DNA of 45,049 nucleotides. Source: a virus. The translations under genes were made by a program, and so were the position numbers. Positions within the stretch are counted from its first letter, which is position 1. The number at the start of each line of letters is the position of its first letter. The DNA is taken from positions 1 through 45,049 of the IMG/VR virus record IMGVR_UViG_3300027659_000061. One strand, written 5' to 3'. The notes beneath the pieces were generated by a model. The model saw only the letters and a program-made list of their open reading frames with translations, did not search any database and was not told the DNA's origin. Positions 1 through 45,049 of the stretch are shown here, piece after piece.

Positions 1-86
1 GTCGAGCTCTGGACAATCGGCAAGACCTCCGTGCCCGCTAGGGGCGTGGTACTTGCCGGGAGGGCACTGATTTTTGAGTCAGCCAT
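1..86 (-). CDS. Fibre-like structural protein, 5' fragment
   Basis: Only the first 28 codons are present. They are identical to the start of the complete gene at 34642-35604 and run off the left edge of the window. The ATG at 86-84 follows an AAAGGAA ribosome binding site. The visible residues (KISALPAST, then GTEVLPIVQSS) are the N-terminal motif seen in many phage fibre-like proteins. It is truncated by the end of the sequence, not by mutation. Confidence 0.8.
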   Translation of the reverse strand, partial: MADSKISALPASTTPLAGTEVLPIVQSS

Positions 87-127
87 TTTGCTTGTTCCTT
101 TGCTTTATGATACACGAACAGAGTTGA
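1..127. repeat. 127-bp exact direct repeat, first copy
   Basis: Bases 1-127 match 35519-35645 base for base. The next base differs (g at 128, t at 35646) and no similarity follows for about 1.75 kb. The repeat holds the 5' end of the fibre-like gene, its ribosome binding site and the end of the tailspike region. An identity of exactly 127 bp is the length of a common maximum assembly k-mer, so this is most simply the overlap where a circular genome graph closed and branched. Calling it an assembly overlap is inference; the identity is seen directly. Confidence 0.95.
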
Positions 128-129
128 GA

Positions 130-2157
130 TTACACCGAGGTGATGGTCTGCCAGGCCGCGCCAGAGTAGACGCAGAGCTTGGCAAGCGTCGAGTCAAAGA
201 CCACCAGGCCGGCAACCGGCGTACCGATGGCGTTCTTTTGTGTGGTGGTCATCACCGGGAACTTGAACCCCAGTGTCGTCGAGGTGACGTCCACAATGGC
301 GCAAGACGCCGGGGTGCCAGTACCGATGCCCATCAGGCCGGCGCTGGTAATCCGCATCCGCTCGGTGCCAGAAGTGGTGCCGGTGGTGATTGAGACTGCG
401 GTGGGGACGGTGCCAGCAGAAACTGCGCCGTCAATGAACCCGGTAAAACCGCCCCGCGCCTGGATCGCCGTGCCGTCCGACCCGCCAAATGATATGGCGC
501 CGATCGTGTCTCCGTTGGCGGCTGCCGTCAGGTCGGTGGCAGATGCGCCGCGAGTTTTGGCGAACAAGAGACTGGCGCCAGTGGTGTTGACCGAGTACTG
601 CCACTGGAACGCATTGGAAGAGCCGTTGGCAGCAGTGCCGTACAACTGCAAACCATATGCAAACGCACTACTGGCAACACCAACAAGAACTTTGCTAGAC
701 GCCGTTACAATAACAAAATTTCCAGTAGGGGACGGGATGGAAGTATTTACTGAATTAAATACAGCGTCCCCTGCTCCAGTGACATACGCAGTCTCAACCC
801 CACCAGAATCTAAAATAGAGACTACTGTGGCGGCGCTTGTTGCATAAGATTGCAATTTAAGCACAGCCTTTCCAGCGCTTGCCGCTGTTTGATAGCGCAT
901 AACTGCGCCTTCTCGTGTCTCGTACATATTTCCATCACCAAGATCATTGATGTTGGAATTTACCATGGTGAATCCATGGCCAATAATTCTGCACTCTCCA
1001 GAATCTGCAGTAAATTGAATTTCATATCCAGTTTGATTGCCTGGATTCTCCATTCTTGGCCAATATATTACATTGTTGTCGCCATTTATAATTGCAGCAG
1101 TTGCTAGTGTGGCCGAATTATCTTCAAATGACGGCCCATAAAATCTATTGTTGTTAAGTTGGTTTGATGCAAAATGAGCAATTTCAAGATTTGTGGTTGT
1201 AACCGCTGGGTACGTGCTGCTATGGTTGAACGTACCGCCGTAGAAATTGTTTTCGTTGCAGTAGCCAACTCCGCCAGCATTAAGATATATATTGCGCCTG
1301 TTATCATGCGCAAAACCAATGTGGATTTCGTTGTAGCTAAACCCGCCATTGGCTTGATCGCCATAGCAGAATATGCCATCTCTAAATCCGCTGCAGCGGC
1401 GTATATCAATGTAGCTTGATGTAAGGTTTCGCAATTGAACGCCGGATGATGCGCCTGCAGTATCCAAAGAAAGGCGCTCTACTTTAATTCCAGTTGCAGT
1501 AATGCCGGCAATATTGGCTGTTGTGCTGCCAATCCGAATAGCTGGGTCATTTGATACACTAGAAACAATGCTGCCAATAAATGTAATAGTTGAAAACTCT
1601 GGCAGGTCAAACGTCAATACGCTAGAAGTTGTATATGTTCCTGCGTTAATAATTAGCTGTGGAGACGTCAGCGTTTTGGCGTATGTAATGGCCGCTGTAA
1701 TGGCGCTGGTGGCGTCAAGGACGCCGGTAGAATCAGCCCCAAAGTCTGTTACGTTTACAACTTGCTGAAGGTATGCTTGGACTGTAGTAGTTACGGCCCC
1801 CGTACCTGGAGGTGTGTAATCAACATCTGAGGCGTCAATTTTAACAACCACTCCACTGAAGCGATCAGTTGCTGCTAGGGAGCTATATACAGCACTCCCC
1901 TTGGAGTTTTGAACCAAGATGCTGTAATCACTGTCAACGTAGATTACGGCTGGCGTGCCTGAGTTGACGATGTAGCCGCCAGATGTGCGCAGTGGTTGCG
2001 CCGCTGTTTGCGTCAGCGCAGCGTCCCAGTAGATGCTGATCGGGTTGGTCTGTGGCGCCAGATTGACCGTGCCGATCCAGATGTAGCCGTTGTCCAGCGG
2101 CTGGCCCGCTGTATCGGCAAAGATCGGGTAGGCGGGTTGGATTGAAAGTGCGGTCAT
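130..2157 (-). CDS. Tailspike, beta-helix type (variant A)
   Basis: This 675-residue protein is close in length to P22 gp9 (667) and sits in the same place, after the ejection genes. Residues 1 to about 91 form a head-binding-type domain that is nearly identical to the N-terminus of the other spike at 35623-38226. Around residues 137-165 a DFGADSTG segment followed by an AITAAI helix is the usual cap of a pectate-lyase-like right-handed beta-helix, which probably fills the middle and would bind or cleave a surface polysaccharide. The C-terminus (about 600-675, with FKFPVMTTTQKNAI and GLVVFDSTLAKLCVYSG) is a motif common at the ends of phage fibres. No catalytic residues can be assigned. The body is visibly AT-richer than its neighbours, which suggests module transfer. 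An AAGGAA site precedes the ATG. Confidence 0.85.
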   Translation of the reverse strand: MTALSIQPAYPIFADTAGQPLDNGYIWIGTVNLAPQTNPISIYWDAALTQTAAQPLRTSGGYIVNSGTPAVIYVDSDYSILVQNSKGSAVYSSLAATDRFSGVVVKIDASDVDYTPPGTGAVTTTVQAYLQQVVNVTDFGADSTGVLDATSAITAAITYAKTLTSPQLIINAGTYTTSSVLTFDLPEFSTITFIGSIVSSVSNDPAIRIGSTTANIAGITATGIKVERLSLDTAGASSGVQLRNLTSSYIDIRRCSGFRDGIFCYGDQANGGFSYNEIHIGFAHDNRRNIYLNAGGVGYCNENNFYGGTFNHSSTYPAVTTTNLEIAHFASNQLNNNRFYGPSFEDNSATLATAAIINGDNNVIYWPRMENPGNQTGYEIQFTADSGECRIIGHGFTMVNSNINDLGDGNMYETREGAVMRYQTAASAGKAVLKLQSYATSAATVVSILDSGGVETAYVTGAGDAVFNSVNTSIPSPTGNFVIVTASSKVLVGVASSAFAYGLQLYGTAANGSSNAFQWQYSVNTTGASLLFAKTRGASATDLTAAANGDTIGAISFGGSDGTAIQARGGFTGFIDGAVSAGTVPTAVSITTGTTSGTERMRITSAGLMGIGTGTPASCAIVDVTSTTLGFKFPVMTTTQKNAIGTPVAGLVVFDSTLAKLCVYSGAAWQTITSV

Positions 2158-2170
2158 TTATTCAAGTTCC

Positions 2171-4144
2171 TTACGGGTTCACAATAGGCAGTGCATTGAG
2201 CGCATCATTGATTTTTGCCTTGGTCTGACCGGCTTTCCGCATCTTGATGATCTGCACTAGGCTTGTCGCTATTGGTGCCGGCACGCCGGTAAGCATTCCA
2301 GCAAGAGCCGACTCGCCCATTGCCGCCAGAATGGTGCCCGCAGTGCCGGATGAGTTGACAAGCGTCCCAGGCGGAACCGTGTTGACATAGCGTACCACAT
2401 CGTTTAGGTCTCGGACAACCTGGGCTTGCTTTTTGCCCAGCACAATGTCGAGCCTGCCGTTTGCGTCAAGCGTCCTGACCGCCTGGTGCAACTTTGCCGG
2501 GGACACGATAGGCATATCATTGGAGCCCATGCCCATGTTCTTGGTGGCCTCGTCCTTCAAGTATTTGATGGCCGCGCCTTGAAGCTCGCTCCACGCCTGG
2601 GCGCCGTTGGCCCTGATCTCTGCGGCGTTCGGAGCGTTGCGCCCGCCAGTCAAGAGCGTGCGCTTTAGCCTGGTAATGTCTGCTGGCGAGCCGTTGATGA
2701 TCGAGGTCTGAAAAATCCTATCCGTTGCCACCAGCGGGTCGGCCATGCCGGCCCTGTTGAGCAAGAGCCGGCCAATGATTGCGCGATCTTCGTATTTCTC
2801 GGATTGATTTCGGCGAAGAGCGCGGGCTTTCTTGAACATGGGGCCAGATGCCGGGTCGGTGTGGGCGTCCACCATCTTTTTAATGATGGTCTCCTCCCGA
2901 ATGCCAACCGCATCATCGTATTTGGCAAGGCCGCTCATTTCTTTGCGGAAATCTTCCAGAGCGCCAACAGTTGCGGGGCGAGCTACAAGACCGCCTTCCT
3001 CGTCCAATTGCGCAAGACCCATCTTTACAAGATAGGATTTTGCAGCGTCTGGCACGGCTGAAGACGGAATGCCCGATACCCTGGAGTTCAAGTATCCGAT
3101 CAAAGAATTCTGAATTTGATTTTCACCCTGGCCAATGGTGACTGTCTCGGTAAGGTTTACCGGGTTTGCTGCCTCTGGGGCTTTTCTGGCTGCGTTGTAC
3201 GCCGTGCGTACTTGTGTTTTTGACGCATCCAATCCTTCGTTCAGTGATTTCAGAACGGCATTGCCGGTTGCCGTTGGCCCCATTTCGGCGGCAACTGCGC
3301 CAGTGGCGTCAACCAGTGCGTCAAAGTTTTGCAGCGCCTGTAGGTTATTTTCTTCTGCTCGCTGGCGCAACGGGGCGCCGGCCTCGGCTTTCATTTGCTC
3401 TTTTTCAAACGCCAGCTGTGCGGCTTCTCTGGCCGCTGCGCCCCTAGTCAGGGTGACCGGAACCGGCAACCCTTCGGCAGTTGCAACGCGCTGGATTGCC
3501 GCCGGCGTTGCTGCCGCGCCAGCCGAGCCAGGCCGGAGTGGCGTTGATGGAGTGACTACCCCCTTGACTGCGCTAATGGCCTGCTGCACCGGCTGAACAA
3601 CGCCAGTTCTTGCGGCCTGGACGGCAGCAGTGCCGACCCTTTGAGCCGTTGCCTGCGCAATTGGCGCCGCCGCCTGCGTGGCTCGCTGAAGCATAGCCAT
3701 TTGCGGGAGCATCCCGGTGAGCGGAATTGCTTCTTTCAGTACTTCACCAGTAGCCTGCACCATCTCCCGGCCGGCCTGCGTCCTTGGAGCATATGTAAGC
3801 GCCTCGGCACCTTTGGCGGCGGCCTGCTCAACCATATTTGCGGCCTCTGGCGTGCCGAAGTTGCCAGATAGAATTTGCTGCGCAAGACCAAGTGCCGTCC
3901 CTCCGATAGCGCCAACAGTCCCGCCGATTGCGCCAGTGCCGAGTGTTGTGGCCGTCTCTAGTGCGCCAAGCGCCTTTTGAGCCATGCCAGGCTCCTCGGT
4001 AGCTGTTGGAGCAACGGGAGTTGCGGCCCTGCCTTCGTCAGACTTGGCCTGCTCATAGGCCTGCACAACCGTGTTGTAGTCAGGTGTGCCACGCTTGGAG
4101 ACGTTGGAAACAATCCACGCGGCGTATTCGTCAGCGGTAGCCAT
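2171..4144 (-). CDS. Ejection (internal virion) protein, gp16-like position
   Basis: The 657-residue product (P22 gp16 is 609) is the last of three large genes between the gp10/needle genes and the tailspike, which is where P22 encodes the proteins injected with the DNA. It starts with a short helical segment (ADEYAAWIVSNVSKRGTPDY) of a kind I have seen on other phage virion proteins. Next comes a Pro/Ala linker and then a Gly/Ala-rich hydrophobic stretch at about 58-92 that could insert in a membrane. The rest is Ala/Gln-rich and mostly helical. The ATG overlaps the stop of the upstream gene by one base (TAATG), so translation is probably coupled. The function is inferred from position and composition; I see no lytic or peptidase motif. 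Confidence 0.7.
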   Translation of the reverse strand: MATADEYAAWIVSNVSKRGTPDYNTVVQAYEQAKSDEGRAATPVAPTATEEPGMAQKALGALETATTLGTGAIGGTVGAIGGTALGLAQQILSGNFGTPEAANMVEQAAAKGAEALTYAPRTQAGREMVQATGEVLKEAIPLTGMLPQMAMLQRATQAAAPIAQATAQRVGTAAVQAARTGVVQPVQQAISAVKGVVTPSTPLRPGSAGAAATPAAIQRVATAEGLPVPVTLTRGAAAREAAQLAFEKEQMKAEAGAPLRQRAEENNLQALQNFDALVDATGAVAAEMGPTATGNAVLKSLNEGLDASKTQVRTAYNAARKAPEAANPVNLTETVTIGQGENQIQNSLIGYLNSRVSGIPSSAVPDAAKSYLVKMGLAQLDEEGGLVARPATVGALEDFRKEMSGLAKYDDAVGIREETIIKKMVDAHTDPASGPMFKKARALRRNQSEKYEDRAIIGRLLLNRAGMADPLVATDRIFQTSIINGSPADITRLKRTLLTGGRNAPNAAEIRANGAQAWSELQGAAIKYLKDEATKNMGMGSNDMPIVSPAKLHQAVRTLDANGRLDIVLGKKQAQVVRDLNDVVRYVNTVPPGTLVNSSGTAGTILAAMGESALAGMLTGVPAPIATSLVQIIKMRKAGQTKAKINDALNALPIVNP

Positions 4145-5715
4145 TAGCTGCCCCCACGAATGATTGCATCGGCCTGGCTCCTGATGCTGATTGTTGGGGC
4201 TGCAGCCGGTTGTCCAGCGACTGGAATTTGCCCTCTATTTGCCGCTGCAACTTCTGCTGGCGTGCCTGTTGGAATTTGAGCCTGCGGGGTTTGATATCGC
4301 TTCGCAATTTCACTTGATACGCGAACGGTGAAGTCTGCGAATGTTTCGCCAGCCTTTGCCGAAAGATCGCCAGCAATGAACGCACTTGGCGCCCTGCCGA
4401 GCGATCCCTTGTTTTGTGACATCCAGTCAACTTTTGCGCTTTGCACGGATGCGTCCAAGTCTTGCATTTTTGCCATGCCGCGCAAGAATGACGATATGAC
4501 CTTGGGGTCGGAGGTGTCGGACGGGAACCCTGATAGCGCCATCTGAATATCTTTATCGGTTGCCGGTCCTGGCGGCAGACTCTGGATAGCCGCCGTGTTG
4601 CGTAGGCGTGTAAATTCTTGGCGCAACTCGCTGACTGCGCCTTGGCTGCCTGTGGATTTTTTAAGCCATTCGCTGAATGAGCCCAAGCTACCCCAAGACG
4701 TGCCAATATCGGTAATGCGATTGGACAGCGAATTAAGTTGCTCTGCTTGTTGCTTGGATGCAGAGGCAGCAACTGCAGCTTTGTTTATTTCAACTTTTGC
4801 GGCGTCTGGAATGGCAACCGCAAGATCGGCAATCTTGGCAAGTATAAAAGTAACATCTGCTGCGGTTTTTGCTTGATCTAATTTAAATTTTGCAACCCTG
4901 TCATTTATTTGAGACTGAAGATTTTTTACATTCCAATTGTCAACGGTTATTTTTGACTGATTAAGTTTATCTGCAAAACTTGCATCTGATGCGGCTTTAA
5001 TTGCATTTGATTGGTCAGTTGACAACTTAGACGCTGCCAATGGTCCGGCAAATTCAGCAGCAACGCCTGCCGTCAGTGCGTCCGCTTTCGCTTTTGCAGC
5101 GGCTGCTATAGCTTGGTCTAGCTCTGCTGGCGCTTTGGCCTCCAGCCTACCGGTAGACAATGTCTTGTCAACGTTCTCTAGAATTTCTTTGCCACCAGGC
5201 ATCATGGCCATCATGATGCCAATTGTATTTTGTGCGCCAGTTGGGTTTACGCCAATCAGCTTCAGGTATGTTTCTGTGGCCTTTGCCTTTGGCTCATTGC
5301 CGCTATTTCTGTGCGCATCAATTTGATCTTGCAACAACTGTTTTGCAATCTCAGGTTGCCCAGCTTTGAGCGCTGAATATACTTCCCCTGCCTGTGACAA
5401 TATATTTTGATTCTGAACGGTTGTCATTTCCCCGGCAATTTTCAATACATTGTTGGCCTGCGCCTCTGGCAACAAAAAAGATGCCTGAGTAAGTTGACTG
5501 GCTGTTGCATTTTTATCCGCAAGCAATGCCTGAACTTTTGTTTGAGCATCCATCGCATTCTTGCGAGCCGTCTCTTTTGCTTGGGCTTCGGCTTGCTTGG
5601 CCTGCACCTCTGCCCCGGCAGCGCCAAGTTTGAACCCGCCCAGTGCCGCCTCAAATGGGCCCTGCACGTCAATAGAGTAATTGATCGGCGCTTGGTACGG
5701 ATTGATGCCTGCCAT
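4144..5715 (-). CDS. Ejection protein, gp20-like position
   Basis: This 523-residue protein (P22 gp20 is 471) is very rich in Ala, Gln, Lys and Asp. Residues 35-70 and much of 170-340 look like amphipathic coiled coil, and the C-terminus (about 470-523) is Pro/Ala-rich and probably disordered. No enzymatic motif is visible. It lies between the gp7-like and gp16-like genes and overlaps the latter's start by one base, so the three are probably made together and packaged as the ejection set. Compared with its counterpart at 40213-41784, substitutions cluster at about residues 190-300 while the N-terminal and C-terminal thirds are almost unchanged. The role is inferred from gene order and composition. 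Confidence 0.65.
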   Translation of the reverse strand: MAGINPYQAPINYSIDVQGPFEAALGGFKLGAAGAEVQAKQAEAQAKETARKNAMDAQTKVQALLADKNATASQLTQASFLLPEAQANNVLKIAGEMTTVQNQNILSQAGEVYSALKAGQPEIAKQLLQDQIDAHRNSGNEPKAKATETYLKLIGVNPTGAQNTIGIMMAMMPGGKEILENVDKTLSTGRLEAKAPAELDQAIAAAAKAKADALTAGVAAEFAGPLAASKLSTDQSNAIKAASDASFADKLNQSKITVDNWNVKNLQSQINDRVAKFKLDQAKTAADVTFILAKIADLAVAIPDAAKVEINKAAVAASASKQQAEQLNSLSNRITDIGTSWGSLGSFSEWLKKSTGSQGAVSELRQEFTRLRNTAAIQSLPPGPATDKDIQMALSGFPSDTSDPKVISSFLRGMAKMQDLDASVQSAKVDWMSQNKGSLGRAPSAFIAGDLSAKAGETFADFTVRVSSEIAKRYQTPQAQIPTGTPAEVAAANRGQIPVAGQPAAAPTISIRSQADAIIRGGS

Positions 5716-5725
5716 TTTCTATCCT

Positions 5726-6370
5726 TTAGAATCCGAAGCCTGGCTTCTTGCCAGCGCCGATTTGAGCGCCAACAAACTGGCCCGGCAAGTTGAACAGTTG
5801 CCCGTAAGCCTTGGCCTCGCCAAGGATGCCACCAGCTTCTGCGGCGCCTTGCTGGCCAAGCAGGTTGGCGATGTTGGTGCCTGTTTCCATCCCGGCAGCC
5901 CCAACACCAGCGGCGGATGCCTGACCCATGCTTGTCATGCCGCCAAGCCGCCCGTACTGCTGTTCGATGAGACTGGATAGAAGTTGAGGGCGAAACTGGC
6001 CAAGCGCGGCCTGAATGTTGCCGCCGCGCAGCCCGCCAGTAGCCGATGCCTGCTGGAGCAGTGCGTTTTCGCCTTGCTGCGCCAGTGCCTTGAACGTCTC
6101 GCCACCGGTGAGCCTAGCAATAGCGGCCTGCTCTGCCTCCGGCCCTTTTAGGCCTAGCAATGTCTGCTGCTGCTCCAGTGCCGGCAGGCCCGCCTCGGTG
6201 TACGGCTGCAGGAGTTTGCGCATCTCGTCAAACTGGCGGCGCTGCTCTTCAATGCCGGCCTGGGATGCCGCGCCTTGAGCGGCTGCGGCGTCACCGGCTG
6301 CGCTAGCCTGCATCGAGCTACCGATCAGCTGGCTCCCCGCCACAATCATTCCGGTTACTGGATCAGGCAT
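5726..6370 (-). CDS. Ejection protein, gp7-like position
   Basis: The product has 214 residues (P22 gp7 has 229). It begins with a small hydrophobic segment (GMIVAGSQLIGSSMQASAAG) and continues with an Ala/Gly/Gln-rich chain carrying repeated LLQQ and GGLRGGN-like turns. It ends in GAGKKPGFGF. Such small Ala/Gly-rich proteins before the larger ejection proteins are commonly annotated as DNA-transfer or internal virion proteins. The ATG lies 8 bases inside the 3' end of the upstream gene. The copy at 41795-42439 has the same length with a handful of substitutions. No catalytic motif is seen, and the assignment rests on order, size and composition. Confidence 0.65.
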   Translation of the reverse strand: MPDPVTGMIVAGSQLIGSSMQASAAGDAAAAQGAASQAGIEEQRRQFDEMRKLLQPYTEAGLPALEQQQTLLGLKGPEAEQAAIARLTGGETFKALAQQGENALLQQASATGGLRGGNIQAALGQFRPQLLSSLIEQQYGRLGGMTSMGQASAAGVGAAGMETGTNIANLLGQQGAAEAGGILGEAKAYGQLFNLPGQFVGAQIGAGKKPGFGF

Positions 6371-6812
6371 TGCCGAACTCCTTCATGTAATCTTCAAATT
6401 TCTCGCCGTACAGGTTCATGACAAGATGTGCGTTTTTGGTTGCGAAGCCCGAGCCATGCGATAGCGTAACAGCCATCAGGATCAGATCATAGTACCCGGC
6501 TCGCCAGATGAAGGATTTTGCATCTGCATTCCCGCTGCGCTCGGCGCTGTCTGATGCTTGCCACTTCAAGACCGAGACCGCAAGCATTGGCACCAAGTGG
6601 TGCGAGTTGGCGGCAAAGAATTGGTTCTGCGGCATACCTACGAAAACGTTCCAGATGGTAGCGTTCAGGTCTTTGCGCTTGACCACATCGCCATCTGCAA
6701 CGTCATCGAAGACCTGAATAGCTTCATAGACCATCACCAGCCACTCAATGGCCGGTTCTGGCAAGAGAAAAACCTTGCGCAGGTTTTCTATGAGCCATTC
6801 GAGGTTGGTCAC
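6363..6812 (-). CDS. Conserved virion-block protein with a DDVAD motif
   Basis: I do not recognise this 149-residue, mostly helical protein. I start it at the GTG at 6812-6810, five bases after the upstream stop, because that position is conserved in the copy at 42432-42881. Earlier in-frame starts run into the upstream gene. Around residue 35 it has FDDVADGD, which formally matches the DDxxD metal-binding motif of isoprenoid synthases; the other strain has DDIAD. Further on are a SHHLVP segment and WRAGYYDLIL. Its place, between the needle-like protein and the ejection proteins, suggests a role in the particle or its assembly. The enzyme resemblance is only a motif match. Confidence 0.7.
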   Translation of the reverse strand: MTNLEWLIENLRKVFLLPEPAIEWLVMVYEAIQVFDDVADGDVVKRKDLNATIWNVFVGMPQNQFFAANSHHLVPMLAVSVLKWQASDSAERSGNADAKSFIWRAGYYDLILMAVTLSHGSGFATKNAHLVMNLYGEKFEDYMKEFGNA

Positions 6813-6816
6813 AACG

Positions 6817-7218
6817 TCAATCTTCCATCTCAAATTCACGCTCTTCCCAGGCCTGGCAGACGCGCAAGTCGTGGCAAATGAATTCGAACTTGTTGCAGTA
6901 GCCACGGAAGCCTGCGCCCGTGTCCCAGTCGTTGCGAGGGATGCGCTCCATTTTAGCCTGCGTCATGGTGCTGTTGTCGTAGTACTCGCAGTTCGAACAC
7001 CGGCGGCGGCGAGCCTCCTTCTCGTCAACTTGCATGGCCTTGCCAACGGCGACCCAATAGACCTTGTTGGCCGCTGGCTCGTTGCTTGGGTTCTCAGGCC
7101 CGAGCATCCAGTCCTCAATGACGGTCTCGGTGTTCTTCTTGTTCTCTGCCGTGGTGATGAATTCCTCGCCCATCGGCAGGCCCGCGAAGCCCTGGGGGAT
7201 GACCATAAATTCTTTCAT
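6817..7218 (-). CDS. Virion-block protein with a cysteine cluster
   Basis: The start is set at MKEFMVIPQGFAGLPMG because an AAAGGAG site lies eight bases upstream; the longer open frame has no such site. The 133-residue product has a C-terminal cysteine cluster: RCSNCEYYD, then about 26 residues on GYCNKFEFICHDLRVC followed by an acidic tail. Five cysteines in this spacing could bind zinc or an iron-sulfur cluster, and all are kept in the copy at 42887-43288. It occupies roughly the P22 gene-14 position, but I see no likeness to gp14. The function is unknown. Confidence 0.75.
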   Translation of the reverse strand: MKEFMVIPQGFAGLPMGEEFITTAENKKNTETVIEDWMLGPENPSNEPAANKVYWVAVGKAMQVDEKEARRRRCSNCEYYDNSTMTQAKMERIPRNDWDTGAGFRGYCNKFEFICHDLRVCQAWEEREFEMED

Positions 7219-7232
7219 GCTGTGGGGCTCCT

Positions 7233-7568
7233 TTAGGTGATTTCGCGGCCCGACACGCGCAACGTGAGCGCTGTGGCGTTGCTGGCGATCGTGCTGATAA
7301 ATGCACCGGCATCGAGCTCTTGGCCGACCAGCTCCGGGCACAGGTAGGTCTCGCCTGGCACCACGGCTCGGTCATCAATAATCAGGTTGGCATTGCCTGC
7401 GCTGCCGCCGGACTGCACCAGGTTGACGCTGAATGTTCTGTTGACCGTATCGGTGTTGGTGACCGTGGCCTTGTCGATCAGCGCTTTGACAGAGTTTGCC
7501 GTGTACTGCGTTGTTTGCGAGGCCTCCATCTGCTTGGGGGCCACTAGGGTTTTGACGATTACGGTCAT
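7233..7568 (-). CDS. Small beta-rich structural protein
   Basis: This 111-residue protein is rich in Thr, Val and Asn and poor in charged residues. It shows alternating hydrophobic strands (TVIVKTLV, FSVNLVQ, ANLIIDD, LTLRVSG) and no Cys, which is typical of a small beta-sandwich virion component. It overlaps the stop of the needle-like gene by four bases and precedes the cysteine-cluster gene. Only three substitutions separate it from the copy at 43303-43638. It may be an adaptor or decoration protein; I cannot assign a family. Confidence 0.7.
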   Translation of the reverse strand: MTVIVKTLVAPKQMEASQTTQYTANSVKALIDKATVTNTDTVNRTFSVNLVQSGGSAGNANLIIDDRAVVPGETYLCPELVGQELDAGAFISTIASNATALTLRVSGREIT

Positions 7569-8362
7569 TGGACGCCTTCAATGTTGTTGTTGACTGTAAG
7601 AATTATGGACGGGATGCCGGGATGCGGTGCGGCGGCAGGAAAGGCGGTAACCTCAACACTCAAGTCAGTGACCGAGAACATCAGCTCAACATAATCGTTG
7701 GCTTTGAGGTTAAAAAAGTAATTCAGCGATGAAAAAATCTCAGCATTGTTGCCTTGAATTCTTATTCTGCTGGCGCTGTTTGCCACGTCAACGCCATTTA
7801 GGCGAAACCAGAAGTCAAAAACCGCTGTGCCGCCGCTTGTTTTGTCTAGCTGAAACGAGGTGTCAAAGTTGTAGATGCCCTCGCTGTCCACAATGATGCG
7901 CGAGGTGGGTGACCCGATATACACGCCATTGCTCAGGTCGGTGCTGTTGAACGTGATCGCCGTAGCCGTGTTGATAACCGTTGCCGTTTGCGTGGTGGTG
8001 TCGTAAAACGAGCCGTATCTTGAGCGCTTGAACTCTCTGGCCGGGGGCGCCATTTGCAGCCCTTCGACCGAGGCCGTCAGGCTCCCAAGCATTGCCATCG
8101 CTTGATTGGCCTTGTTCTCGGCCAGCGCGGCATTGATGGCCGACTCTTGCGCCAGCGAGGCGATCATGGAGAGCGCCTGCACGGCAGTGGTCTGAGCAAT
8201 GCCGGCGGCGATGTTGACCTCTAGCACCCCATCAGGCCCGATGGCGTCAACGGCAGCAAACAGCAGTTCGAACTGTCTGATCTGCTGTTGGTCGGTCAAG
8301 AACTGCGCGAGCTGATCCCGCGTCAGATTGAGCTTCCGGGAGTTCGGTGCGGTGGTTGCCAT
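7565..8362 (-). CDS. Probable tail needle, gp26/Sf6-needle-like
   Basis: In P22 the gene after gp10 encodes the tail needle gp26 (233 residues), and this 265-residue protein has that place. Residues 1-115 are helical with heptad-like Leu/Ile/Ala spacing (QQIRQFELLFAAVD, then AQESAINAALAENKANQAMAMLG), as expected of a trimeric coiled coil. Residues about 125-265 form a beta-rich domain (STDLSNGVYIG, RIIVDSEGIYNFDTSFQ, YVELMFSV) resembling C1q/TNF-like jelly rolls. The Sf6 needle tip has a TNF-like knob, so the architecture fits. Needles plug the portal channel and pierce the outer membrane. The identification is inference from synteny and domain layout. Confidence 0.6.
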   Translation of the reverse strand: MATTAPNSRKLNLTRDQLAQFLTDQQQIRQFELLFAAVDAIGPDGVLEVNIAAGIAQTTAVQALSMIASLAQESAINAALAENKANQAMAMLGSLTASVEGLQMAPPAREFKRSRYGSFYDTTTQTATVINTATAITFNSTDLSNGVYIGSPTSRIIVDSEGIYNFDTSFQLDKTSGGTAVFDFWFRLNGVDVANSASRIRIQGNNAEIFSSLNYFFNLKANDYVELMFSVTDLSVEVTAFPAAAPHPGIPSIILTVNNNIEGVQ

Positions 8363-8366
8363 GTGC

Positions 8367-9881
8367 TTAGAACGCCAGTGCTTCTAGTTGGGCCTCGAGC
8401 CTGGCGAATGACACGTGGGCGCTACTGTCGCCCCGGAACCGCTGGATGCGCCAGTTGCGCATGTGACCCTGTTGGAACCACGCCAGGCGCTTCTTGGTGT
8501 TGCCTGCGGTGCCGACTGAGATGAACCTGTCCTGGCTCCACGATTTGCCGTCCAGCGAATAGCTGGTGCTGATCTGCGGGTTGCCGAGTGCCGCTGAGTT
8601 TGGGACGGCAAGCTCAAGCAGGATGTATTCGCCATTCTCTTGCAGCAAAAAGAAGCCGTTTTCTTGGAGCAATCCGCTGATAACTTGCGTCACTACAGCA
8701 ACGCTTCCGGTCAATGCCACCAGTTCTAGCTTGTTGAAGATGGCGCCGTTGCTCTCGTTGTAGACGATGAGCGTGCCGAATTCCCAGCGCACCTGCTGGC
8801 CCCAGTGGTGGCCGGTGCTTTGCACCAAATAGCCGATGGCGCTGGACTGCGGATCGCCGACCAGCCACTTGTTGTAGCACCAGACGATGTTCCTGGCCCG
8901 GTACTGCGCGATGCCGGTGGTGGTGCTGGCCAGAACAAACCAGACCTGATCTTGTAGTGCTCGCGAGGCGGATGCGTCGTAGACCAGCGTTTGATCTGGC
9001 AGATGTACGTACAGGTGCTCGTGCGCCTTGTCGTTTCTGGACTCCAGCTTCACCGTGCTCAGTTGATCTTCGGTGTACTGCAGCAGAATGTTGTCGATTT
9101 CTTGAGTGCTGACCTTTGTCGTTGTTGCCGAGACGCCAAGATAGATGCCTGGCGCCTCGTTCCGACCACCACCGAGGAATGCCATCGCATCAACAAAAAC
9201 GCAGCAGGCTTGGGTGCCGATGCAGCCCTTTTGAATCTGAGCGCCTTCAATCCTTGCGAACGGGAAAAGATCGGTGCCCACGTTGTTGAAGACCTCAATG
9301 GTGTGCCGATTGAGCGCGTAGACCTCGTTGCGAAGTTTGAGTAGCGCCACCACGGGGTCGGGGTCCGCCTCGCTTAACCCGTACTTAAATGGGTCTATGG
9401 CAAATGGATTGTTTAGCTCTGTGACGATCAGGTACTGACCATCGGTGGTCATAAAGTAGCCATCGACCCAGCAGAAGTCGATCACGAATCCAAGGTCCGG
9501 GTCTGTGACTTGCAGCAACCCGGCGGTGCTGCTCCAGTAGTACAGGCGTCCGCCGGATGCGACGGCCAGGCTGGTGAAGCTGTAGTCAAACGTCACCAAG
9601 TTGGTGGTTGGCCCGCCAACATCGCCCAGGACGGTTACAGCGCCGCTGCTTGAGACTGAGACCAGCTTGGTGCCCATGACCCGATAGCAGATGTTGTTCC
9701 ACTCAATCCCGCCACGGTCGATGCCTGGCCCTGTCCCATTGGCGACAATGCCATCGCCTGGTCGCAAGAAACCGTTGCTGATGCCGCTGACCTTTGGTAC
9801 GGGCACCAGATTGACGGGGTAGCTGGTGCGGATCTCCGGCGTGCCGTCAGTGTAAATTCCGTTCAGGATTGGAATTTGCAT
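8367..9881 (-). CDS. Packaged-DNA stabilisation protein, gp10-like
   Basis: The 504-residue product (P22 gp10 is 472) follows the pattern of the P22 gp10 hub family. It opens with a short strand (MQIPILNGIYT), the SYPVNLVPVPK segment and a GFLRPGDGI loop, then beta-propeller-like repeats and a VWFVLASTTTGIAQYRARN stretch. It would close the portal-gp4 channel after packaging and hold the needle and tailspikes. Near residues 405-425 it has two tandem LLQENG units that recur in a tiny gene at 10681-10815. The ATG lies directly against the TGA of the HNH gene (TGAATG). A second, truncated version is at 44436-45049. Confidence 0.8.
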   Translation of the reverse strand: MQIPILNGIYTDGTPEIRTSYPVNLVPVPKVSGISNGFLRPGDGIVANGTGPGIDRGGIEWNNICYRVMGTKLVSVSSSGAVTVLGDVGGPTTNLVTFDYSFTSLAVASGGRLYYWSSTAGLLQVTDPDLGFVIDFCWVDGYFMTTDGQYLIVTELNNPFAIDPFKYGLSEADPDPVVALLKLRNEVYALNRHTIEVFNNVGTDLFPFARIEGAQIQKGCIGTQACCVFVDAMAFLGGGRNEAPGIYLGVSATTTKVSTQEIDNILLQYTEDQLSTVKLESRNDKAHEHLYVHLPDQTLVYDASASRALQDQVWFVLASTTTGIAQYRARNIVWCYNKWLVGDPQSSAIGYLVQSTGHHWGQQVRWEFGTLIVYNESNGAIFNKLELVALTGSVAVVTQVISGLLQENGFFLLQENGEYILLELAVPNSAALGNPQISTSYSLDGKSWSQDRFISVGTAGNTKKRLAWFQQGHMRNWRIQRFRGDSSAHVSFARLEAQLEALAF

Positions 9882-10349
9882 TCAGGTCACCGCTTCATTT
9901 TGTTTTTGCCAATAGCCGCGCGGTAGACGATTTGCGCTTTGTTGCGCCATTGTGGCCCAGCGCACATTTCCTGGCTCATAGTGCCCTAGTGGATCAATGC
10001 GGTCAAGCGTCATTCCTTCTTTACGAATGCCAATGCAGTCGACCAATTCCTGAAGCGCGCCAAACTTAAACTCAACTTGCTCATAGCACGCATGATGCTT
10101 CTCGCCCATTTTGCAGCGTTGTTTTGCCTTGTAGTAGCTGCTTTGAGTCCTGGCTAGGTCTGGGTCATTTTTTACACCAGTGCCTTTGCGCGGATGGTCG
10201 CGGCCATCAAACCGCATCCGGTTATGGCACGGCTTGCAGATCAGGGGTTTACCCTGACCTAGCACTCTCGCAATGACATCTGACCGAACCATCCGTTTTT
10301 CTCCGCAGTTTGGACACTGCACTTCATGTTTATTGTTTCCATTTGGCAT
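9882..10349 (-). CDS. HNH-type homing endonuclease candidate
   Basis: I start this 155-residue protein at MPNGNNKHE because AAAGGAG stands six bases upstream. It has a zinc-ribbon-like start (CPNCGEKR, then CKPCHNR) and a C-terminal segment with MTLDRIDPLGHYEPGNVRWA. The last matches the DRIDxxGxYxxxNxRWA signature of phage HNH-like homing endonucleases. Such genes insert between phage genes and promote their own spread by cutting alleles that lack them. It lies between the gp10-like gene and a group of small structural genes, and a free-standing insertion fits. The active-site histidine pair cannot be assigned with certainty. Confidence 0.75.
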   Translation of the reverse strand: MPNGNNKHEVQCPNCGEKRMVRSDVIARVLGQGKPLICKPCHNRMRFDGRDHPRKGTGVKNDPDLARTQSSYYKAKQRCKMGEKHHACYEQVEFKFGALQELVDCIGIRKEGMTLDRIDPLGHYEPGNVRWATMAQQSANRLPRGYWQKQNEAVT

Positions 10350-10386
10350 ACGCTGCTCCTTTGGTGCATTGTAATACCATTTTGGA

Positions 10387-10674
10387 TTATTTCCACTTAA
10401 CGCGGTCACTCCAATACGCTGCGCTCATCTTACCCTTGGAGATGTTCTCGGCGTGCCTGGCCTTGAATGACTCTCGGCGAGCCTGGGATGCTTTCGACTC
10501 GCCTTCCATCTTCGGAGACCCGGAGACACCTTGCTGACCGAATCGAATGGTCTTCACTTGGTCGCCGGCTTTGGCCACTACAACGTGGCTTTTGGTCGGA
10601 TGCGATGGAGTGCGCTTGGGCTTGTTGTAGCCCTCAACGCCAGCGCGATCCAGTCTTGAGTCTTTGGCGCCCAT
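10387..10674 (-). CDS. Small basic conserved phage protein
   Basis: The 95-residue product is strongly basic, with the block IRFGQQGVSGSPKMEGES followed by SFKARHAENISKGKMSAAYW. I recognise this block from many small environmental-phage proteins of unknown function. It has no signal peptide or membrane segment. It sits among structural genes and ends shortly before the HNH gene's start. The basic, Ala/Ser-rich make-up would suit DNA binding or a packaged internal protein, but that is only a guess. The start is the first ATG, and the upstream purine stretch is weak. Confidence 0.7.
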   Translation of the reverse strand: MGAKDSRLDRAGVEGYNKPKRTPSHPTKSHVVVAKAGDQVKTIRFGQQGVSGSPKMEGESKASQARRESFKARHAENISKGKMSAAYWSDRVKWK

Positions 10675-10680
10675 GATGCC

Positions 10681-10815
10681 CTAGTCAAGCAGAATATACG
10701 CGCCATCCTCTTGCAGCAGGAAGAAACCATCCTCCTGCAGCAGCGCACCGGCAACCGGCCCGCCACCGATATTCCAGAAACGGATTCGGAAGCGCAGCCG
10801 GGTCAGCGGGTACAT
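10681..10815 (-). CDS. 44-residue protein with tandem LLQEDG units
   Basis: This small frame starts with ATG at 10815-10813, one base after the stop of the upstream gene, behind a GAGGGG stretch. It ends in TAG at 10683-10681. The protein begins with basic RLRFRIRFWN and ends in two tandem units, ALLQEDGFFLLQEDGAYILL. The same doublet (LLQENGFFLLQENGEYILL) lies inside the gp10-like protein at about 8628-8700. Tight spacing, a ribosome site and the shared motif support a real gene. It may be a small virion adaptor or a detached module of a tail protein; the function is unknown. Confidence 0.6.
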   Translation of the reverse strand: MYPLTRLRFRIRFWNIGGGPVAGALLQEDGFFLLQEDGAYILLD

Positions 10816-10816
10816 G

Positions 10817-11119
10817 CTAGAACCCCTCGCCTGGCATGACGTGCAGGGACGTGCCGGCGGCGGAAATGTGCGCCATTAGACTGTAATCGCCGGGCTTGGT
10901 GATGGTTACCTGAGCGCCTCCCGGCACCGGGTAATCTGCCGTGGTCGCGACCACCGGGGCGGTTTCGCCGAACCGGATATAGCAGACATTGGCGCCGAGG
11001 TTGGTCAGGCAGACGGTCTGCGTGGCGCCGGTGACCGTTGCGGTGGCTGATGCCGCCCCCGGCGACACGATGACGCCACGGTTGTAGCCTGGCGAGAATG
11101 GGGCTGAGTTGTAAGGCAT
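10817..11119 (-). CDS. Small beta-rich structural protein
   Basis: A 100-residue Ala/Thr/Val/Gly-rich protein with strand-like stretches (ATATVTGATQTVCLTNLG, CYIRFGETAPVVAT, AQVTITKPGDYSLMAHI) and no long helix. This resembles small Ig-like or jelly-roll head-tail proteins of podoviruses. It follows the 151-residue structural gene and is followed after one base by the 44-residue gene, so the set is probably co-translated. No family can be named with confidence. Confidence 0.65.
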   Translation of the reverse strand: MPYNSAPFSPGYNRGVIVSPGAASATATVTGATQTVCLTNLGANVCYIRFGETAPVVATTADYPVPGGAQVTITKPGDYSLMAHISAAGTSLHVMPGEGF

Positions 11120-11138
11120 TGGGTTCGTCTCCTAAAAA

Positions 11139-11594
11139 TTAGCCGATGCGATACCAAGAGTTGGTCGCTTGGTAGAAACGCATGGTGAAGAACGCATTGG
11201 CGGCCAGGGTGGTTGGCGCTCCAAATGCCGCAGCAGCGCCGTTGAGCGCCAGCGTGAATGCCGTAATGATCTGCGTGGTGGTCACCAGCAACTGAGTCCC
11301 GTCTGGCGTGCCGGTGTTGAGCGGGAGCGTGATCGTGCCGGTGGCCAGCGTGCCGGCTGGCTGCAGTAGCATCCACTGCTGCTCGCTGACTGGCGTCGGA
11401 ACGGTGACGTTGAACCCTGCGCCTGGGGTGTAGAGATTGGTGGAGACGGTCGGCGCGGCAAAGACGGTCTGAAAGTACGTCAGCAGCTGCGTTACGCTGA
11501 CCTTGCGAGCATCGCCGTTGTTCGGAACGTAGATCGGCAGCAGATCGCCACCGGATACCTGACTGAGGCCTGCTAGTTGATTGATCGTCGGCAT
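11139..11594 (-). CDS. Structural protein with a fibre-type N-terminal motif
   Basis: The 151-residue product begins MPTINQLAGLSQVSGGDLLP and soon has RKVSVTQLLTYF. This N-terminal pattern (xISxL ... GxxLLPI ... KVSVxxL) also opens the fibre-like protein at 34642-35604 and many phage fibres. The remainder is a small beta-rich domain ending in MRFYQATNSWYRIG, as in polysaccharide-binding or fibre-tip modules. It lies just after the gp4-like gene, so it may be a short appendage or adaptor on the tail machine. The role is inferred. Confidence 0.65.
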   Translation of the reverse strand: MPTINQLAGLSQVSGGDLLPIYVPNNGDARKVSVTQLLTYFQTVFAAPTVSTNLYTPGAGFNVTVPTPVSEQQWMLLQPAGTLATGTITLPLNTGTPDGTQLLVTTTQIITAFTLALNGAAAAFGAPTTLAANAFFTMRFYQATNSWYRIG

Positions 11595-11606
11595 GTGTGG
11601 CCTCTT

Positions 11607-12089
11607 TCAGGTGTATTCGAGCGGGCCGTCCTGGCCGGCCAGGGTTGGGTAGACAGGCTGCGCCAAGAACGGATTGTCGTAGACCCTCCAAGGCTTGTTG
11701 CCTGCGCCAGATGGCATGGTTCCTGGCATCTGCTGCTCGATCGGCATGGCGGCCCTAGATAGGAGCGTATTGTACGTCTCCTTAGCCGTCATCTTGGTGT
11801 CAGGCATGACCTGCTTGCCGTAGCTCGGGGCCAGCTTGACGCCGAGGTTTGTGTAGATCGCTTCGTTGGACGAGTCGGGGACGTTGGTCTGCTCGTCCAG
11901 ATCGCTATCCTGCGGGATTGACGGGAGCGGGTATCCCAGGCGGATGCCAAGCGCATTCCACGAGGCAATCATGGTGTCGAGTCGGCGCAGAGCGCTGTCC
12001 AGCTGCTCTGGCGTGAGGTCAAAGACGTAGGACGCCAGCCCGATCTCTTCGAAGGCCTGCGTTACGAACTGGCGCTTTGTCCATCCCAT
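11607..12089 (-). CDS. Tail accessory factor, gp4-like head-completion protein
   Basis: The 160-residue product (P22 gp4 is 166) has the hallmarks of the P22 tail-accessory-factor family. These are an N-terminal helix pair beginning WTKRQFVTQAFEEIGL, then LDSALRRLDTMIASWNALGI, an acidic loop and a helical region with EAIYTNLGVKLAPSYGK. In P22 a ring of gp4 binds below the portal and prolongs the DNA channel for gp10. Position before the gp10 region fits, although here a group of small genes and an HNH gene intervene. No peptidoglycan-hydrolase signature is apparent to me. Confidence 0.82.
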   Translation of the reverse strand: MGWTKRQFVTQAFEEIGLASYVFDLTPEQLDSALRRLDTMIASWNALGIRLGYPLPSIPQDSDLDEQTNVPDSSNEAIYTNLGVKLAPSYGKQVMPDTKMTAKETYNTLLSRAAMPIEQQMPGTMPSGAGNKPWRVYDNPFLAQPVYPTLAGQDGPLEYT

Positions 12090-12091
12090 GC

Positions 12092-12502
12092 TCAGACTCC
12101 TGTAATTCGATGCTGGATCAATTGTCCCAGCTTTCTGTCCGGCGTGCGACCGTCAAAGCGAATGTCAAGCTCTCGCGCCTTGAGCTCAAGCTCTTGCCGC
12201 GTCGGCGGTGCGTCATCCTTCGGGGCTGCTGCCGCTGCCTTGGCCAACTCGCGCCAGTCTAGTGGCTTTGAAGGCTTGCGCTTCTTGACTGGCCTGCTTA
12301 GCCACTTGGCCTTGATCTTAACCGGACCGGCGGCCTTGTCGCCAGCGGCGATGATAGCCTCATCGGATGATGCAAACCAGCCGGCAGACAGCTTGGCGTC
12401 GGCCTCCTCTTGGGTCTGCACGCCAACGATCTTGTACGTGCCAGCGCTACCAGGCTTTTGGAGTTGCCCTGGCGACTGGTAGAGCATGGCGGGGAATTGC
12501 AT
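12092..12502 (-). CDS. Hypothetical protein with HeH/SAP-like C-terminus
   Basis: The 136-residue product starts MQFPAMLYQSPGQLQK, has a Lys/Pro-rich basic centre and ends in a helix-extended loop-helix-like segment, QELELKARELDIRFDGRTP followed by KLGQLI. Such segments resemble the HeH/LEM/SAP fold that phages place at the ends of head-completion and DNA-contact proteins. The ATG overlaps the upstream TAA (TAATG), so it is probably coupled. It may help join head and tail; the evidence is only position and the C-terminal pattern. Confidence 0.65.
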   Translation of the reverse strand: MQFPAMLYQSPGQLQKPGSAGTYKIVGVQTQEEADAKLSAGWFASSDEAIIAAGDKAAGPVKIKAKWLSRPVKKRKPSKPLDWRELAKAAAAAPKDDAPPTRQELELKARELDIRFDGRTPDRKLGQLIQHRITGV

Positions 12503-12675
12503 TACTTCTTGGCCTTCATAGGCTTAGCTGTTTTTGCAGATGCAACGAATGCGGCCTTCGTTGGTGCGCCTTTGGCGCCAGGCTTGCGCATTCGCTCGGG
12601 CGTCTTGCCTGCGGCCTTCTGGTCTGCAATGCGCTCACGCTTGGCGTGAATGTTGGCATAGAGACCGGCCTTCAT
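12502..12675 (-). CDS. 57-residue basic protein (GLYANIHAKR type)
   Basis: A short gene with ATG at 12675-12673, overlapping the stop of the gene before it (ATGA), and a TAA at 12504-12502 that overlaps the next ATG. The start MKAGLYANIHAKRERI and the later block MRKPGAKGAPT are a pattern I know from many small, very basic phage proteins of unknown function. It ends in KPMKAKK. The chain of overlapping starts and stops with recognisable residues makes the gene credible despite its size. It may bind nucleic acid or be packaged. Confidence 0.75.
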   Translation of the reverse strand: MKAGLYANIHAKRERIADQKAAGKTPERMRKPGAKGAPTKAAFVASAKTAKPMKAKK

Positions 12676-12842
12676 TTCTTGGCCTTTGCCGGGGCTTTAC
12701 CGGGCTTGCCTGCCTTCATTGCAGCGGTCCTTGCGGTGGATAGTGCAACGGCGATGGCTTGCTTCTGGGGCATCCCTGCCTTCATCTCTTTGCCGATGTT
12801 TTTAGAGATCGACTTTTGGGAGTAGCCTTTTTTTAGGGGCAT
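12672..12842 (-). CDS. 56-residue basic protein (MPLKKG type)
   Basis: The ATG at 12842-12840 follows CTAAGGAATAATTGTC, a good ribosome site. The protein starts MPLKKGYSQKSISKNI and has MPQKQAIAVALSTAR in the middle. This matches a widespread small phage family of unknown function whose members read MPLKKGxSxKxISxNI. The C-terminus is Lys/Ala-rich. It overlaps the following gene by four bases. It is the first gene after the coat gene and a hairpin, so it probably marks the start of the head-tail connector group. Confidence 0.8.
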   Translation of the reverse strand: MPLKKGYSQKSISKNIGKEMKAGMPQKQAIAVALSTARTAAMKAGKPGKAPAKAKK

Positions 12843-12862
12843 GACAATTATTCCTTAGAGAA

Positions 12863-12906
12863 TGTACATATCATACCCTTGATTAACTCAAGAGTATGAT
12901 AGTACA
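12863..12906 (-). terminator. Hairpin after the coat gene (attenuator or RNA-processing site)
   Basis: The arms TCATACCCTTGA (12871-12882) and TCAAGAGTATGA (12888-12899) pair over 12 bp with one mismatch around a 5-base loop. The stem extends outward with a bulge to 12863-12906. It lies in the 87-base gap between the coat stop and the next gene. No long U-run follows on the minus-strand transcript, so it is more likely a partial terminator or an RNA-stabilising or processing hairpin that lets the coat be made in excess. The pairing is seen; the role is inferred. Confidence 0.55.
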
Positions 12907-12929
12907 TCAAGCGGTATTATGCTGTTTAA

Positions 12930-14201
12930 TTATTGATTAAAAAGCAAAATTCCGCTCATTTCCGGCTGTTTGTTCACAACACCGAACAAGGTATCAAGAC
13001 GGTACTTGATGACCATGCTGTCAATGTCGTAGAACTTCTGCATCACCAGTTCAACGCCTTGGTCGGTGGTGGCACGCATCACTGCGGTGCCAGCATCGGA
13101 CGGGATGGCGTAACGGCCTGGCAGGATTTCCAACGAATCCTTTTGCCAGAACACGTTGATCGCCGAGGCACCGGTGTTGAGCCAGTTCAGAGCGGCAGCG
13201 CCGGAAGCGGCAACCAACTGAACGTTCTTGTACTGCAGTTCAGCATCGGTGGCCGGTGCGGTGGCTGCAATGATGGGAGGGCTGATGACCAGGGTCACGC
13301 CACCGGCAGGAACGCTGATGACGCGGAAGGTCTTCAGTTGGCCGGTACTCACTTTGGTGATGTGATGCACCGCGTAGATGCCGTCAATCGTGAACGCATC
13401 GCCAGCCACAACGCCGGCCGAGTTGGACACGGTGACGGTCTGGTAGCGGTTGTCCACGTTGATCTGACCGCCGACCGAGGTCGAGGTGGCTTGCGGCACG
13501 TACTGGGCCTGAGCGCCAGTGGTGTCAATCGTGGTTACTCCACCAGCCGCCACGGCAATGCGGTTTGCATAGTCGAACTTGTAGGTGTCAAAACCAGCGA
13601 CCATCCCGACCTGGTTACGCTCGTAAGCGAGGTTAGATTTCGGGTTGCCGAAGGAGCGAGTTGCCACCGCCAGGTTGCCGGCCATGCCGTTGTAGTCGCG
13701 GCTGGACAGGCCCAGGAAGCGATCGTAGTCAGGAACGCCTTGCTCGTTCATGATCGTGTCGCACAGGCTCACATCGTCATAGTCACCGGCAGCGCCAACG
13801 ATCGGAACCACCAGCGTGCCCTGAGCAGCTGCTGTGTTCATGATCGCCACGTTGATATCGCTGGCCAACTTCTGCTTCGCGGACTCGCCCAGGCGGCCCT
13901 CTTGCAGCGCATCGCGCAGGTCGAGGGTCGTCATGGTCCAAGGCACCGTTTGGCTGAAGCCAATGGTGCTGGGAACCGACAACTGGGTCATGTTCTGGTA
14001 CGTGACGGGCGTGCCGGGCGCGGAGGTTTGCGACTGGGCGATGTAGGGCATCGGGCGCCAGATGGTGTCGTTGGTGCGAGCCATCATCGTCTGGTCGGTG
14101 TTGTAGACCGAGACGTGACGCGACAGCACCAGCAAGTCCTGGAAGCCTTCAAGAATGTCTTCGAACGCTACGCGCTCTTCTTTTGAGAATGAATTGCTCA
14201 C
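12930..14201 (-). CDS. Major coat protein, P22 gp5-like
   Basis: The 423-residue product (P22 gp5 is 430) has the P22-coat order. There is an N-terminal helix (FSKEERVAFEDILEGFQDLL), an extended arm with RTNDTIWRPMPYIAQS, a TVPWTMTTLDLRDALQE segment and the long helix GESAKQKLASDINVAI. An inserted beta domain follows at about 220-320 (VTVSNSAGVVAGDAF), and the C-terminus is LDTLFGVVNKQPEMSGIL. It builds the icosahedral shell with the scaffold. The start is GTG, eleven bases after AAGGAT. It is flanked by the scaffold gene upstream and a hairpin downstream. Confidence 0.92.
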   Translation of the reverse strand: MSNSFSKEERVAFEDILEGFQDLLVLSRHVSVYNTDQTMMARTNDTIWRPMPYIAQSQTSAPGTPVTYQNMTQLSVPSTIGFSQTVPWTMTTLDLRDALQEGRLGESAKQKLASDINVAIMNTAAAQGTLVVPIVGAAGDYDDVSLCDTIMNEQGVPDYDRFLGLSSRDYNGMAGNLAVATRSFGNPKSNLAYERNQVGMVAGFDTYKFDYANRIAVAAGGVTTIDTTGAQAQYVPQATSTSVGGQINVDNRYQTVTVSNSAGVVAGDAFTIDGIYAVHHITKVSTGQLKTFRVISVPAGGVTLVISPPIIAATAPATDAELQYKNVQLVAASGAAALNWLNTGASAINVFWQKDSLEILPGRYAIPSDAGTAVMRATTDQGVELVMQKFYDIDSMVIKYRLDTLFGVVNKQPEMSGILLFNQ

Positions 14202-14221
14202 GATAAATCCTTAGATGAAAA

Positions 14222-15094
14222 CTATTTAGATGCCGCTCGCTTTTGCGCTTTGTACTGGATGACCTTGGTCATGTTTCCAGTCTTCTCCGCTTCTGCTCGC
14301 AGACGTTCAAGGGTTGAGTCCACCGCCCCTGATGATCGGCCAGTTCCTGACACGATCTTCTCGGGCGGCGGGGCTGCTTTGCGGTTCGTCACTTTTAGGT
14401 CCTTCTCCAGTTTCGCTACCGCAAAAGCAAACTTTACGGGGTCTGTAATCTCGGATAGCTCCTTCGCCTTCTTCAGGTTCTTGCCGAGTGCGTAAATCAC
14501 CAGTGCCGGATTCTCGGCACCTTGTAGCACAACGCCTTGCTGGGTGATGCTGAATAACTCCTGGGCCACGGCCTCGGCGTCTTCAAAATCCTTCACTCGC
14601 AGTTCGGCTTTCGCCTTACCGTAGCTGTCCAGCTTGGACTGCCAGGCTTTCTGCTGAGTCATAACTTCAGCCTCTTGCCTGGCGGTTACATCGGCGGCTT
14701 TTCTTTTCAGATCAAACCAGTCCGACAGTGCCACTTCAAACCTGTCCGCGTCGTAGTCGTGGTCCTCAAGCGTTGGCTTTTTCCCCAGCGTAACCGGTTT
14801 GGTCTCAGTCTGCGTGGTTTGTAGCTTGGCTTGCAGATCGCGGTTCTGGCGCTGCAGTTCTCGGTGTGACTTGCGCAGCTCGCGAACCCATTCCGGCGCG
14901 TGAGTCTGTTCCTCGGGAGGCGGCGCTTCCTCCCCAATGGATACTACAACCTCTTCTTCGGCATCATCATCAGACTCTTCCTGTTCGGCAACTGGATCGC
15001 TGCTGTCCTCGGTGTCGTCCTCAATAACGCCAGTGTCTTGGTCGTCCTCTCCAATATCTGCCTGCTTCATCTTGACCCCATCAAACTCACCCAT
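14222..15094 (-). CDS. Scaffolding protein, gp8-like
   Basis: The 290-residue product (P22 gp8 is 303) lies between portal and coat, as in P22. The N-terminal 55 residues are very acidic (EDDQDTGVIEDDTED). A helical coiled-coil region covers about 65-190, and the C-terminus is basic and helical (STLERLRAEAEKTGNMTKVI, then KAQKRAASK), which is the kind of end that binds coat subunits. Scaffold directs procapsid assembly and leaves before or during packaging. A possible second start, MKQADIGED, is eight codons in. A 6-bp hairpin lies just upstream of the first ATG. Confidence 0.85.
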   Translation of the reverse strand: MGEFDGVKMKQADIGEDDQDTGVIEDDTEDSSDPVAEQEESDDDAEEEVVVSIGEEAPPPEEQTHAPEWVRELRKSHRELQRQNRDLQAKLQTTQTETKPVTLGKKPTLEDHDYDADRFEVALSDWFDLKRKAADVTARQEAEVMTQQKAWQSKLDSYGKAKAELRVKDFEDAEAVAQELFSITQQGVVLQGAENPALVIYALGKNLKKAKELSEITDPVKFAFAVAKLEKDLKVTNRKAAPPPEKIVSGTGRSSGAVDSTLERLRAEAEKTGNMTKVIQYKAQKRAASK

Positions 15095-15098
15095 TTAG

Positions 15099-15119
15099 AA
15101 CGGCTGGGCGGATGCCGTT
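15099..15119 (-). promoter_or_regulatory. Hairpin just upstream of the scaffold start
   Basis: AACGGC (15099-15104) pairs with GCCGTT (15114-15119) around a 9-base loop and ends four bases before the scaffold ATG on the minus-strand mRNA. No clear Shine-Dalgarno motif is visible outside it. The hairpin could restrain initiation. Scaffold synthesis is feedback-controlled after transcription in P22, which makes this a plausible control point, but that is inference. Confidence 0.35.
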
Positions 15120-15158
15120 GATTACATTCTGAACTATTTTAGAGCATCTGACAATAGA

Positions 15159-17204
15159 TCACGCGCCCTGGCCCTGGATCATCCTTTGAATGGCCTCGGC
15201 GTTGGTGATCGCCATGTTCTGCGCGGACTCGTCAACCTTGCCGAGCGTCTCCAGGGTCTGAGCCCTCCGAAGCTCCGAATTGGCGATGGTCTCGACCGTA
15301 TCGGCCCGGGCCTTGGCGGCCTTGGCCTCTTCGTTGGCGGCTGCTGCCTGCAGGTACATGGCGTTCGGGTCTTGAGGCGTGTTCTGCATTTCCGCCATGA
15401 GCTCTTCCTTTTCCTTGTCCGTTGGCTGGACAACGCCCATGCGAAGGAGTTTCTTCCTGAAGTACGAATTGGCATCCTCAATGCCCTCGCCTTCCATGTT
15501 CATCATCGCCATGGCGCCGAGCACCTGGGCGGTCTCCGGGTCTTGGGTGATCTGGAGCATGCCGGTGAGAGCACGGACCGTGGCGGCCTTCCTGCTGCTG
15601 CTGGATGGCCCAACGTCAACGTTGACGTCAAACGCTGCGGCGCCGAGGTCGTTGGCCATGACAATCTCGCCAGTTTCTTGGTCGATTGTCGGCTGCATCA
15701 ACTCCACGACGTCGGTCTCGCCGGTCTGGGTGAGCGTTTTCATCCGCCGCTTGCTCTCGGTGTAGACGTCCTTGGCCATGCTCAGCCAAATCTCACCACA
15801 GCGCTTCATCCCTTTGGCAAAGTTGGACATATAGATGAAGGTCTGCATGTCAACGCGGGCCTGGATCATCTCGACGGCCTTGCCGGAGATGTTGCTGACC
15901 ATCTTGTCCGCTCCCTGAGCGTTGCCGAGTATATCCTGCATGTCCTGTTCGGTGATCTGGAGCAGCGCCGCCATTGCGGGCGGGATGTTCGGGGACTTCG
16001 TGTAGGCGACTGGGCCGCTGATAGCCTGGTTGCCGTTCTGGTCGGTCACCGGGTTGATGAGCAGGTACGGATAGTCCTTGAGGTTGTCCTCGGCCCACAT
16101 CATCTGATGGCCGGCGACCTGCTCTGGCACCAGTATCGGCTTCTCGACCGATGACAAGGCGCTGATCTCTCCGAGCTTGGAGAGCTGCATGTTCTTCAGG
16201 CGCTGCGCATCCTTGGCCAGGCGCACGTGACCCATGCAGCGCTCGATGTTGTCGACGAACCAGCGCTTGCCGAAGACCGGGACAACCGGGATGCACTTGC
16301 CGGCGATGTAGCCGGCGTCCTCGAGCACCTTGCCGCCGGACATGACGTACTTGCGTACCTTCTTGCGCTTGACGCGCTTCTGGCGCACCTCCATGCTACC
16401 GACCGCGAGCAGGGTTTCCTCGAGCGTTTCATCGTTGGCGAAGTCAGCCTGGCTGTAGCGCTCTTCCTCGCCGGAGATGTTCTGGAAAATGCGGATGGTC
16501 TCTGACTTTTCCTCGACCTTGTAGTACTCAGCGACGTAGACCACGTCAGGCGTACACCAGTCAAACTCGTACTGGTGGATGATCTTGGGCCAGTCTGTAG
16601 GATCGTCGCCCCAAGTGTCTTTGTACGCCTGGCGGGTCATGCTGGTAACCACGAAGCAATACTTGGCGTCTGACTTGTCCTGGCGCTTGGCGCCGAGGTC
16701 GAAAAACACGCTGCTATCGGCATCGAATATAGGCTCGATCTTGATGCGCTGCCGATCGTCCTCGGGGTCTTCCTCGTCTTCGTAAGCAGTGCGCAGGCGC
16801 CAGGCTCCGAACCCGCCGCCGACCGCCTCCTCGAATGCGTTGTCGTAGGCCTCGTTGGCCACCGAATCGTTTTCGTCGGCGCGGTACAGACCATCGCAAA
16901 CGTCGGCCAGCTTGTCGTTCTCCTCGCCATCCTTTGAGACAAAATCCACCGTGATGCGGTTGTTGCGGTACTCGTTGATGATGCGGATGACGGCGAGGTG
17001 AATCTTGTTGACCTCGAACTTTGGCTTGTTCTCGAACTGGTCCCAGAGCGGGCCTTCCCACTGGCTGCCGGAGAGCGAGTAGAAGCGCCTATCCTGCAGG
17101 CATTGCAGGCGCTCGTCGCGCATGGCGCTCTGAATGTCGCCGAACTGCGCCAGCGCCTCGGTGTGCAGGTTGGCGATGCGTTGATCGTTGGACATTCTGG
17201 CCAT
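15159..17204 (-). CDS. Portal protein, P22 gp1-like
   Basis: The 681-residue product (P22 gp1 is 725) carries typical P22-portal segments. These include CLQDRRFYSLSGSQWEGPLW near residue 35, the FEVNKIHLAVIRIINEYRNN helix, ERCMGHVRLAKDAQRLKNMQ in the middle, and a C-terminal helical barrel-like tail rich in Ala, Glu and Gln from about 600. Twelve copies form the vertex through which DNA enters and leaves, docking to terminase and then to gp4. It has an AAGGAA ribosome site and lies 13 bases after the large terminase stop. No defects are visible. Confidence 0.92.
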   Translation of the reverse strand: MARMSNDQRIANLHTEALAQFGDIQSAMRDERLQCLQDRRFYSLSGSQWEGPLWDQFENKPKFEVNKIHLAVIRIINEYRNNRITVDFVSKDGEENDKLADVCDGLYRADENDSVANEAYDNAFEEAVGGGFGAWRLRTAYEDEEDPEDDRQRIKIEPIFDADSSVFFDLGAKRQDKSDAKYCFVVTSMTRQAYKDTWGDDPTDWPKIIHQYEFDWCTPDVVYVAEYYKVEEKSETIRIFQNISGEEERYSQADFANDETLEETLLAVGSMEVRQKRVKRKKVRKYVMSGGKVLEDAGYIAGKCIPVVPVFGKRWFVDNIERCMGHVRLAKDAQRLKNMQLSKLGEISALSSVEKPILVPEQVAGHQMMWAEDNLKDYPYLLINPVTDQNGNQAISGPVAYTKSPNIPPAMAALLQITEQDMQDILGNAQGADKMVSNISGKAVEMIQARVDMQTFIYMSNFAKGMKRCGEIWLSMAKDVYTESKRRMKTLTQTGETDVVELMQPTIDQETGEIVMANDLGAAAFDVNVDVGPSSSSRKAATVRALTGMLQITQDPETAQVLGAMAMMNMEGEGIEDANSYFRKKLLRMGVVQPTDKEKEELMAEMQNTPQDPNAMYLQAAAANEEAKAAKARADTVETIANSELRRAQTLETLGKVDESAQNMAITNAEAIQRMIQGQGA

Positions 17205-17217
17205 GTTGTTCAGTTCC

Positions 17218-18444
17218 TTACCATTTGCTGACGGTCGGCAGCGGGATGACGGTCTGCGGTTTTACTGTATTTGCACGCCGCACCGCCTCGCAAGCATACC
17301 TGAGCGCATCTATGACATGGTTCTTCTTGTCCTCAAGCACAGGAAGAATCTTGCCGGTCAATGGGTCAGTCTTATAGCTGTAAAGCGTCAACTCGTCAAT
17401 CGTGTGCGTACAGCGAGGATGCACGACGATGGTGTAGTTCTTCAAAAACTCGATGCCTTCCTCGACCGATCGTGGCCCTTTGACCGCCGTCATGATCTTC
17501 GGGAAGCCGTTGCGCCGCATGTGGCTGATGGTCTCCGGCCTAGCGGAGTCGGCCACGATGGGCCATTTCTCGGCCTCTGGCACCTGCATGAACAGCTCTG
17601 GCGTGTTCACGATCTCGCAGCCCACCATGTACGCCTCATGGTCGATGTACAGTGTTCGCCCAATTATATGGCAGCGCACCAGCGTGGTCGGGTCAACGGA
17701 AAAGCCCCAATCGGCGCCAAGCCGGTGGATAGCGTCAGGCGGCGCGTCGAAGTCCTCAATGCGCCAGTTCCTAAACACCCGCGACTCGCTGTTCTGCAGG
17801 TACTCGCCGCGCCAGACATGCTGGTACTTGTCCGGGTCGCGCCGCTTGTCGTACTCCATTTCGTCCTTGAGCACGGACGGGAACCACGGGTTGTCGGCGT
17901 AGTTCACTTTGATGACATTCGCATCCTTGGGCGGCGTTGGGCCGCGCAGGAGCAGGTCAACCGGGTCGCTGGCTTGGCGTGGGTTCCACGTGAACCACAA
18001 CTCACTGCCCGGCTTGCGGATCGTTGGCCGGAGCAGGTCCAGGCTTGTCTGGCTCAGGCTCTGCGCTTCCTCGACCCAGGCGCGGTCGTAGCCCTCCAGA
18101 GACTTGATCGAGTCCGCCGTGTGGTTCTGCATTCCCTGGAAGATGATGCGACCATCCGCCTTCTTGGATTTGATGACCGCATCCTGCACTTCAAAGTATG
18201 CGCCAGCATTCATCTCCTGAATTTTCATCTCCAGCAGGCGCTTAACCGATTGATTCAATGATTTCTGAATCTCGCGCACACAAACGCTGGATTGCGATTG
18301 GTTCATGATATGTTCTTCGAGCATCATTTCGGCGAACATATGAGATTTACCAGAACCCCGGCCACCCCAGGCGCCTTTATAGCGGCTGGGATCGAGCAGC
18401 GGGAGCGCCCACTCTGGGGTTTTGAGTTGGAGGGTTTTACCCAT
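17218..18444 (-). CDS. terL: Terminase large subunit
   Basis: The 408-residue packaging motor has an N-terminal ATPase with Walker A GGRGSGKS (27-34), Walker B AWVEEA (122-127) and the coupling motif WFTWNPR (150-156). A C-terminal RNase-H-like nuclease follows, with acidic residues at D245 (GADWGF), D299 (VADSARPE) and D379 (NHVIDAL). It cuts and pumps concatemeric DNA into the prohead through the portal. The length fits the PBSX/Terminase_3 group and is shorter than P22 gp2 (499). It overlaps the small-subunit gene by eight bases. Headful packaging, and so circular permutation, is likely but not proved from sequence. Confidence 0.93.
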   Translation of the reverse strand: MGKTLQLKTPEWALPLLDPSRYKGAWGGRGSGKSHMFAEMMLEEHIMNQSQSSVCVREIQKSLNQSVKRLLEMKIQEMNAGAYFEVQDAVIKSKKADGRIIFQGMQNHTADSIKSLEGYDRAWVEEAQSLSQTSLDLLRPTIRKPGSELWFTWNPRQASDPVDLLLRGPTPPKDANVIKVNYADNPWFPSVLKDEMEYDKRRDPDKYQHVWRGEYLQNSESRVFRNWRIEDFDAPPDAIHRLGADWGFSVDPTTLVRCHIIGRTLYIDHEAYMVGCEIVNTPELFMQVPEAEKWPIVADSARPETISHMRRNGFPKIMTAVKGPRSVEEGIEFLKNYTIVVHPRCTHTIDELTLYSYKTDPLTGKILPVLEDKKNHVIDALRYACEAVRRANTVKPQTVIPLPTVSKW

Positions 18445-18862
18445 TCTTGATAATCACGCGCTCGATCCTGGCGAACTCCAGCGGCGCACCATCCGCGCCG
18501 GTCACCTCGTGCTTCTGGGTCTCGGCCCAACGCATCTGGGTCTTGCTCCACCAGATCATGGCTGTGGTATCGCCGCCAGTTGCCTTCTGGAACAGGTTCT
18601 TGCCAACCTGGGCGTTGGCCTTGGACTTGCCGGACACCAACTCGGGGCCGAAGTGAGCGCGCAGGGTATCAACGTGGATGCCATTGCGCACCAGTGCGCC
18701 GATCTGGTCGATGGGCAGCCCGTAGCCTGACAAGGCCTCCACCTGCTTGCGCTCGGCGTCGGTGGGCTCGAAGGCTGGGCGGCCTGCGCCTGGACGAGCG
18801 CCACCGTTGTTGCTCTTCTTTTCTAGAGTCGGTTTTTCAGTGGCCTGTTTCTTGCTTGTCAT
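18437..18862 (-). CDS. terS: Terminase small subunit
   Basis: The 141-residue product has the GGARPGAGRPAFEPTDAERK N-terminus typical of small terminases. A helix-turn-helix region follows (KQVEALSGYGLPIDQIGALV, then DTLRAHFGPEL) and then the oligomerisation segment NAQVGKNLFQKATGGDTTAM with IWWSKTQMRW. It would recognise the packaging site and bring DNA to the large subunit. It overlaps the ends of both neighbours by a few bases, so the methyltransferase, TerS and TerL are probably translated as a unit. Confidence 0.9.
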   Translation of the reverse strand: MTSKKQATEKPTLEKKSNNGGARPGAGRPAFEPTDAERKQVEALSGYGLPIDQIGALVRNGIHVDTLRAHFGPELVSGKSKANAQVGKNLFQKATGGDTTAMIWWSKTQMRWAETQKHEVTGADGAPLEFARIERVIIKNG

Positions 18863-20133
18863 TCTGTAACCTCCGCGAAAGGTTGGTTGGTTTCTGCGTG
18901 AACTGCGATTTTACCTGTGAAGTCTTGCCAGCGTTTGATGATGACGTCGACGTATTTGGGGTCTAGTTCCATCAAACAAGAATGGCGCCCATTCTTTTCT
19001 GCGGCAATCAAAGTGGTGCCGCTGCCGCCAAAACTGTCCAGCACCAAGTCGCCGCCATTTGTGTTGTTCAGCATCTGGTACTCAAACAACGCCACCGGCT
19101 TCATGGTCGGATGCTCGCCATTGCGGCTTGGCTTATCAAACTCCAAGATGGTTGTTTGCTTGCGGTCGGTTGCCCACAAATGGCCAGCGCCTTCCTTCCA
19201 CCCGTACAGGCACGGTTCATGCTTCCAATGGTAGTCCTGGCGGCCAATAGCAAATACGCTTTTTTTCCATATCAAGCATTGCCGAACCTTCCATTCAGCA
19301 TCTTTTGCCGCGCCTCGAAAGTTGTAGCCCTCCGAGTCTGCATGCCAGATGTAGAACACCGCTCCAGGCTTCATTGTGGAATCGGCAGTGACGTAAGCAT
19401 CGCGCAAGAACTGGCGGAATGCGTCATCGCTCATTGCATCGTTCTTAATGCCAAATGTCAAAACATCTTTTCTGGCTTTGCCTGCTTTTTGCAACATTTC
19501 GTTTTTTGCCGTCATGTCAACGTTGTACGGCGGATCAGTCAACCACATATCGGTCTGCCTGCCCGCAACCAACTTATCCATGTCCGTAATAGAGCAGGAA
19601 TCCCCACACATAACCCGATGCCGCCCAAGTAACCAAACATCTCCCAGCACCGTCACCGGCACCGCAGGCACCTCAGGCACCGCATCCTCGTCCGTCAGGC
19701 CGGGCTCAAGCTCCAACGGCATTAACGCTGCAATCTCATCAGCACTAAACCCAATTAACTCTAAATCAAAATCTAATTCTTTTAATTCTGATAATTCTAA
19801 ATTCAATAATTCATTCTCCCACCCAGCATTCAGCGCCAGCTTATTGTCCGCCAATATATAAGCCCGCTTCTTAGCATCGCTCCACCCCTTGGCCACCATC
19901 ACCGGCACTTCTGCCATTTGAAGGCGCTGTGCGGCCAGTGTGCGCCCGTGGCCGGCAATGATGCCGCCATCCTCATCCACCAGCACAGGAGTGGTCCAGC
20001 CCCATTCACGGATTGATGCCGCTATCTGAGCGACCTGCTCGTCCGAGTGCGTCCTGGCGTTCCTTGCGTACGGCACCAGGCGCTCGATCTTCCAGCGCTC
20101 CACCTTGTCTGCCGGGTTCACTTTTTGTTCCAT
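18859..20133 (-). CDS. ParB-like nuclease domain fused to DNA methyltransferase
   Basis: Residues about 10-135 are a ParB/Srx-like domain with RNARTHSDEQVAQIA and the phosphate-binding GHGR (61-64). Residues about 160-410 are an amino-methyltransferase with DPPYNV (200-205), HPTMKP (341-346) and FGGSGTT (368-374). DPPY comes before the AdoMet-binding motif, as in beta-class N6-adenine or N4-cytosine enzymes. The fusion is common in phages directly before terminase. It could mark phage DNA against restriction or for packaging. It overlaps TerS by four bases. Codons for residues about 107-130 are markedly AT-rich. It is the first gene after the 216-base GTACCC region. Confidence 0.9.
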   Translation of the reverse strand: MEQKVNPADKVERWKIERLVPYARNARTHSDEQVAQIAASIREWGWTTPVLVDEDGGIIAGHGRTLAAQRLQMAEVPVMVAKGWSDAKKRAYILADNKLALNAGWENELLNLELSELKELDFDLELIGFSADEIAALMPLELEPGLTDEDAVPEVPAVPVTVLGDVWLLGRHRVMCGDSCSITDMDKLVAGRQTDMWLTDPPYNVDMTAKNEMLQKAGKARKDVLTFGIKNDAMSDDAFRQFLRDAYVTADSTMKPGAVFYIWHADSEGYNFRGAAKDAEWKVRQCLIWKKSVFAIGRQDYHWKHEPCLYGWKEGAGHLWATDRKQTTILEFDKPSRNGEHPTMKPVALFEYQMLNNTNGGDLVLDSFGGSGTTLIAAEKNGRHSCLMELDPKYVDVIIKRWQDFTGKIAVHAETNQPFAEVTE

Positions 20134-20240
20134 GTCTGACTAGCCCCCCACCCCAAATTTTACACAACTGCCTAAAAATTAAGCAGAACACCCAATCCAA
20201 GGGTTTTCCCTATCGGATACGCATTTTCCGCACGATGTTC

Positions 20241-20347
20241 GGGTACAGCGGGTACACCCCTTAGGGGTGTGTACCCGGTTGTACCCCAAACACGTCTTTC
20301 GCCCGGGTACAACTGTACCCGCTTGTACCCGCTTGTACCCTGTACCC
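20241..20347. repeat. Cluster of nine GTACCC/GGGTAC sites: candidate origin or operator
   Basis: GGGTAC occurs at 20241, 20250 and 20305. GTACCC occurs at 20271, 20281, 20315, 20325, 20335 and 20342, giving nine sites in 107 bases. GCTTGTACCC is repeated in tandem at 20321-20340. Two hairpins use these sites. One has arms 20249-20260 and 20264-20277 with a TTA loop and a 2-base bulge; the other is CGGGTAC-AACT-GTACCCG at 20304-20321. It lies in the only sizeable gap on this arm, 20134-20349, between primase-helicase and methyltransferase. An origin with initiator sites, an operator array or a strong terminator are all possible. The rest of the gap shows no gene. Confidence 0.7.
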
Positions 20348-20349
20348 GG

Positions 20350-22296
20350 TCAAAATCCGATCCCCAGCTCATAAATTCCGGGCTCTTCCTCGACCATCTC
20401 GCCGCGCTCCAGGAGCTCAACAACGGCCCTGGAGAACGCTTGCTTCTTGCTGTTGGCGGACTCCAGCTCTGACAGTTCATCGAACGCCTGCCGCCATTCC
20501 GACCTGGCGACCAGCCTGGCATTGATTGCCTTAAACGCCTCCCAAGCCACGTTGGCATTGGTGCTCCTGAGCTTGCGCTTGGCGCCCTTCTCTGGCGCCC
20601 CGGCCTGCACCAGCACGGCGCTGGTCACCGGCTCCCCATCTTCATCAAACCACCCCGGAATAATTACTTTCTCAAGCGTGGCATATAAGTTCGGCGCTAA
20701 CTCGGCGTCCTTGCTCTTGCGCTGGATAATCTCCATCGGCGCCTCGCCCTTGGCCGGAACGATGCTGATCTCAATGTCCAGCGCACCGCGCCAGGCGCTT
20801 GAGCCTCTGGCTCGATGCTGGGTCTCTTCAGAAACTCCAGTATGGTGGACCAATATGATAGTGCAATTGAATTCAGCCATTAGCATGGCGCAGGCATCAA
20901 GCATCGCCTTGGCGTCCTGGGATGAATTCTCGTCGCCGGAGTTGAAGCGGTGCAGAGTATCTATCACGATTGCGGCAGGCTTGATGGGCAGTGCCCTGAT
21001 GTGCTCGGAGACCTTGCGGTAGCCCTCGGGGGTGTCTAGATCGCAGCCGCTTTTACTCAGATACATATTAAGCGCCTGACCATTACCATGGCGCTCTTTC
21101 CACGCCGCGATCCGGCTGCGCAGACCATGGTGGCCCTCGCCGGCAAGGTAAACAATCGCGCCTGGCGTTACCCGGCTGCCAAACCAATCCTGCTGGCCCT
21201 GGGCCATGCGCAAACACCAGTCTAGAACGGTGAACGTCTTTCCGCCGCCGCTCGGGCCGTGAACCATGATGAGCGCGGACTGCTGAATCCACCATTTGAC
21301 CATCCACTTGATCGGCGCTGGCTGGCGACAGAACTCGTCCGCCGGCATCAGCCAGTCGCTCACCGCTGGCTCAAGCAGCGCCGCCAGGTCGTTGCCGGCC
21401 TGAACGTAATCATTGGCGTCCCCGGCCGCGGGTGGCATCACCGACCTAGCGCCGTACTTGGCGCTTGCCTGCTCGGCGTACCTTTGACCAACTCCAGACG
21501 CATCGTTGTCGGCCACGATCACCAAATCCTGCTGCGCCCCGAACCTCTCCCGAAGTGCGCCGGTGACTGGGACCAAGTTGCTGGCGCTGTAGGCCACCGC
21601 GCAGGCTTTGCCGGTGGCTTGGTGAATGGTGGCGGCGGTGGCGAAGCCCTCGGCGATGTAGATGGTAGCGGACGGCTCGCCGAGCATCCAGAACTTGCCC
21701 CCAGTTGCGCCGCCGGGGTGGTAACGTTTCTCGCCGTCGGCCGAAATGTACTGGACCGAAGCCAGATCGCCCTCGGCACCATACAGCGGGACCATCAGCC
21801 GCCCATCACCAGTGACTCTGGCGCCATTGGCGGCGATGCCCTTGCGTGCTAGATACGGATGATCGGCGCTCGCTGCACCGCCTGCTGTCCAAATCGCGTC
21901 CACCGTGGTGGCGGCAACCGCTTGGCTGCGCTCCTGCTCTGCCTCCCTTGCCGCCTTGGCCTCGGCCATTCGCCTGCTATGCGCCATCTCCTCGGCGATG
22001 GTGAGTTTGCGCCCCATCTCTGCTTGCCAGGCTTGCTCGATGCCTGCCCGCCAGCAGCCGAACCGCCCAGCCGGGACGCCGTCGCCAAATGCAACGTACC
22101 AACCGGGTTTGCTGTGGCCTGGCGTGCCCTTGGTCCCGCTGTTGAACCTGTGCAGCTTGCCGTCTAGATAGATCGTCTCTGGCGGCTCCAGACCCGCCTC
22201 GATCATTGCCTCGCGTAGCTGCTCGTCTGGTGGCTCAATCCTCTTGGGCTCAGGGAGTGAGTACGTCCCGCCAAAGATGCTAGTCAGGTCTGCCAT
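20350..22296 (-). CDS. Toprim primase / RepA-like helicase
   Basis: This 648-residue replication protein has two parts. Residues about 130-310 hold a Toprim domain with IAEGFAT (E216) and VADND (D263, D265), as in phage and plasmid primases; a short Gly/Trp-rich segment (GWYVAFGDG) precedes it. Residues about 325-560 are a RecA-fold hexameric helicase of the RepA/AAA_25 kind, with Walker A GPSGGGKT (347-354), Walker B VIDTLHR (444-450) and an ILVHHTG sensor. It would unwind and prime the origin and use host polymerase, since no phage polymerase is present. The C-terminus is a winged-helix-like tail. It overlaps the HTH gene by 17 bases and ends beside the GTACCC cluster. Confidence 0.9.
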   Translation of the reverse strand: MADLTSIFGGTYSLPEPKRIEPPDEQLREAMIEAGLEPPETIYLDGKLHRFNSGTKGTPGHSKPGWYVAFGDGVPAGRFGCWRAGIEQAWQAEMGRKLTIAEEMAHSRRMAEAKAAREAEQERSQAVAATTVDAIWTAGGAASADHPYLARKGIAANGARVTGDGRLMVPLYGAEGDLASVQYISADGEKRYHPGGATGGKFWMLGEPSATIYIAEGFATAATIHQATGKACAVAYSASNLVPVTGALRERFGAQQDLVIVADNDASGVGQRYAEQASAKYGARSVMPPAAGDANDYVQAGNDLAALLEPAVSDWLMPADEFCRQPAPIKWMVKWWIQQSALIMVHGPSGGGKTFTVLDWCLRMAQGQQDWFGSRVTPGAIVYLAGEGHHGLRSRIAAWKERHGNGQALNMYLSKSGCDLDTPEGYRKVSEHIRALPIKPAAIVIDTLHRFNSGDENSSQDAKAMLDACAMLMAEFNCTIILVHHTGVSEETQHRARGSSAWRGALDIEISIVPAKGEAPMEIIQRKSKDAELAPNLYATLEKVIIPGWFDEDGEPVTSAVLVQAGAPEKGAKRKLRSTNANVAWEAFKAINARLVARSEWRQAFDELSELESANSKKQAFSRAVVELLERGEMVEEEPGIYELGIGF

Positions 22297-22468
22297 TCGG
22301 CGCCTTCAGTAGATAGGTCGACAACCGCTGGATCGCGGTGATGCGGGGCCGCTTGCTGCGACCTCGCTGGAGAGCGAGCACGGTACTGTAGTGCAGGCCG
22401 GTGGCGGCTGCAACGACCCTGACTTTGCGGTCCTGCAGAGCGGCAACGACTTGCTCGATGGTCATCAT
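22280..22468 (-). CDS. Small helix-turn-helix protein
   Basis: I start this 62-residue protein at the first of two ATGs (22468-22466), preceded by TAGGAG at a good distance. The sequence TIEQVVAALQDRKVRVVAAA followed by TGLHYSTVLALQRG reads as a Cro/XRE-like helix-turn-helix, with a basic RGRSKRPR segment after it. It is the first gene of the leftward arm and borders the divergent control region, so it may repress one or both promoters or help replication start. It overlaps the primase-helicase start by 17 bases. No larger repressor is present in the window. Confidence 0.75.
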   Translation of the reverse strand: MMTIEQVVAALQDRKVRVVAAATGLHYSTVLALQRGRSKRPRITAIQRLSTYLLKAPNGRPD

Positions 22469-22595
22469 AAAGCGTACTCCTAAAAAAAAGTTGGTGAAGA
22501 TCGAAAAAAAGTGTACCACAAGTCAAAAACATGGTGTAGGATGCTATCCATGCACTGAACGGACTTTCCGACGAGTGCTGCAACAGGAGAGCAAG
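22469..22595. promoter_or_regulatory. Divergent control region
   Basis: This is the only place where the two transcription arms point away from each other. It is 127 bases long and has A-tracts (22482-22489 and 22504-22510). At each end is a ribosome site: TAGGAG for the leftward HTH gene and CAGGAGA for the rightward 53-residue gene. Promoters for both arms must lie here or just inside the genes. I see no hexamer pair with good spacing, so I do not place them. Confidence 0.6.
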
Positions 22596-22757
22596 ATGCT
22601 CAAAGTTACATTCCGCGCTTTTTCACCGCGCCTTAAAGAGGAGTTCATCATTGTTGAACTTCATCGCTCGCTGGCTGATGCGCAACATCGCGCCCTCGGC
22701 ATGATGTGGACGATTGCCAAGGTCGAAGCGGACTGCTTCACTTACGAGGCGGCCTGA
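22596..22757 (+). CDS. Small early protein, 53 residues
   Basis: The start is set at the ATG behind CAGGAGA; the longer frame has no support. The protein begins MLKVTFRAFSPRLKEEFIIV and ends in VEADCFTYEAA, a compact alternation of strands and one helix. I do not recognise it. It is the first gene of the rightward arm and is followed after two bases by the Sak4-like gene, so it is probably made early with the recombination proteins. Confidence 0.65.
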   Translation: MLKVTFRAFSPRLKEEFIIVELHRSLADAQHRALGMMWTIAKVEADCFTYEAA

Positions 22758-22759
22758 CC

Positions 22760-23437
22760 ATGGCTATCAACCTAAAAACCACCGCCACCCTGGCGTCCAA
22801 CGGCGCCAAGCTGCTTGTCTACGGCCAAGCAGGAGCAGGCAAGACAACGCTGGCGGCAACCCTGCCCAACCCCATCATCCTTAGCGCTGAGGGCGGCCTG
22901 CTCTCAATCCAAGACGCCAACCTGCCCTACATTGAGGTCACTTCCATGGCCACCCTGATGGAGGCCTACAGCTGGCTGCGCGACAGCCACGAGGCCAAGG
23001 ACTACCAATCGGTGGCGCTGGACAGCATCTCGGAGATCGCCGAGGTTGTCCTAAACGCTGAGAAGAAGTCGAACAAAGACCCGCGAGCAGCCTACGGCGC
23101 CATGCAAGAACAGATGGCGGACATTATCAGAGCCTTCCGCGACCTGACTGGCCGGCACGTTTACATGAGCGCCAAGCTCGAAAAGACCCAGGACGAAATG
23201 GGCCGGGTTCTCTACTCGCCTTCGATGCCGGGTAACAAGACCGGCCAAGCGCTGCCCTACTTCTTCGACGAAGTGCTGGCCCTGCGGGTCGAGAAGGACG
23301 CCGAGGGGATCAGCCAGCGGGCCTTGATGTGCGACAGCGATGGTCTGTGGCTGGCGAAGGATCGCAGCGGGAAACTCGAAGCCTGGGAGCCGGCTGATTT
23401 GGGCCAGATCATTGCAAAGATCGGCGGTGCGAAATGA
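22760..23437 (+). CDS. Sak4-like recombination ATPase
   Basis: The 225-residue product starts at MAINLKTTATLASNGAKLLV, directly after the previous stop. It has Walker A GQAGAGKTT (22-30) and a Walker-B-like strand SVALDSISEI near 77-86, in a RecA-type core without the extra domains of RecA. This is the AAA_24/Sak4 pattern: phage ATPases that anneal or exchange strands together with a dedicated SSB. The DUF669 SSB gene and an exonuclease gene follow in the same operon, which supports a recombination role. It overlaps the next start by four bases. Confidence 0.85.
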   Translation: MAINLKTTATLASNGAKLLVYGQAGAGKTTLAATLPNPIILSAEGGLLSIQDANLPYIEVTSMATLMEAYSWLRDSHEAKDYQSVALDSISEIAEVVLNAEKKSNKDPRAAYGAMQEQMADIIRAFRDLTGRHVYMSAKLEKTQDEMGRVLYSPSMPGNKTGQALPYFFDEVLALRVEKDAEGISQRALMCDSDGLWLAKDRSGKLEAWEPADLGQIIAKIGGAK

Positions 23438-23799
23438 TCGCGGTCTGGCTGGCCTGCAAGGAAGCCGAGCGCCTGGCAACCGAAGCTCGCCGGGTTGTCG
23501 AGGACGCCATGATCGAGCAGTTCAAGATTGCCAAGGACATGGAGGGCACCAAGACCTTCATGAACGCTGGCTACACGGTCAAGATCGCCGGACGCCTGAA
23601 CCACAAGATAGACAGCGACAAGTTGCAGGCGATTGCCGCTGAAGCCGGCCTGGCCGAGCACCTCGGCTCCCTCTTCCGCTGGAAACCTGAAATCAATTCG
23701 TCGGCTTGGAAGTCAGCCGATGAATCCATCACGCGCCCGCTTTTGGGTGCGATCACCACCACGGCGGGTCGCCCGTCTTTTTCAATCACCAAGGAATAA
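23434..23799 (+). CDS. Unknown protein of the recombination cassette
   Basis: The 121-residue product starts at an ATG overlapping the stop of the Sak4-like gene (ATGA). It has a helical N-terminal third with many charged residues (ACKEAERLATEARRVVEDAM), then AGYTVKIAGRLNHKIDSDKL, a likely strand-helix segment. Proteins of this look often stand between Sak4 and SSB genes in phages. I know no function. It may be an accessory factor for the ATPase. Confidence 0.7.
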   Translation: MIAVWLACKEAERLATEARRVVEDAMIEQFKIAKDMEGTKTFMNAGYTVKIAGRLNHKIDSDKLQAIAAEAGLAEHLGSLFRWKPEINSSAWKSADESITRPLLGAITTTAGRPSFSITKE

Positions 23800-23802
23800 A
23801 TC

Positions 23803-24276
23803 ATGGCTACTCTAGGACAAGATTACGTTGCAGCAGACCTGCCTATGGGCAAGAGCTTTGAGCCCCTGCCTGCCGGCTGGTATACGGCGGCCATAACGCA
23901 GGCCACGGTCAAGGACACCAAGGCGGGCACGGGCCGCTACATCTCGCTGAAGTACGACATTACCGGCCCGTCGCACCAAGGCCGCACGATCTTCGGCAAC
24001 CTGAACATTTCCAACCCGAACCCGAAGGCGGAAGAGATCGGACGCCAGCAACTGAACAGCCTGATGCGGGCGATTGGCCTGGCGAAGGTGAACGACACCG
24101 ACCAGCTGATTGGCGGGCAACTGAAGATCAAGTTGGCGATCACCACGAGCGACCAGTACGGCGAGGGCAATGACGTCAAAGACTTTGCAACCATCGGTGG
24201 CGGGGCAATGCCCGCGGCAAGCAAGCCGGCGGCACCTGCTGCTGGTGCGAAGGCCGCGCCGCCCTGGGCGAAGTGA
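23803..24276 (+). CDS. Single-stranded DNA-binding protein, DUF669 type
   Basis: The 157-residue product begins with LPMGKSFEPLPAGWYTAAIT and continues through GRYISLKYDITGPSHQGRTI and FGNLNISNPNPKAEEIGRQQ. This is the DUF669 pattern of phage SSBs. The C-terminal Ala/Pro/Lys-rich tail ends APPWAK, unlike the acidic tail of bacterial SSB. Such proteins accompany Sak4-type ATPases and coat the single strands left by the exonuclease. A strong hairpin with a T-run follows the stop. Confidence 0.88.
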   Translation: MATLGQDYVAADLPMGKSFEPLPAGWYTAAITQATVKDTKAGTGRYISLKYDITGPSHQGRTIFGNLNISNPNPKAEEIGRQQLNSLMRAIGLAKVNDTDQLIGGQLKIKLAITTSDQYGEGNDVKDFATIGGGAMPAASKPAAPAAGAKAAPPWAK

Positions 24277-24290
24277 CATAGCGTGACGGG

Positions 24291-24326
24291 GCGTGACAGA
24301 TAAATTTAGGAACCTGTCACGCTTTT
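24291..24326 (+). terminator. Rho-independent terminator after the SSB gene
   Basis: GCGTGACAG (24291-24299) pairs perfectly with CTGTCACGC (24314-24322) around a 14-base loop, and TTTT follows. A partial copy of the left arm, GCGTGAC, stands at 24281-24287. It lies between the SSB stop (24276) and the next ATG (24352), so part of the rightward transcription should stop here, separating strongly expressed recombination genes from the rest. The long loop makes a read-through or regulated terminator possible. Confidence 0.75.
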
Positions 24327-24351
24327 ACTTTACAAAACAAGGAGTTAGACC

Positions 24352-24522
24352 ATGATTATCAAGTTGACCAAAGAAGAGATTGAACAAGCCATTCTGGATT
24401 GGACAAACAAACAAATGGACTTTGACTATCAAGAGCACAAGCTCAATACGGTGGAGTTCCTCTACTCCAATGGCTGCGAGGTCTCCTGGGTCGAGCCTGA
24501 AGCCAAAGCCGAGGCCGCCTAA
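24352..24522 (+). CDS. Small acidic protein, 56 residues
   Basis: The ATG follows AAGGAGTTAGACC, a strong ribosome site just after the terminator hairpin. The protein starts MIIKLTKEEIEQAILDWTNK and ends in an acidic Ala/Glu tail (EPEAKAEAA). I do not recognise it. The stop overlaps the next ATG (TAATG), so it is coupled to the HTH-like gene that follows. Confidence 0.65.
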   Translation: MIIKLTKEEIEQAILDWTNKQMDFDYQEHKLNTVEFLYSNGCEVSWVEPEAKAEAA

Positions 24523-24791
24523 TGCGCCAGCATCGCCCCGATCACGTCCTAGAGCGAGCCGAGTTCTTGTCACGCGCCCGCTCGATGGCTCGCCGGGGCG
24601 TTGCCCTGACGCATAGCAAGCTCACGCCGGCGGAGGTGCAGGAGATCCGCCAGGCCAAAGAGAACCGCCTGGACCTGATGGCTCACATTTCCGAGACGTT
24701 GAGCAATTCCGCACTGGCGGAAAAGTACGGGGTGCATCCACGCACCATTGAAAAGGTGCTGTCTTATGAGACTTGGAGCCACATCAAATGA
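24522..24791 (+). CDS. HTH-like small protein
   Basis: The 89-residue product has a basic N-terminus (RQHRPDHVLERAEFLSRARS) and a C-terminal helix-turn-helix-like region, NSALAEKYGVHPRTIEKVLS. Such short proteins resemble the DNA-binding part of phage regulators or of HNH-associated NUMOD-type modules; no catalytic part is seen. It is linked by overlapping stops and starts on both sides (TAATG before, ATGA after). It may regulate the downstream nuclease and methyltransferase genes. Confidence 0.65.
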   Translation: MRQHRPDHVLERAEFLSRARSMARRGVALTHSKLTPAEVQEIRQAKENRLDLMAHISETLSNSALAEKYGVHPRTIEKVLSYETWSHIK

Positions 24792-25765
24792 GCGCAATCC
24801 CAATCCCCGACGAGGTGGCGCAAGCCATTGACGCCGCCCACGAGCGCCAGGTCGAACTACCCAGGTCGCACCTTGGCGCCAGCCAGCTTGGCCACGCCTG
24901 CGACCGGTGGCTCTGGTTGTCGTTCCGTTGGTCGGTGCGCGAGCCATTCCCGGGCCGCATCCTGCGGCTCTTTCGGCGGGGCCGGATGGAGGAGGCCACC
25001 ATAGCGGCGGACCTCAAGGCGATTGGGATTGACATTCACAGCACCGAGGGTGCCCAGGCCCGCGTCGATTTTGGCTCGCACGTCAGCGGGAGCCTGGACG
25101 GCATCATTGAATCTGGCGTCCCCGGTGCGCCGAAGGCTAGGCACATTTTCGAGGCCAAGACGCACAGCAAGAAGTCGTTTGACGATCTGGTCAAGCACGG
25201 CGTCGAGAAGTCCAAGCCGGTCCACGCCGCGCAAATGCAAACGTACATGCACGGCACGAACATCGACCGGGCGCTCTACTTTGCAGTCTGCAAAGACGAT
25301 GACCGTATCTACACCGAGCGCCTGCGGTACAGCCGCACCGAGGCCGAGCGCCTGATTGCTCGAGGCCACCGCATCGCCCTGGCGGACAGGATGCCCGAGC
25401 CGCTCTCCAGCAATCCAAGTTGGTACGAATGCAAGTTCTGCGCAGCGCATGACTTCTGCCACGGCAGCAAAAAGACCAAGGAAGTGAACTGCCGAACCTG
25501 CGCTCACAGCACGGCGGAACCCTCAACGCCGGACCAAGATGCGCACTGGACATGCGCACGATTCGACCGCAGCGTGATCCCGATTGAAACGCAGTACACC
25601 GGCTGCGGGTCGCATGTCCTGCACCCCGACCTAGTGCCGTGGCAGCGCCTGGCCGGGCCGGATGCTTGGACAGCGATCTACGTCATTGATGGGCGGGAGG
25701 TCGCTAATGGGGAGGGGGATGCTAATGTTTATGCTAGCCGGGAGTTGCTGGGGCAGGGGAATTGA
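24788..25765 (+). CDS. Cas4/RecB-like PD-(D/E)XK exonuclease
   Basis: The 325-residue product has the nuclease core GSLDG (D104) and FEAKT (E122, K124). Cys38 near the N-terminus and C215-x2-C218-x5-C224 near the end of the core have the spacing used by Cas4 and AddB nucleases to hold a 4Fe-4S cluster. A further C-terminal group (C235, C238, C256, C272) may be a zinc ribbon. With the Sak4-like ATPase and SSB it makes a recombination set in which the exonuclease produces the single strand. No cas genes or CRISPR array are present, so a link to adaptation is not suggested. The start overlaps the previous stop (ATGA). Confidence 0.85.
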   Translation: MSAIPIPDEVAQAIDAAHERQVELPRSHLGASQLGHACDRWLWLSFRWSVREPFPGRILRLFRRGRMEEATIAADLKAIGIDIHSTEGAQARVDFGSHVSGSLDGIIESGVPGAPKARHIFEAKTHSKKSFDDLVKHGVEKSKPVHAAQMQTYMHGTNIDRALYFAVCKDDDRIYTERLRYSRTEAERLIARGHRIALADRMPEPLSSNPSWYECKFCAAHDFCHGSKKTKEVNCRTCAHSTAEPSTPDQDAHWTCARFDRSVIPIETQYTGCGSHVLHPDLVPWQRLAGPDAWTAIYVIDGREVANGEGDANVYASRELLGQGN

Positions 25766-26628
25766 ATGAGCTTCATCTATTCGCTGGCGCTGGTGGAGGA
25801 ATCCTGGCCGGCCAACAACTTGGGCACCGATGCGTCTGCGCCGTTGAGTGGGAGCCTTACGCTCAAGCCGTCCTTGTGGCACGACAAAACGATGGCAGTC
25901 TCCCGCCTTTCCCGATTTGGGATGACGTGCAAACCTTTGACGGACGGCCATGGCGCGGCATTGTTGACATTGTGGCTGGCGGCTTCCCGTGCCAGGACAT
26001 ATCCGTCGCCGGCAAAGGCGCGGGCATTGATGGCGCCAAGTCAGGAATGTGGGGCCACATGGCGCGGATCATTGGCGAGGTTCGACCAAGGCACGTTTTC
26101 GTGGAGAACAGCCCAGCCCTCATTACTCGAGGACTTGGGCGAGTCCTCGGTGACCTGGCCGCGCTCGGGTATGACTGCCGGTGGACAGTGCTGGGCGCTG
26201 CCGATGTTGGGGCGCCGCATCAAAGGGACAGATTCTGGATGGTGGCCCACGCCATGCGCAACCGACAACAGCAACCGGATGCTATCGGACAACATTCACA
26301 TAAGCGCGTCAGGGCTGCCAAAGCACATTGCCCTGAACGGGGAGAAGTCTCAGATGAGGCTTTCGCAAGCGGTGCAAATGTGGCCAACGCCAATCAGTCG
26401 CGACAGCAGGACGGTGCGGGGGGGGGCAAGAATGAAGAATTCCATAGGGTCGGAGCCGCTGATAACGCAAGTGGCGGAATCGGAGCGCCGCACAGATGGC
26501 CGCCTGAACCCGATGTGGGTCGAATGGTTGATGGGGTGGCCTTTGGGATGGACCGACTTAAAGCCCTTGGCAACGGACAAGTTCCAGCCTGCGCAGCCGC
26601 CGCTTGGAGAATCCTGAATGCTCCGTGA
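25762..26628 (+). CDS. DNA cytosine-5 methyltransferase (Dcm-like)
   Basis: The 288-residue enzyme has all main C5-methyltransferase motifs: FAGAGGG (7-13), GGFPCQDIS with catalytic Cys77, ENSP (115-118), QRDRFW (154-159) and ALGNGQVP near the C-terminus. The target-recognition part (about 165-245) is short. The start is TTG, overlapping the exonuclease stop, and the end overlaps the helicase start by 11 bases. The whole length overlaps a second open frame (25766-26617). A G9 run at 26418-26426 lies within it. It would methylate phage DNA against host restriction. Confidence 0.88.
   Translation: MNELHLFAGAGGGILAGQQLGHRCVCAVEWEPYAQAVLVARQNDGSLPPFPIWDDVQTFDGRPWRGIVDIVAGGFPCQDISVAGKGAGIDGAKSGMWGHMARIIGEVRPRHVFVENSPALITRGLGRVLGDLAALGYDCRWTVLGAADVGAPHQRDRFWMVAHAMRNRQQQPDAIGQHSHKRVRAAKAHCPERGEVSDEAFASGANVANANQSRQQDGAGGGKNEEFHRVGAADNASGGIGAPHRWPPEPDVGRMVDGVAFGMDRLKALGNGQVPACAAAAWRILNAP
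25766..26617 (+). CDS. Overlapping +1-frame protein (WPTP / WVEWLMGWP type)
   Basis: This 283-residue frame lies wholly inside the Dcm gene, shifted by one base. Its ATG follows the exonuclease TGA with no gap, behind AGGGGA, and its TGA directly precedes the helicase ATG, so it fits the operon better than Dcm does. It contains WWPTPCATD, MWPTPISRDS and a C-terminal LNPMWVEWLMGWPLGWTDLK. From memory I know these motifs from phage and metagenomic proteins, often labelled methyltransferase; I cannot confirm this here. The function is unknown. It may be a dual-coded partner of Dcm or an ancient overprinted gene. High GC makes long chance frames possible, which limits confidence. Confidence 0.5.
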   Translation: MSFIYSLALVEESWPANNLGTDASAPLSGSLTLKPSLWHDKTMAVSRLSRFGMTCKPLTDGHGAALLTLWLAASRARTYPSPAKARALMAPSQECGATWRGSLARFDQGTFSWRTAQPSLLEDLGESSVTWPRSGMTAGGQCWALPMLGRRIKGTDSGWWPTPCATDNSNRMLSDNIHISASGLPKHIALNGEKSQMRLSQAVQMWPTPISRDSRTVRGGARMKNSIGSEPLITQVAESERRTDGRLNPMWVEWLMGWPLGWTDLKPLATDKFQPAQPPLGES

Positions 26629-28219
26629 CTACCAACAACGCACCATTGACCAGCTCTACGCCTGGTTCGACCGCAACAACACCGGCAACCCCTGCTTGGT
26701 GCTGCCCACCGGCTCGGGCAAGAGCCACATAATTGCGGATTTATGCAGGAAAATGTTGCAGGAGTGGCCCGAAAGTCAAATATTGATGTTGGTTCACGTC
26801 AAAGAATTACTTGAGCAGAACCTTGAGAAATTGCGCCACCACTGGCCTGACGCGCCAGTTGGCGTTTATAGCGCATCAGTTGGAAAGAAGCAATTAGGCG
26901 AACCTATTACATTTGCCGGCATTCAATCTATTAGAAATAAAGCAAAACAAATAGGTCATGTTGATATAATTTTGTGCGATGAGGCGCATGTTATATCGCA
27001 CAAGGATGAAGGTGGATACAGAAAGTTAATAGCGCAATTGTTAGAAATAAATCCAAGATTGCGCGTAATAGGTTTTACGGCTAGCCCTTACCGCCTCGGC
27101 CACGGAATGATTACCGACAAGCCCGCCATCTTCCGCGAGCTCATCGAGCCGACCAACATCCTCGAACTGGTGCGCCTCGGCCACCTGGCGCCGCTACGCT
27201 CCAAGCACACTACGGCGCAGCTGGACACCAGCGAGGTTCACAAGCGCGGCGGGGAGTTCATCGAGGCCGAACTCCAGGCCGCAGTGGACACGGAAGACCA
27301 GAACAATTCCGTTGTGCGTGAGATCATCAAGCTGGCCGGGGACCGCAAAGCGTGGCTGGCTTTCTGCTCTGGTGTCCAACATGCCTGGAACATATGCGAC
27401 AAGTTGAACGAGCTTGGCATCGTGGCGGACTGCATCACTGGCGGCACTTCAAAGAAAGAGCGCGAGCGCATCATTGGCGAATTCAAGGCAGGAAACATCC
27501 GCTGCCTGACCAACGCCAACGTCCTGACCACCGGATTTGATTACCCGGACATTGACCTGATCGCCATGTTGCGCCCCACGATGAGCCCAGGCCTTTACGT
27601 CCAGATGGCGGGCCGGGGTTTGCGACCCAAGAGCCATACCGACCATTGCCTGGTGCTCGACTTCGCCGCAGTGGTGGCCACGCACGGCCCAATCACGCAT
27701 GTCCGACCGCCGAACAAGAAGGGCGAGAAGGAAGGCGCCGCGCCGGTCAAGGTATGCGACAACTGCCAAGAGTTATGCGCCCTGGCGGCCCGTGTATGCC
27801 CTGCCTGCGGGCATCCTTTCCCGGAGCCCGAGCCCAAGAAGTTGAAGTTGCAGAACGACGACATTATGGGTTTGGCGGACAAGGAGATGGTGGTGACCGC
27901 CTGGCGCTGGCGCAGGCACGTCAGCCGCGCCAGCGGGCAAGAGATGCTGATGGTCACCTATTACGGTGCGCTCTCCGATGCGCCAGTGTCCGAATACATG
28001 CCGGTGAACAATCCCGGTTACGCGGGCGAGAAGGCACGCCAGGCCGTGGCGTCAATTGCCAGGGATGCCGACGTGCTCGTGTCAGACCTGCACAACCCGC
28101 TGGACGTGGTGGCCGATATTCTTTCCTGCGGCGAGCCGCCAGACTCAATCGAGTTCAAGATGGACGGTAAATATCATAGAGTTTTAAGGAGAAGTTGGAA
28201 TGCGACACAAACAGCCTGA
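26618..28219 (+). CDS. SF2 DEAH helicase with zinc ribbon
   Basis: The 533-residue product has the superfamily-2 motifs PTGSGKS (30-36), DEAH (121-124), GFTASP (152-157) and VQMAGRGLRP in the second RecA domain. A zinc ribbon follows, CDNCQELC and then CPACG, and a C-terminal domain of about 120 residues with the look of phage replication-repair helicases. It may assist replication restart or recombination. Its ATG stands directly after the TGA of the overlapping frame, with GGAG twelve bases upstream. Codons in 26727-27083 are sharply AT-rich compared with the rest, which suggests a recombined segment. Confidence 0.9.
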   Translation: MLRDYQQRTIDQLYAWFDRNNTGNPCLVLPTGSGKSHIIADLCRKMLQEWPESQILMLVHVKELLEQNLEKLRHHWPDAPVGVYSASVGKKQLGEPITFAGIQSIRNKAKQIGHVDIILCDEAHVISHKDEGGYRKLIAQLLEINPRLRVIGFTASPYRLGHGMITDKPAIFRELIEPTNILELVRLGHLAPLRSKHTTAQLDTSEVHKRGGEFIEAELQAAVDTEDQNNSVVREIIKLAGDRKAWLAFCSGVQHAWNICDKLNELGIVADCITGGTSKKERERIIGEFKAGNIRCLTNANVLTTGFDYPDIDLIAMLRPTMSPGLYVQMAGRGLRPKSHTDHCLVLDFAAVVATHGPITHVRPPNKKGEKEGAAPVKVCDNCQELCALAARVCPACGHPFPEPEPKKLKLQNDDIMGLADKEMVVTAWRWRRHVSRASGQEMLMVTYYGALSDAPVSEYMPVNNPGYAGEKARQAVASIARDADVLVSDLHNPLDVVADILSCGEPPDSIEFKMDGKYHRVLRRSWNATQTA

Positions 28220-28391
28220 AATCGTGACGATCTACTACAACGCAATCAAGGCGGGTCCGCCGCGTTGCTGCCACAGCTGCGAGATGTATGGCACGGACGG
28301 TCTGTGCGTGGAGTTTTTCAAAGAGCCGCCGGAAGAGTTTGCCGCCACGCCGGATGCGTGTGACAAGTGGACCCTTGACCTGCCCTTCTGA
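28200..28391 (+). CDS. Small cysteine-rich protein, 63 residues
   Basis: The protein starts within the end of the helicase gene (20-base overlap) and ends by overlapping the next ATG by one base. It has PPRCCHSCEMYGTDGLCVEF in the middle and DACDKWTLDLPF at the end. Five cysteines in this spacing suggest a small zinc- or iron-sulfur-binding protein. I have seen similar short Cys-rich proteins next to VRR-NUC genes in phages, but no function is known to me. Confidence 0.72.
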   Translation: MRHKQPEIVTIYYNAIKAGPPRCCHSCEMYGTDGLCVEFFKEPPEEFAATPDACDKWTLDLPF

Positions 28392-28726
28392 TGAAAACAG
28401 AACACGAAGAACAACGCGAGCTGGTGCAGTGGATCCGCCAGGCTTGCGGGGTGCGGGTCTTTGCGATCCCCAACGGTGGCTTGCGGGGCATCGCAGCCGC
28501 TGGCCGACTGAAGGCCGAGGGCGTCAGCGCTGGAGTGCCTGATCTGTTCGTGCCGGCCTGGTTGCTCTGGATTGAAATGAAGCGGGAGAAGGGCGGCAGT
28601 GTCTCGTCAGAGCAGCAGAGTTGGCATGACTACTTGCGCAACTTGGGGCACCATGTGATCGTTGGGCGAGGCCAAGAAGATGCTAAAGAAAAGATGCGAA
28701 ACCTAGGGTTTGTACCTAAGAATTGA
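28391..28726 (+). CDS. VRR-NUC nuclease
   Basis: The 111-residue product has the compact VRR-NUC fold signature: a helical EEQRELVQWIRQ start, FAIPNGGLRG, then GVSAGVPDLFVP and WIEMKREKGG, where Asp and the E-x-K pair form the PD-(D/E)XK active site. A final SSEQQSWHDYLRNLGHHVIV segment completes the fold. Stand-alone phage members are thought to cleave branched DNA such as junctions. It follows the helicase and fits a role in recombination or debranching before packaging. Confidence 0.88.
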   Translation: MKTEHEEQRELVQWIRQACGVRVFAIPNGGLRGIAAAGRLKAEGVSAGVPDLFVPAWLLWIEMKREKGGSVSSEQQSWHDYLRNLGHHVIVGRGQEDAKEKMRNLGFVPKN

Positions 28727-28782
28727 TGCTTTTTTTTAGGTAATATCCTTCTACACCAACCCGCAACCGGACCGGAGAGAAC

Positions 28783-28965
28783 ATGAAGATCAACACCACC
28801 CACACCCTCTACGCGCCCGCCAAGGCCGAAGAGATCGCCGCCTTGCTGACCATTGACGGCGACGGCTGGACCTACAAGGCCAAGCACGATCCCCTGGGCA
28901 CCGGCTGGTCTTTCATCGAAGTGTTCGACGAAGATCAGTTCATCATTGGCCGCGTGACATTTTAA
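28783..28965 (+). CDS. Hypothetical small protein, 60 residues
   Basis: The ATG follows CCGGAGAGAAC, a clear ribosome site, after a 56-base gap that holds a T8 run and TAATAT. The product begins MKINTTHTLYAPAKAEEIAA and ends FDEDQFIIGRVTF. It looks like a small alpha-beta protein with mixed charge. I do not recognise it. The preceding gap could carry a promoter, but no well-spaced -35 is visible. Confidence 0.65.
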   Translation: MKINTTHTLYAPAKAEEIAALLTIDGDGWTYKAKHDPLGTGWSFIEVFDEDQFIIGRVTF

Positions 28966-28977
28966 CCTGGAGCCCCC

Positions 28978-29052
28978 ATGATTTCAGACACCCTCTTCGC
29001 CATAGCCCTCGGGCTTGCCGGCGCCACCTTCCTCTTCCTGGCACTGTCATGA
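28978..29052 (+). CDS. 24-residue membrane peptide
   Basis: The ATG is preceded by CTGGAGCCCCC. The peptide MISDTLFAIALGLAGATFLF is one hydrophobic helix with a short end, so it would insert in the inner membrane. It overlaps the next ATG (ATGA). A ribosome site and tight overlap support it, but such short frames can arise by chance. It could be a small lysis- or superinfection-related peptide; no function can be assigned. Confidence 0.45.
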   Translation: MISDTLFAIALGLAGATFLFLALS

Positions 29053-29213
29053 TCGCAACCAAACACAAACTCCTGCTCGCCAACGCTTTCGGCATTGCCG
29101 GATACAAACGCGCCTTGTTTGATGCGCTCAACGCCTCGGTGGCGGAAGAGTGCGATGGCGAGCGCCTGGTGGCGCTCAACTTTGCGGATGGCTCGCGCCT
29201 GGTGTTGTCATGA
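29049..29213 (+). CDS. Hypothetical small protein, 54 residues
   Basis: The frame lies between two four-base overlaps (ATGA at both ends), as in the rest of this tightly packed run. It begins MIATKHKLLLANAFGIAGYK and ends with LVALNFADGSRLVLS, probably one helix and two strands. I do not recognise it, and the evidence is its perfect fit in the overlap chain. Confidence 0.5.
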   Translation: MIATKHKLLLANAFGIAGYKRALFDALNASVAEECDGERLVALNFADGSRLVLS

Positions 29214-29488
29214 ACGGCGCCCCACCCTGCCCAATCGACAGCGTGGAATTCGTCTACAACATTGACGAAGTAGACCAGCCCCTGGTTTGCCACCTGGACT
29301 ACGAGCCCGAATGCTTCGGGCACGGCGATCATCCCGACTACCCAAGCACCATGTGCCTGGCGGCGGCGTACATCAAGGACGTGGACATTCTGGGCCTCCT
29401 GAGCCCGGACAAGATCGAGGCAATTGAGTTGCTGGCCCTGGACGAGCAGGAGCGCTTTGATGGCGATGGTGGATACGATGAAGAATAA
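29210..29488 (+). CDS. Hypothetical acidic protein, 92 residues
   Basis: I start at MNGAPPCPIDSVEFVYNI, which overlaps the upstream stop; the longer frame upstream is another gene's DNA. The protein is acidic, with several Cys and His (CHLDYEPECFGHGDH) that might bind metal, and ends in FDGDGGYDEE. No family comes to mind. Confidence 0.6.
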   Translation: MNGAPPCPIDSVEFVYNIDEVDQPLVCHLDYEPECFGHGDHPDYPSTMCLAAAYIKDVDILGLLSPDKIEAIELLALDEQERFDGDGGYDEE

Positions 29489-29684
29489 GCCGCCAAGCAT
29501 CGGATGGTGGCCGTGCGGCCCGCACTGGCTGCGCTGGTGGGATGGCAAGCACTGGTCCTGGCCTTGCTTTGATTCTGACAGCATGAATTCGGTGGCAACG
29601 TACGGCAACCGGATTGACAAGAACGCAAAAGACGTTAGGTGGTATCCACGGCCCGCATGGTGGCCAGAAAGGTCAAGAACGTGA
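29478..29684 (+). CDS. Trp-rich small protein, 68 residues
   Basis: I choose the ATG at 29478, which overlaps the end of the previous gene. The protein has GWWPCGPHWLRWWDGKHWSW and ends in PRPAWWPERSRT. The block resembles a small phage family with a WRWWDGxxWSW core that I have seen in related genomes without known function. Its Trp-rich pattern could suggest a compact GYF- or WW-like module or membrane-surface contact. Other start sites (29460) are possible. Confidence 0.65.
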   Translation: MKNKPPSIGWWPCGPHWLRWWDGKHWSWPCFDSDSMNSVATYGNRIDKNAKDVRWYPRPAWWPERSRT

Positions 29685-29785
29685 AAGACAGAGAAGAATA
29701 CTTCTGCCGCGCTGCGGCCCGCCAGACCTTGTTCTGCACCGTCTGGATCGTCGCCCTAGTGGCGCTGATTGCGTGGTTGGTATGA
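29681..29785 (+). CDS. 34-residue single-pass membrane protein
   Basis: The likely start is the GTG at 29681, which overlaps the upstream stop (GTGA); an ATG at 29657 in the same frame is the alternative. A charged start (KDREEYFCRAAARQ) precedes one hydrophobic helix, TVWIVALVALIAWLV. The end overlaps the next ATG. It should lie in the inner membrane with its N-terminus in the cytoplasm. The function is unknown. Confidence 0.5.
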   Translation: MKDREEYFCRAAARQTLFCTVWIVALVALIAWLV

Positions 29786-29913
29786 CACACATTGGATGGA
29801 TGGTGAGTGAGTCAGGCGTCTGCATCCTGCTCACTCGGCGCAAAGAAGAAATGGAATACTGGGTGGGCCTCGGATGCACTGCGGTGCCGCTCTATGCGTT
29901 GCCCCTTGTGTAA
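29782..29913 (+). CDS. Hypothetical small protein, 43 residues
   Basis: The ATG overlaps the previous stop (ATGA), and the stop lies inside the next gene. The sequence MTHIGWMVSESGVCILLTRR then EEMEYWVGLGC looks like a short mixed protein with a hydrophobic end. The evidence is its place in the overlap chain. Confidence 0.45.
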   Translation: MTHIGWMVSESGVCILLTRRKEEMEYWVGLGCTAVPLYALPLV

Positions 29914-30160
29914 CGCACCGACCAGCGTTATCTCGACGCGACACCAACCCAACAACACAACCCGAAGGAGAATGACTTGCTTCAACAACCACCGATTCTC
30001 AACGGAGGAACGACCCGTCGTTTTCCCCGGACGCTCGACCAAGCGTTCAACAGTGGGGCCGATTACGGCTGCTCCATCGTCCACTACAGAAACCGGTGGA
30101 GTTGGGTTAACCGCGCCGCCGTCTGCGTTCTTTGCGCTTTGGCACTGGTGTGGGGAGTGA
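29894..30160 (+). CDS. Zinc-ribbon protein
   Basis: I start at MRCPLCNAPTSVISTR, which begins a zinc ribbon: CPLC, then basic NNTTRRRMTC and FNNHRFSTEERP, as in NrdR-type and Ogr-like regulators, although only three Cys plus a His are present. The last 45 residues are low-complexity Ser/Thr/Pro. They overlap another credible gene (29977-30174) in a different frame, so the functional part may be only the first 45 residues. It might act on transcription of late or lysis genes. Confidence 0.6.
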   Translation: MRCPLCNAPTSVISTRHQPNNTTRRRMTCFNNHRFSTEERPVVFPGRSTKRSTVGPITAAPSSTTETGGVGLTAPPSAFFALWHWCGE

Positions 30161-30174
30161 CGCTGTGGACTTGA
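29977..30174 (+). CDS. Small membrane protein with FPRTLDQAF motif
   Basis: The start is TTG at 29977, behind GAAGGAGAATGAC, the best ribosome site of this area. The 65-residue product has TRRFPRTLDQAFNSGADYGC and a C-terminal hydrophobic helix (NRAAVCVLCALALVWGVTLW). An FPRTLxxAF block followed by one membrane helix is a pattern I have seen in other small phage proteins. It shares 184 bases with the zinc-ribbon frame. It directly precedes lysozyme and holin, so a role in lysis is possible. Confidence 0.65.
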   Translation: MLQQPPILNGGTTRRFPRTLDQAFNSGADYGCSIVHYRNRWSWVNRAAVCVLCALALVWGVTLWT

Positions 30175-30584
30175 AAACCCAACTACTGAGGGAAGAAGGC
30201 GCCGAGTCCTGCGCCTATCAAGACTCGCTAGGGTTCTGGACCATCGGCGTGGGCCGGCTGATTGACTCGCGCAAGGGCGGCGGGTTGTCAAACGATGAGA
30301 TTGACTTTCTTCTTGAAAACGACATCAAACGCAATTACGAGGCGGTGCTGGCTGCTCTACCGTGGATGGAGAAACTCAACGATGCCCGCCAGGCCGTGCT
30401 CATTGGCATGGCCTTTCAGATGGGCTTGAAGGGTTTGCTTCAGTTCAAACGGACGCTGGGCAGCATCGAGGACGGCCACTACAACGAGGCCGCCGCCGAG
30501 ATGCTGGACAGCGCCTGGGCCAAGCAGACCTTTGGTCGGGCGGCCCGCATGGCCAAGCAGATGGAGACGGGCGAATGGCACTAG
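30165..30584 (+). CDS. Endolysin, T4-type lysozyme (GH24)
   Basis: The 139-residue product starts at GTG (30165), eight bases after GGGGAG. With this start the catalytic residues fall at E11, D20 and T26, exactly the T4 lysozyme numbering (EEGAES, YQDSLGFWTIGVG). The body has the expected AFQMGLKGLLQF and AWAKQTFGRAARMA segments. It cleaves the glycan backbone of peptidoglycan. There is no signal or SAR sequence, so it needs the holin encoded next. It overlaps that gene by ten bases. Confidence 0.92.
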   Translation: MDLKTQLLREEGAESCAYQDSLGFWTIGVGRLIDSRKGGGLSNDEIDFLLENDIKRNYEAVLAALPWMEKLNDARQAVLIGMAFQMGLKGLLQFKRTLGSIEDGHYNEAAAEMLDSAWAKQTFGRAARMAKQMETGEWH

Positions 30585-30943
30585 ATCCACTCACCGCTGC
30601 GCTGGACGCAGGCAAGACGATCATCGACAAGATATGGCCCGATGCTGGTGAGTCCGAGCGCCAGAAGGTGCAAATGGCACTGGCCATTTACGCCGGCCAG
30701 GTTGAGATCGTCAAGGCCGAGGCGCAGTCAGAGCATTGGATTGTGGCGGCCTGGCGACCAGTCCTGATGTTGACCTTCGGCGGGTTGATTGTTGCCCGTT
30801 GGCTGGGCTGGTCTGCGCCCAACATCACAGAAGCAGAGATTCTGAAACTCTGGAGCATCGTGGAGTTCGGTCTTGGCGGCTACGTTGTTGGGCGCAGCGT
30901 TGAGAAGATTGTGCCTGCTATAGCTGGAGCATTGAAGAAATGA
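30575..30943 (+). CDS. Holin, 3TM-like phage holin family
   Basis: The ATG lies ten bases inside the lysozyme end. The 122-residue product has an amphipathic N-terminal part (AALDAGKTIIDKIWPDAGES, then QKVQMALAIYAGQVEIVKAE) and two hydrophobic helices at about 57-78 (WIVAAWRPVLMLTFGGLIVA) and 92-107, followed by GRSVEKI. The WRP-containing helix and the C-terminal GGYVVGRS are typical of the 3TM holin family. It would form the membrane holes that release lysozyme. Its position next to the endolysin supports the call. Confidence 0.85.
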   Translation: MALDPLTAALDAGKTIIDKIWPDAGESERQKVQMALAIYAGQVEIVKAEAQSEHWIVAAWRPVLMLTFGGLIVARWLGWSAPNITEAEILKLWSIVEFGLGGYVVGRSVEKIVPAIAGALKK

Positions 30944-31164
30944 ACGAACGAATAAGAATATTTATGGAAGGCTGCTTCGACGTTACGGTAGACCACCGAG
31001 GGCGGGAGGACTTCTCGACTGACTACGCCGGCATTGAGCGATTCTCTGATTTGATTATCCGGGAGTGCGCCGAGTTGAGCACCGGCTATACCGGCAACGT
31101 GAAGCTGTTAATAATGAACCATTTCGGGATGGAGCTTGATGCGCTGGCAAAGGGCAAGAAATGA
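30940..31164 (+). CDS. Hypothetical protein, 74 residues
   Basis: The ATG overlaps the holin stop (ATGA). The product starts MNERIRIFMEGCFDVTVDHR and ends in NHFGMELDALAKGKK, a small alpha-beta protein. It is the first of six accessory genes chained by overlaps up to 32452. The function is unknown. Confidence 0.65.
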   Translation: MNERIRIFMEGCFDVTVDHRGREDFSTDYAGIERFSDLIIRECAELSTGYTGNVKLLIMNHFGMELDALAKGKK

Positions 31165-31376
31165 ATGAACCTTACGCTTGGCAAGCCGTGGGCGGTACGA
31201 TCTGGAACCATAAAACCAGCGAAGATGACAGACCACTTTATGCAAAGCCGTTTGAATGGCAGGGGCTGACAGATGCTGATGTACATGAACTCACAAAGGA
31301 TGTGATTGCTTTTAGGAGTGATGTTGTGAAGTTTATTAGAGAAGCAGAAGCAAAACTACGCGAGAAGAACACATGA
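31161..31376 (+). CDS. Hypothetical protein, 71 residues
   Basis: The start overlaps the previous stop by four bases, as does the end with the next start. It begins MNEPYAWQAVGGTIWNHKTS and has a C-terminal charged helix (FIREAEAKLREKNT). I do not recognise it. Confidence 0.62.
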   Translation: MNEPYAWQAVGGTIWNHKTSEDDRPLYAKPFEWQGLTDADVHELTKDVIAFRSDVVKFIREAEAKLREKNT

Positions 31377-31573
31377 CTGAAACCGAAAGAAACCTAGACC
31401 TACTGTTAGGCGATGCCCTAGCAGAGAACGAGCGCCTCAAGCGCGAACTCAAGTACCAAGACGCCAGAGACGGCCACATTGGCACGCACGGCCCCGACTG
31501 CTGGAGCTACGGCCCCAAGCACTACGACTGCGCCCTTAGACACATCAACTCAATGACGGACGACGGAAAATGA
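31373..31573 (+). CDS. Hypothetical protein, 66 residues
   Basis: It starts with a charged, heptad-like helix (TERNLDLLLGDALAENERLK) that could form a coiled coil, followed by a His/Cys-containing tail (HGPDCWSYGPKHYDCALRHI) that might bind metal. It is chained by four-base overlaps to both neighbours. The function is unknown. Confidence 0.65.
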   Translation: MTETERNLDLLLGDALAENERLKRELKYQDARDGHIGTHGPDCWSYGPKHYDCALRHINSMTDDGK

Positions 31574-31848
31574 CATACAAACAAGCTGCACCACCACCGC
31601 TGTACACCACTGATTCCGACGGCGGATACACCAAAGAGGTGCAGGATAACGTAAACAACCCACCACACTACAAGCAAGGCAAAATTGAGTGCATCGAAGC
31701 GATCCAGTCTGCGCTGACCGAGGAAGAGTTCCGTGGCTACTGCAAAGGCAACGCGCTCAAATACATCTGGAGGGAACGGCACAAGGGCGGCACCGAATCT
31801 CTGGAAAAAGCGGCGTGGTACTTAGAATATGTGGCGCAGTGTGTATGA
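31570..31848 (+). CDS. DUF3310 (SaV-like) protein
   Basis: The 92-residue product has the DUF3310 signature: NNPPHYKQGKIECIEAIQSA, then FRGYCKGNALKYIWR and a closing KAAWYLEYV helix. These proteins are common in phages. The T7 gp1.7 nucleotide kinase carries a related domain, so a role in nucleotide metabolism is possible, but short members are uncharacterised. It overlaps the next start (ATGA). Confidence 0.88.
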   Translation: MTYKQAAPPPLYTTDSDGGYTKEVQDNVNNPPHYKQGKIECIEAIQSALTEEEFRGYCKGNALKYIWRERHKGGTESLEKAAWYLEYVAQCV

Positions 31849-32255
31849 TGCACCCTGACACCGAGCTGCTGATGCACCTGGCATCCAATCTGGTACGCGA
31901 GTACCCCAACGGCGTGAGCACGGTTGACATGCACCTGCGCATGGCGATCTCGCTAGACAAGACCCGCAAGATTCTGTGCTTCGCCCGCAAGGCGCGACTG
32001 CTGGGCGTGGCTGGCTCCGGCGTTACTGCTCGATGGGCATCGCCTGAGCGAGCGGCAGAGCTAGACGCCGGTCGATGGACCAAGCGCAAGTTGCAGCACA
32101 AAGCCTGCCGAGACCGCAGAACGGCGAGGCTCGCCGCCCGCCAGGCCGCATCTGAACTGGCGCCGCGTCGGGTGGCCAAGCCATTCAAACTTCATGCGCC
32201 CAACAGCGTGTGGCAACTAGCGGAGTTCCCATGCGACCCACCAAAGCGGCGATAG
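31845..32255 (+). CDS. Winged-helix-like basic protein
   Basis: I start at the first of two ATGs overlapping the DUF3310 stop. The 136-residue product begins with a helical region, TELLMHLASNLVREYPNGVS, followed by DMHLRMAISLDKTRKILCFA, which reads as a winged helix-turn-helix. It continues as a very basic Arg/Ala-rich chain. It may bind DNA and regulate the end of this arm. No family is recognised. Confidence 0.62.
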   Translation: MMHPDTELLMHLASNLVREYPNGVSTVDMHLRMAISLDKTRKILCFARKARLLGVAGSGVTARWASPERAAELDAGRWTKRKLQHKACRDRRTARLAARQAASELAPRRVAKPFKLHAPNSVWQLAEFPCDPPKRR

Positions 32256-32452
32256 ACGCGATCCGCGAAGCCTACATGGCTGACGTCCTGACGATCCGAG
32301 CGCACATCCTGGCGATCAATGACCCCTATTTAGAGGATGCCTGGGCCGGGATCGAGACGTTCGCCGCCGTGGCGTTGCGGGTGATGGCGAAGACCAACCC
32401 TAGCAAGCTGCGCAGCGAGATGGTGACCGTGGGTATCTCGGCGTTGCTATGA
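32231..32452 (+). CDS. Hypothetical helical protein, 73 residues
   Basis: The ATG follows GCGGAG. The protein (MRPTKAAIDAIREAYMADVL start) appears to be all helix. It overlaps the previous gene by 25 bases, and its stop overlaps the stop of the opposite-strand gene at 32447 by six bases. It is the last gene of the rightward arm. No terminator can fit between the converging genes. Confidence 0.6.
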   Translation: MRPTKAAIDAIREAYMADVLTIRAHILAINDPYLEDAWAGIETFAAVALRVMAKTNPSKLRSEMVTVGISALL

Positions 32453-32683
32453 CCTGTCGACTTTGCCGTCGAGCTTGTCAAATATCCGCCCCAGCAGGTC
32501 GCGTATCTCTTTCAGGTCCGAGCGGTAATCGTCGCGGGTGACGTAGGTCTTGGGTAGCTCGACCGATAGGCGGGTCAGGTCGGACTTCAATTCTTTGACC
32601 GCTGACCACAACTCCCTAGCGAACCACCCGGTGACGGCGCAAGCGGTAGCCAGGCCAATGTCGATCAGGTGTTGCGAATCCAT
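32447..32683 (-). CDS. Small membrane-anchored coiled-coil protein
   Basis: The 78-residue product has one hydrophobic segment (LIDIGLATACAVTGWFARE) at the N-terminus and then a charged helical part (LWSAVKELKSDLTRLSVELP, YRSDLKEIRDLLGRIFDKLD). The layout of membrane anchor plus coiled coil resembles inner-membrane spanins, but no outer partner is visible. It is the last gene of the leftward arm and overlaps the converging gene by six bases. Confidence 0.6.
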   Translation of the reverse strand: MDSQHLIDIGLATACAVTGWFARELWSAVKELKSDLTRLSVELPKTYVTRDDYRSDLKEIRDLLGRIFDKLDGKVDRS

Positions 32684-32952
32684 CAGATCATCCTAGCAAG
32701 GAGTGGCACGGCGCCCCCGGCGCAGGTTGCTAGGGCATCAAACCATTCTACGCCATGGGTGGGTGTTAGGCCGGCCCTGATGGCTCGCTGGTTGGAGAGC
32801 CAGTCAAGCACCTCCTTGCCCACTGCTGCGGCCACCACGAGGCCGTAGGCTACGTCAGGGCGGCGTAGGATGGCCAGCGCCAGCAAGAAGATGATCGCGC
32901 CGTAGATGGCGTGGTTGGCCTTATCTTGCGGGAGCGAGGGCATTCCCATCAC
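32683..32952 (-). CDS. Membrane protein, possible second holin or lysis factor
   Basis: The 89-residue product reads LPQDKANHAIYGAIIFLLAL, then an amphipathic LSNQRAIRAGLTPTHGVEWF loop and a last hydrophobic helix (DALATCAGGAVPLLARMI). Two or three membrane helices are likely. The DKANH and GVEWFD blocks are typical of small phage membrane proteins often found with late genes. Its place beside the coiled-coil membrane protein suggests a lysis accessory role. Confidence 0.65.
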   Translation of the reverse strand: MMGMPSLPQDKANHAIYGAIIFLLALAILRRPDVAYGLVVAAAVGKEVLDWLSNQRAIRAGLTPTHGVEWFDALATCAGGAVPLLARMI

Positions 32953-34349
32953 GGACCAGAGTTCGGGAACGCAGCAGTCGGCGGGGTGAACGTGGTCGTG
33001 TACCGGGCTATGCCCTTGGTGACTCGTAGGTCGTCTATGTAGCCTGGGAAGAAGTTTGTGCCTGGATTGTATGAATCCATGCCAATAAAAGGCCTAAGAC
33101 TTGCGTTTAGGTACACATTTGAATCGGTGTACGTTGAGCCAGTTTGTGTCCCATTAAGGAACATTTTTGTGCTAGTGCCGCTTCTTGCAACTGCAACGTG
33201 ATACCAAGTGTTTGTGCTTAACGTTGCTCCAGAAATTACAGCTATTCCGTTTGTGGTAAACAATACCTGTCCAAATAGTAAAAATATTGATGGGTAAAAC
33301 CCATTTACCGCATTTGGATATGACCCATACAGTGTTGAAGCTCCAGCTACGCTAGTGGTATAAACCCACATCTCAATAGTGAAGTCACCAGACCCAAAAG
33401 CAAATGCGGCTTGGTTGGCTGGGCTTGTGTTTAGGTAATCCGTAGTTCCGTTAAGTGCTACAGACCCCGTACCGTACTTGAACACACTAGTACTGATCTG
33501 CGCATTAGCCACCGTCTCAAGGTTATTGAGCATGGCGTTGTCGTAGATCGCCCCGTTGCTCATGCCCAGCAGAAGCGAAGTGTTCGTGACTGCGGTCAGT
33601 GGCGCTGTGGGGGGAGTGAACGTCGTACCGCTGGGGTAGAGGCAGGTGCCGTTGACTAGACGGAAGTTGGAGATGTAACCTGTCATAAGTTGGGATGCGT
33701 TATACGCGCCGCCACAACCAATTCCTAAAACGTCTGTGGAGTCCCTTACTGTGAACCCAGTAACACTTACACTTCCTGTTTGAACCCCATTGATATACTG
33801 CCTATTTGTGTTGCCATCCCTAACTAACGCAACATGATACCAAGTGTCAATTAATATAGCTCCAACCGTGCTGTTTATAGTTTTATACGCGGAACTAGAG
33901 TCTTGTACAGCAGTAGTAAGTCTGCCTGTTGTATTCATTGTAAAACTAAATGACAGCACACTAGCCGCAGAATTCATTTGCGCAGAAAATACAGGCGAAT
34001 TTGCTAGCGTAGTAAAGTTTACCCAGCACTCAATAGTAAAGTCATTAGTCCCCAACGTAAACGCCGTACTATCAGGAACAGTAAGATAATCCCCCGTCCC
34101 ATCAAAGTACCCAGACCCACCGTTAGTAGCAACAACGTAGGGGTAGGTAGAGACGAACGGATTGAACGAGCCTTGGGTCGTGTTACCGTTGCGGGTGACG
34201 GTGAAGTTGTTGGTGCTACCGTCTAGGAACGTGTTGTTCTGGGCGGCGTTGGTCCCATCACCGTGCAGGAGCATGGAGACGTTGGCCCAGTAGGGGTCTT
34301 TGGCTTCGGAGACGCCGCCTGTCAGGAACGAGTTCAGTGCTGCAAACAT
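32949..34349 (-). CDS. LamG-type (concanavalin-like) appendage protein
   Basis: I start at the ATG at 34349 (TAATG overlap with the upstream gene); an in-frame TTG four codons earlier is less likely. The 466-residue product contains two repeats of a LamG/laminin-like jelly roll: about 85-235 with GTNDFTIECWVNFTTLA and TWYHVALVRDGNTNRQYING, and about 305-455 with GSGDFTIEMWVYTT and TWYHVAVARSG. Such domains bind sugars. It is probably a virion appendage for host-surface binding. The DNA is AT-richer than that of core genes. Confidence 0.8.
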   Translation of the reverse strand: MFAALNSFLTGGVSEAKDPYWANVSMLLHGDGTNAAQNNTFLDGSTNNFTVTRNGNTTQGSFNPFVSTYPYVVATNGGSGYFDGTGDYLTVPDSTAFTLGTNDFTIECWVNFTTLANSPVFSAQMNSAASVLSFSFTMNTTGRLTTAVQDSSSAYKTINSTVGAILIDTWYHVALVRDGNTNRQYINGVQTGSVSVTGFTVRDSTDVLGIGCGGAYNASQLMTGYISNFRLVNGTCLYPSGTTFTPPTAPLTAVTNTSLLLGMSNGAIYDNAMLNNLETVANAQISTSVFKYGTGSVALNGTTDYLNTSPANQAAFAFGSGDFTIEMWVYTTSVAGASTLYGSYPNAVNGFYPSIFLLFGQVLFTTNGIAVISGATLSTNTWYHVAVARSGTSTKMFLNGTQTGSTYTDSNVYLNASLRPFIGMDSYNPGTNFFPGYIDDLRVTKGIARYTTTFTPPTAAFPNSGP

Positions 34350-34645
34350 TATGCCCCCCAAGGCATTCCAGCAGCCTGAGTAGGAGCCGCCAACAGATCA
34401 AGCGTGACTTGCAGATTGGCCTCGGTGTCGGGCGCGGCTTCCTTGATCCAGCCCAGCACGATCTCTTCGGTCAGGTCTTCGTAGGGGATGATCGGCTTGT
34501 CAGGGTCTTGAGTCCAGCAAGCTGCGCTGGTCATGCCTGTGGTGTTCACACCGTCACTGGCCGAGCAACCAAACGTAGCCTGAATGACAAACCCATCCGC
34601 AGTAAGCCGCTCTAGGTTGGAAATGCTCCAGATGTAATCGGTCAT
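34349..34645 (-). CDS. Small tail-associated protein
   Basis: The 98-residue product begins MTDYIWSISNLERLTADGFV and has VPYEELTEEVV-like residues, here IPYEDLTEEIVLGWI. This segment is common in small phage proteins located among fibre genes, and I know it without a function. It overlaps both neighbours by a few bases. It may be a fibre chaperone or connector. Confidence 0.68.
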   Translation of the reverse strand: MTDYIWSISNLERLTADGFVIQATFGCSASDGVNTTGMTSAACWTQDPDKPIIPYEDLTEEIVLGWIKEAAPDTEANLQVTLDLLAAPTQAAGMPWGA

Positions 34646-35604
34646 GGTGTGTACCCTTGTGAATATGAGCCGTACCAGTTTGTGCCGTCAGCAACAAACG
34701 TCAGAATGTCCATCTTGCCCACGGTGGCTGTGATGGTTGGTGCGCCGGAGGCATTAAACTTCACGCCAGTGAATGTTGCCGTGGTGGCAGTGCCAGATGC
34801 TGGTTGCTTGAGCAGCAAGATGAATGACTTACCCGCTGTGGCCGTGGGCATGGTGAACGTGCATGCCGTAGCAGAAGTCAGCGTGGCAGTCAGTACAGTA
34901 CCGGCAGTGATCGCCAGGGTTGCTGAGGCTCCCACTGTGCCACTGGCTACTATGGTTTCGGTGTATGCAGATACCGTCAAAGAGCCCGTGTAGGAGATGA
35001 CCCCCGAGCTATCAATCCGCATCCGCTCAGCACTACCCGCAGCAATAATCACAGTATCGCTAAGGCCAGCAGTCCCGGCAACTGATCCTATGATTGTGTT
35101 GTTGCTGCCTGTGGTTAAGCTAGGGCCTGCGTAAGTCCCTATGGCTATATTATTTGAACCGGTATTACTATATAAGGAGTTAAGCCCAATTCCAACATTG
35201 TTATTGCCAGCAATGTTTGCTTGAAGGGAGCCACCACCAATAGCTGTATTATTTAACCCCGCAGCGTTTACAAATAATGCGTAAGATCCAACTGCTACGT
35301 TGTACCCCCCACTTAAACTACCACTAGCCAACGCCCCATTACCAACCGCAGTATTCCCAGCAACAGCATTAGCCCCCTTCCCAACGGTCAGGCCTTGGAT
35401 CACTGCGCCGCCAGTCAGTGTCGAGACGCCTGTTACACCAAGGGTTGTGGTCGAGGTGAGGCTCAACGCACTCACCGCCCGCCCAGCAGTCAGGTTGGCC
35501 ACCGAGACTTGCTTGGTGGTCGAGCTCTGGACAATCGGCAAGACCTCCGTGCCCGCTAGGGGCGTGGTACTTGCCGGGAGGGCACTGATTTTTGAGTCAG
35601 CCAT
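34642..35604 (-). CDS. Fibre-like protein with YadA-type head repeats
   Basis: The 320-residue product starts with the KISALPAST ... GTEVLPIVQSS N-terminal motif and KQVSVANLT. Residues about 75-190 carry repeats like NTAVGNGALASGS, NTAIGGGSLQAN and NIAIGTYAG. This is the trimeric-adhesin (YadA head) pattern that forms a left-handed roll. The C-terminus (about 205-320) is a beta-rich domain with FTMPTATAGKSFILLL and ILTFVADGTNWYGS. It is probably a trimeric fibre bound to the virion by its N-terminus. Its first 28 codons recur at 1-86. Confidence 0.78.
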   Translation of the reverse strand: MADSKISALPASTTPLAGTEVLPIVQSSTTKQVSVANLTAGRAVSALSLTSTTTLGVTGVSTLTGGAVIQGLTVGKGANAVAGNTAVGNGALASGSLSGGYNVAVGSYALFVNAAGLNNTAIGGGSLQANIAGNNNVGIGLNSLYSNTGSNNIAIGTYAGPSLTTGSNNTIIGSVAGTAGLSDTVIIAAGSAERMRIDSSGVISYTGSLTVSAYTETIVASGTVGASATLAITAGTVLTATLTSATACTFTMPTATAGKSFILLLKQPASGTATTATFTGVKFNASGAPTITATVGKMDILTFVADGTNWYGSYSQGYTP

Positions 35605-35645
35605 TTTGCTTGTTCCTTTGCTTTATGATACACGAACAGAGTTGA
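35519..35645. repeat. 127-bp exact direct repeat, second copy
   Basis: This segment is identical to 1-127. Here it contains the start of the complete fibre-like gene and the last 23 bases of the other tailspike's coding region, including its stop at 35625-35623. In the first copy the tailspike stops a little earlier, at 132-130. The distance between the copies gives a unit of 35518 bases. Confidence 0.95.
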
Positions 35646-38226
35646 TGCGAGCGTTGATGGCTGTCCCAGCCGTCTCTTGCAGTACAGACACTAGGCGCAA
35701 CTCAATCCGGTCTGTGGCAGCAAGTGTTGCGCCTGTGACCGTAAACACATTGTCCGTTGCTGCGTTGGTCAATGTGATGGCTGCCGACCCCAGGTTAGAC
35801 CCATGAGCGCCAGTTGAGTCGTTGATTCTGTACGCTGTGAGCGTAAGCGTTTTGGTGCCTGCTGTGCCTGCTCCGCTGTAGTAGGCATTGGCTGTAACGC
35901 TAAGGTCGCGGCCCGAAAAGTACCCGTTGCCAGGCTGATATTCCCAGATGACGGTGGATGTAATGGTGGCGCTGAGTGCGTTGGCAGCAAGCAGAAACGT
36001 TGAAGTACCCGGCGTGTTGCTGATGCCAAAAGTAGTGGCCGAAGAGCTGGCTGTAGCCACAGACCCATCGGCGTTGCGAGCCGAGGTCAGCGCCAGATTG
36101 GAGGCCGGGGAGATGCCCGATGCAACTGGCTTGATTGCCCAAGTGTCAAGCACGTAGCCGGTTGTGCCGGCATACCCATAGACCCAAACGGATACAGGCC
36201 CGTTGGGGGCGGTGAACGTTGTGCTTGAGGTAGCACTTAGAACCCAAGTCCCGGTGGTTATGGTTGTTGAGCCACCGTTGTATCCGTTGCGGATGTATAG
36301 GCCGCCAGCAGTGTTGCCGGTTGCACCAGTAGCGAAAAATGTTACCTTGTACTCGGCCCCAGGAGTAAGGCCTGGAAGGTTGATGTAAACATCAGAGTTG
36401 TTAACTGGCGATCCCGTGAGGGTGATTACGCCAGCAACCGCTGTTACCGTGCCTGTATTGCCAGTAATGAGGCCAACGTTGTCATCGTTGTAGAAGTCAT
36501 TTACAAACTTTTCTGAAACAGTGTCCATGCTGAGGAAGCCAGGAAGGACGCCTTCAAACAAGCCAACGCTGTCTAGATAGAATATTTCACCAACATCCGA
36601 CCCATCGGCAGCGCCAGCGTAGACGGTAACCGTCAGTTTTGTGTGCGTGAGAGGAATGGTGAGCGTAGAGATGACCCACTGCCATCCACCATCACACACG
36701 GCGCCACGAGGGTAGCTGGTAAAGCTAGACGAAGAGGTAACGTTATCCGTGGACGTAATGTCCAGGCGACCCCCGAGCAAGCCAAGCCCGGTCTGGGTCC
36801 AGACTCGCGCTATTGCGGTGACGGTTTTTCCCACCAAGTGTGGAAGGGCAAGGCTTGCATCGGTCGTAATGACCGGACTTGCTCCAGCGCCAATTGTGAT
36901 CTGCGCAGAGTAAAGCGACCCATCGGTTACGCTCACATTTTTTGTGGGAACGCAATTGGTAAACGTCCAGCCGGAAGGGTTGCTGCCTGTGTCCCAGGTT
37001 ATAAAACGAGGGTTGTAGATGTAATTGGTTGGCGTCTGCGACAGCGGGTTGACGCCTTGTGGGCCAAAGTTCGTGTAGCGCGGAGGCTCGGCCATGACGC
37101 GCTGGACCTCTTCGCACCAGACTTGGCTGCCCAGGGCGCTTGGGTGTGTCTCGTCTGTGTATAGCGCTGCCGGGTTTGGGTACGTCTCAAATGCGGTGTA
37201 TACATCGATGACGCCAGCACCGACCAGATCGGCAGTTTTGCGCCATGCGCTTGTGAGCCGTGCGGACTGGTTTGCTCCGGCAACGCTAGTGCGTGGGTTT
37301 TGCAGCGTAATGAACAACCCGGCAAGCGGGGCCATCAGCCTGCAATGGCTGGCGGCAATCACCCATTCTGGCAGCGCTTCCGCTTCAGTGGCGTTGGTGC
37401 CAATGTTGTGGCCGTAGTTGATGATGACCAGATCGTAATTGATCCCGGTCCAGATTAGGCTTTGCCGTCCTCCGTCCGTATAGAAGGTGTTGGTTCCGCT
37501 AACGCTGGCGTTGTCAATGAAGACTGTCTGCGCACCGCTGCCGGTGCTTATCGTAGTGTAGGCAGCCCATCCCGTAGTATCGTCATACAGGCGGTACTTG
37601 ATGGTGTGCGTGGTGAGCTCTGTGGCCAGCCATTGGGCGGTAAGGTACACCCATTCGGTGGTTTCATTTCCGGTAGAGTCGCCGGTGACAAACATGTAGA
37701 CGTTTGCTTGATTGGCGCGAGACTTCGCCCAGAAGTGCTGCGCCTGTGCCTGCGCCTGGCGTAGCTCTGCGGCCACCGTGTTCGCGGCAGAACTGTTCAG
37801 GTAATCGTACCCAACTTGTGCCGCCCCAGCGGATGAGTTTATTTCCTGCAGCTCAAAGCCTACCGTGTCAACCGGATATGTTTCTGTTGAAAAATAGGAA
37901 ACATCCCCGGCATTGATGACAAATCCATACCTTGCCGTAGATTCTGATGCGCTATATACCGCACTCCCCTTGGCGTTTTGAACCAAGATGCTGTAATCGC
38001 TGTCAACGTAAATTACTGCTGGCGTGCCTGAGTTGACAATGTAGCCGCCAGATGTGCGCAGTGGCTGCGCTGCTGTCTGCGTCAGCGCGGCGTCCCAATA
38101 GATGCTGATCGGGTTGGTCTGCGGAGCAAGATTGACCGCGCCGATCCAGATGTAGCCGTTGTCCAGCGGCTGGCCCGCCGTATCGGTGAAGATTGGGTAA
38201 GAGGGCTGGATTGAGAGTGCGGTCAT
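35623..38226 (-). CDS. Tailspike, SGNH-esterase type (variant B)
   Basis: The 867-residue product shares residues 1 to about 91 with the other spike (four substitutions seen), then differs completely. Residues about 170-380 form an SGNH/GDSL hydrolase with GDST (Ser184), GHN (Asn274) and DETHPS (Asp358, His361). Such phage spikes remove acyl groups from surface polysaccharides. Residues about 400-720 look like carbohydrate-binding jelly rolls, and the C-terminus is a beta domain ending RINSVRVS. Base composition matches the genome better than variant A does. It occupies the same locus as variant A, so the two are alternative alleles in my reading. Confidence 0.87.
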   Translation of the reverse strand: MTALSIQPSYPIFTDTAGQPLDNGYIWIGAVNLAPQTNPISIYWDAALTQTAAQPLRTSGGYIVNSGTPAVIYVDSDYSILVQNAKGSAVYSASESTARYGFVINAGDVSYFSTETYPVDTVGFELQEINSSAGAAQVGYDYLNSSAANTVAAELRQAQAQAQHFWAKSRANQANVYMFVTGDSTGNETTEWVYLTAQWLATELTTHTIKYRLYDDTTGWAAYTTISTGSGAQTVFIDNASVSGTNTFYTDGGRQSLIWTGINYDLVIINYGHNIGTNATEAEALPEWVIAASHCRLMAPLAGLFITLQNPRTSVAGANQSARLTSAWRKTADLVGAGVIDVYTAFETYPNPAALYTDETHPSALGSQVWCEEVQRVMAEPPRYTNFGPQGVNPLSQTPTNYIYNPRFITWDTGSNPSGWTFTNCVPTKNVSVTDGSLYSAQITIGAGASPVITTDASLALPHLVGKTVTAIARVWTQTGLGLLGGRLDITSTDNVTSSSSFTSYPRGAVCDGGWQWVISTLTIPLTHTKLTVTVYAGAADGSDVGEIFYLDSVGLFEGVLPGFLSMDTVSEKFVNDFYNDDNVGLITGNTGTVTAVAGVITLTGSPVNNSDVYINLPGLTPGAEYKVTFFATGATGNTAGGLYIRNGYNGGSTTITTGTWVLSATSSTTFTAPNGPVSVWVYGYAGTTGYVLDTWAIKPVASGISPASNLALTSARNADGSVATASSSATTFGISNTPGTSTFLLAANALSATITSTVIWEYQPGNGYFSGRDLSVTANAYYSGAGTAGTKTLTLTAYRINDSTGAHGSNLGSAAITLTNAATDNVFTVTGATLAATDRIELRLVSVLQETAGTAINARINSVRVS

Positions 38227-38239
38227 TTATTCAAGTTCC

Positions 38240-40213
38240 TTACGGGTTCACAATAGGCAATGCGTTGAGTGCATCATTGATTTTTGCCTTGGTCTGCCCG
38301 GCTTTTTTCATCTTGATGATCTGCACTAGGCCTGTTGCTATTGGTGCCGGCACGCCGGTAAGCATTCCAGCAAGAGCCGATTCACCCATTGCCGCCAGGA
38401 TGGTGCCCGCAGTGCCAGATGAGTTGATTAGCGTCCCAGGAGGAACCGTGTTGACATAGCGTACCACATCGTTTAGGTCTCGGACAACCTGGGCTTGCTT
38501 TTTGCCCAGCACAATGTCAAGCCTGCCATTTGCGTCAAGTGTCCTGACGGCCTGGTGCAACTTTGCCGGGGACACAATGGGCATGTCATTGGAGCCCATG
38601 CCCATGTTCTTGGTGGCCTCGTCCTTCAAGTATTTAATGGCCGCGCCTTGAAGCTCGCTCCACGCCTGGGCGCCGTTGGCCCTGATCTCTGCAGCATTCG
38701 GGGCGTTGCGCCCGCCAGTCAAGAGTGTGCGCTTTAGCCTGGTAATGTCTGCTGGCGAGCCATTGATGATCGAGGTCTGCAAAATCCTATCAGTTGCTAC
38801 CAGCGGATCGGCCATGCCAGCCCTGTTGAGCAAGAGCCGGCCAATGATTGCACGATCTTCGTATTTCTCGGATTGATTTCGGCGAAGAGCGCGGGCCTTC
38901 TTAAACATAGGGCCAGATGCTGGGTCGGTGTGGGCGTCTACCATCTTTTTGATGATGGTCTCTTCCCGAATGCCAACTGCGTCATCGTATTTAGCAAGGC
39001 CGCTCATTTCTTTGCGGAAATCCTCCAGCAAGCCAACAGTTGCAGGGCGAGCTACAAGACCGCCTTCCTCGTCCAATTGCGCAAGACCCATCTTTACAAG
39101 ATAGGATTTTGCAGCGTCTGGAACGGCCGAAGACGGAATGCCAGACACCCTAGAGTTCAAGTATCCGATCAAAGAATTCTGAATTTGATTTTCACCCGTG
39201 CCAATGGTGACTGTTTCGGTAAGGTTTACCGGGTTTGCTGCCTCTGGTGCTTTTCTGGCTGCGTTGTATGCCGTGCGTACTTGTGTTTTTGACGCATCCA
39301 GCCCTTCGTTCAGTGATTTGAGAACAGCGTTGCCGGTTGCTGTCGGCCCCATCTCGGCGGCAACTGCGCCGGTGGCGTCCACCAGTGCGTCAAAGTTTTG
39401 CAGCGCCTGCAGGTTATTTTCTTCTGCCCGCTGGCGCAACGGGGCGCCGGCCTCGGCTTTCATTTGCTCTTTTTCAAACGCCAGCTGTGTGGCCTCTCTG
39501 GCCGCTGCGCCTCTAGTCAGCGTGACAGGAACTGGCAGCCCTTCGGCGGTTGCAACGCGCTGGATCGCCGCCGGTGTTGCCGCCGCGCCAACGGATCCAG
39601 GCCGGAGTGGCGTTGATGGAGTGACTACTCCTCTGACTGCGCTGATGGCCTGCTGTACCGGCTGCACAACCCCTGTTCTTGCGGCCTGGACGGCGGCAGC
39701 GCCAGTTCTCTGAGCCGTTGCTTGCGCAATTGGTGCTGCTGCCTGCGTGGCTCGCTGCAGCATGGCCATTTGCGGAAGCATGCCGGTGAGCGGGATTGCT
39801 TCTTTCAGTACGTCACCAGTAGCCTGCACCATCTCCCGACCGGCCTGCGTCCTTGGAGCATATGTGAGCGCTTCGGCGCCTTTGGCGGCGGCCTGCTCGA
39901 CCATATTTGCGGCCTCTGGCGTGCCGAAGTTGCCAGATAGAATTTGCTGCGCAAGACCAAGTGCCGTCCCTCCGATAGCGCCAACAGTGCCGCCAATTGC
40001 GCCAGTGCCAAGTGTTGTGGCGGTCTCTAGTGCGCCGAGCGCTTTTTCAGCTATGCCAGGCGCTTCAACAGCCGTTGGGGCAGCGGGAGTTGCGGCCCTG
40101 CCCTCGTCAGACTTAGCCTGCTGATAGGCCTGCACGACGGTGTTGTAATCTGGCGTGCCTCGCTTGGAGACGTTGGAAACAATCCACGCGGCGTATTCGT
40201 CAGCGGTAGCCAT
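38240..40213 (-). CDS. Ejection protein, gp16-like position (copy B)
   Basis: This is the counterpart of 2171-4144, with the same 657 residues, the same ADEYAAWIVSNV start and the same Gly-rich hydrophobic stretch. I count roughly 20 substitutions, several in the linker at residues 42-56 (for example TATEEPG against TAVEAPG). The gene is intact and again overlaps the upstream stop by one base. The strong protein conservation despite many silent changes shows that both versions are under selection. Confidence 0.7.
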   Translation of the reverse strand: MATADEYAAWIVSNVSKRGTPDYNTVVQAYQQAKSDEGRAATPAAPTAVEAPGIAEKALGALETATTLGTGAIGGTVGAIGGTALGLAQQILSGNFGTPEAANMVEQAAAKGAEALTYAPRTQAGREMVQATGDVLKEAIPLTGMLPQMAMLQRATQAAAPIAQATAQRTGAAAVQAARTGVVQPVQQAISAVRGVVTPSTPLRPGSVGAAATPAAIQRVATAEGLPVPVTLTRGAAAREATQLAFEKEQMKAEAGAPLRQRAEENNLQALQNFDALVDATGAVAAEMGPTATGNAVLKSLNEGLDASKTQVRTAYNAARKAPEAANPVNLTETVTIGTGENQIQNSLIGYLNSRVSGIPSSAVPDAAKSYLVKMGLAQLDEEGGLVARPATVGLLEDFRKEMSGLAKYDDAVGIREETIIKKMVDAHTDPASGPMFKKARALRRNQSEKYEDRAIIGRLLLNRAGMADPLVATDRILQTSIINGSPADITRLKRTLLTGGRNAPNAAEIRANGAQAWSELQGAAIKYLKDEATKNMGMGSNDMPIVSPAKLHQAVRTLDANGRLDIVLGKKQAQVVRDLNDVVRYVNTVPPGTLINSSGTAGTILAAMGESALAGMLTGVPAPIATGLVQIIKMKKAGQTKAKINDALNALPIVNP

Positions 40214-41784
40214 TAGCTGCCCCCACGAATGATTGCATCAGCCTGGCTCCTGATGCTGGTTGTTGGGGCGGCAGCCGGCTGTCCAGCGACTGGGATTTGC
40301 CCTCTATTTGCCGCTGCAACTTCTGCCGGCGTGCCTGTTGGGATTTGAGCCTGCGGGTTTTGATACCGCTTCGCAATTTCACTTGATACGCGAACGGTGA
40401 AGTCTGCGAATGTTTCGCCGGCCTTTGCCGAAAGATCGCCAGCAATGAACGCACTTGGCGCCCTGCCGAGCGAGCCCTTGTTTTGTGACATCCAGTCAAC
40501 TTTTGCGCTTTGCACCGATGCGTCCAAGTCTTGCATTTTCGCCATGCCGCGCAAGAACGAAGATATGACCTTGGGGTCGGAGGTGTCGGACGGGAACCCG
40601 GATAGCACCATCTGAATATCTTTATCGGTTGCCGGCCCTGGCGGCAGACTCTGGACAGCCGCCGTATTGCGTAGGCGTGTAAATTCTTGGCGCAATTCAC
40701 TGACTGCGCCTTGACTGCCTGTAGATTTTTTAAGCCATTCATTGAATGAGCCCAGACTGCCCCAAGACGTGCCAATATCATTAATGCGATTGGACAGTGA
40801 ATTGAACTGCTCCGCTTGTTGCTTGGATGTGGAGGCAGCAATTGCGGCTTTGTTTATTTCAACTTTTGCGGCGTCTGGAATAGCAACAGCAAGATCGGCA
40901 ATCTTGGCAAGTGTAAGATTAACATTTGCCTGCGTAGTTGCTTGATCTAATTTAAGTTTTGCAACTCTGTCATTTATTTGAGACTGAAGATTTTTTACAT
41001 TCCAATTTTCAGTGGTTATTTTTGACTGATTGAGCTGATCTGCAAACTTTGCATTTGATGCCGCCAAAAGTGCATCTGATTTGTCTTTTGACAACTTAAA
41101 CGCTGCCAATGGCCTAGCAAATTCAGCGACAACGCCTGCGGCCAGTGCGTCCTCTTCCGCCTTTGCGGCGGCTGCTTCAGCTTCTCGTAGTTTTGCTGGC
41201 GCTTGGGCCTCCAGCCTGCCGGTAGACAATGTCCTGTCAACGTTCTCTAGAATTTCTTTGCCGCCAGGCATCATGGCCATCATGATGCCAATTGTATTTT
41301 GCGCGCCAGTTGGGTTTATGCCAATCAGCTTCAGGTATGTTTCTGTAGCCTTTGCCTTTGGCTCATTGCCACTGTTTCTGTGTGCATCAATTTGATCCTG
41401 CAGCAACTGTGCTGCAATTTCAGGTTGTCCCGCTTTGAGCGCTGAATATACTTGCCCTGCCTGTGACAATGTATTTTGATTCTGAACGGTTGTCATCTCC
41501 CCGGCAATTTTCAATATATTGTCGGCTTGATCTTTTGGCAGCAGGAAAGATGCTTGAGTAAGATCGCTGGCTGTTGCATTTTTGTCCGCAAGCAGTGCTT
41601 GGACTTTTGCTTGAGCATCCATTGCATTCTTGCGAGCCGTCTCTTTTGCTTGGGCCTCTGCTTGCTTGGCCTGCACCTCTGCACCAGCAGCACCAAGTTT
41701 GAACCCGCCCAGTGCCGCCTCAAATGGGCTCTGCACGTCTATTGCGTAATTCATCGGCGGTTGGAATGGATTGATGCCTGCCAT
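40213..41784 (-). CDS. Ejection protein, gp20-like position (copy B)
   Basis: This is the counterpart of 4144-5715, with 523 residues and no indels. The N-terminal 185 and C-terminal 200 residues are close to copy A, while residues about 190-300 differ often (for example PAKLREAEAAAAKAEEDALA against PAELDQAIAAAAKAKADALT) and keep the coiled-coil character. This points to a variable middle segment. Confidence 0.65.
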   Translation of the reverse strand: MAGINPFQPPMNYAIDVQSPFEAALGGFKLGAAGAEVQAKQAEAQAKETARKNAMDAQAKVQALLADKNATASDLTQASFLLPKDQADNILKIAGEMTTVQNQNTLSQAGQVYSALKAGQPEIAAQLLQDQIDAHRNSGNEPKAKATETYLKLIGINPTGAQNTIGIMMAMMPGGKEILENVDRTLSTGRLEAQAPAKLREAEAAAAKAEEDALAAGVVAEFARPLAAFKLSKDKSDALLAASNAKFADQLNQSKITTENWNVKNLQSQINDRVAKLKLDQATTQANVNLTLAKIADLAVAIPDAAKVEINKAAIAASTSKQQAEQFNSLSNRINDIGTSWGSLGSFNEWLKKSTGSQGAVSELRQEFTRLRNTAAVQSLPPGPATDKDIQMVLSGFPSDTSDPKVISSFLRGMAKMQDLDASVQSAKVDWMSQNKGSLGRAPSAFIAGDLSAKAGETFADFTVRVSSEIAKRYQNPQAQIPTGTPAEVAAANRGQIPVAGQPAAAPTTSIRSQADAIIRGGS

Positions 41785-41794
41785 TTTTTATCCT

Positions 41795-42439
41795 TTAGAA
41801 CCCAAAACCTGGCTTTTTGCCAGCGCCGATTTGAGCGCCGACAAACTGGCCCGGCAAGTTGAACAGTTGCCCATAGGCCTTGGCCTCGCCAAGGATACCG
41901 CCAGCCTCTGCGGAGCCTTGCTGTCCGAGCAGGTTGGCAATGTTGGTGCCAGTCTCCATGCCGGCTGCCCCAACGCCAGCGGCGGAGGCCTGGCCCAGGT
42001 TTGTCATGCCGCCGAGTCGTCCGTACTGCTGCTCAATCAGGTTGGACAGGAGTTGCGGCCTGAACTGACCTAGTGCGCCCTGCAGATTACCGCCGCGCAA
42101 CCCGCCGGTGGCCGATGCCTGCTGTAGCAGCGCGTTTTCGCCCTGCGCAGCCAGGGCCTTGAACGTCTCGCCACCGGTGAGCCTGGCAATAGCGGCCTGC
42201 TCTGCTTCCGGCCCTCTGAGGCCTAGCAATGTCTGCTGCTGCTCCAGTGCCGGAATGCCCGCCTCGGTGTACGGCTGCAGGAGTTTGCGCATCTCGTCAA
42301 ACTGGCGGCGCTGCTCCTCAATGCCCGCCTGAGATTTGGCGCCTTGAGCGGCGGCAGCGTCACCGGCTGCGCTAGCCTGCATCGAGCTACCGACCAGCTG
42401 GCTCCCCGCCACAATCATTCCGGTTACTGGATCAGGCAT
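41795..42439 (-). CDS. Ejection protein, gp7-like position (copy B)
   Basis: This is the counterpart of 5726-6370, with 214 residues. It keeps the hydrophobic start (GMIVAGSQLVGSSMQ) and the GAGKKPGFGF end. Differences are scattered and conservative. The start again lies eight bases inside the upstream gene. Confidence 0.65.
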   Translation of the reverse strand: MPDPVTGMIVAGSQLVGSSMQASAAGDAAAAQGAKSQAGIEEQRRQFDEMRKLLQPYTEAGIPALEQQQTLLGLRGPEAEQAAIARLTGGETFKALAAQGENALLQQASATGGLRGGNLQGALGQFRPQLLSNLIEQQYGRLGGMTNLGQASAAGVGAAGMETGTNIANLLGQQGSAEAGGILGEAKAYGQLFNLPGQFVGAQIGAGKKPGFGF

Positions 42440-42881
42440 TGCCGAACTCCTTCATGTAATCTTCAAATTTCTCGCCGTACAGGTTCATGACAAGATGTGC
42501 GTTTTTGGTTGCGAAGCCCGAGCCATGCGATAGCGTAACAGCCATCAGGATCAGATCATAGTACCCGGCTCGCCAGATGAAGGATTTTGCATCCGCATGC
42601 CCGCTGCGCTCGGCGCTGTCTGATGCCTGCCACTTCAGGACCGAGACCGCAAGCATTGGCACCAGGTGGTGCGAGTTGGCGGCAAAGAATTGGTTTTGCG
42701 GCATGCCTACGAAAACGTTCCAGATGGTGGCGTTCAGGTCTTTGCGCTTGACCGCATCGCCGTCTGCAATGTCATCAAAGACCTGAATGGCGTCATAGAC
42801 CATCACCAGCCACTCGATGGCTGGCTCGGGCAAAAGAAAAACCTTGCGCAGGTTTTCTATGAGCCATTCAAGGTTAGTCAC
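42432..42881 (-). CDS. Virion-block protein with DDIAD motif (copy B)
   Basis: This is the counterpart of 6363-6812. A one-base insertion just upstream opens a longer frame from a TTG at 42890, but the GTG at 42881 is the start shared by both strains and is preferred. The acidic motif is kept as DDIAD, and the WRAGYYDLIL segment is unchanged. The function is unknown. Confidence 0.68.
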   Translation of the reverse strand: MTNLEWLIENLRKVFLLPEPAIEWLVMVYDAIQVFDDIADGDAVKRKDLNATIWNVFVGMPQNQFFAANSHHLVPMLAVSVLKWQASDSAERSGHADAKSFIWRAGYYDLILMAVTLSHGSGFATKNAHLVMNLYGEKFEDYMKEFGNA

Positions 42882-42886
42882 AACGT

Positions 42887-43288
42887 TCAATCTTCCATCT
42901 CAAATTCACGCTCTTCCCAGGCCTGGCAGACGCGCAGATCGTGGCAGATGAACTCAAACTTGTTGCAGTAGCCTCGGAACCCGGCCTCGGTGTCCCAGTC
43001 GTTGCGAGGGATGCGCTCCATTTTAGCCTGCGTCATGGTGCTGTTGTCGTAGTACTCGCAGTTCGAGCACCGGCGGCGCCGAGCCTCCTTCTCGTCCACC
43101 TGCATCGCCTTGCCAACAGCGACCCAGAAGACCTTGTTGGCTGTTGGCTCGTTGGATGGGTTCTCAGGGCCAAGCATCCAGTCCTCGATGACGGTATCGG
43201 TGTTCTTCTTGTTCTCGGCTGTAGTGATGAACTCCTCGCCCATCGGCAGGCCTGCGAAGCCCTGGGGGATGACCATAAATTCCTTCAT
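42887..43288 (-). CDS. Cysteine-cluster protein (copy B)
   Basis: This is the counterpart of 6817-7218, with 133 residues from MKEFMVIPQGF. All five cysteines of the C-terminal group are kept, with few changes around them (DTEAGFRGYC against DTGAGFRGYC). The ribosome site is slightly changed to CTGAAGGAGCCC but remains good. Confidence 0.72.
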   Translation of the reverse strand: MKEFMVIPQGFAGLPMGEEFITTAENKKNTDTVIEDWMLGPENPSNEPTANKVFWVAVGKAMQVDEKEARRRRCSNCEYYDNSTMTQAKMERIPRNDWDTEAGFRGYCNKFEFICHDLRVCQAWEEREFEMED

Positions 43289-43302
43289 GCTGTTGGGCTC
43301 CT

Positions 43303-43638
43303 TCAGGTAATTTCGCGGCCTGACACGCGCAGCGTGAGCGCCGTGGCGTTGCTGGCAATCGTGCTGATAAATGCACCGGCGTCGAGCTCTTGGCCGACCA
43401 GCTCTGGGCACAGGTAGGTCTCGCCTGGCACCACGGCTCGGTCATCAATAATCAGGTTGGCATTGCCTGCGCTGCCGCCGGACTGCACCAGATTGACGCT
43501 AAATGTTCGGTTCGCCGTGTCGGTGTTGGTCACCGTGGCCTTGTCGATCAGCGCCTTGACAGAGTTTGCCGTGTACTGCGTTGTTTGCAAGGCCTCCATC
43601 TGCTTGGGGGCCACTAGGGTTTTGACAATTACGGTCAT
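43303..43638 (-). CDS. Small beta-rich structural protein (copy B)
   Basis: This is the counterpart of 7233-7568, with 111 residues and only a few substitutions (for example NTDTANRTF against NTDTVNRTF). It overlaps the needle-like gene by four bases in the same way. Confidence 0.7.
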   Translation of the reverse strand: MTVIVKTLVAPKQMEALQTTQYTANSVKALIDKATVTNTDTANRTFSVNLVQSGGSAGNANLIIDDRAVVPGETYLCPELVGQELDAGAFISTIASNATALTLRVSGREIT

Positions 43639-44432
43639 TGGACACCTTCGATGTTGTTGTTGACTGTAAGAATTATGGACGGGATGCCGGGGTGCGGTGC
43701 CGCAGCAGGGAATGTCTTCAGCTCAACACTCAAGTCAGTGACCGAGAACATTAGCTCAACATAATCGCTGGCCTTGAGGTCAAAAAAGTAATTCAGCGAT
43801 GAGAAAATCTCAGCATTGTTGCCTTGAATTGTTATTCTGCTGCCGCTGTTTGCCACGTCAACGCCATTTAGGCGGAACCAGAAGTCAAAAACCGCTGTGC
43901 CGCCACTTGTTTTGTCTATCTGAAACGAGGTGTCAAAGTTGTAGATGCCCTCGCTGTCCACAATGATGCGCGAGGTGGGCGAGCCGATATACACGCCATT
44001 GCTCAGGTCGGTGCTGTTGAACGTGATCGCCGTGGCCGTGTTGATGACTGTGGCTGTTTGCGTGGTGGTGTCGTAGAACGATCCGTACCGCGAGCGCTTG
44101 AATTCTCTAGCCGGCGGCGTCATTTGCAGCCCTTCGACCGAGGCCGTCAGGCTCCCGAGCATGGCCATGGCTTGATTGGCTTTGTTCTCGGCCAGCGCGG
44201 CATTGATGGCTGATTCTTGCGCCAGTGAGGAAATCATGGACAGCGCTTGCACGGCGGTGGTTTGAGCAATGCCGGCGGCAATGTTGACCTCCAGCACGCC
44301 GTCAGGCCCGATAGCATCAACAACCGCAAACAGCAGCTCAAACTGTCTGATCTGCTGCTGGTCAGTCAAAAACTGCGCGAGCTGATCCCGCGTCAGATTG
44401 AGCTTCCGGGAGTTCGGCGCAGTGGTTGCCAT
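43635..44432 (-). CDS. Probable tail needle (copy B)
   Basis: This is the counterpart of 7565-8362, with 265 residues. The helical N-terminal part is nearly unchanged. More of the roughly ten differences fall in the C-terminal beta domain (for example SGSRITIQGNN against SASRIRIQGNN, and VELKTFPAA against VEVTAFPAA). That fits an exposed tip. Confidence 0.6.
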   Translation of the reverse strand: MATTAPNSRKLNLTRDQLAQFLTDQQQIRQFELLFAVVDAIGPDGVLEVNIAAGIAQTTAVQALSMISSLAQESAINAALAENKANQAMAMLGSLTASVEGLQMTPPAREFKRSRYGSFYDTTTQTATVINTATAITFNSTDLSNGVYIGSPTSRIIVDSEGIYNFDTSFQIDKTSGGTAVFDFWFRLNGVDVANSGSRITIQGNNAEIFSSLNYFFDLKASDYVELMFSVTDLSVELKTFPAAAPHPGIPSIILTVNNNIEGVQ

Positions 44433-44435
44433 GGA

Positions 44436-45049
44436 TTAGAACGCCAGCGCTTCTAGCTGGGCCTCTAGCCTGGCAAATGACACGTGGGCGCTACTGTCGC
44501 CTCTGAATCGCTGGATGCGCCAGTTGCGCATGTGGCCCTGCTGGAACCATGCCAGGCGCTTCTTGGTGTCGCCTGCTGTGCCGACTGAGATGAACCTGTC
44601 CTGGCTCCATGATCTGCCGTCTACCGAGTAGCTGGTGCTGATCTGCGGGTTGCCTAGTGCCGCTGAATTCGGAACAGCGAGCTCGAGCAGGATGTATTCG
44701 CCATTCTCTTGCAGCAAAAAGAACCCGTTTTCTTGAAGCAGGCCGTTGACCACCTGCGTCACTACCGCAACGCTTCCGGTGAGCGCCACCAGTTCTAGCT
44801 TGTTGAAGATGGCGCCGTTGCTCTCGTTGTAGACGATGAGCGTGCCGAATTCCCAGCGCACTAGTTCGCCCCAATGGTAGCCGGTGTCCTGCACAAGATA
44901 CCCGATGGCGCTGGACTGCGGATCGCCGACCAGCCACTTGTTGTAGCACCAGACGATGTTCCTGGCCCGGTACTGCGCAATTCCGGTGGTGGTGCTGGCC
45001 AGAACAAACCAGACCTGCTCTTGCAATGCTTGCGATGCAGATGCGTCGT
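44436..45049 (-). CDS. gp10-like protein, C-terminal part (copy B, cut by window end)
   Basis: This is the counterpart of 8367-8980, the last 204 codons of the gp10-like gene. The frame is open up to the window edge, and the sequence shortly before ALQEQVWFVLA is read through, so the apparent start inside it is not real. The double LLQENG unit is present. It is truncated only by the end of the sequence. Confidence 0.8.
   Translation of the reverse strand, partial: DASASQALQEQVWFVLASTTTGIAQYRARNIVWCYNKWLVGDPQSSAIGYLVQDTGYHWGELVRWEFGTLIVYNESNGAIFNKLELVALTGSVAVVTQVVNGLLQENGFFLLQENGEYILLELAVPNSAALGNPQISTSYSVDGRSWSQDRFISVGTAGDTKKRLAWFQQGHMRNWRIQRFRGDSSAHVSFARLEAQLEALAF

Follow-up and report, generated by a model that had tools for sequence, protein, structure and literature searches.

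Exchangeable host-contacting bodies on a predicted P22-type tailspike anchor in an uncultured podovirus population, seen in a two-lap contig

The stretch of DNA analysed here – the window – is a 45,049-bp IMG/VR virus contig (IMGVR_UViG_3300027659_000061, positions 1-45,049), which encodes a P22-like podovirus portal (PF16510, 1.6e-157), a gp7-like protein (PF25688, 2.3e-9) and a stabilisation protein (PF11134, 1.1e-33), together with coat and terminase genes. Downstream of the P22-like portal, gp7 and ejection genes – the place of a P22-type tailspike gene – lies a spike gene that occurs in two versions, A and B, with a common N-terminal part and different bodies:

130-2157 (minus): spike A, 675 aa, complete gene, first lap; PF12708, model and Foldseek.
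1882-2157 (minus): anchor of A, residues 1-92, 276 nt; DNA identity to B stops here.
1168-1758 (minus): body of A, pectate-lyase-like beta-helix, residues 134-330 (PF12708, 33.9 bits against a cut-off of 27).
133-708 (minus): C-terminal module of A, residues 484-675, common to spikes with other bodies and anchors.
35623-38226 (minus): spike B, 867 aa, complete gene, second lap; phrog_15641 (3.1e-83) and PF13472.
37951-38226 (minus): anchor of B, residues 1-92.
37666-37683 (minus): B motif GDSTGN, residues 182-187, just before the stretch matched by the domain family.
37123-37584 (minus): body of B, SGNH/GDSL domain, residues 215-368 matched.
37405-37416 (minus): B motif YGHN, residues 271-274.
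37144-37155 (minus): B motif DETH, residues 358-361.

Elsewhere in the window, a 417-aa open frame at 12933-14186 (plus) overlaps the major capsid gene (12930-14201) on the opposite strand and is probably a composition effect, and the gene at 18859-20133 joins a ParB-like N-terminus to a DNA methyltransferase C-terminus (phrog_498, 2.1e-169).

A preliminary description of this DNA, made from its letters and open reading frames, had called the first 91 residues of the two spikes nearly the same, and they are indeed 95.6% identical; the junctions that it placed at 1882/37951 and at 127/35645 both proved exact. At the DNA level, the two spike genes are 91.7% identical over nt 1-276 and 27% identical over nt 277-576, with a weaker similarity in the linker that continues to about residue 111-133. 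The further statement that the swap ends in or just after the stop codon, at a block of 127 identical base pairs, holds for A, where the edge lies 2 nt past the stop, and not for B, where it lies 20 nt before it. A profile of 23 anchors matches the P22 head-binding domain (1lkt, E = 2.1e-5) and the 7sg7 tailspike (4.2e-5), and we read residues 1-92 as a P22-type head-binding anchor, which would dock the spike on the virion. In bacterial genome contigs, the anchor profile found two loci, both on MAG contigs (one from an uncultured Burkholderiales, the other a short partial match in Verrucomicrobiales), which we do not take as a host call.

Behind the anchor, A continues as a pectate-lyase-like beta-helix, as had been proposed, with the PF12708 match and the fold prediction in agreement. 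The structure model is poor overall (mean pLDDT 54.3) and mostly at 64-93 over residues 130-310; a Foldseek search with it placed a 7ukj chain first (5.7e-7), followed by the P22 tailspike 2xc1 (3.0e-5) and, lower, the P22 head-binding domain, so that the body of A has both a family match and structural neighbours (7ukj, 2xc1) of the right-handed beta-helix kind. We take the 7ukj and 7sg7 chains, whose titles say Sf6 and 'Gene 14 protein', to be the Sf6 tailspike gp14. A single-sequence search of the PDB returned nothing useful for A (one match, E 0.084) and no match for B. The C-terminal 190 residues of A recur in other spikes at 64-74% identity, and the GC content is 44.8% over nt 277-1440, against 56.9% in the anchor and 60.4% on the other side; A itself is a three-part mosaic, and its product a putative polysaccharide-cleaving enzyme.

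The body of B has the full GDST/GHN/DETH set attributed to it. In a comparison of B with three relatives – L049, depolymerase 2 of Klebsiella phage 515, and BUCT711 (n = 4) – GDSTGN and YGHN are fully invariant, as are the D and H of DETH, leaving the catalytic residues unchanged throughout. The catalytic Ser, Asn, Asp and His of an SGNH hydrolase sit in its GDS, N and DxxH blocks, all of which B has. With a PF13472 cut-off of 32.9 bits, full-length B scores 32.5 and its excised domain 35.2; the relatives score 34.1 (L049), 36.7 and 38.3 (Klebsiella), 32.0 (L046) and 31.9 (L050). Since no beta-helix family matches B at E 0.1 and PF13472 is its sole Pfam match, B is read as a P22-type anchor with an SGNH body. 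Its structure model has a pLDDT of 34.4, too low to give a fold, and profile A4 found weak matches in the PDB, among them the GDSL-like lipase 3p94 (E 0.78). The body is predicted to be SGNH/GDSL esterase-like, with putative enzyme activity. A tblastn search with B hit 53 phage records, and 31 of these belong to Klebsiella phages. In L049 (5001-7514), the B-body relative is broken by a stop codon at 6303-6305, which may be an error, a split gene or a pseudogene.

Scanning IMG/VR with the anchor profile A3 gave 401 relatives, 80 of which were analysed. A, full or partial, occurs on this anchor also in L003-L007 (partial in L007), and B in L030-L033 and L036. The search for further alleles joined at the same residue, which the preliminary description had suggested, was thus fruitful: they occur in other samples, with junctions at nt 275-290 in comparisons among A, B, C and E and of F with A or B, and its claim that a single locus offers different bodies behind the same head-binding domain is borne out by the same junctions in independent contigs. 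Body F departs from this one-junction rule: compared with E, anchor identity drops from about nt 184, and F anchors are about 73-83% identical to those of other bodies. The swap had also been called recent, which does not follow from the window's own pair, as both the flank and the anchor itself show an 8% difference between the laps; a recent A/B swap is visible instead in L004 (A) against L050 (B), which are 97.6% identical from -4999 to spike nt 276, have unrelated bodies, and are 98.3% identical again from 2112/2581 on, in the region of the stop codon.

For an estimate of body diversity, 71 of 85 distinct anchor proteins (complete and of at least 150 aa) were kept and joined by A and B. 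Clustering the bodies of these 73 complete spikes at 50% mutual coverage gave 55 clusters among the matches listed; a threshold of 30% gave 46, and one of 70% gave 58. PF12708 is matched by 43 of the 55 body representatives, Beta_helix by 12 and GDSL by one, B; as B is the sole SGNH body among them, the change from beta-helix to SGNH is an exception at this locus. Four of the 55 match PF09008, a family that A or B alone does not reach at E 0.1. The host-range switching that the preliminary description suggested may follow from such swaps of the body.

The two spikes stand on one contig within a larger repeat:

1-127: 127-nt block, copy 1, with the same letters as 35519-35645; probably a k-mer that the assembly graph left at the A/B fork.
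35519-35645: 127-nt block, copy 2, of which 35623-35645 is the 3' end of B.
1882-8980 (no strand): first-lap homologous block, aligning to 37951-45049 over 7,101 bp at 91.9%.

The match between 1-127 and 35519-35645 is exact over 127 nt, and its extension to 128 fails. An assembly graph with k = 127 (SPAdes) leaves an exact 127-nt overlap at a contig start where it forks. When IMG/VR was scanned with the 127-mer, a single other contig was found, 3300005582_000979, whose 5,652 bp are identical to window positions 29994-35645 and which has its end precisely at 35645, the point of divergence between A and B. Because exactly 127 nt are repeated at the contig start and an independent contig ends at the fork, the 127-bp identity is most likely a k-mer left by the assembler, without biological meaning. 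MW202867.1, the nearest named relative, is a circular genome of 34,522 bp and has one structural gene set and one anchor-bearing tail protein. From the terminal repeat, the fork contig and this circular single-copy relative we conclude that the window runs once, over about 35.5 kb, round a circular or circularly permuted phage genome and then continues for 9.5 kb into a second lap, which belongs to a different strain. This second lap breaks off within a gene. The final 127 nt of the window have no match in any other contig, and phage records hold no near match to its first 25 kb.

Several relatives have contig ends or gene arrangements of their own. An exact 123-nt terminal repeat joins L153 and L154, the contig ends of G031, so that this relative closes as a circle. 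The right end of L043 (sample 3300043409) falls inside the anchor, and its last 126 nt recur exactly in L046, from the same sample and with another ejection type; as the shared end is 126 nt and not 127, a k-mer origin was set aside here and the case is not counted as support. At the ends of G045 (L149, L150), the anchor copies differ (77% DNA identity over the anchor) and have different linkers; because the two copies differ, G045 may be a second over-long contig of the window's kind. Tandem anchor-bearing spikes lie in one genome in L034 (5001-11003) and in L035 (4065-9098). Between those of L034 are two ORFs (184 and 133 aa), the first of which, judged by eye, is presumably lysozyme-like.

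The 3' edge of the exchanged segment seems to have left a trace behind A, and the gene that follows carries the right-hand homology:

105-127 (minus): 23-nt remnant, identical to the stop codon of B and, less one base, the 7 codons before it; non-coding behind A.
34642-35604 (minus): DN, the gene downstream of the spike, 320 aa; its conserved N-terminus is the right-hand homology block.

The last 23 nt of the B gene, TCAACTCTGTTCGTGTATCATAA, sit 2 nt past the A stop in the window and directly past it in L003-L006. The same remnant lies about 60 nt past the stop of body C in L024 (one mismatch in 26), is present in L025 too, and is absent behind bodies E and F. As the B relative L049, in another phage, natively ends in INSIRVS, the remnant belongs to B-type bodies, which suggests that a B-type body probably came first and was replaced by A and by C, its tail being left behind. 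DN is itself a mosaic among relatives – conserved at the N-terminus, variable in the middle and partly conserved at the C-terminus – although its clusters come from coarse single linkage and the lapA DN is truncated by the contig end. LAM (32949-34361), a laminin-G/ConA-like gene (PF13385, 1.6e-39), varies in relatives too.

Variation also extends upstream of the spike:

2171-5715 (minus): ejection-gene cassette, ORFs 4144-5715 and 2171-4144; putative role, from their position after gp7.

The cassette begins some 125 nt into ORF 4144-5715 and ends 4 nt (in several comparisons) or 30 nt (in others) before the spike ATG; the near relatives have at least four types of it. We classed 20 entries by the 2.5 kb upstream (the ejection genes) and by body, and the 12 in which the body is known and the ejection type is 1 or 2 make up a 2 x 4 grid; outside it stand L005 (type 4), L024, L046 and L047 (type 3), L043 and L045 (no body), and L006 and L036 (no upstream). 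Types 1 and 2 are each paired with bodies A, B, E and F, giving 8/8 combinations among these 12 entries, which include likely near-duplicates. In this small sample, with its likely near-duplicates, ejection type and body are not associated (chi-square p 0.95), and the mutual information of all shuffles is at least that observed. The ejection genes thus appear to swap independently of the spike body.

The reading we favour, with a probability of about 0.85, is that exchangeable host-contacting bodies sit on a P22-type anchor and are swapped by homologous recombination, and that the two-lap assembly holds both. A (a beta-helix, polysaccharide-cleaving) and B (SGNH esterase-like) would be two of many alleles; the assembler would have circled the population's map once, met the A/B fork again and gone on into a second strain. 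Bodies would be replaced by homologous recombination in the conserved blocks that flank them, on the left the 276-nt anchor and on the right the spike 3' end together with the beginning of the next gene; the ejection genes upstream would be shuffled likewise, and independently. The agent of the exchanges would be the phage's own Sak4 annealase:

22706-23437 (plus): Sak4-like single-strand annealing protein (phrog_124, 1.7e-55), candidate recombinase.
24773-25765 (plus): Cas4-domain exonuclease (phrog_1990, 3.4e-93), candidate Sak4 partner.

For the Sak4 of phage HK620, one study gives a tolerance of 12% divergence in recombineering and the annealing of oligonucleotides up to 20% diverged (PMC5928155). 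Anchors among the relatives differ by about 1-27%, so most pairs, though not all, lie within that range. It is plausible that Sak4 makes these swaps, which are seen directly as alleles, junctions and reassortment, in a module that is single-copy in most relatives.

Two other readings concern the contig itself. The A and B genes do lie on one contig, as they would in a true 45-kb genome with a 9.5-kb tandem duplication, one virion carrying both spikes. Both spikes in a single genome was also the finding that the preliminary description had named as speaking against an exchange; this was not found for A with B, yet 3 of the 28 relatives of at least 25 kb hold two anchor spikes at distinct places. 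In that set, 24 have one anchor gene and four have two: G019 and G020 carry the pair in tandem, in G040 the copies are separated by 10 kb, and in G045 they occupy the two contig ends. However, the repeat begins exactly at base 1 with exactly 127 identical nt, an independent contig stops at the fork, the second lap ends within a gene where the contig ends, the portal occurs once in 24 of the 28 (in 2 it is absent and in 2 it is in two pieces), and the closest named relative is circular, 34.5 kb long and single-copy. A real duplication of the structural module was rejected on the exact 127-nt block, the fork-ending contig and the single-copy relatives, and we consider it very improbable. That the A/B difference is instead an assembler chimera, absent from nature, verges on the negligible: the fork does sit on a probable k-mer boundary, but both A and B recur on this anchor in the contigs named above, and L004 and L050 show the swap with identical junctions. 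With single contigs carrying A or B on near-identical flanks, the A/B swap is independent of the window's assembly.

The remaining two concern the mechanism. Changes concentrated in one gene with constant edges are what phage-programmed variation – by a diversity-generating retroelement, an invertase or a cassette integrase – might produce, as opposed to chance recombination. Yet reverse transcriptase (PF00078), resolvase (PF00239) and tyrosine integrase (PF00589) each have 0 matches in the window, on which ground this explanation was rejected; the window also has no inverted repeats of at least 40 nt, and the bodies are unrelated rather than point-mutated, all of which makes it highly doubtful. 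More could be said for transfer of the whole spike gene by illegitimate recombination, with the anchor conserved only through selection for docking: where the ejection type changes, homology starts 4 or 30 nt before the ATG, and body F has a partly distinct anchor. Against it, the anchors of L004 and L050 are 98.6% identical despite different bodies; they track the backbone, not the body, so a crossover at the anchor end is needed, and we regard whole-gene transfer as unlikely.

Tailspike modularity is already established for P22-like phages, and this locus adds a well-resolved case of exchange at the anchor's end. The P22-like Salmonella phages epsilon34, P22 and Scho1 have similar head-binding domains (aa 1-115) with three C-terminal forms without recognizable similarity, and tail and ejection proteins are more variable in P22-like phages, according to PMC2629481; a constant anchor, unrelated C-terminal forms and variable ejection proteins are common to both systems, whereas here the phages are uncultured, with a larger set of at least 55 body clusters, one of them SGNH, and with junctions and reassortment resolved to the base. 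In eight coliphage genera, a conserved tailspike anchor is combined with an exchanged receptor-binding part, and flanking DNA motifs have been proposed as recombination hotspots (PMC10408124); both systems are modular with flanking conserved DNA, but O-antigen targets are known or predicted for the coliphages, while ours is a metagenomic population. Fragments common to otherwise unrelated phage proteins, and recent diversification through domain shuffling, have been surveyed database-wide (PMC10684548); both also mark the one locus that our analysis tracks in near relatives. In the metaviromic islands of marine phages, host-recognition genes vary within concurrent populations, and the strongest variation falls in the C-terminal part of tail fibres, as seen by read recruitment (PMC3909814) and not, as here, by alternative assembled alleles.

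For the B body, the closest parallels come from Klebsiella. The protein annotated as 'Depolymerase 2, capsule K5-specific' of phage 515 (OR645408.1) aligns with B residues 165-701 at 32.7% identity and conserves the SGNH catalytic residues; phage 515 differs from B's phage in being a Przondovirus with a different anchor. Tail fibres with SGNH domains from Klebsiella prophages are active esterases on p-nitrophenyl acetate and have been proposed to deacetylate capsule (PMC13123978); they share with the prediction for B an SGNH domain in a receptor-binding protein, esterase activity having been measured for the fibres. A literature search of limited depth found no account of the present phage group.

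The edges of the swap can be read base by base, which makes a known phage habit unusually clear here. A practical warning also follows: circularly permuted phages with spike polymorphism can assemble into over-long contigs that mimic two-spike genomes. Beyond this, and at rather less than even odds, the tail end may be a combinatorial locus in which ejection genes, spike body and next appendage gene are cassettes, the docking segments double as recombination handles, and Sak4 keeps assortment nearly free. If so, the population would present numerous pairings of ejection genes with enzymes at the same time, among them a change of mechanism from beta-helix to SGNH. The relatives form a natural series – the same two enzymes and the same anchor on different backbones, and different enzymes on the same backbone – which lets one ask whether the spike body or the ejection proteins decide the host.

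Follow-up and report, generated by a model that had tools for sequence, protein, structure and literature searches.

The window analysed here, a stretch of 45,049 nucleotides corresponding to positions 1 to 45,049 of the IMG/VR virus record IMGVR_UViG_3300027659_000061, contains two long reading frames on the plus strand that share almost all of their bases. The first of them, the putative alpha subunit gene (frame 0, 25762..26628), extends from a TTG start to a stop codon at 26626-26628 and encodes 288 aa with the large domain of a Dcm-type C5-methyltransferase. The second, the putative beta subunit gene (frame +1, 25766..26617), begins with ATG, ends with TGA at 26615-26617 and encodes 283 aa. 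Both frames are open as the initial annotation had described, and the boundaries are as tight as it had claimed, since the beta ATG at 25766 lies immediately 3' of a TGA at 25763-25765 and the beta TGA abuts the ATG at 26618 of the next gene. The upstream neighbour is a Cas4-domain exonuclease gene (24773..25765, plus strand; phrog_1990, 3.4e-93) whose stop overlaps the alpha start, and the downstream neighbour, starting directly after the beta stop, encodes a DNA helicase (26618..28219, plus strand; phrog_16, 9.4e-96). An Rfam search of the window gave no match, and no restriction enzyme gene was seen adjoining the alpha/beta locus.

The alpha TTG at 25762 and the beta ATG at 25766 are 4 nt apart, and the purine-rich stretch preceding them (GGGGCAGGGGAA, 25750..25761, plus strand) might function as a shared ribosome-binding site for both, a clean AGGAGG being absent from it. 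An alpha NTG start and a beta ATG separated by the same 4 nt were found in 96 of 125 unique loci. Several other loci show an AAGGAG just 5' of the beta ATG together with an alpha start 9-18 nt upstream, and in a further group the beta ATG is located 5 nt upstream of an alpha ATG; the paired starts were retained across the start arrangements inspected.

Profile searches matched alpha to PF00145 (E 3.6e-33) and to phrog_363 (E 1.6e-70), and the motifs characteristic of the C5-cytosine DNA methyltransferases of PF00145 are found along the chain, all on the plus strand. These comprise motif I (LHLFAGAGGG, 25771..25800), with F7, G9, G11 and G12 invariant in the alpha alignment; motif IV with its PCQ and catalytic Cys (GGFPCQDIS, 25978..26004), with G73, G74, F75, P76 and C77 invariant in 68 rows; motif VI of the ENx type (ENSP, 26104..26115; E115 and N116 invariant); motif VIII (GAPHQRDRFWMVA, 26209..26247; H153, R155 and R157 invariant); and motif X (LKALGNGQVPACAAAAW, including GNGQVP, 26557..26607), where G270, N271, Q273 and V274 are invariant and a confident helix was modelled. 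In 194 unique loci alpha has no motif IX. The initial annotation had credited this frame with every C5-methyltransferase motif to its very end, which has to be corrected: I-VIII and X are present, IX is missing and an IX-like block stands in the +1 frame.

The AlphaFold2 model of alpha, built like the beta model from alignments in which rows from named phage records were left out, was confident at residues 1-167 and 270-288 and had a pLDDT below 50 at residues 168-269. Foldseek placed M.HhaI at the top of its matches, and alpha resembles M.HhaI by sequence as well as by fold. What was modelled from alpha alone is a large domain without the target-recognition domain (TRD). The segment between motifs VIII and X (26263..26496, plus strand) is an open linker, unconstrained in sequence according to the dN/dS of codons 166-240 and probably disordered, and its bases are those of the constrained variable region of beta. 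With no motif IX, and with neither constraint nor a confident model between VIII and X, alpha does not unite motif IX and a TRD on one chain.

Beta belongs to phrog_1008 according to profile search (E 3.3e-24), a family matched by 10 of 10 diverse phage betas, and had no match in Pfam, NCBIfam or PDB sequences. It contains two WPTP repeats, one at residues 160-163 (26243..26254, plus strand) overlapping the VAHA codons of alpha, with T162 and P163 invariant in 11 diverse betas, and another at residues 206-209 (26381..26392, plus strand), with T208 and P209 at least 90% conserved in the beta alignment; LNPMWVEWLMGWPLGWTDLK is found near the C-terminus. The WPTP region is a putative target-recognition region. 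A likeness between the WPTPTASD repeats and the TL consensus P[STCA]PT[ILV][TASV] of C5-methyltransferase TRDs (PMC2413257) offers a lead. The last 40 residues read as motif IX (GRLNPMWVEWLMGWPLGWTDL; LNPMWVEWLMGWPLGWT; 26498..26560, plus strand), the same DNA being motif X in the alpha frame, and the WVEWLMGWP block is, as had been observed initially, the +1 reading of the segment that ends in GNGQVP. In the motif survey, 194 unique loci show this division, motif IX being confined to beta and motif X to alpha, and the assignment of IX agrees with its mapping in single-chain relatives (see below). In 8 loci, including Streptomyces phages, both IX and X are located on the +1 protein, as in the actinophage relatives Samy (L164), Euratis (L169) and L170. 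The structural model of beta was poor (pLDDT 57, best at residues 101-110, 131-150 and 251-260), and a fold search with this poor model gave no significant match to any solved structure. A model of such quality could be expected for a domain that depends on its partner, yet it provides no evidence for such dependence.

A search of viral and genome sets with the 283-aa frame, as had been proposed, located beta relatives in phage, bacterial and archaeal genomes, hundreds of loci in all, and every one examined lies on Dcm DNA. In IMG/VR, the search with beta yielded 578 relatives, with Dcm in the same DNA at 79 of the 79 loci kept. A search with alpha alone, in which beta was not required, recovered 80 close relatives, and all 80 carry beta relatives in +1 phase, the beta frames being open end to end in nearly every case. 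Scanning of GTDB genomes together with a further viral scan provided 96 distant loci; at 86 of them beta is in +1 phase and the overlap exceeds 300 nt. The hosts and bins concerned comprise Pseudomonadota, Bacillota, Actinomycetota, Myxococcota, Planctomycetota, Verrucomicrobiota, Chloroflexota, Nitrospirota, Patescibacteria and two archaeal bins, several of them metagenome bins whose assignments are loose and may reflect phage contigs. In twenty-one named records, too, the alpha match and the beta match occupy adjacent frames of a shared stretch of DNA; these records include phages of Acinetobacter, Pseudomonas, Salmonella, Vibrio, Stenotrophomonas, Paenibacillus, Lacticaseibacillus, Mycobacterium, Streptomyces, Microbacterium and Synechococcus, as well as E. 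coli prophages, a Leptospira plasmid and others.

In 10 of the 96 distant loci both parts lie in one frame and form single-chain enzymes. In these the alpha HMM covers motifs I-VIII, the beta HMM the TRD and motif IX, and the alpha HMM again motif X, in that order within one ORF; in the relative L174 the three parts span residues 106-274, 336-478 and 486-510, and in L179 the PF00145 match spans residues 30-370, including IX and X. In an unrooted alpha tree the single-chain forms and most of the forms resembling M.AquI fall in one mostly actinobacterial clade, with several changes between arrangements.

These relatives bear on the proposal that beta is a separate protein, such as a regulator or an anti-restriction protein, whose gene simply shares its DNA with a complete Dcm gene. 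That beta is under selection (see below) and forms a family of its own, phrog_1008, would fit such a protein. A complete Dcm is however not what alpha appears to be, as it lacks motif IX and a constrained TRD; the second half of beta is in frame with Dcm in the single-chain enzymes; and beta was found without alpha in none of the 96 distant loci and in none of the 21 named records inspected. We regard a separate protein as very unlikely, and the notion of a free-standing +1 family, which had been drawn from free-standing phage proteins labelled methyltransferase, found no support, Dcm lying in the same DNA at 96 of 96 distant loci and in 21 of 21 named records. Entries in which beta seems to stand free turned out to be choices of annotation, since only beta is annotated in PP083311, whereas both frames are annotated in Paenibacillus phages. 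In the former, a Pseudomonas phage record (L161:1501-2229), beta is listed as a hypothetical protein, and the unannotated alpha frame is 76% identical to that of the window over 167 residues. In Paenibacillus larvae phage records both frames carry the label methyltransferase, and no comment on the overlap was found there. At another locus, L269:3001-3762 (E. coli PCP07014), RefSeq describes a pseudogene with an internal stop, and alpha and beta are broken at nearly the same place.

For the window gene taken alone, the absence of stops in the +1 frame is modest evidence. When the codons of one frame were shuffled among synonymous positions and stops counted in the other, +1 remained stop-free in 1.6% of the shuffles (P ~0.016), with 2.7 stops expected; in the window's remaining long genes the +1 frame is interrupted by 6-28 stops. 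The depletion became far stronger across 123 loci. Frequent stops in the +1 frame among close Dcm relatives had been named as an argument against the proposal; opposite motifs I-VIII, 1 beta stop was seen versus 413 expected; the variable region had 8 versus 128 and the motif IX part 3 versus 131. In the opposite direction, with beta codons shuffled, no alpha stop was seen in the linker versus 394 expected.

Substitutions were analysed in 25 independent close pairs, each possible and each observed change being classed as synonymous or not in either frame by means of a counting script of our own, in the style of published overlapping-gene tests and with a transition bias that was assumed; as the control, flanking genes were processed by that script. 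The dN/dS of beta was 0.46 (0.37-0.55) in the alpha-nonsynonymous class and 0.16 (0.11-0.22) in the alpha-synonymous class, versus 1.07 (0.85-1.30) and 0.89 (0.69-1.15) for the +1 frame of the flanking genes in the same pairs, these intervals being approximate, as the pairs stem from 14 clusters. Purifying selection was thus detected in each of the two frames and not in the +1 frame of the non-overlapping controls. Together with the stop depletion, this supports the proposal, made from the window alone, that both frames are coding. Conservation of Dcm, together with codon usage and high G+C, might also leave a +1 frame open as a by-product, and the P value for the window alone is not tiny; against this stand the flanking-gene controls, the synonymous shuffles and the same open +1 frame in relatives at 42-50% G+C, several of the 21 named records being at 42-44%, and the chance of such a by-product is practically negligible.

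Selection is distributed unevenly along the gene, in the manner of a relay: it acts mainly on alpha in I-VIII, only on beta in the variable region that follows VIII, and on both at the end. In codons 3-165, which encode motifs I-VIII, alpha had a dN/dS of 0.18. Because one of the two beta ratios equals 1.0 in this part, the constraint on beta opposite I-VIII is weak or partly resolved; what indicates it is the depletion of stops, a lower divergence at 4-fold sites (0.139 versus 0.252 in controls) and the conservative nature in beta of changes silent in alpha, with a mean BLOSUM score of -0.84 (expected -1.49), versus -1.20 (expected -1.37) in controls. In codons 166-240, alpha was neutral (1.41 and 0.82) and beta constrained (0.28 and 0.16), and 61% of the changes fell at alpha codon position 1, which is position 3 in beta. 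In the last ~44 codons (241-284), encoding IX and X, both beta (0.23 and 0.16) and alpha (0.21 and 0.15) were constrained.

Taken together, the data suggest that a single phage m5C DNA methyltransferase is specified by this locus and synthesised as two polypeptides that share their DNA, a reading to which we assign a probability of about 0.82. It is the most likely one because motif IX is in beta, motif X is in alpha, and single-chain relatives arrange the parts as alpha I-VIII, beta TRD and IX, and alpha X. Moreover, the border between the frames coincides with the border between the large and small domains of C5-methyltransferases as stated in PMC3404938. Alpha would provide the large AdoMet-binding catalytic domain, with motifs I-VIII, the linker and the motif X helix. 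Beta would provide the small domain, with the variable target-recognition region of the WPTP repeats and motif IX, preceded by ~150 N-terminal residues overprinted on I-VIII. Translation would begin at TTG 25762 for alpha and at ATG 25766 for beta, with one ribosome-binding site probably serving both, and the two chains, produced together, may assemble into a heterodimer. We infer that both chains would be needed for catalysis and that the heterodimer would methylate phage DNA, most likely in order to evade host restriction.

A single chain could also arise from the same DNA by programmed frameshifting, with I-VIII translated in frame 0, a +1 shift for the TRD and IX, and a shift back for X. 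The frame under selection switches likewise along the gene, and the single-chain relatives show the same order of parts. Such a mechanism requires however two shifts per chain, and it requires neither an open beta frame opposite I-VIII nor an open alpha linker, the two regions with 1 stop seen of 413 expected and none of 394. It also leaves without need a beta ATG near the alpha start, with an AAGGAG of its own in some loci. We therefore give frameshifting a slim chance.

As to the origin of a two-chain enzyme, we rather favour mutual overprinting within one enzyme's gene, each frame being ancestral in part and newborn elsewhere. In alpha, I-VIII and X would be the ancestral parts and the linker the newborn one; in beta, the TRD and IX would be ancestral, and the ~150-residue domain opposite I-VIII newborn. 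The arrangement would be old, with a range that takes in the phages and prophages of many phyla. The initial annotation had suggested that a whole protein family arose by overprinting of Dcm, which fits the first half of the phrog_1008 family, overprinted on I-VIII, but not its C-terminus, which is the methyltransferase's own motif IX part.

Long same-strand overlaps in prokaryotes are rare and difficult to prove. The small-chain gene of M.EcoHK31I, encoding 176 aa, lies inside the large-chain gene in another frame. A two-polypeptide m5C methyltransferase is a known kind of enzyme, of which M.EcoHK31I (YGGCCR) and M.AquI (CYCGRG; alpha and beta subunits) are examples. In the former the large chain carries I-VIII, X and a predicted TRD, and the small chain motif IX; in the latter the natural split falls between motifs VIII and IX, with IX and X on the small chain (PMC3404938). 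Compared by description, M.EcoHK31I resembles the window in having I-VIII and X on the large chain and IX on the small one. It differs in its predicted TRD on the large chain, codons 166-240 of the window being neutral in alpha and constrained in beta, and in its small chain, as beta starts at the alpha start and spans nearly the whole gene (283 versus 288 codons). M.AquI is likewise a split m5C methyltransferase, but has X on its small chain, an arrangement seen not in the window but in the 8 relatives with IX and X on the +1 protein. Another phage methylase gene, that of ShiLan, also contains an out-of-frame second protein, a hidden HNH (PMC11855218); there it is a homing-endonuclease insertion, whereas the alpha/beta locus has no insertion and the second frame would be part of the enzyme. 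The locus had been put forward as the best candidate for something undescribed, which the published two-polypeptide enzymes with IX on the small chain contradict in part. Double coding from start to end, a variable region on the small chain, the relay of selection between the frames, the evidence for selection on each of them, and the breadth of the distribution appear to be new as far as the literature searched shows. PHROG 363 (alpha) and PHROG 1008 (beta) are both labelled DNA methyltransferase and kept as unrelated entries, and in that literature we found no statement identifying them as alternative readings of one DNA sequence.

The alpha/beta overlap is strongly supportable from sequence alone and recurs at hundreds of loci. 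Its logic would be that the frame switch tracks the domain border of the enzyme, the two frames holding two domains that must meet. PHROG 363 and PHROG 1008 would then be one system, a natural and widespread set of split m5C methyltransferases, and half of the enzyme would be missing from public annotations in which just one of the frames is retained; an assay of alpha by itself for methyltransferase activity may turn out falsely negative. If mutual overprinting is true, these loci would rank among the largest collections of prokaryotic genes that overlap on the same strand over their full length.

Other long overlaps were noticed among the records examined. The longest was that of phage C75C1 (L280:1-1440, 43% G+C), where the 479-codon alpha frame is overlapped by an open +1 frame of 460 codons that matches beta. 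A prophage of E. coli PT62 (L268:43-1029) encodes a second, divergent cytosine methyltransferase with an open +1 frame of ~300 codons containing WPTP and an LNP...LMG block. Elsewhere in the window, a 523-aa gene at 4144-5715 (minus strand) and its ~92% identical copy at 40213-41784 (minus strand) both have a stop-free +1 run of 213 codons, and a 423-aa ORF at 12930-14201 (minus strand) occupies almost the same bases as a 417-aa ORF on the opposite strand (12933-14186, plus). The contig ends repeat each other over 7.1 kb (1882-8980 and 37951-45049, 91.9% identity), and an exact 127-base repeat is present at 1-127 and 35519-35645, with different large ORFs between these repeats, encoding 675 aa at 130-2157 and an 867-aa tail fiber at 35623-38226. 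The pattern suggests either an assembly that, having gone once round a circular genome of ~35.5 kb, continued into a strain variant, or a real duplication with tail-fiber exchange.
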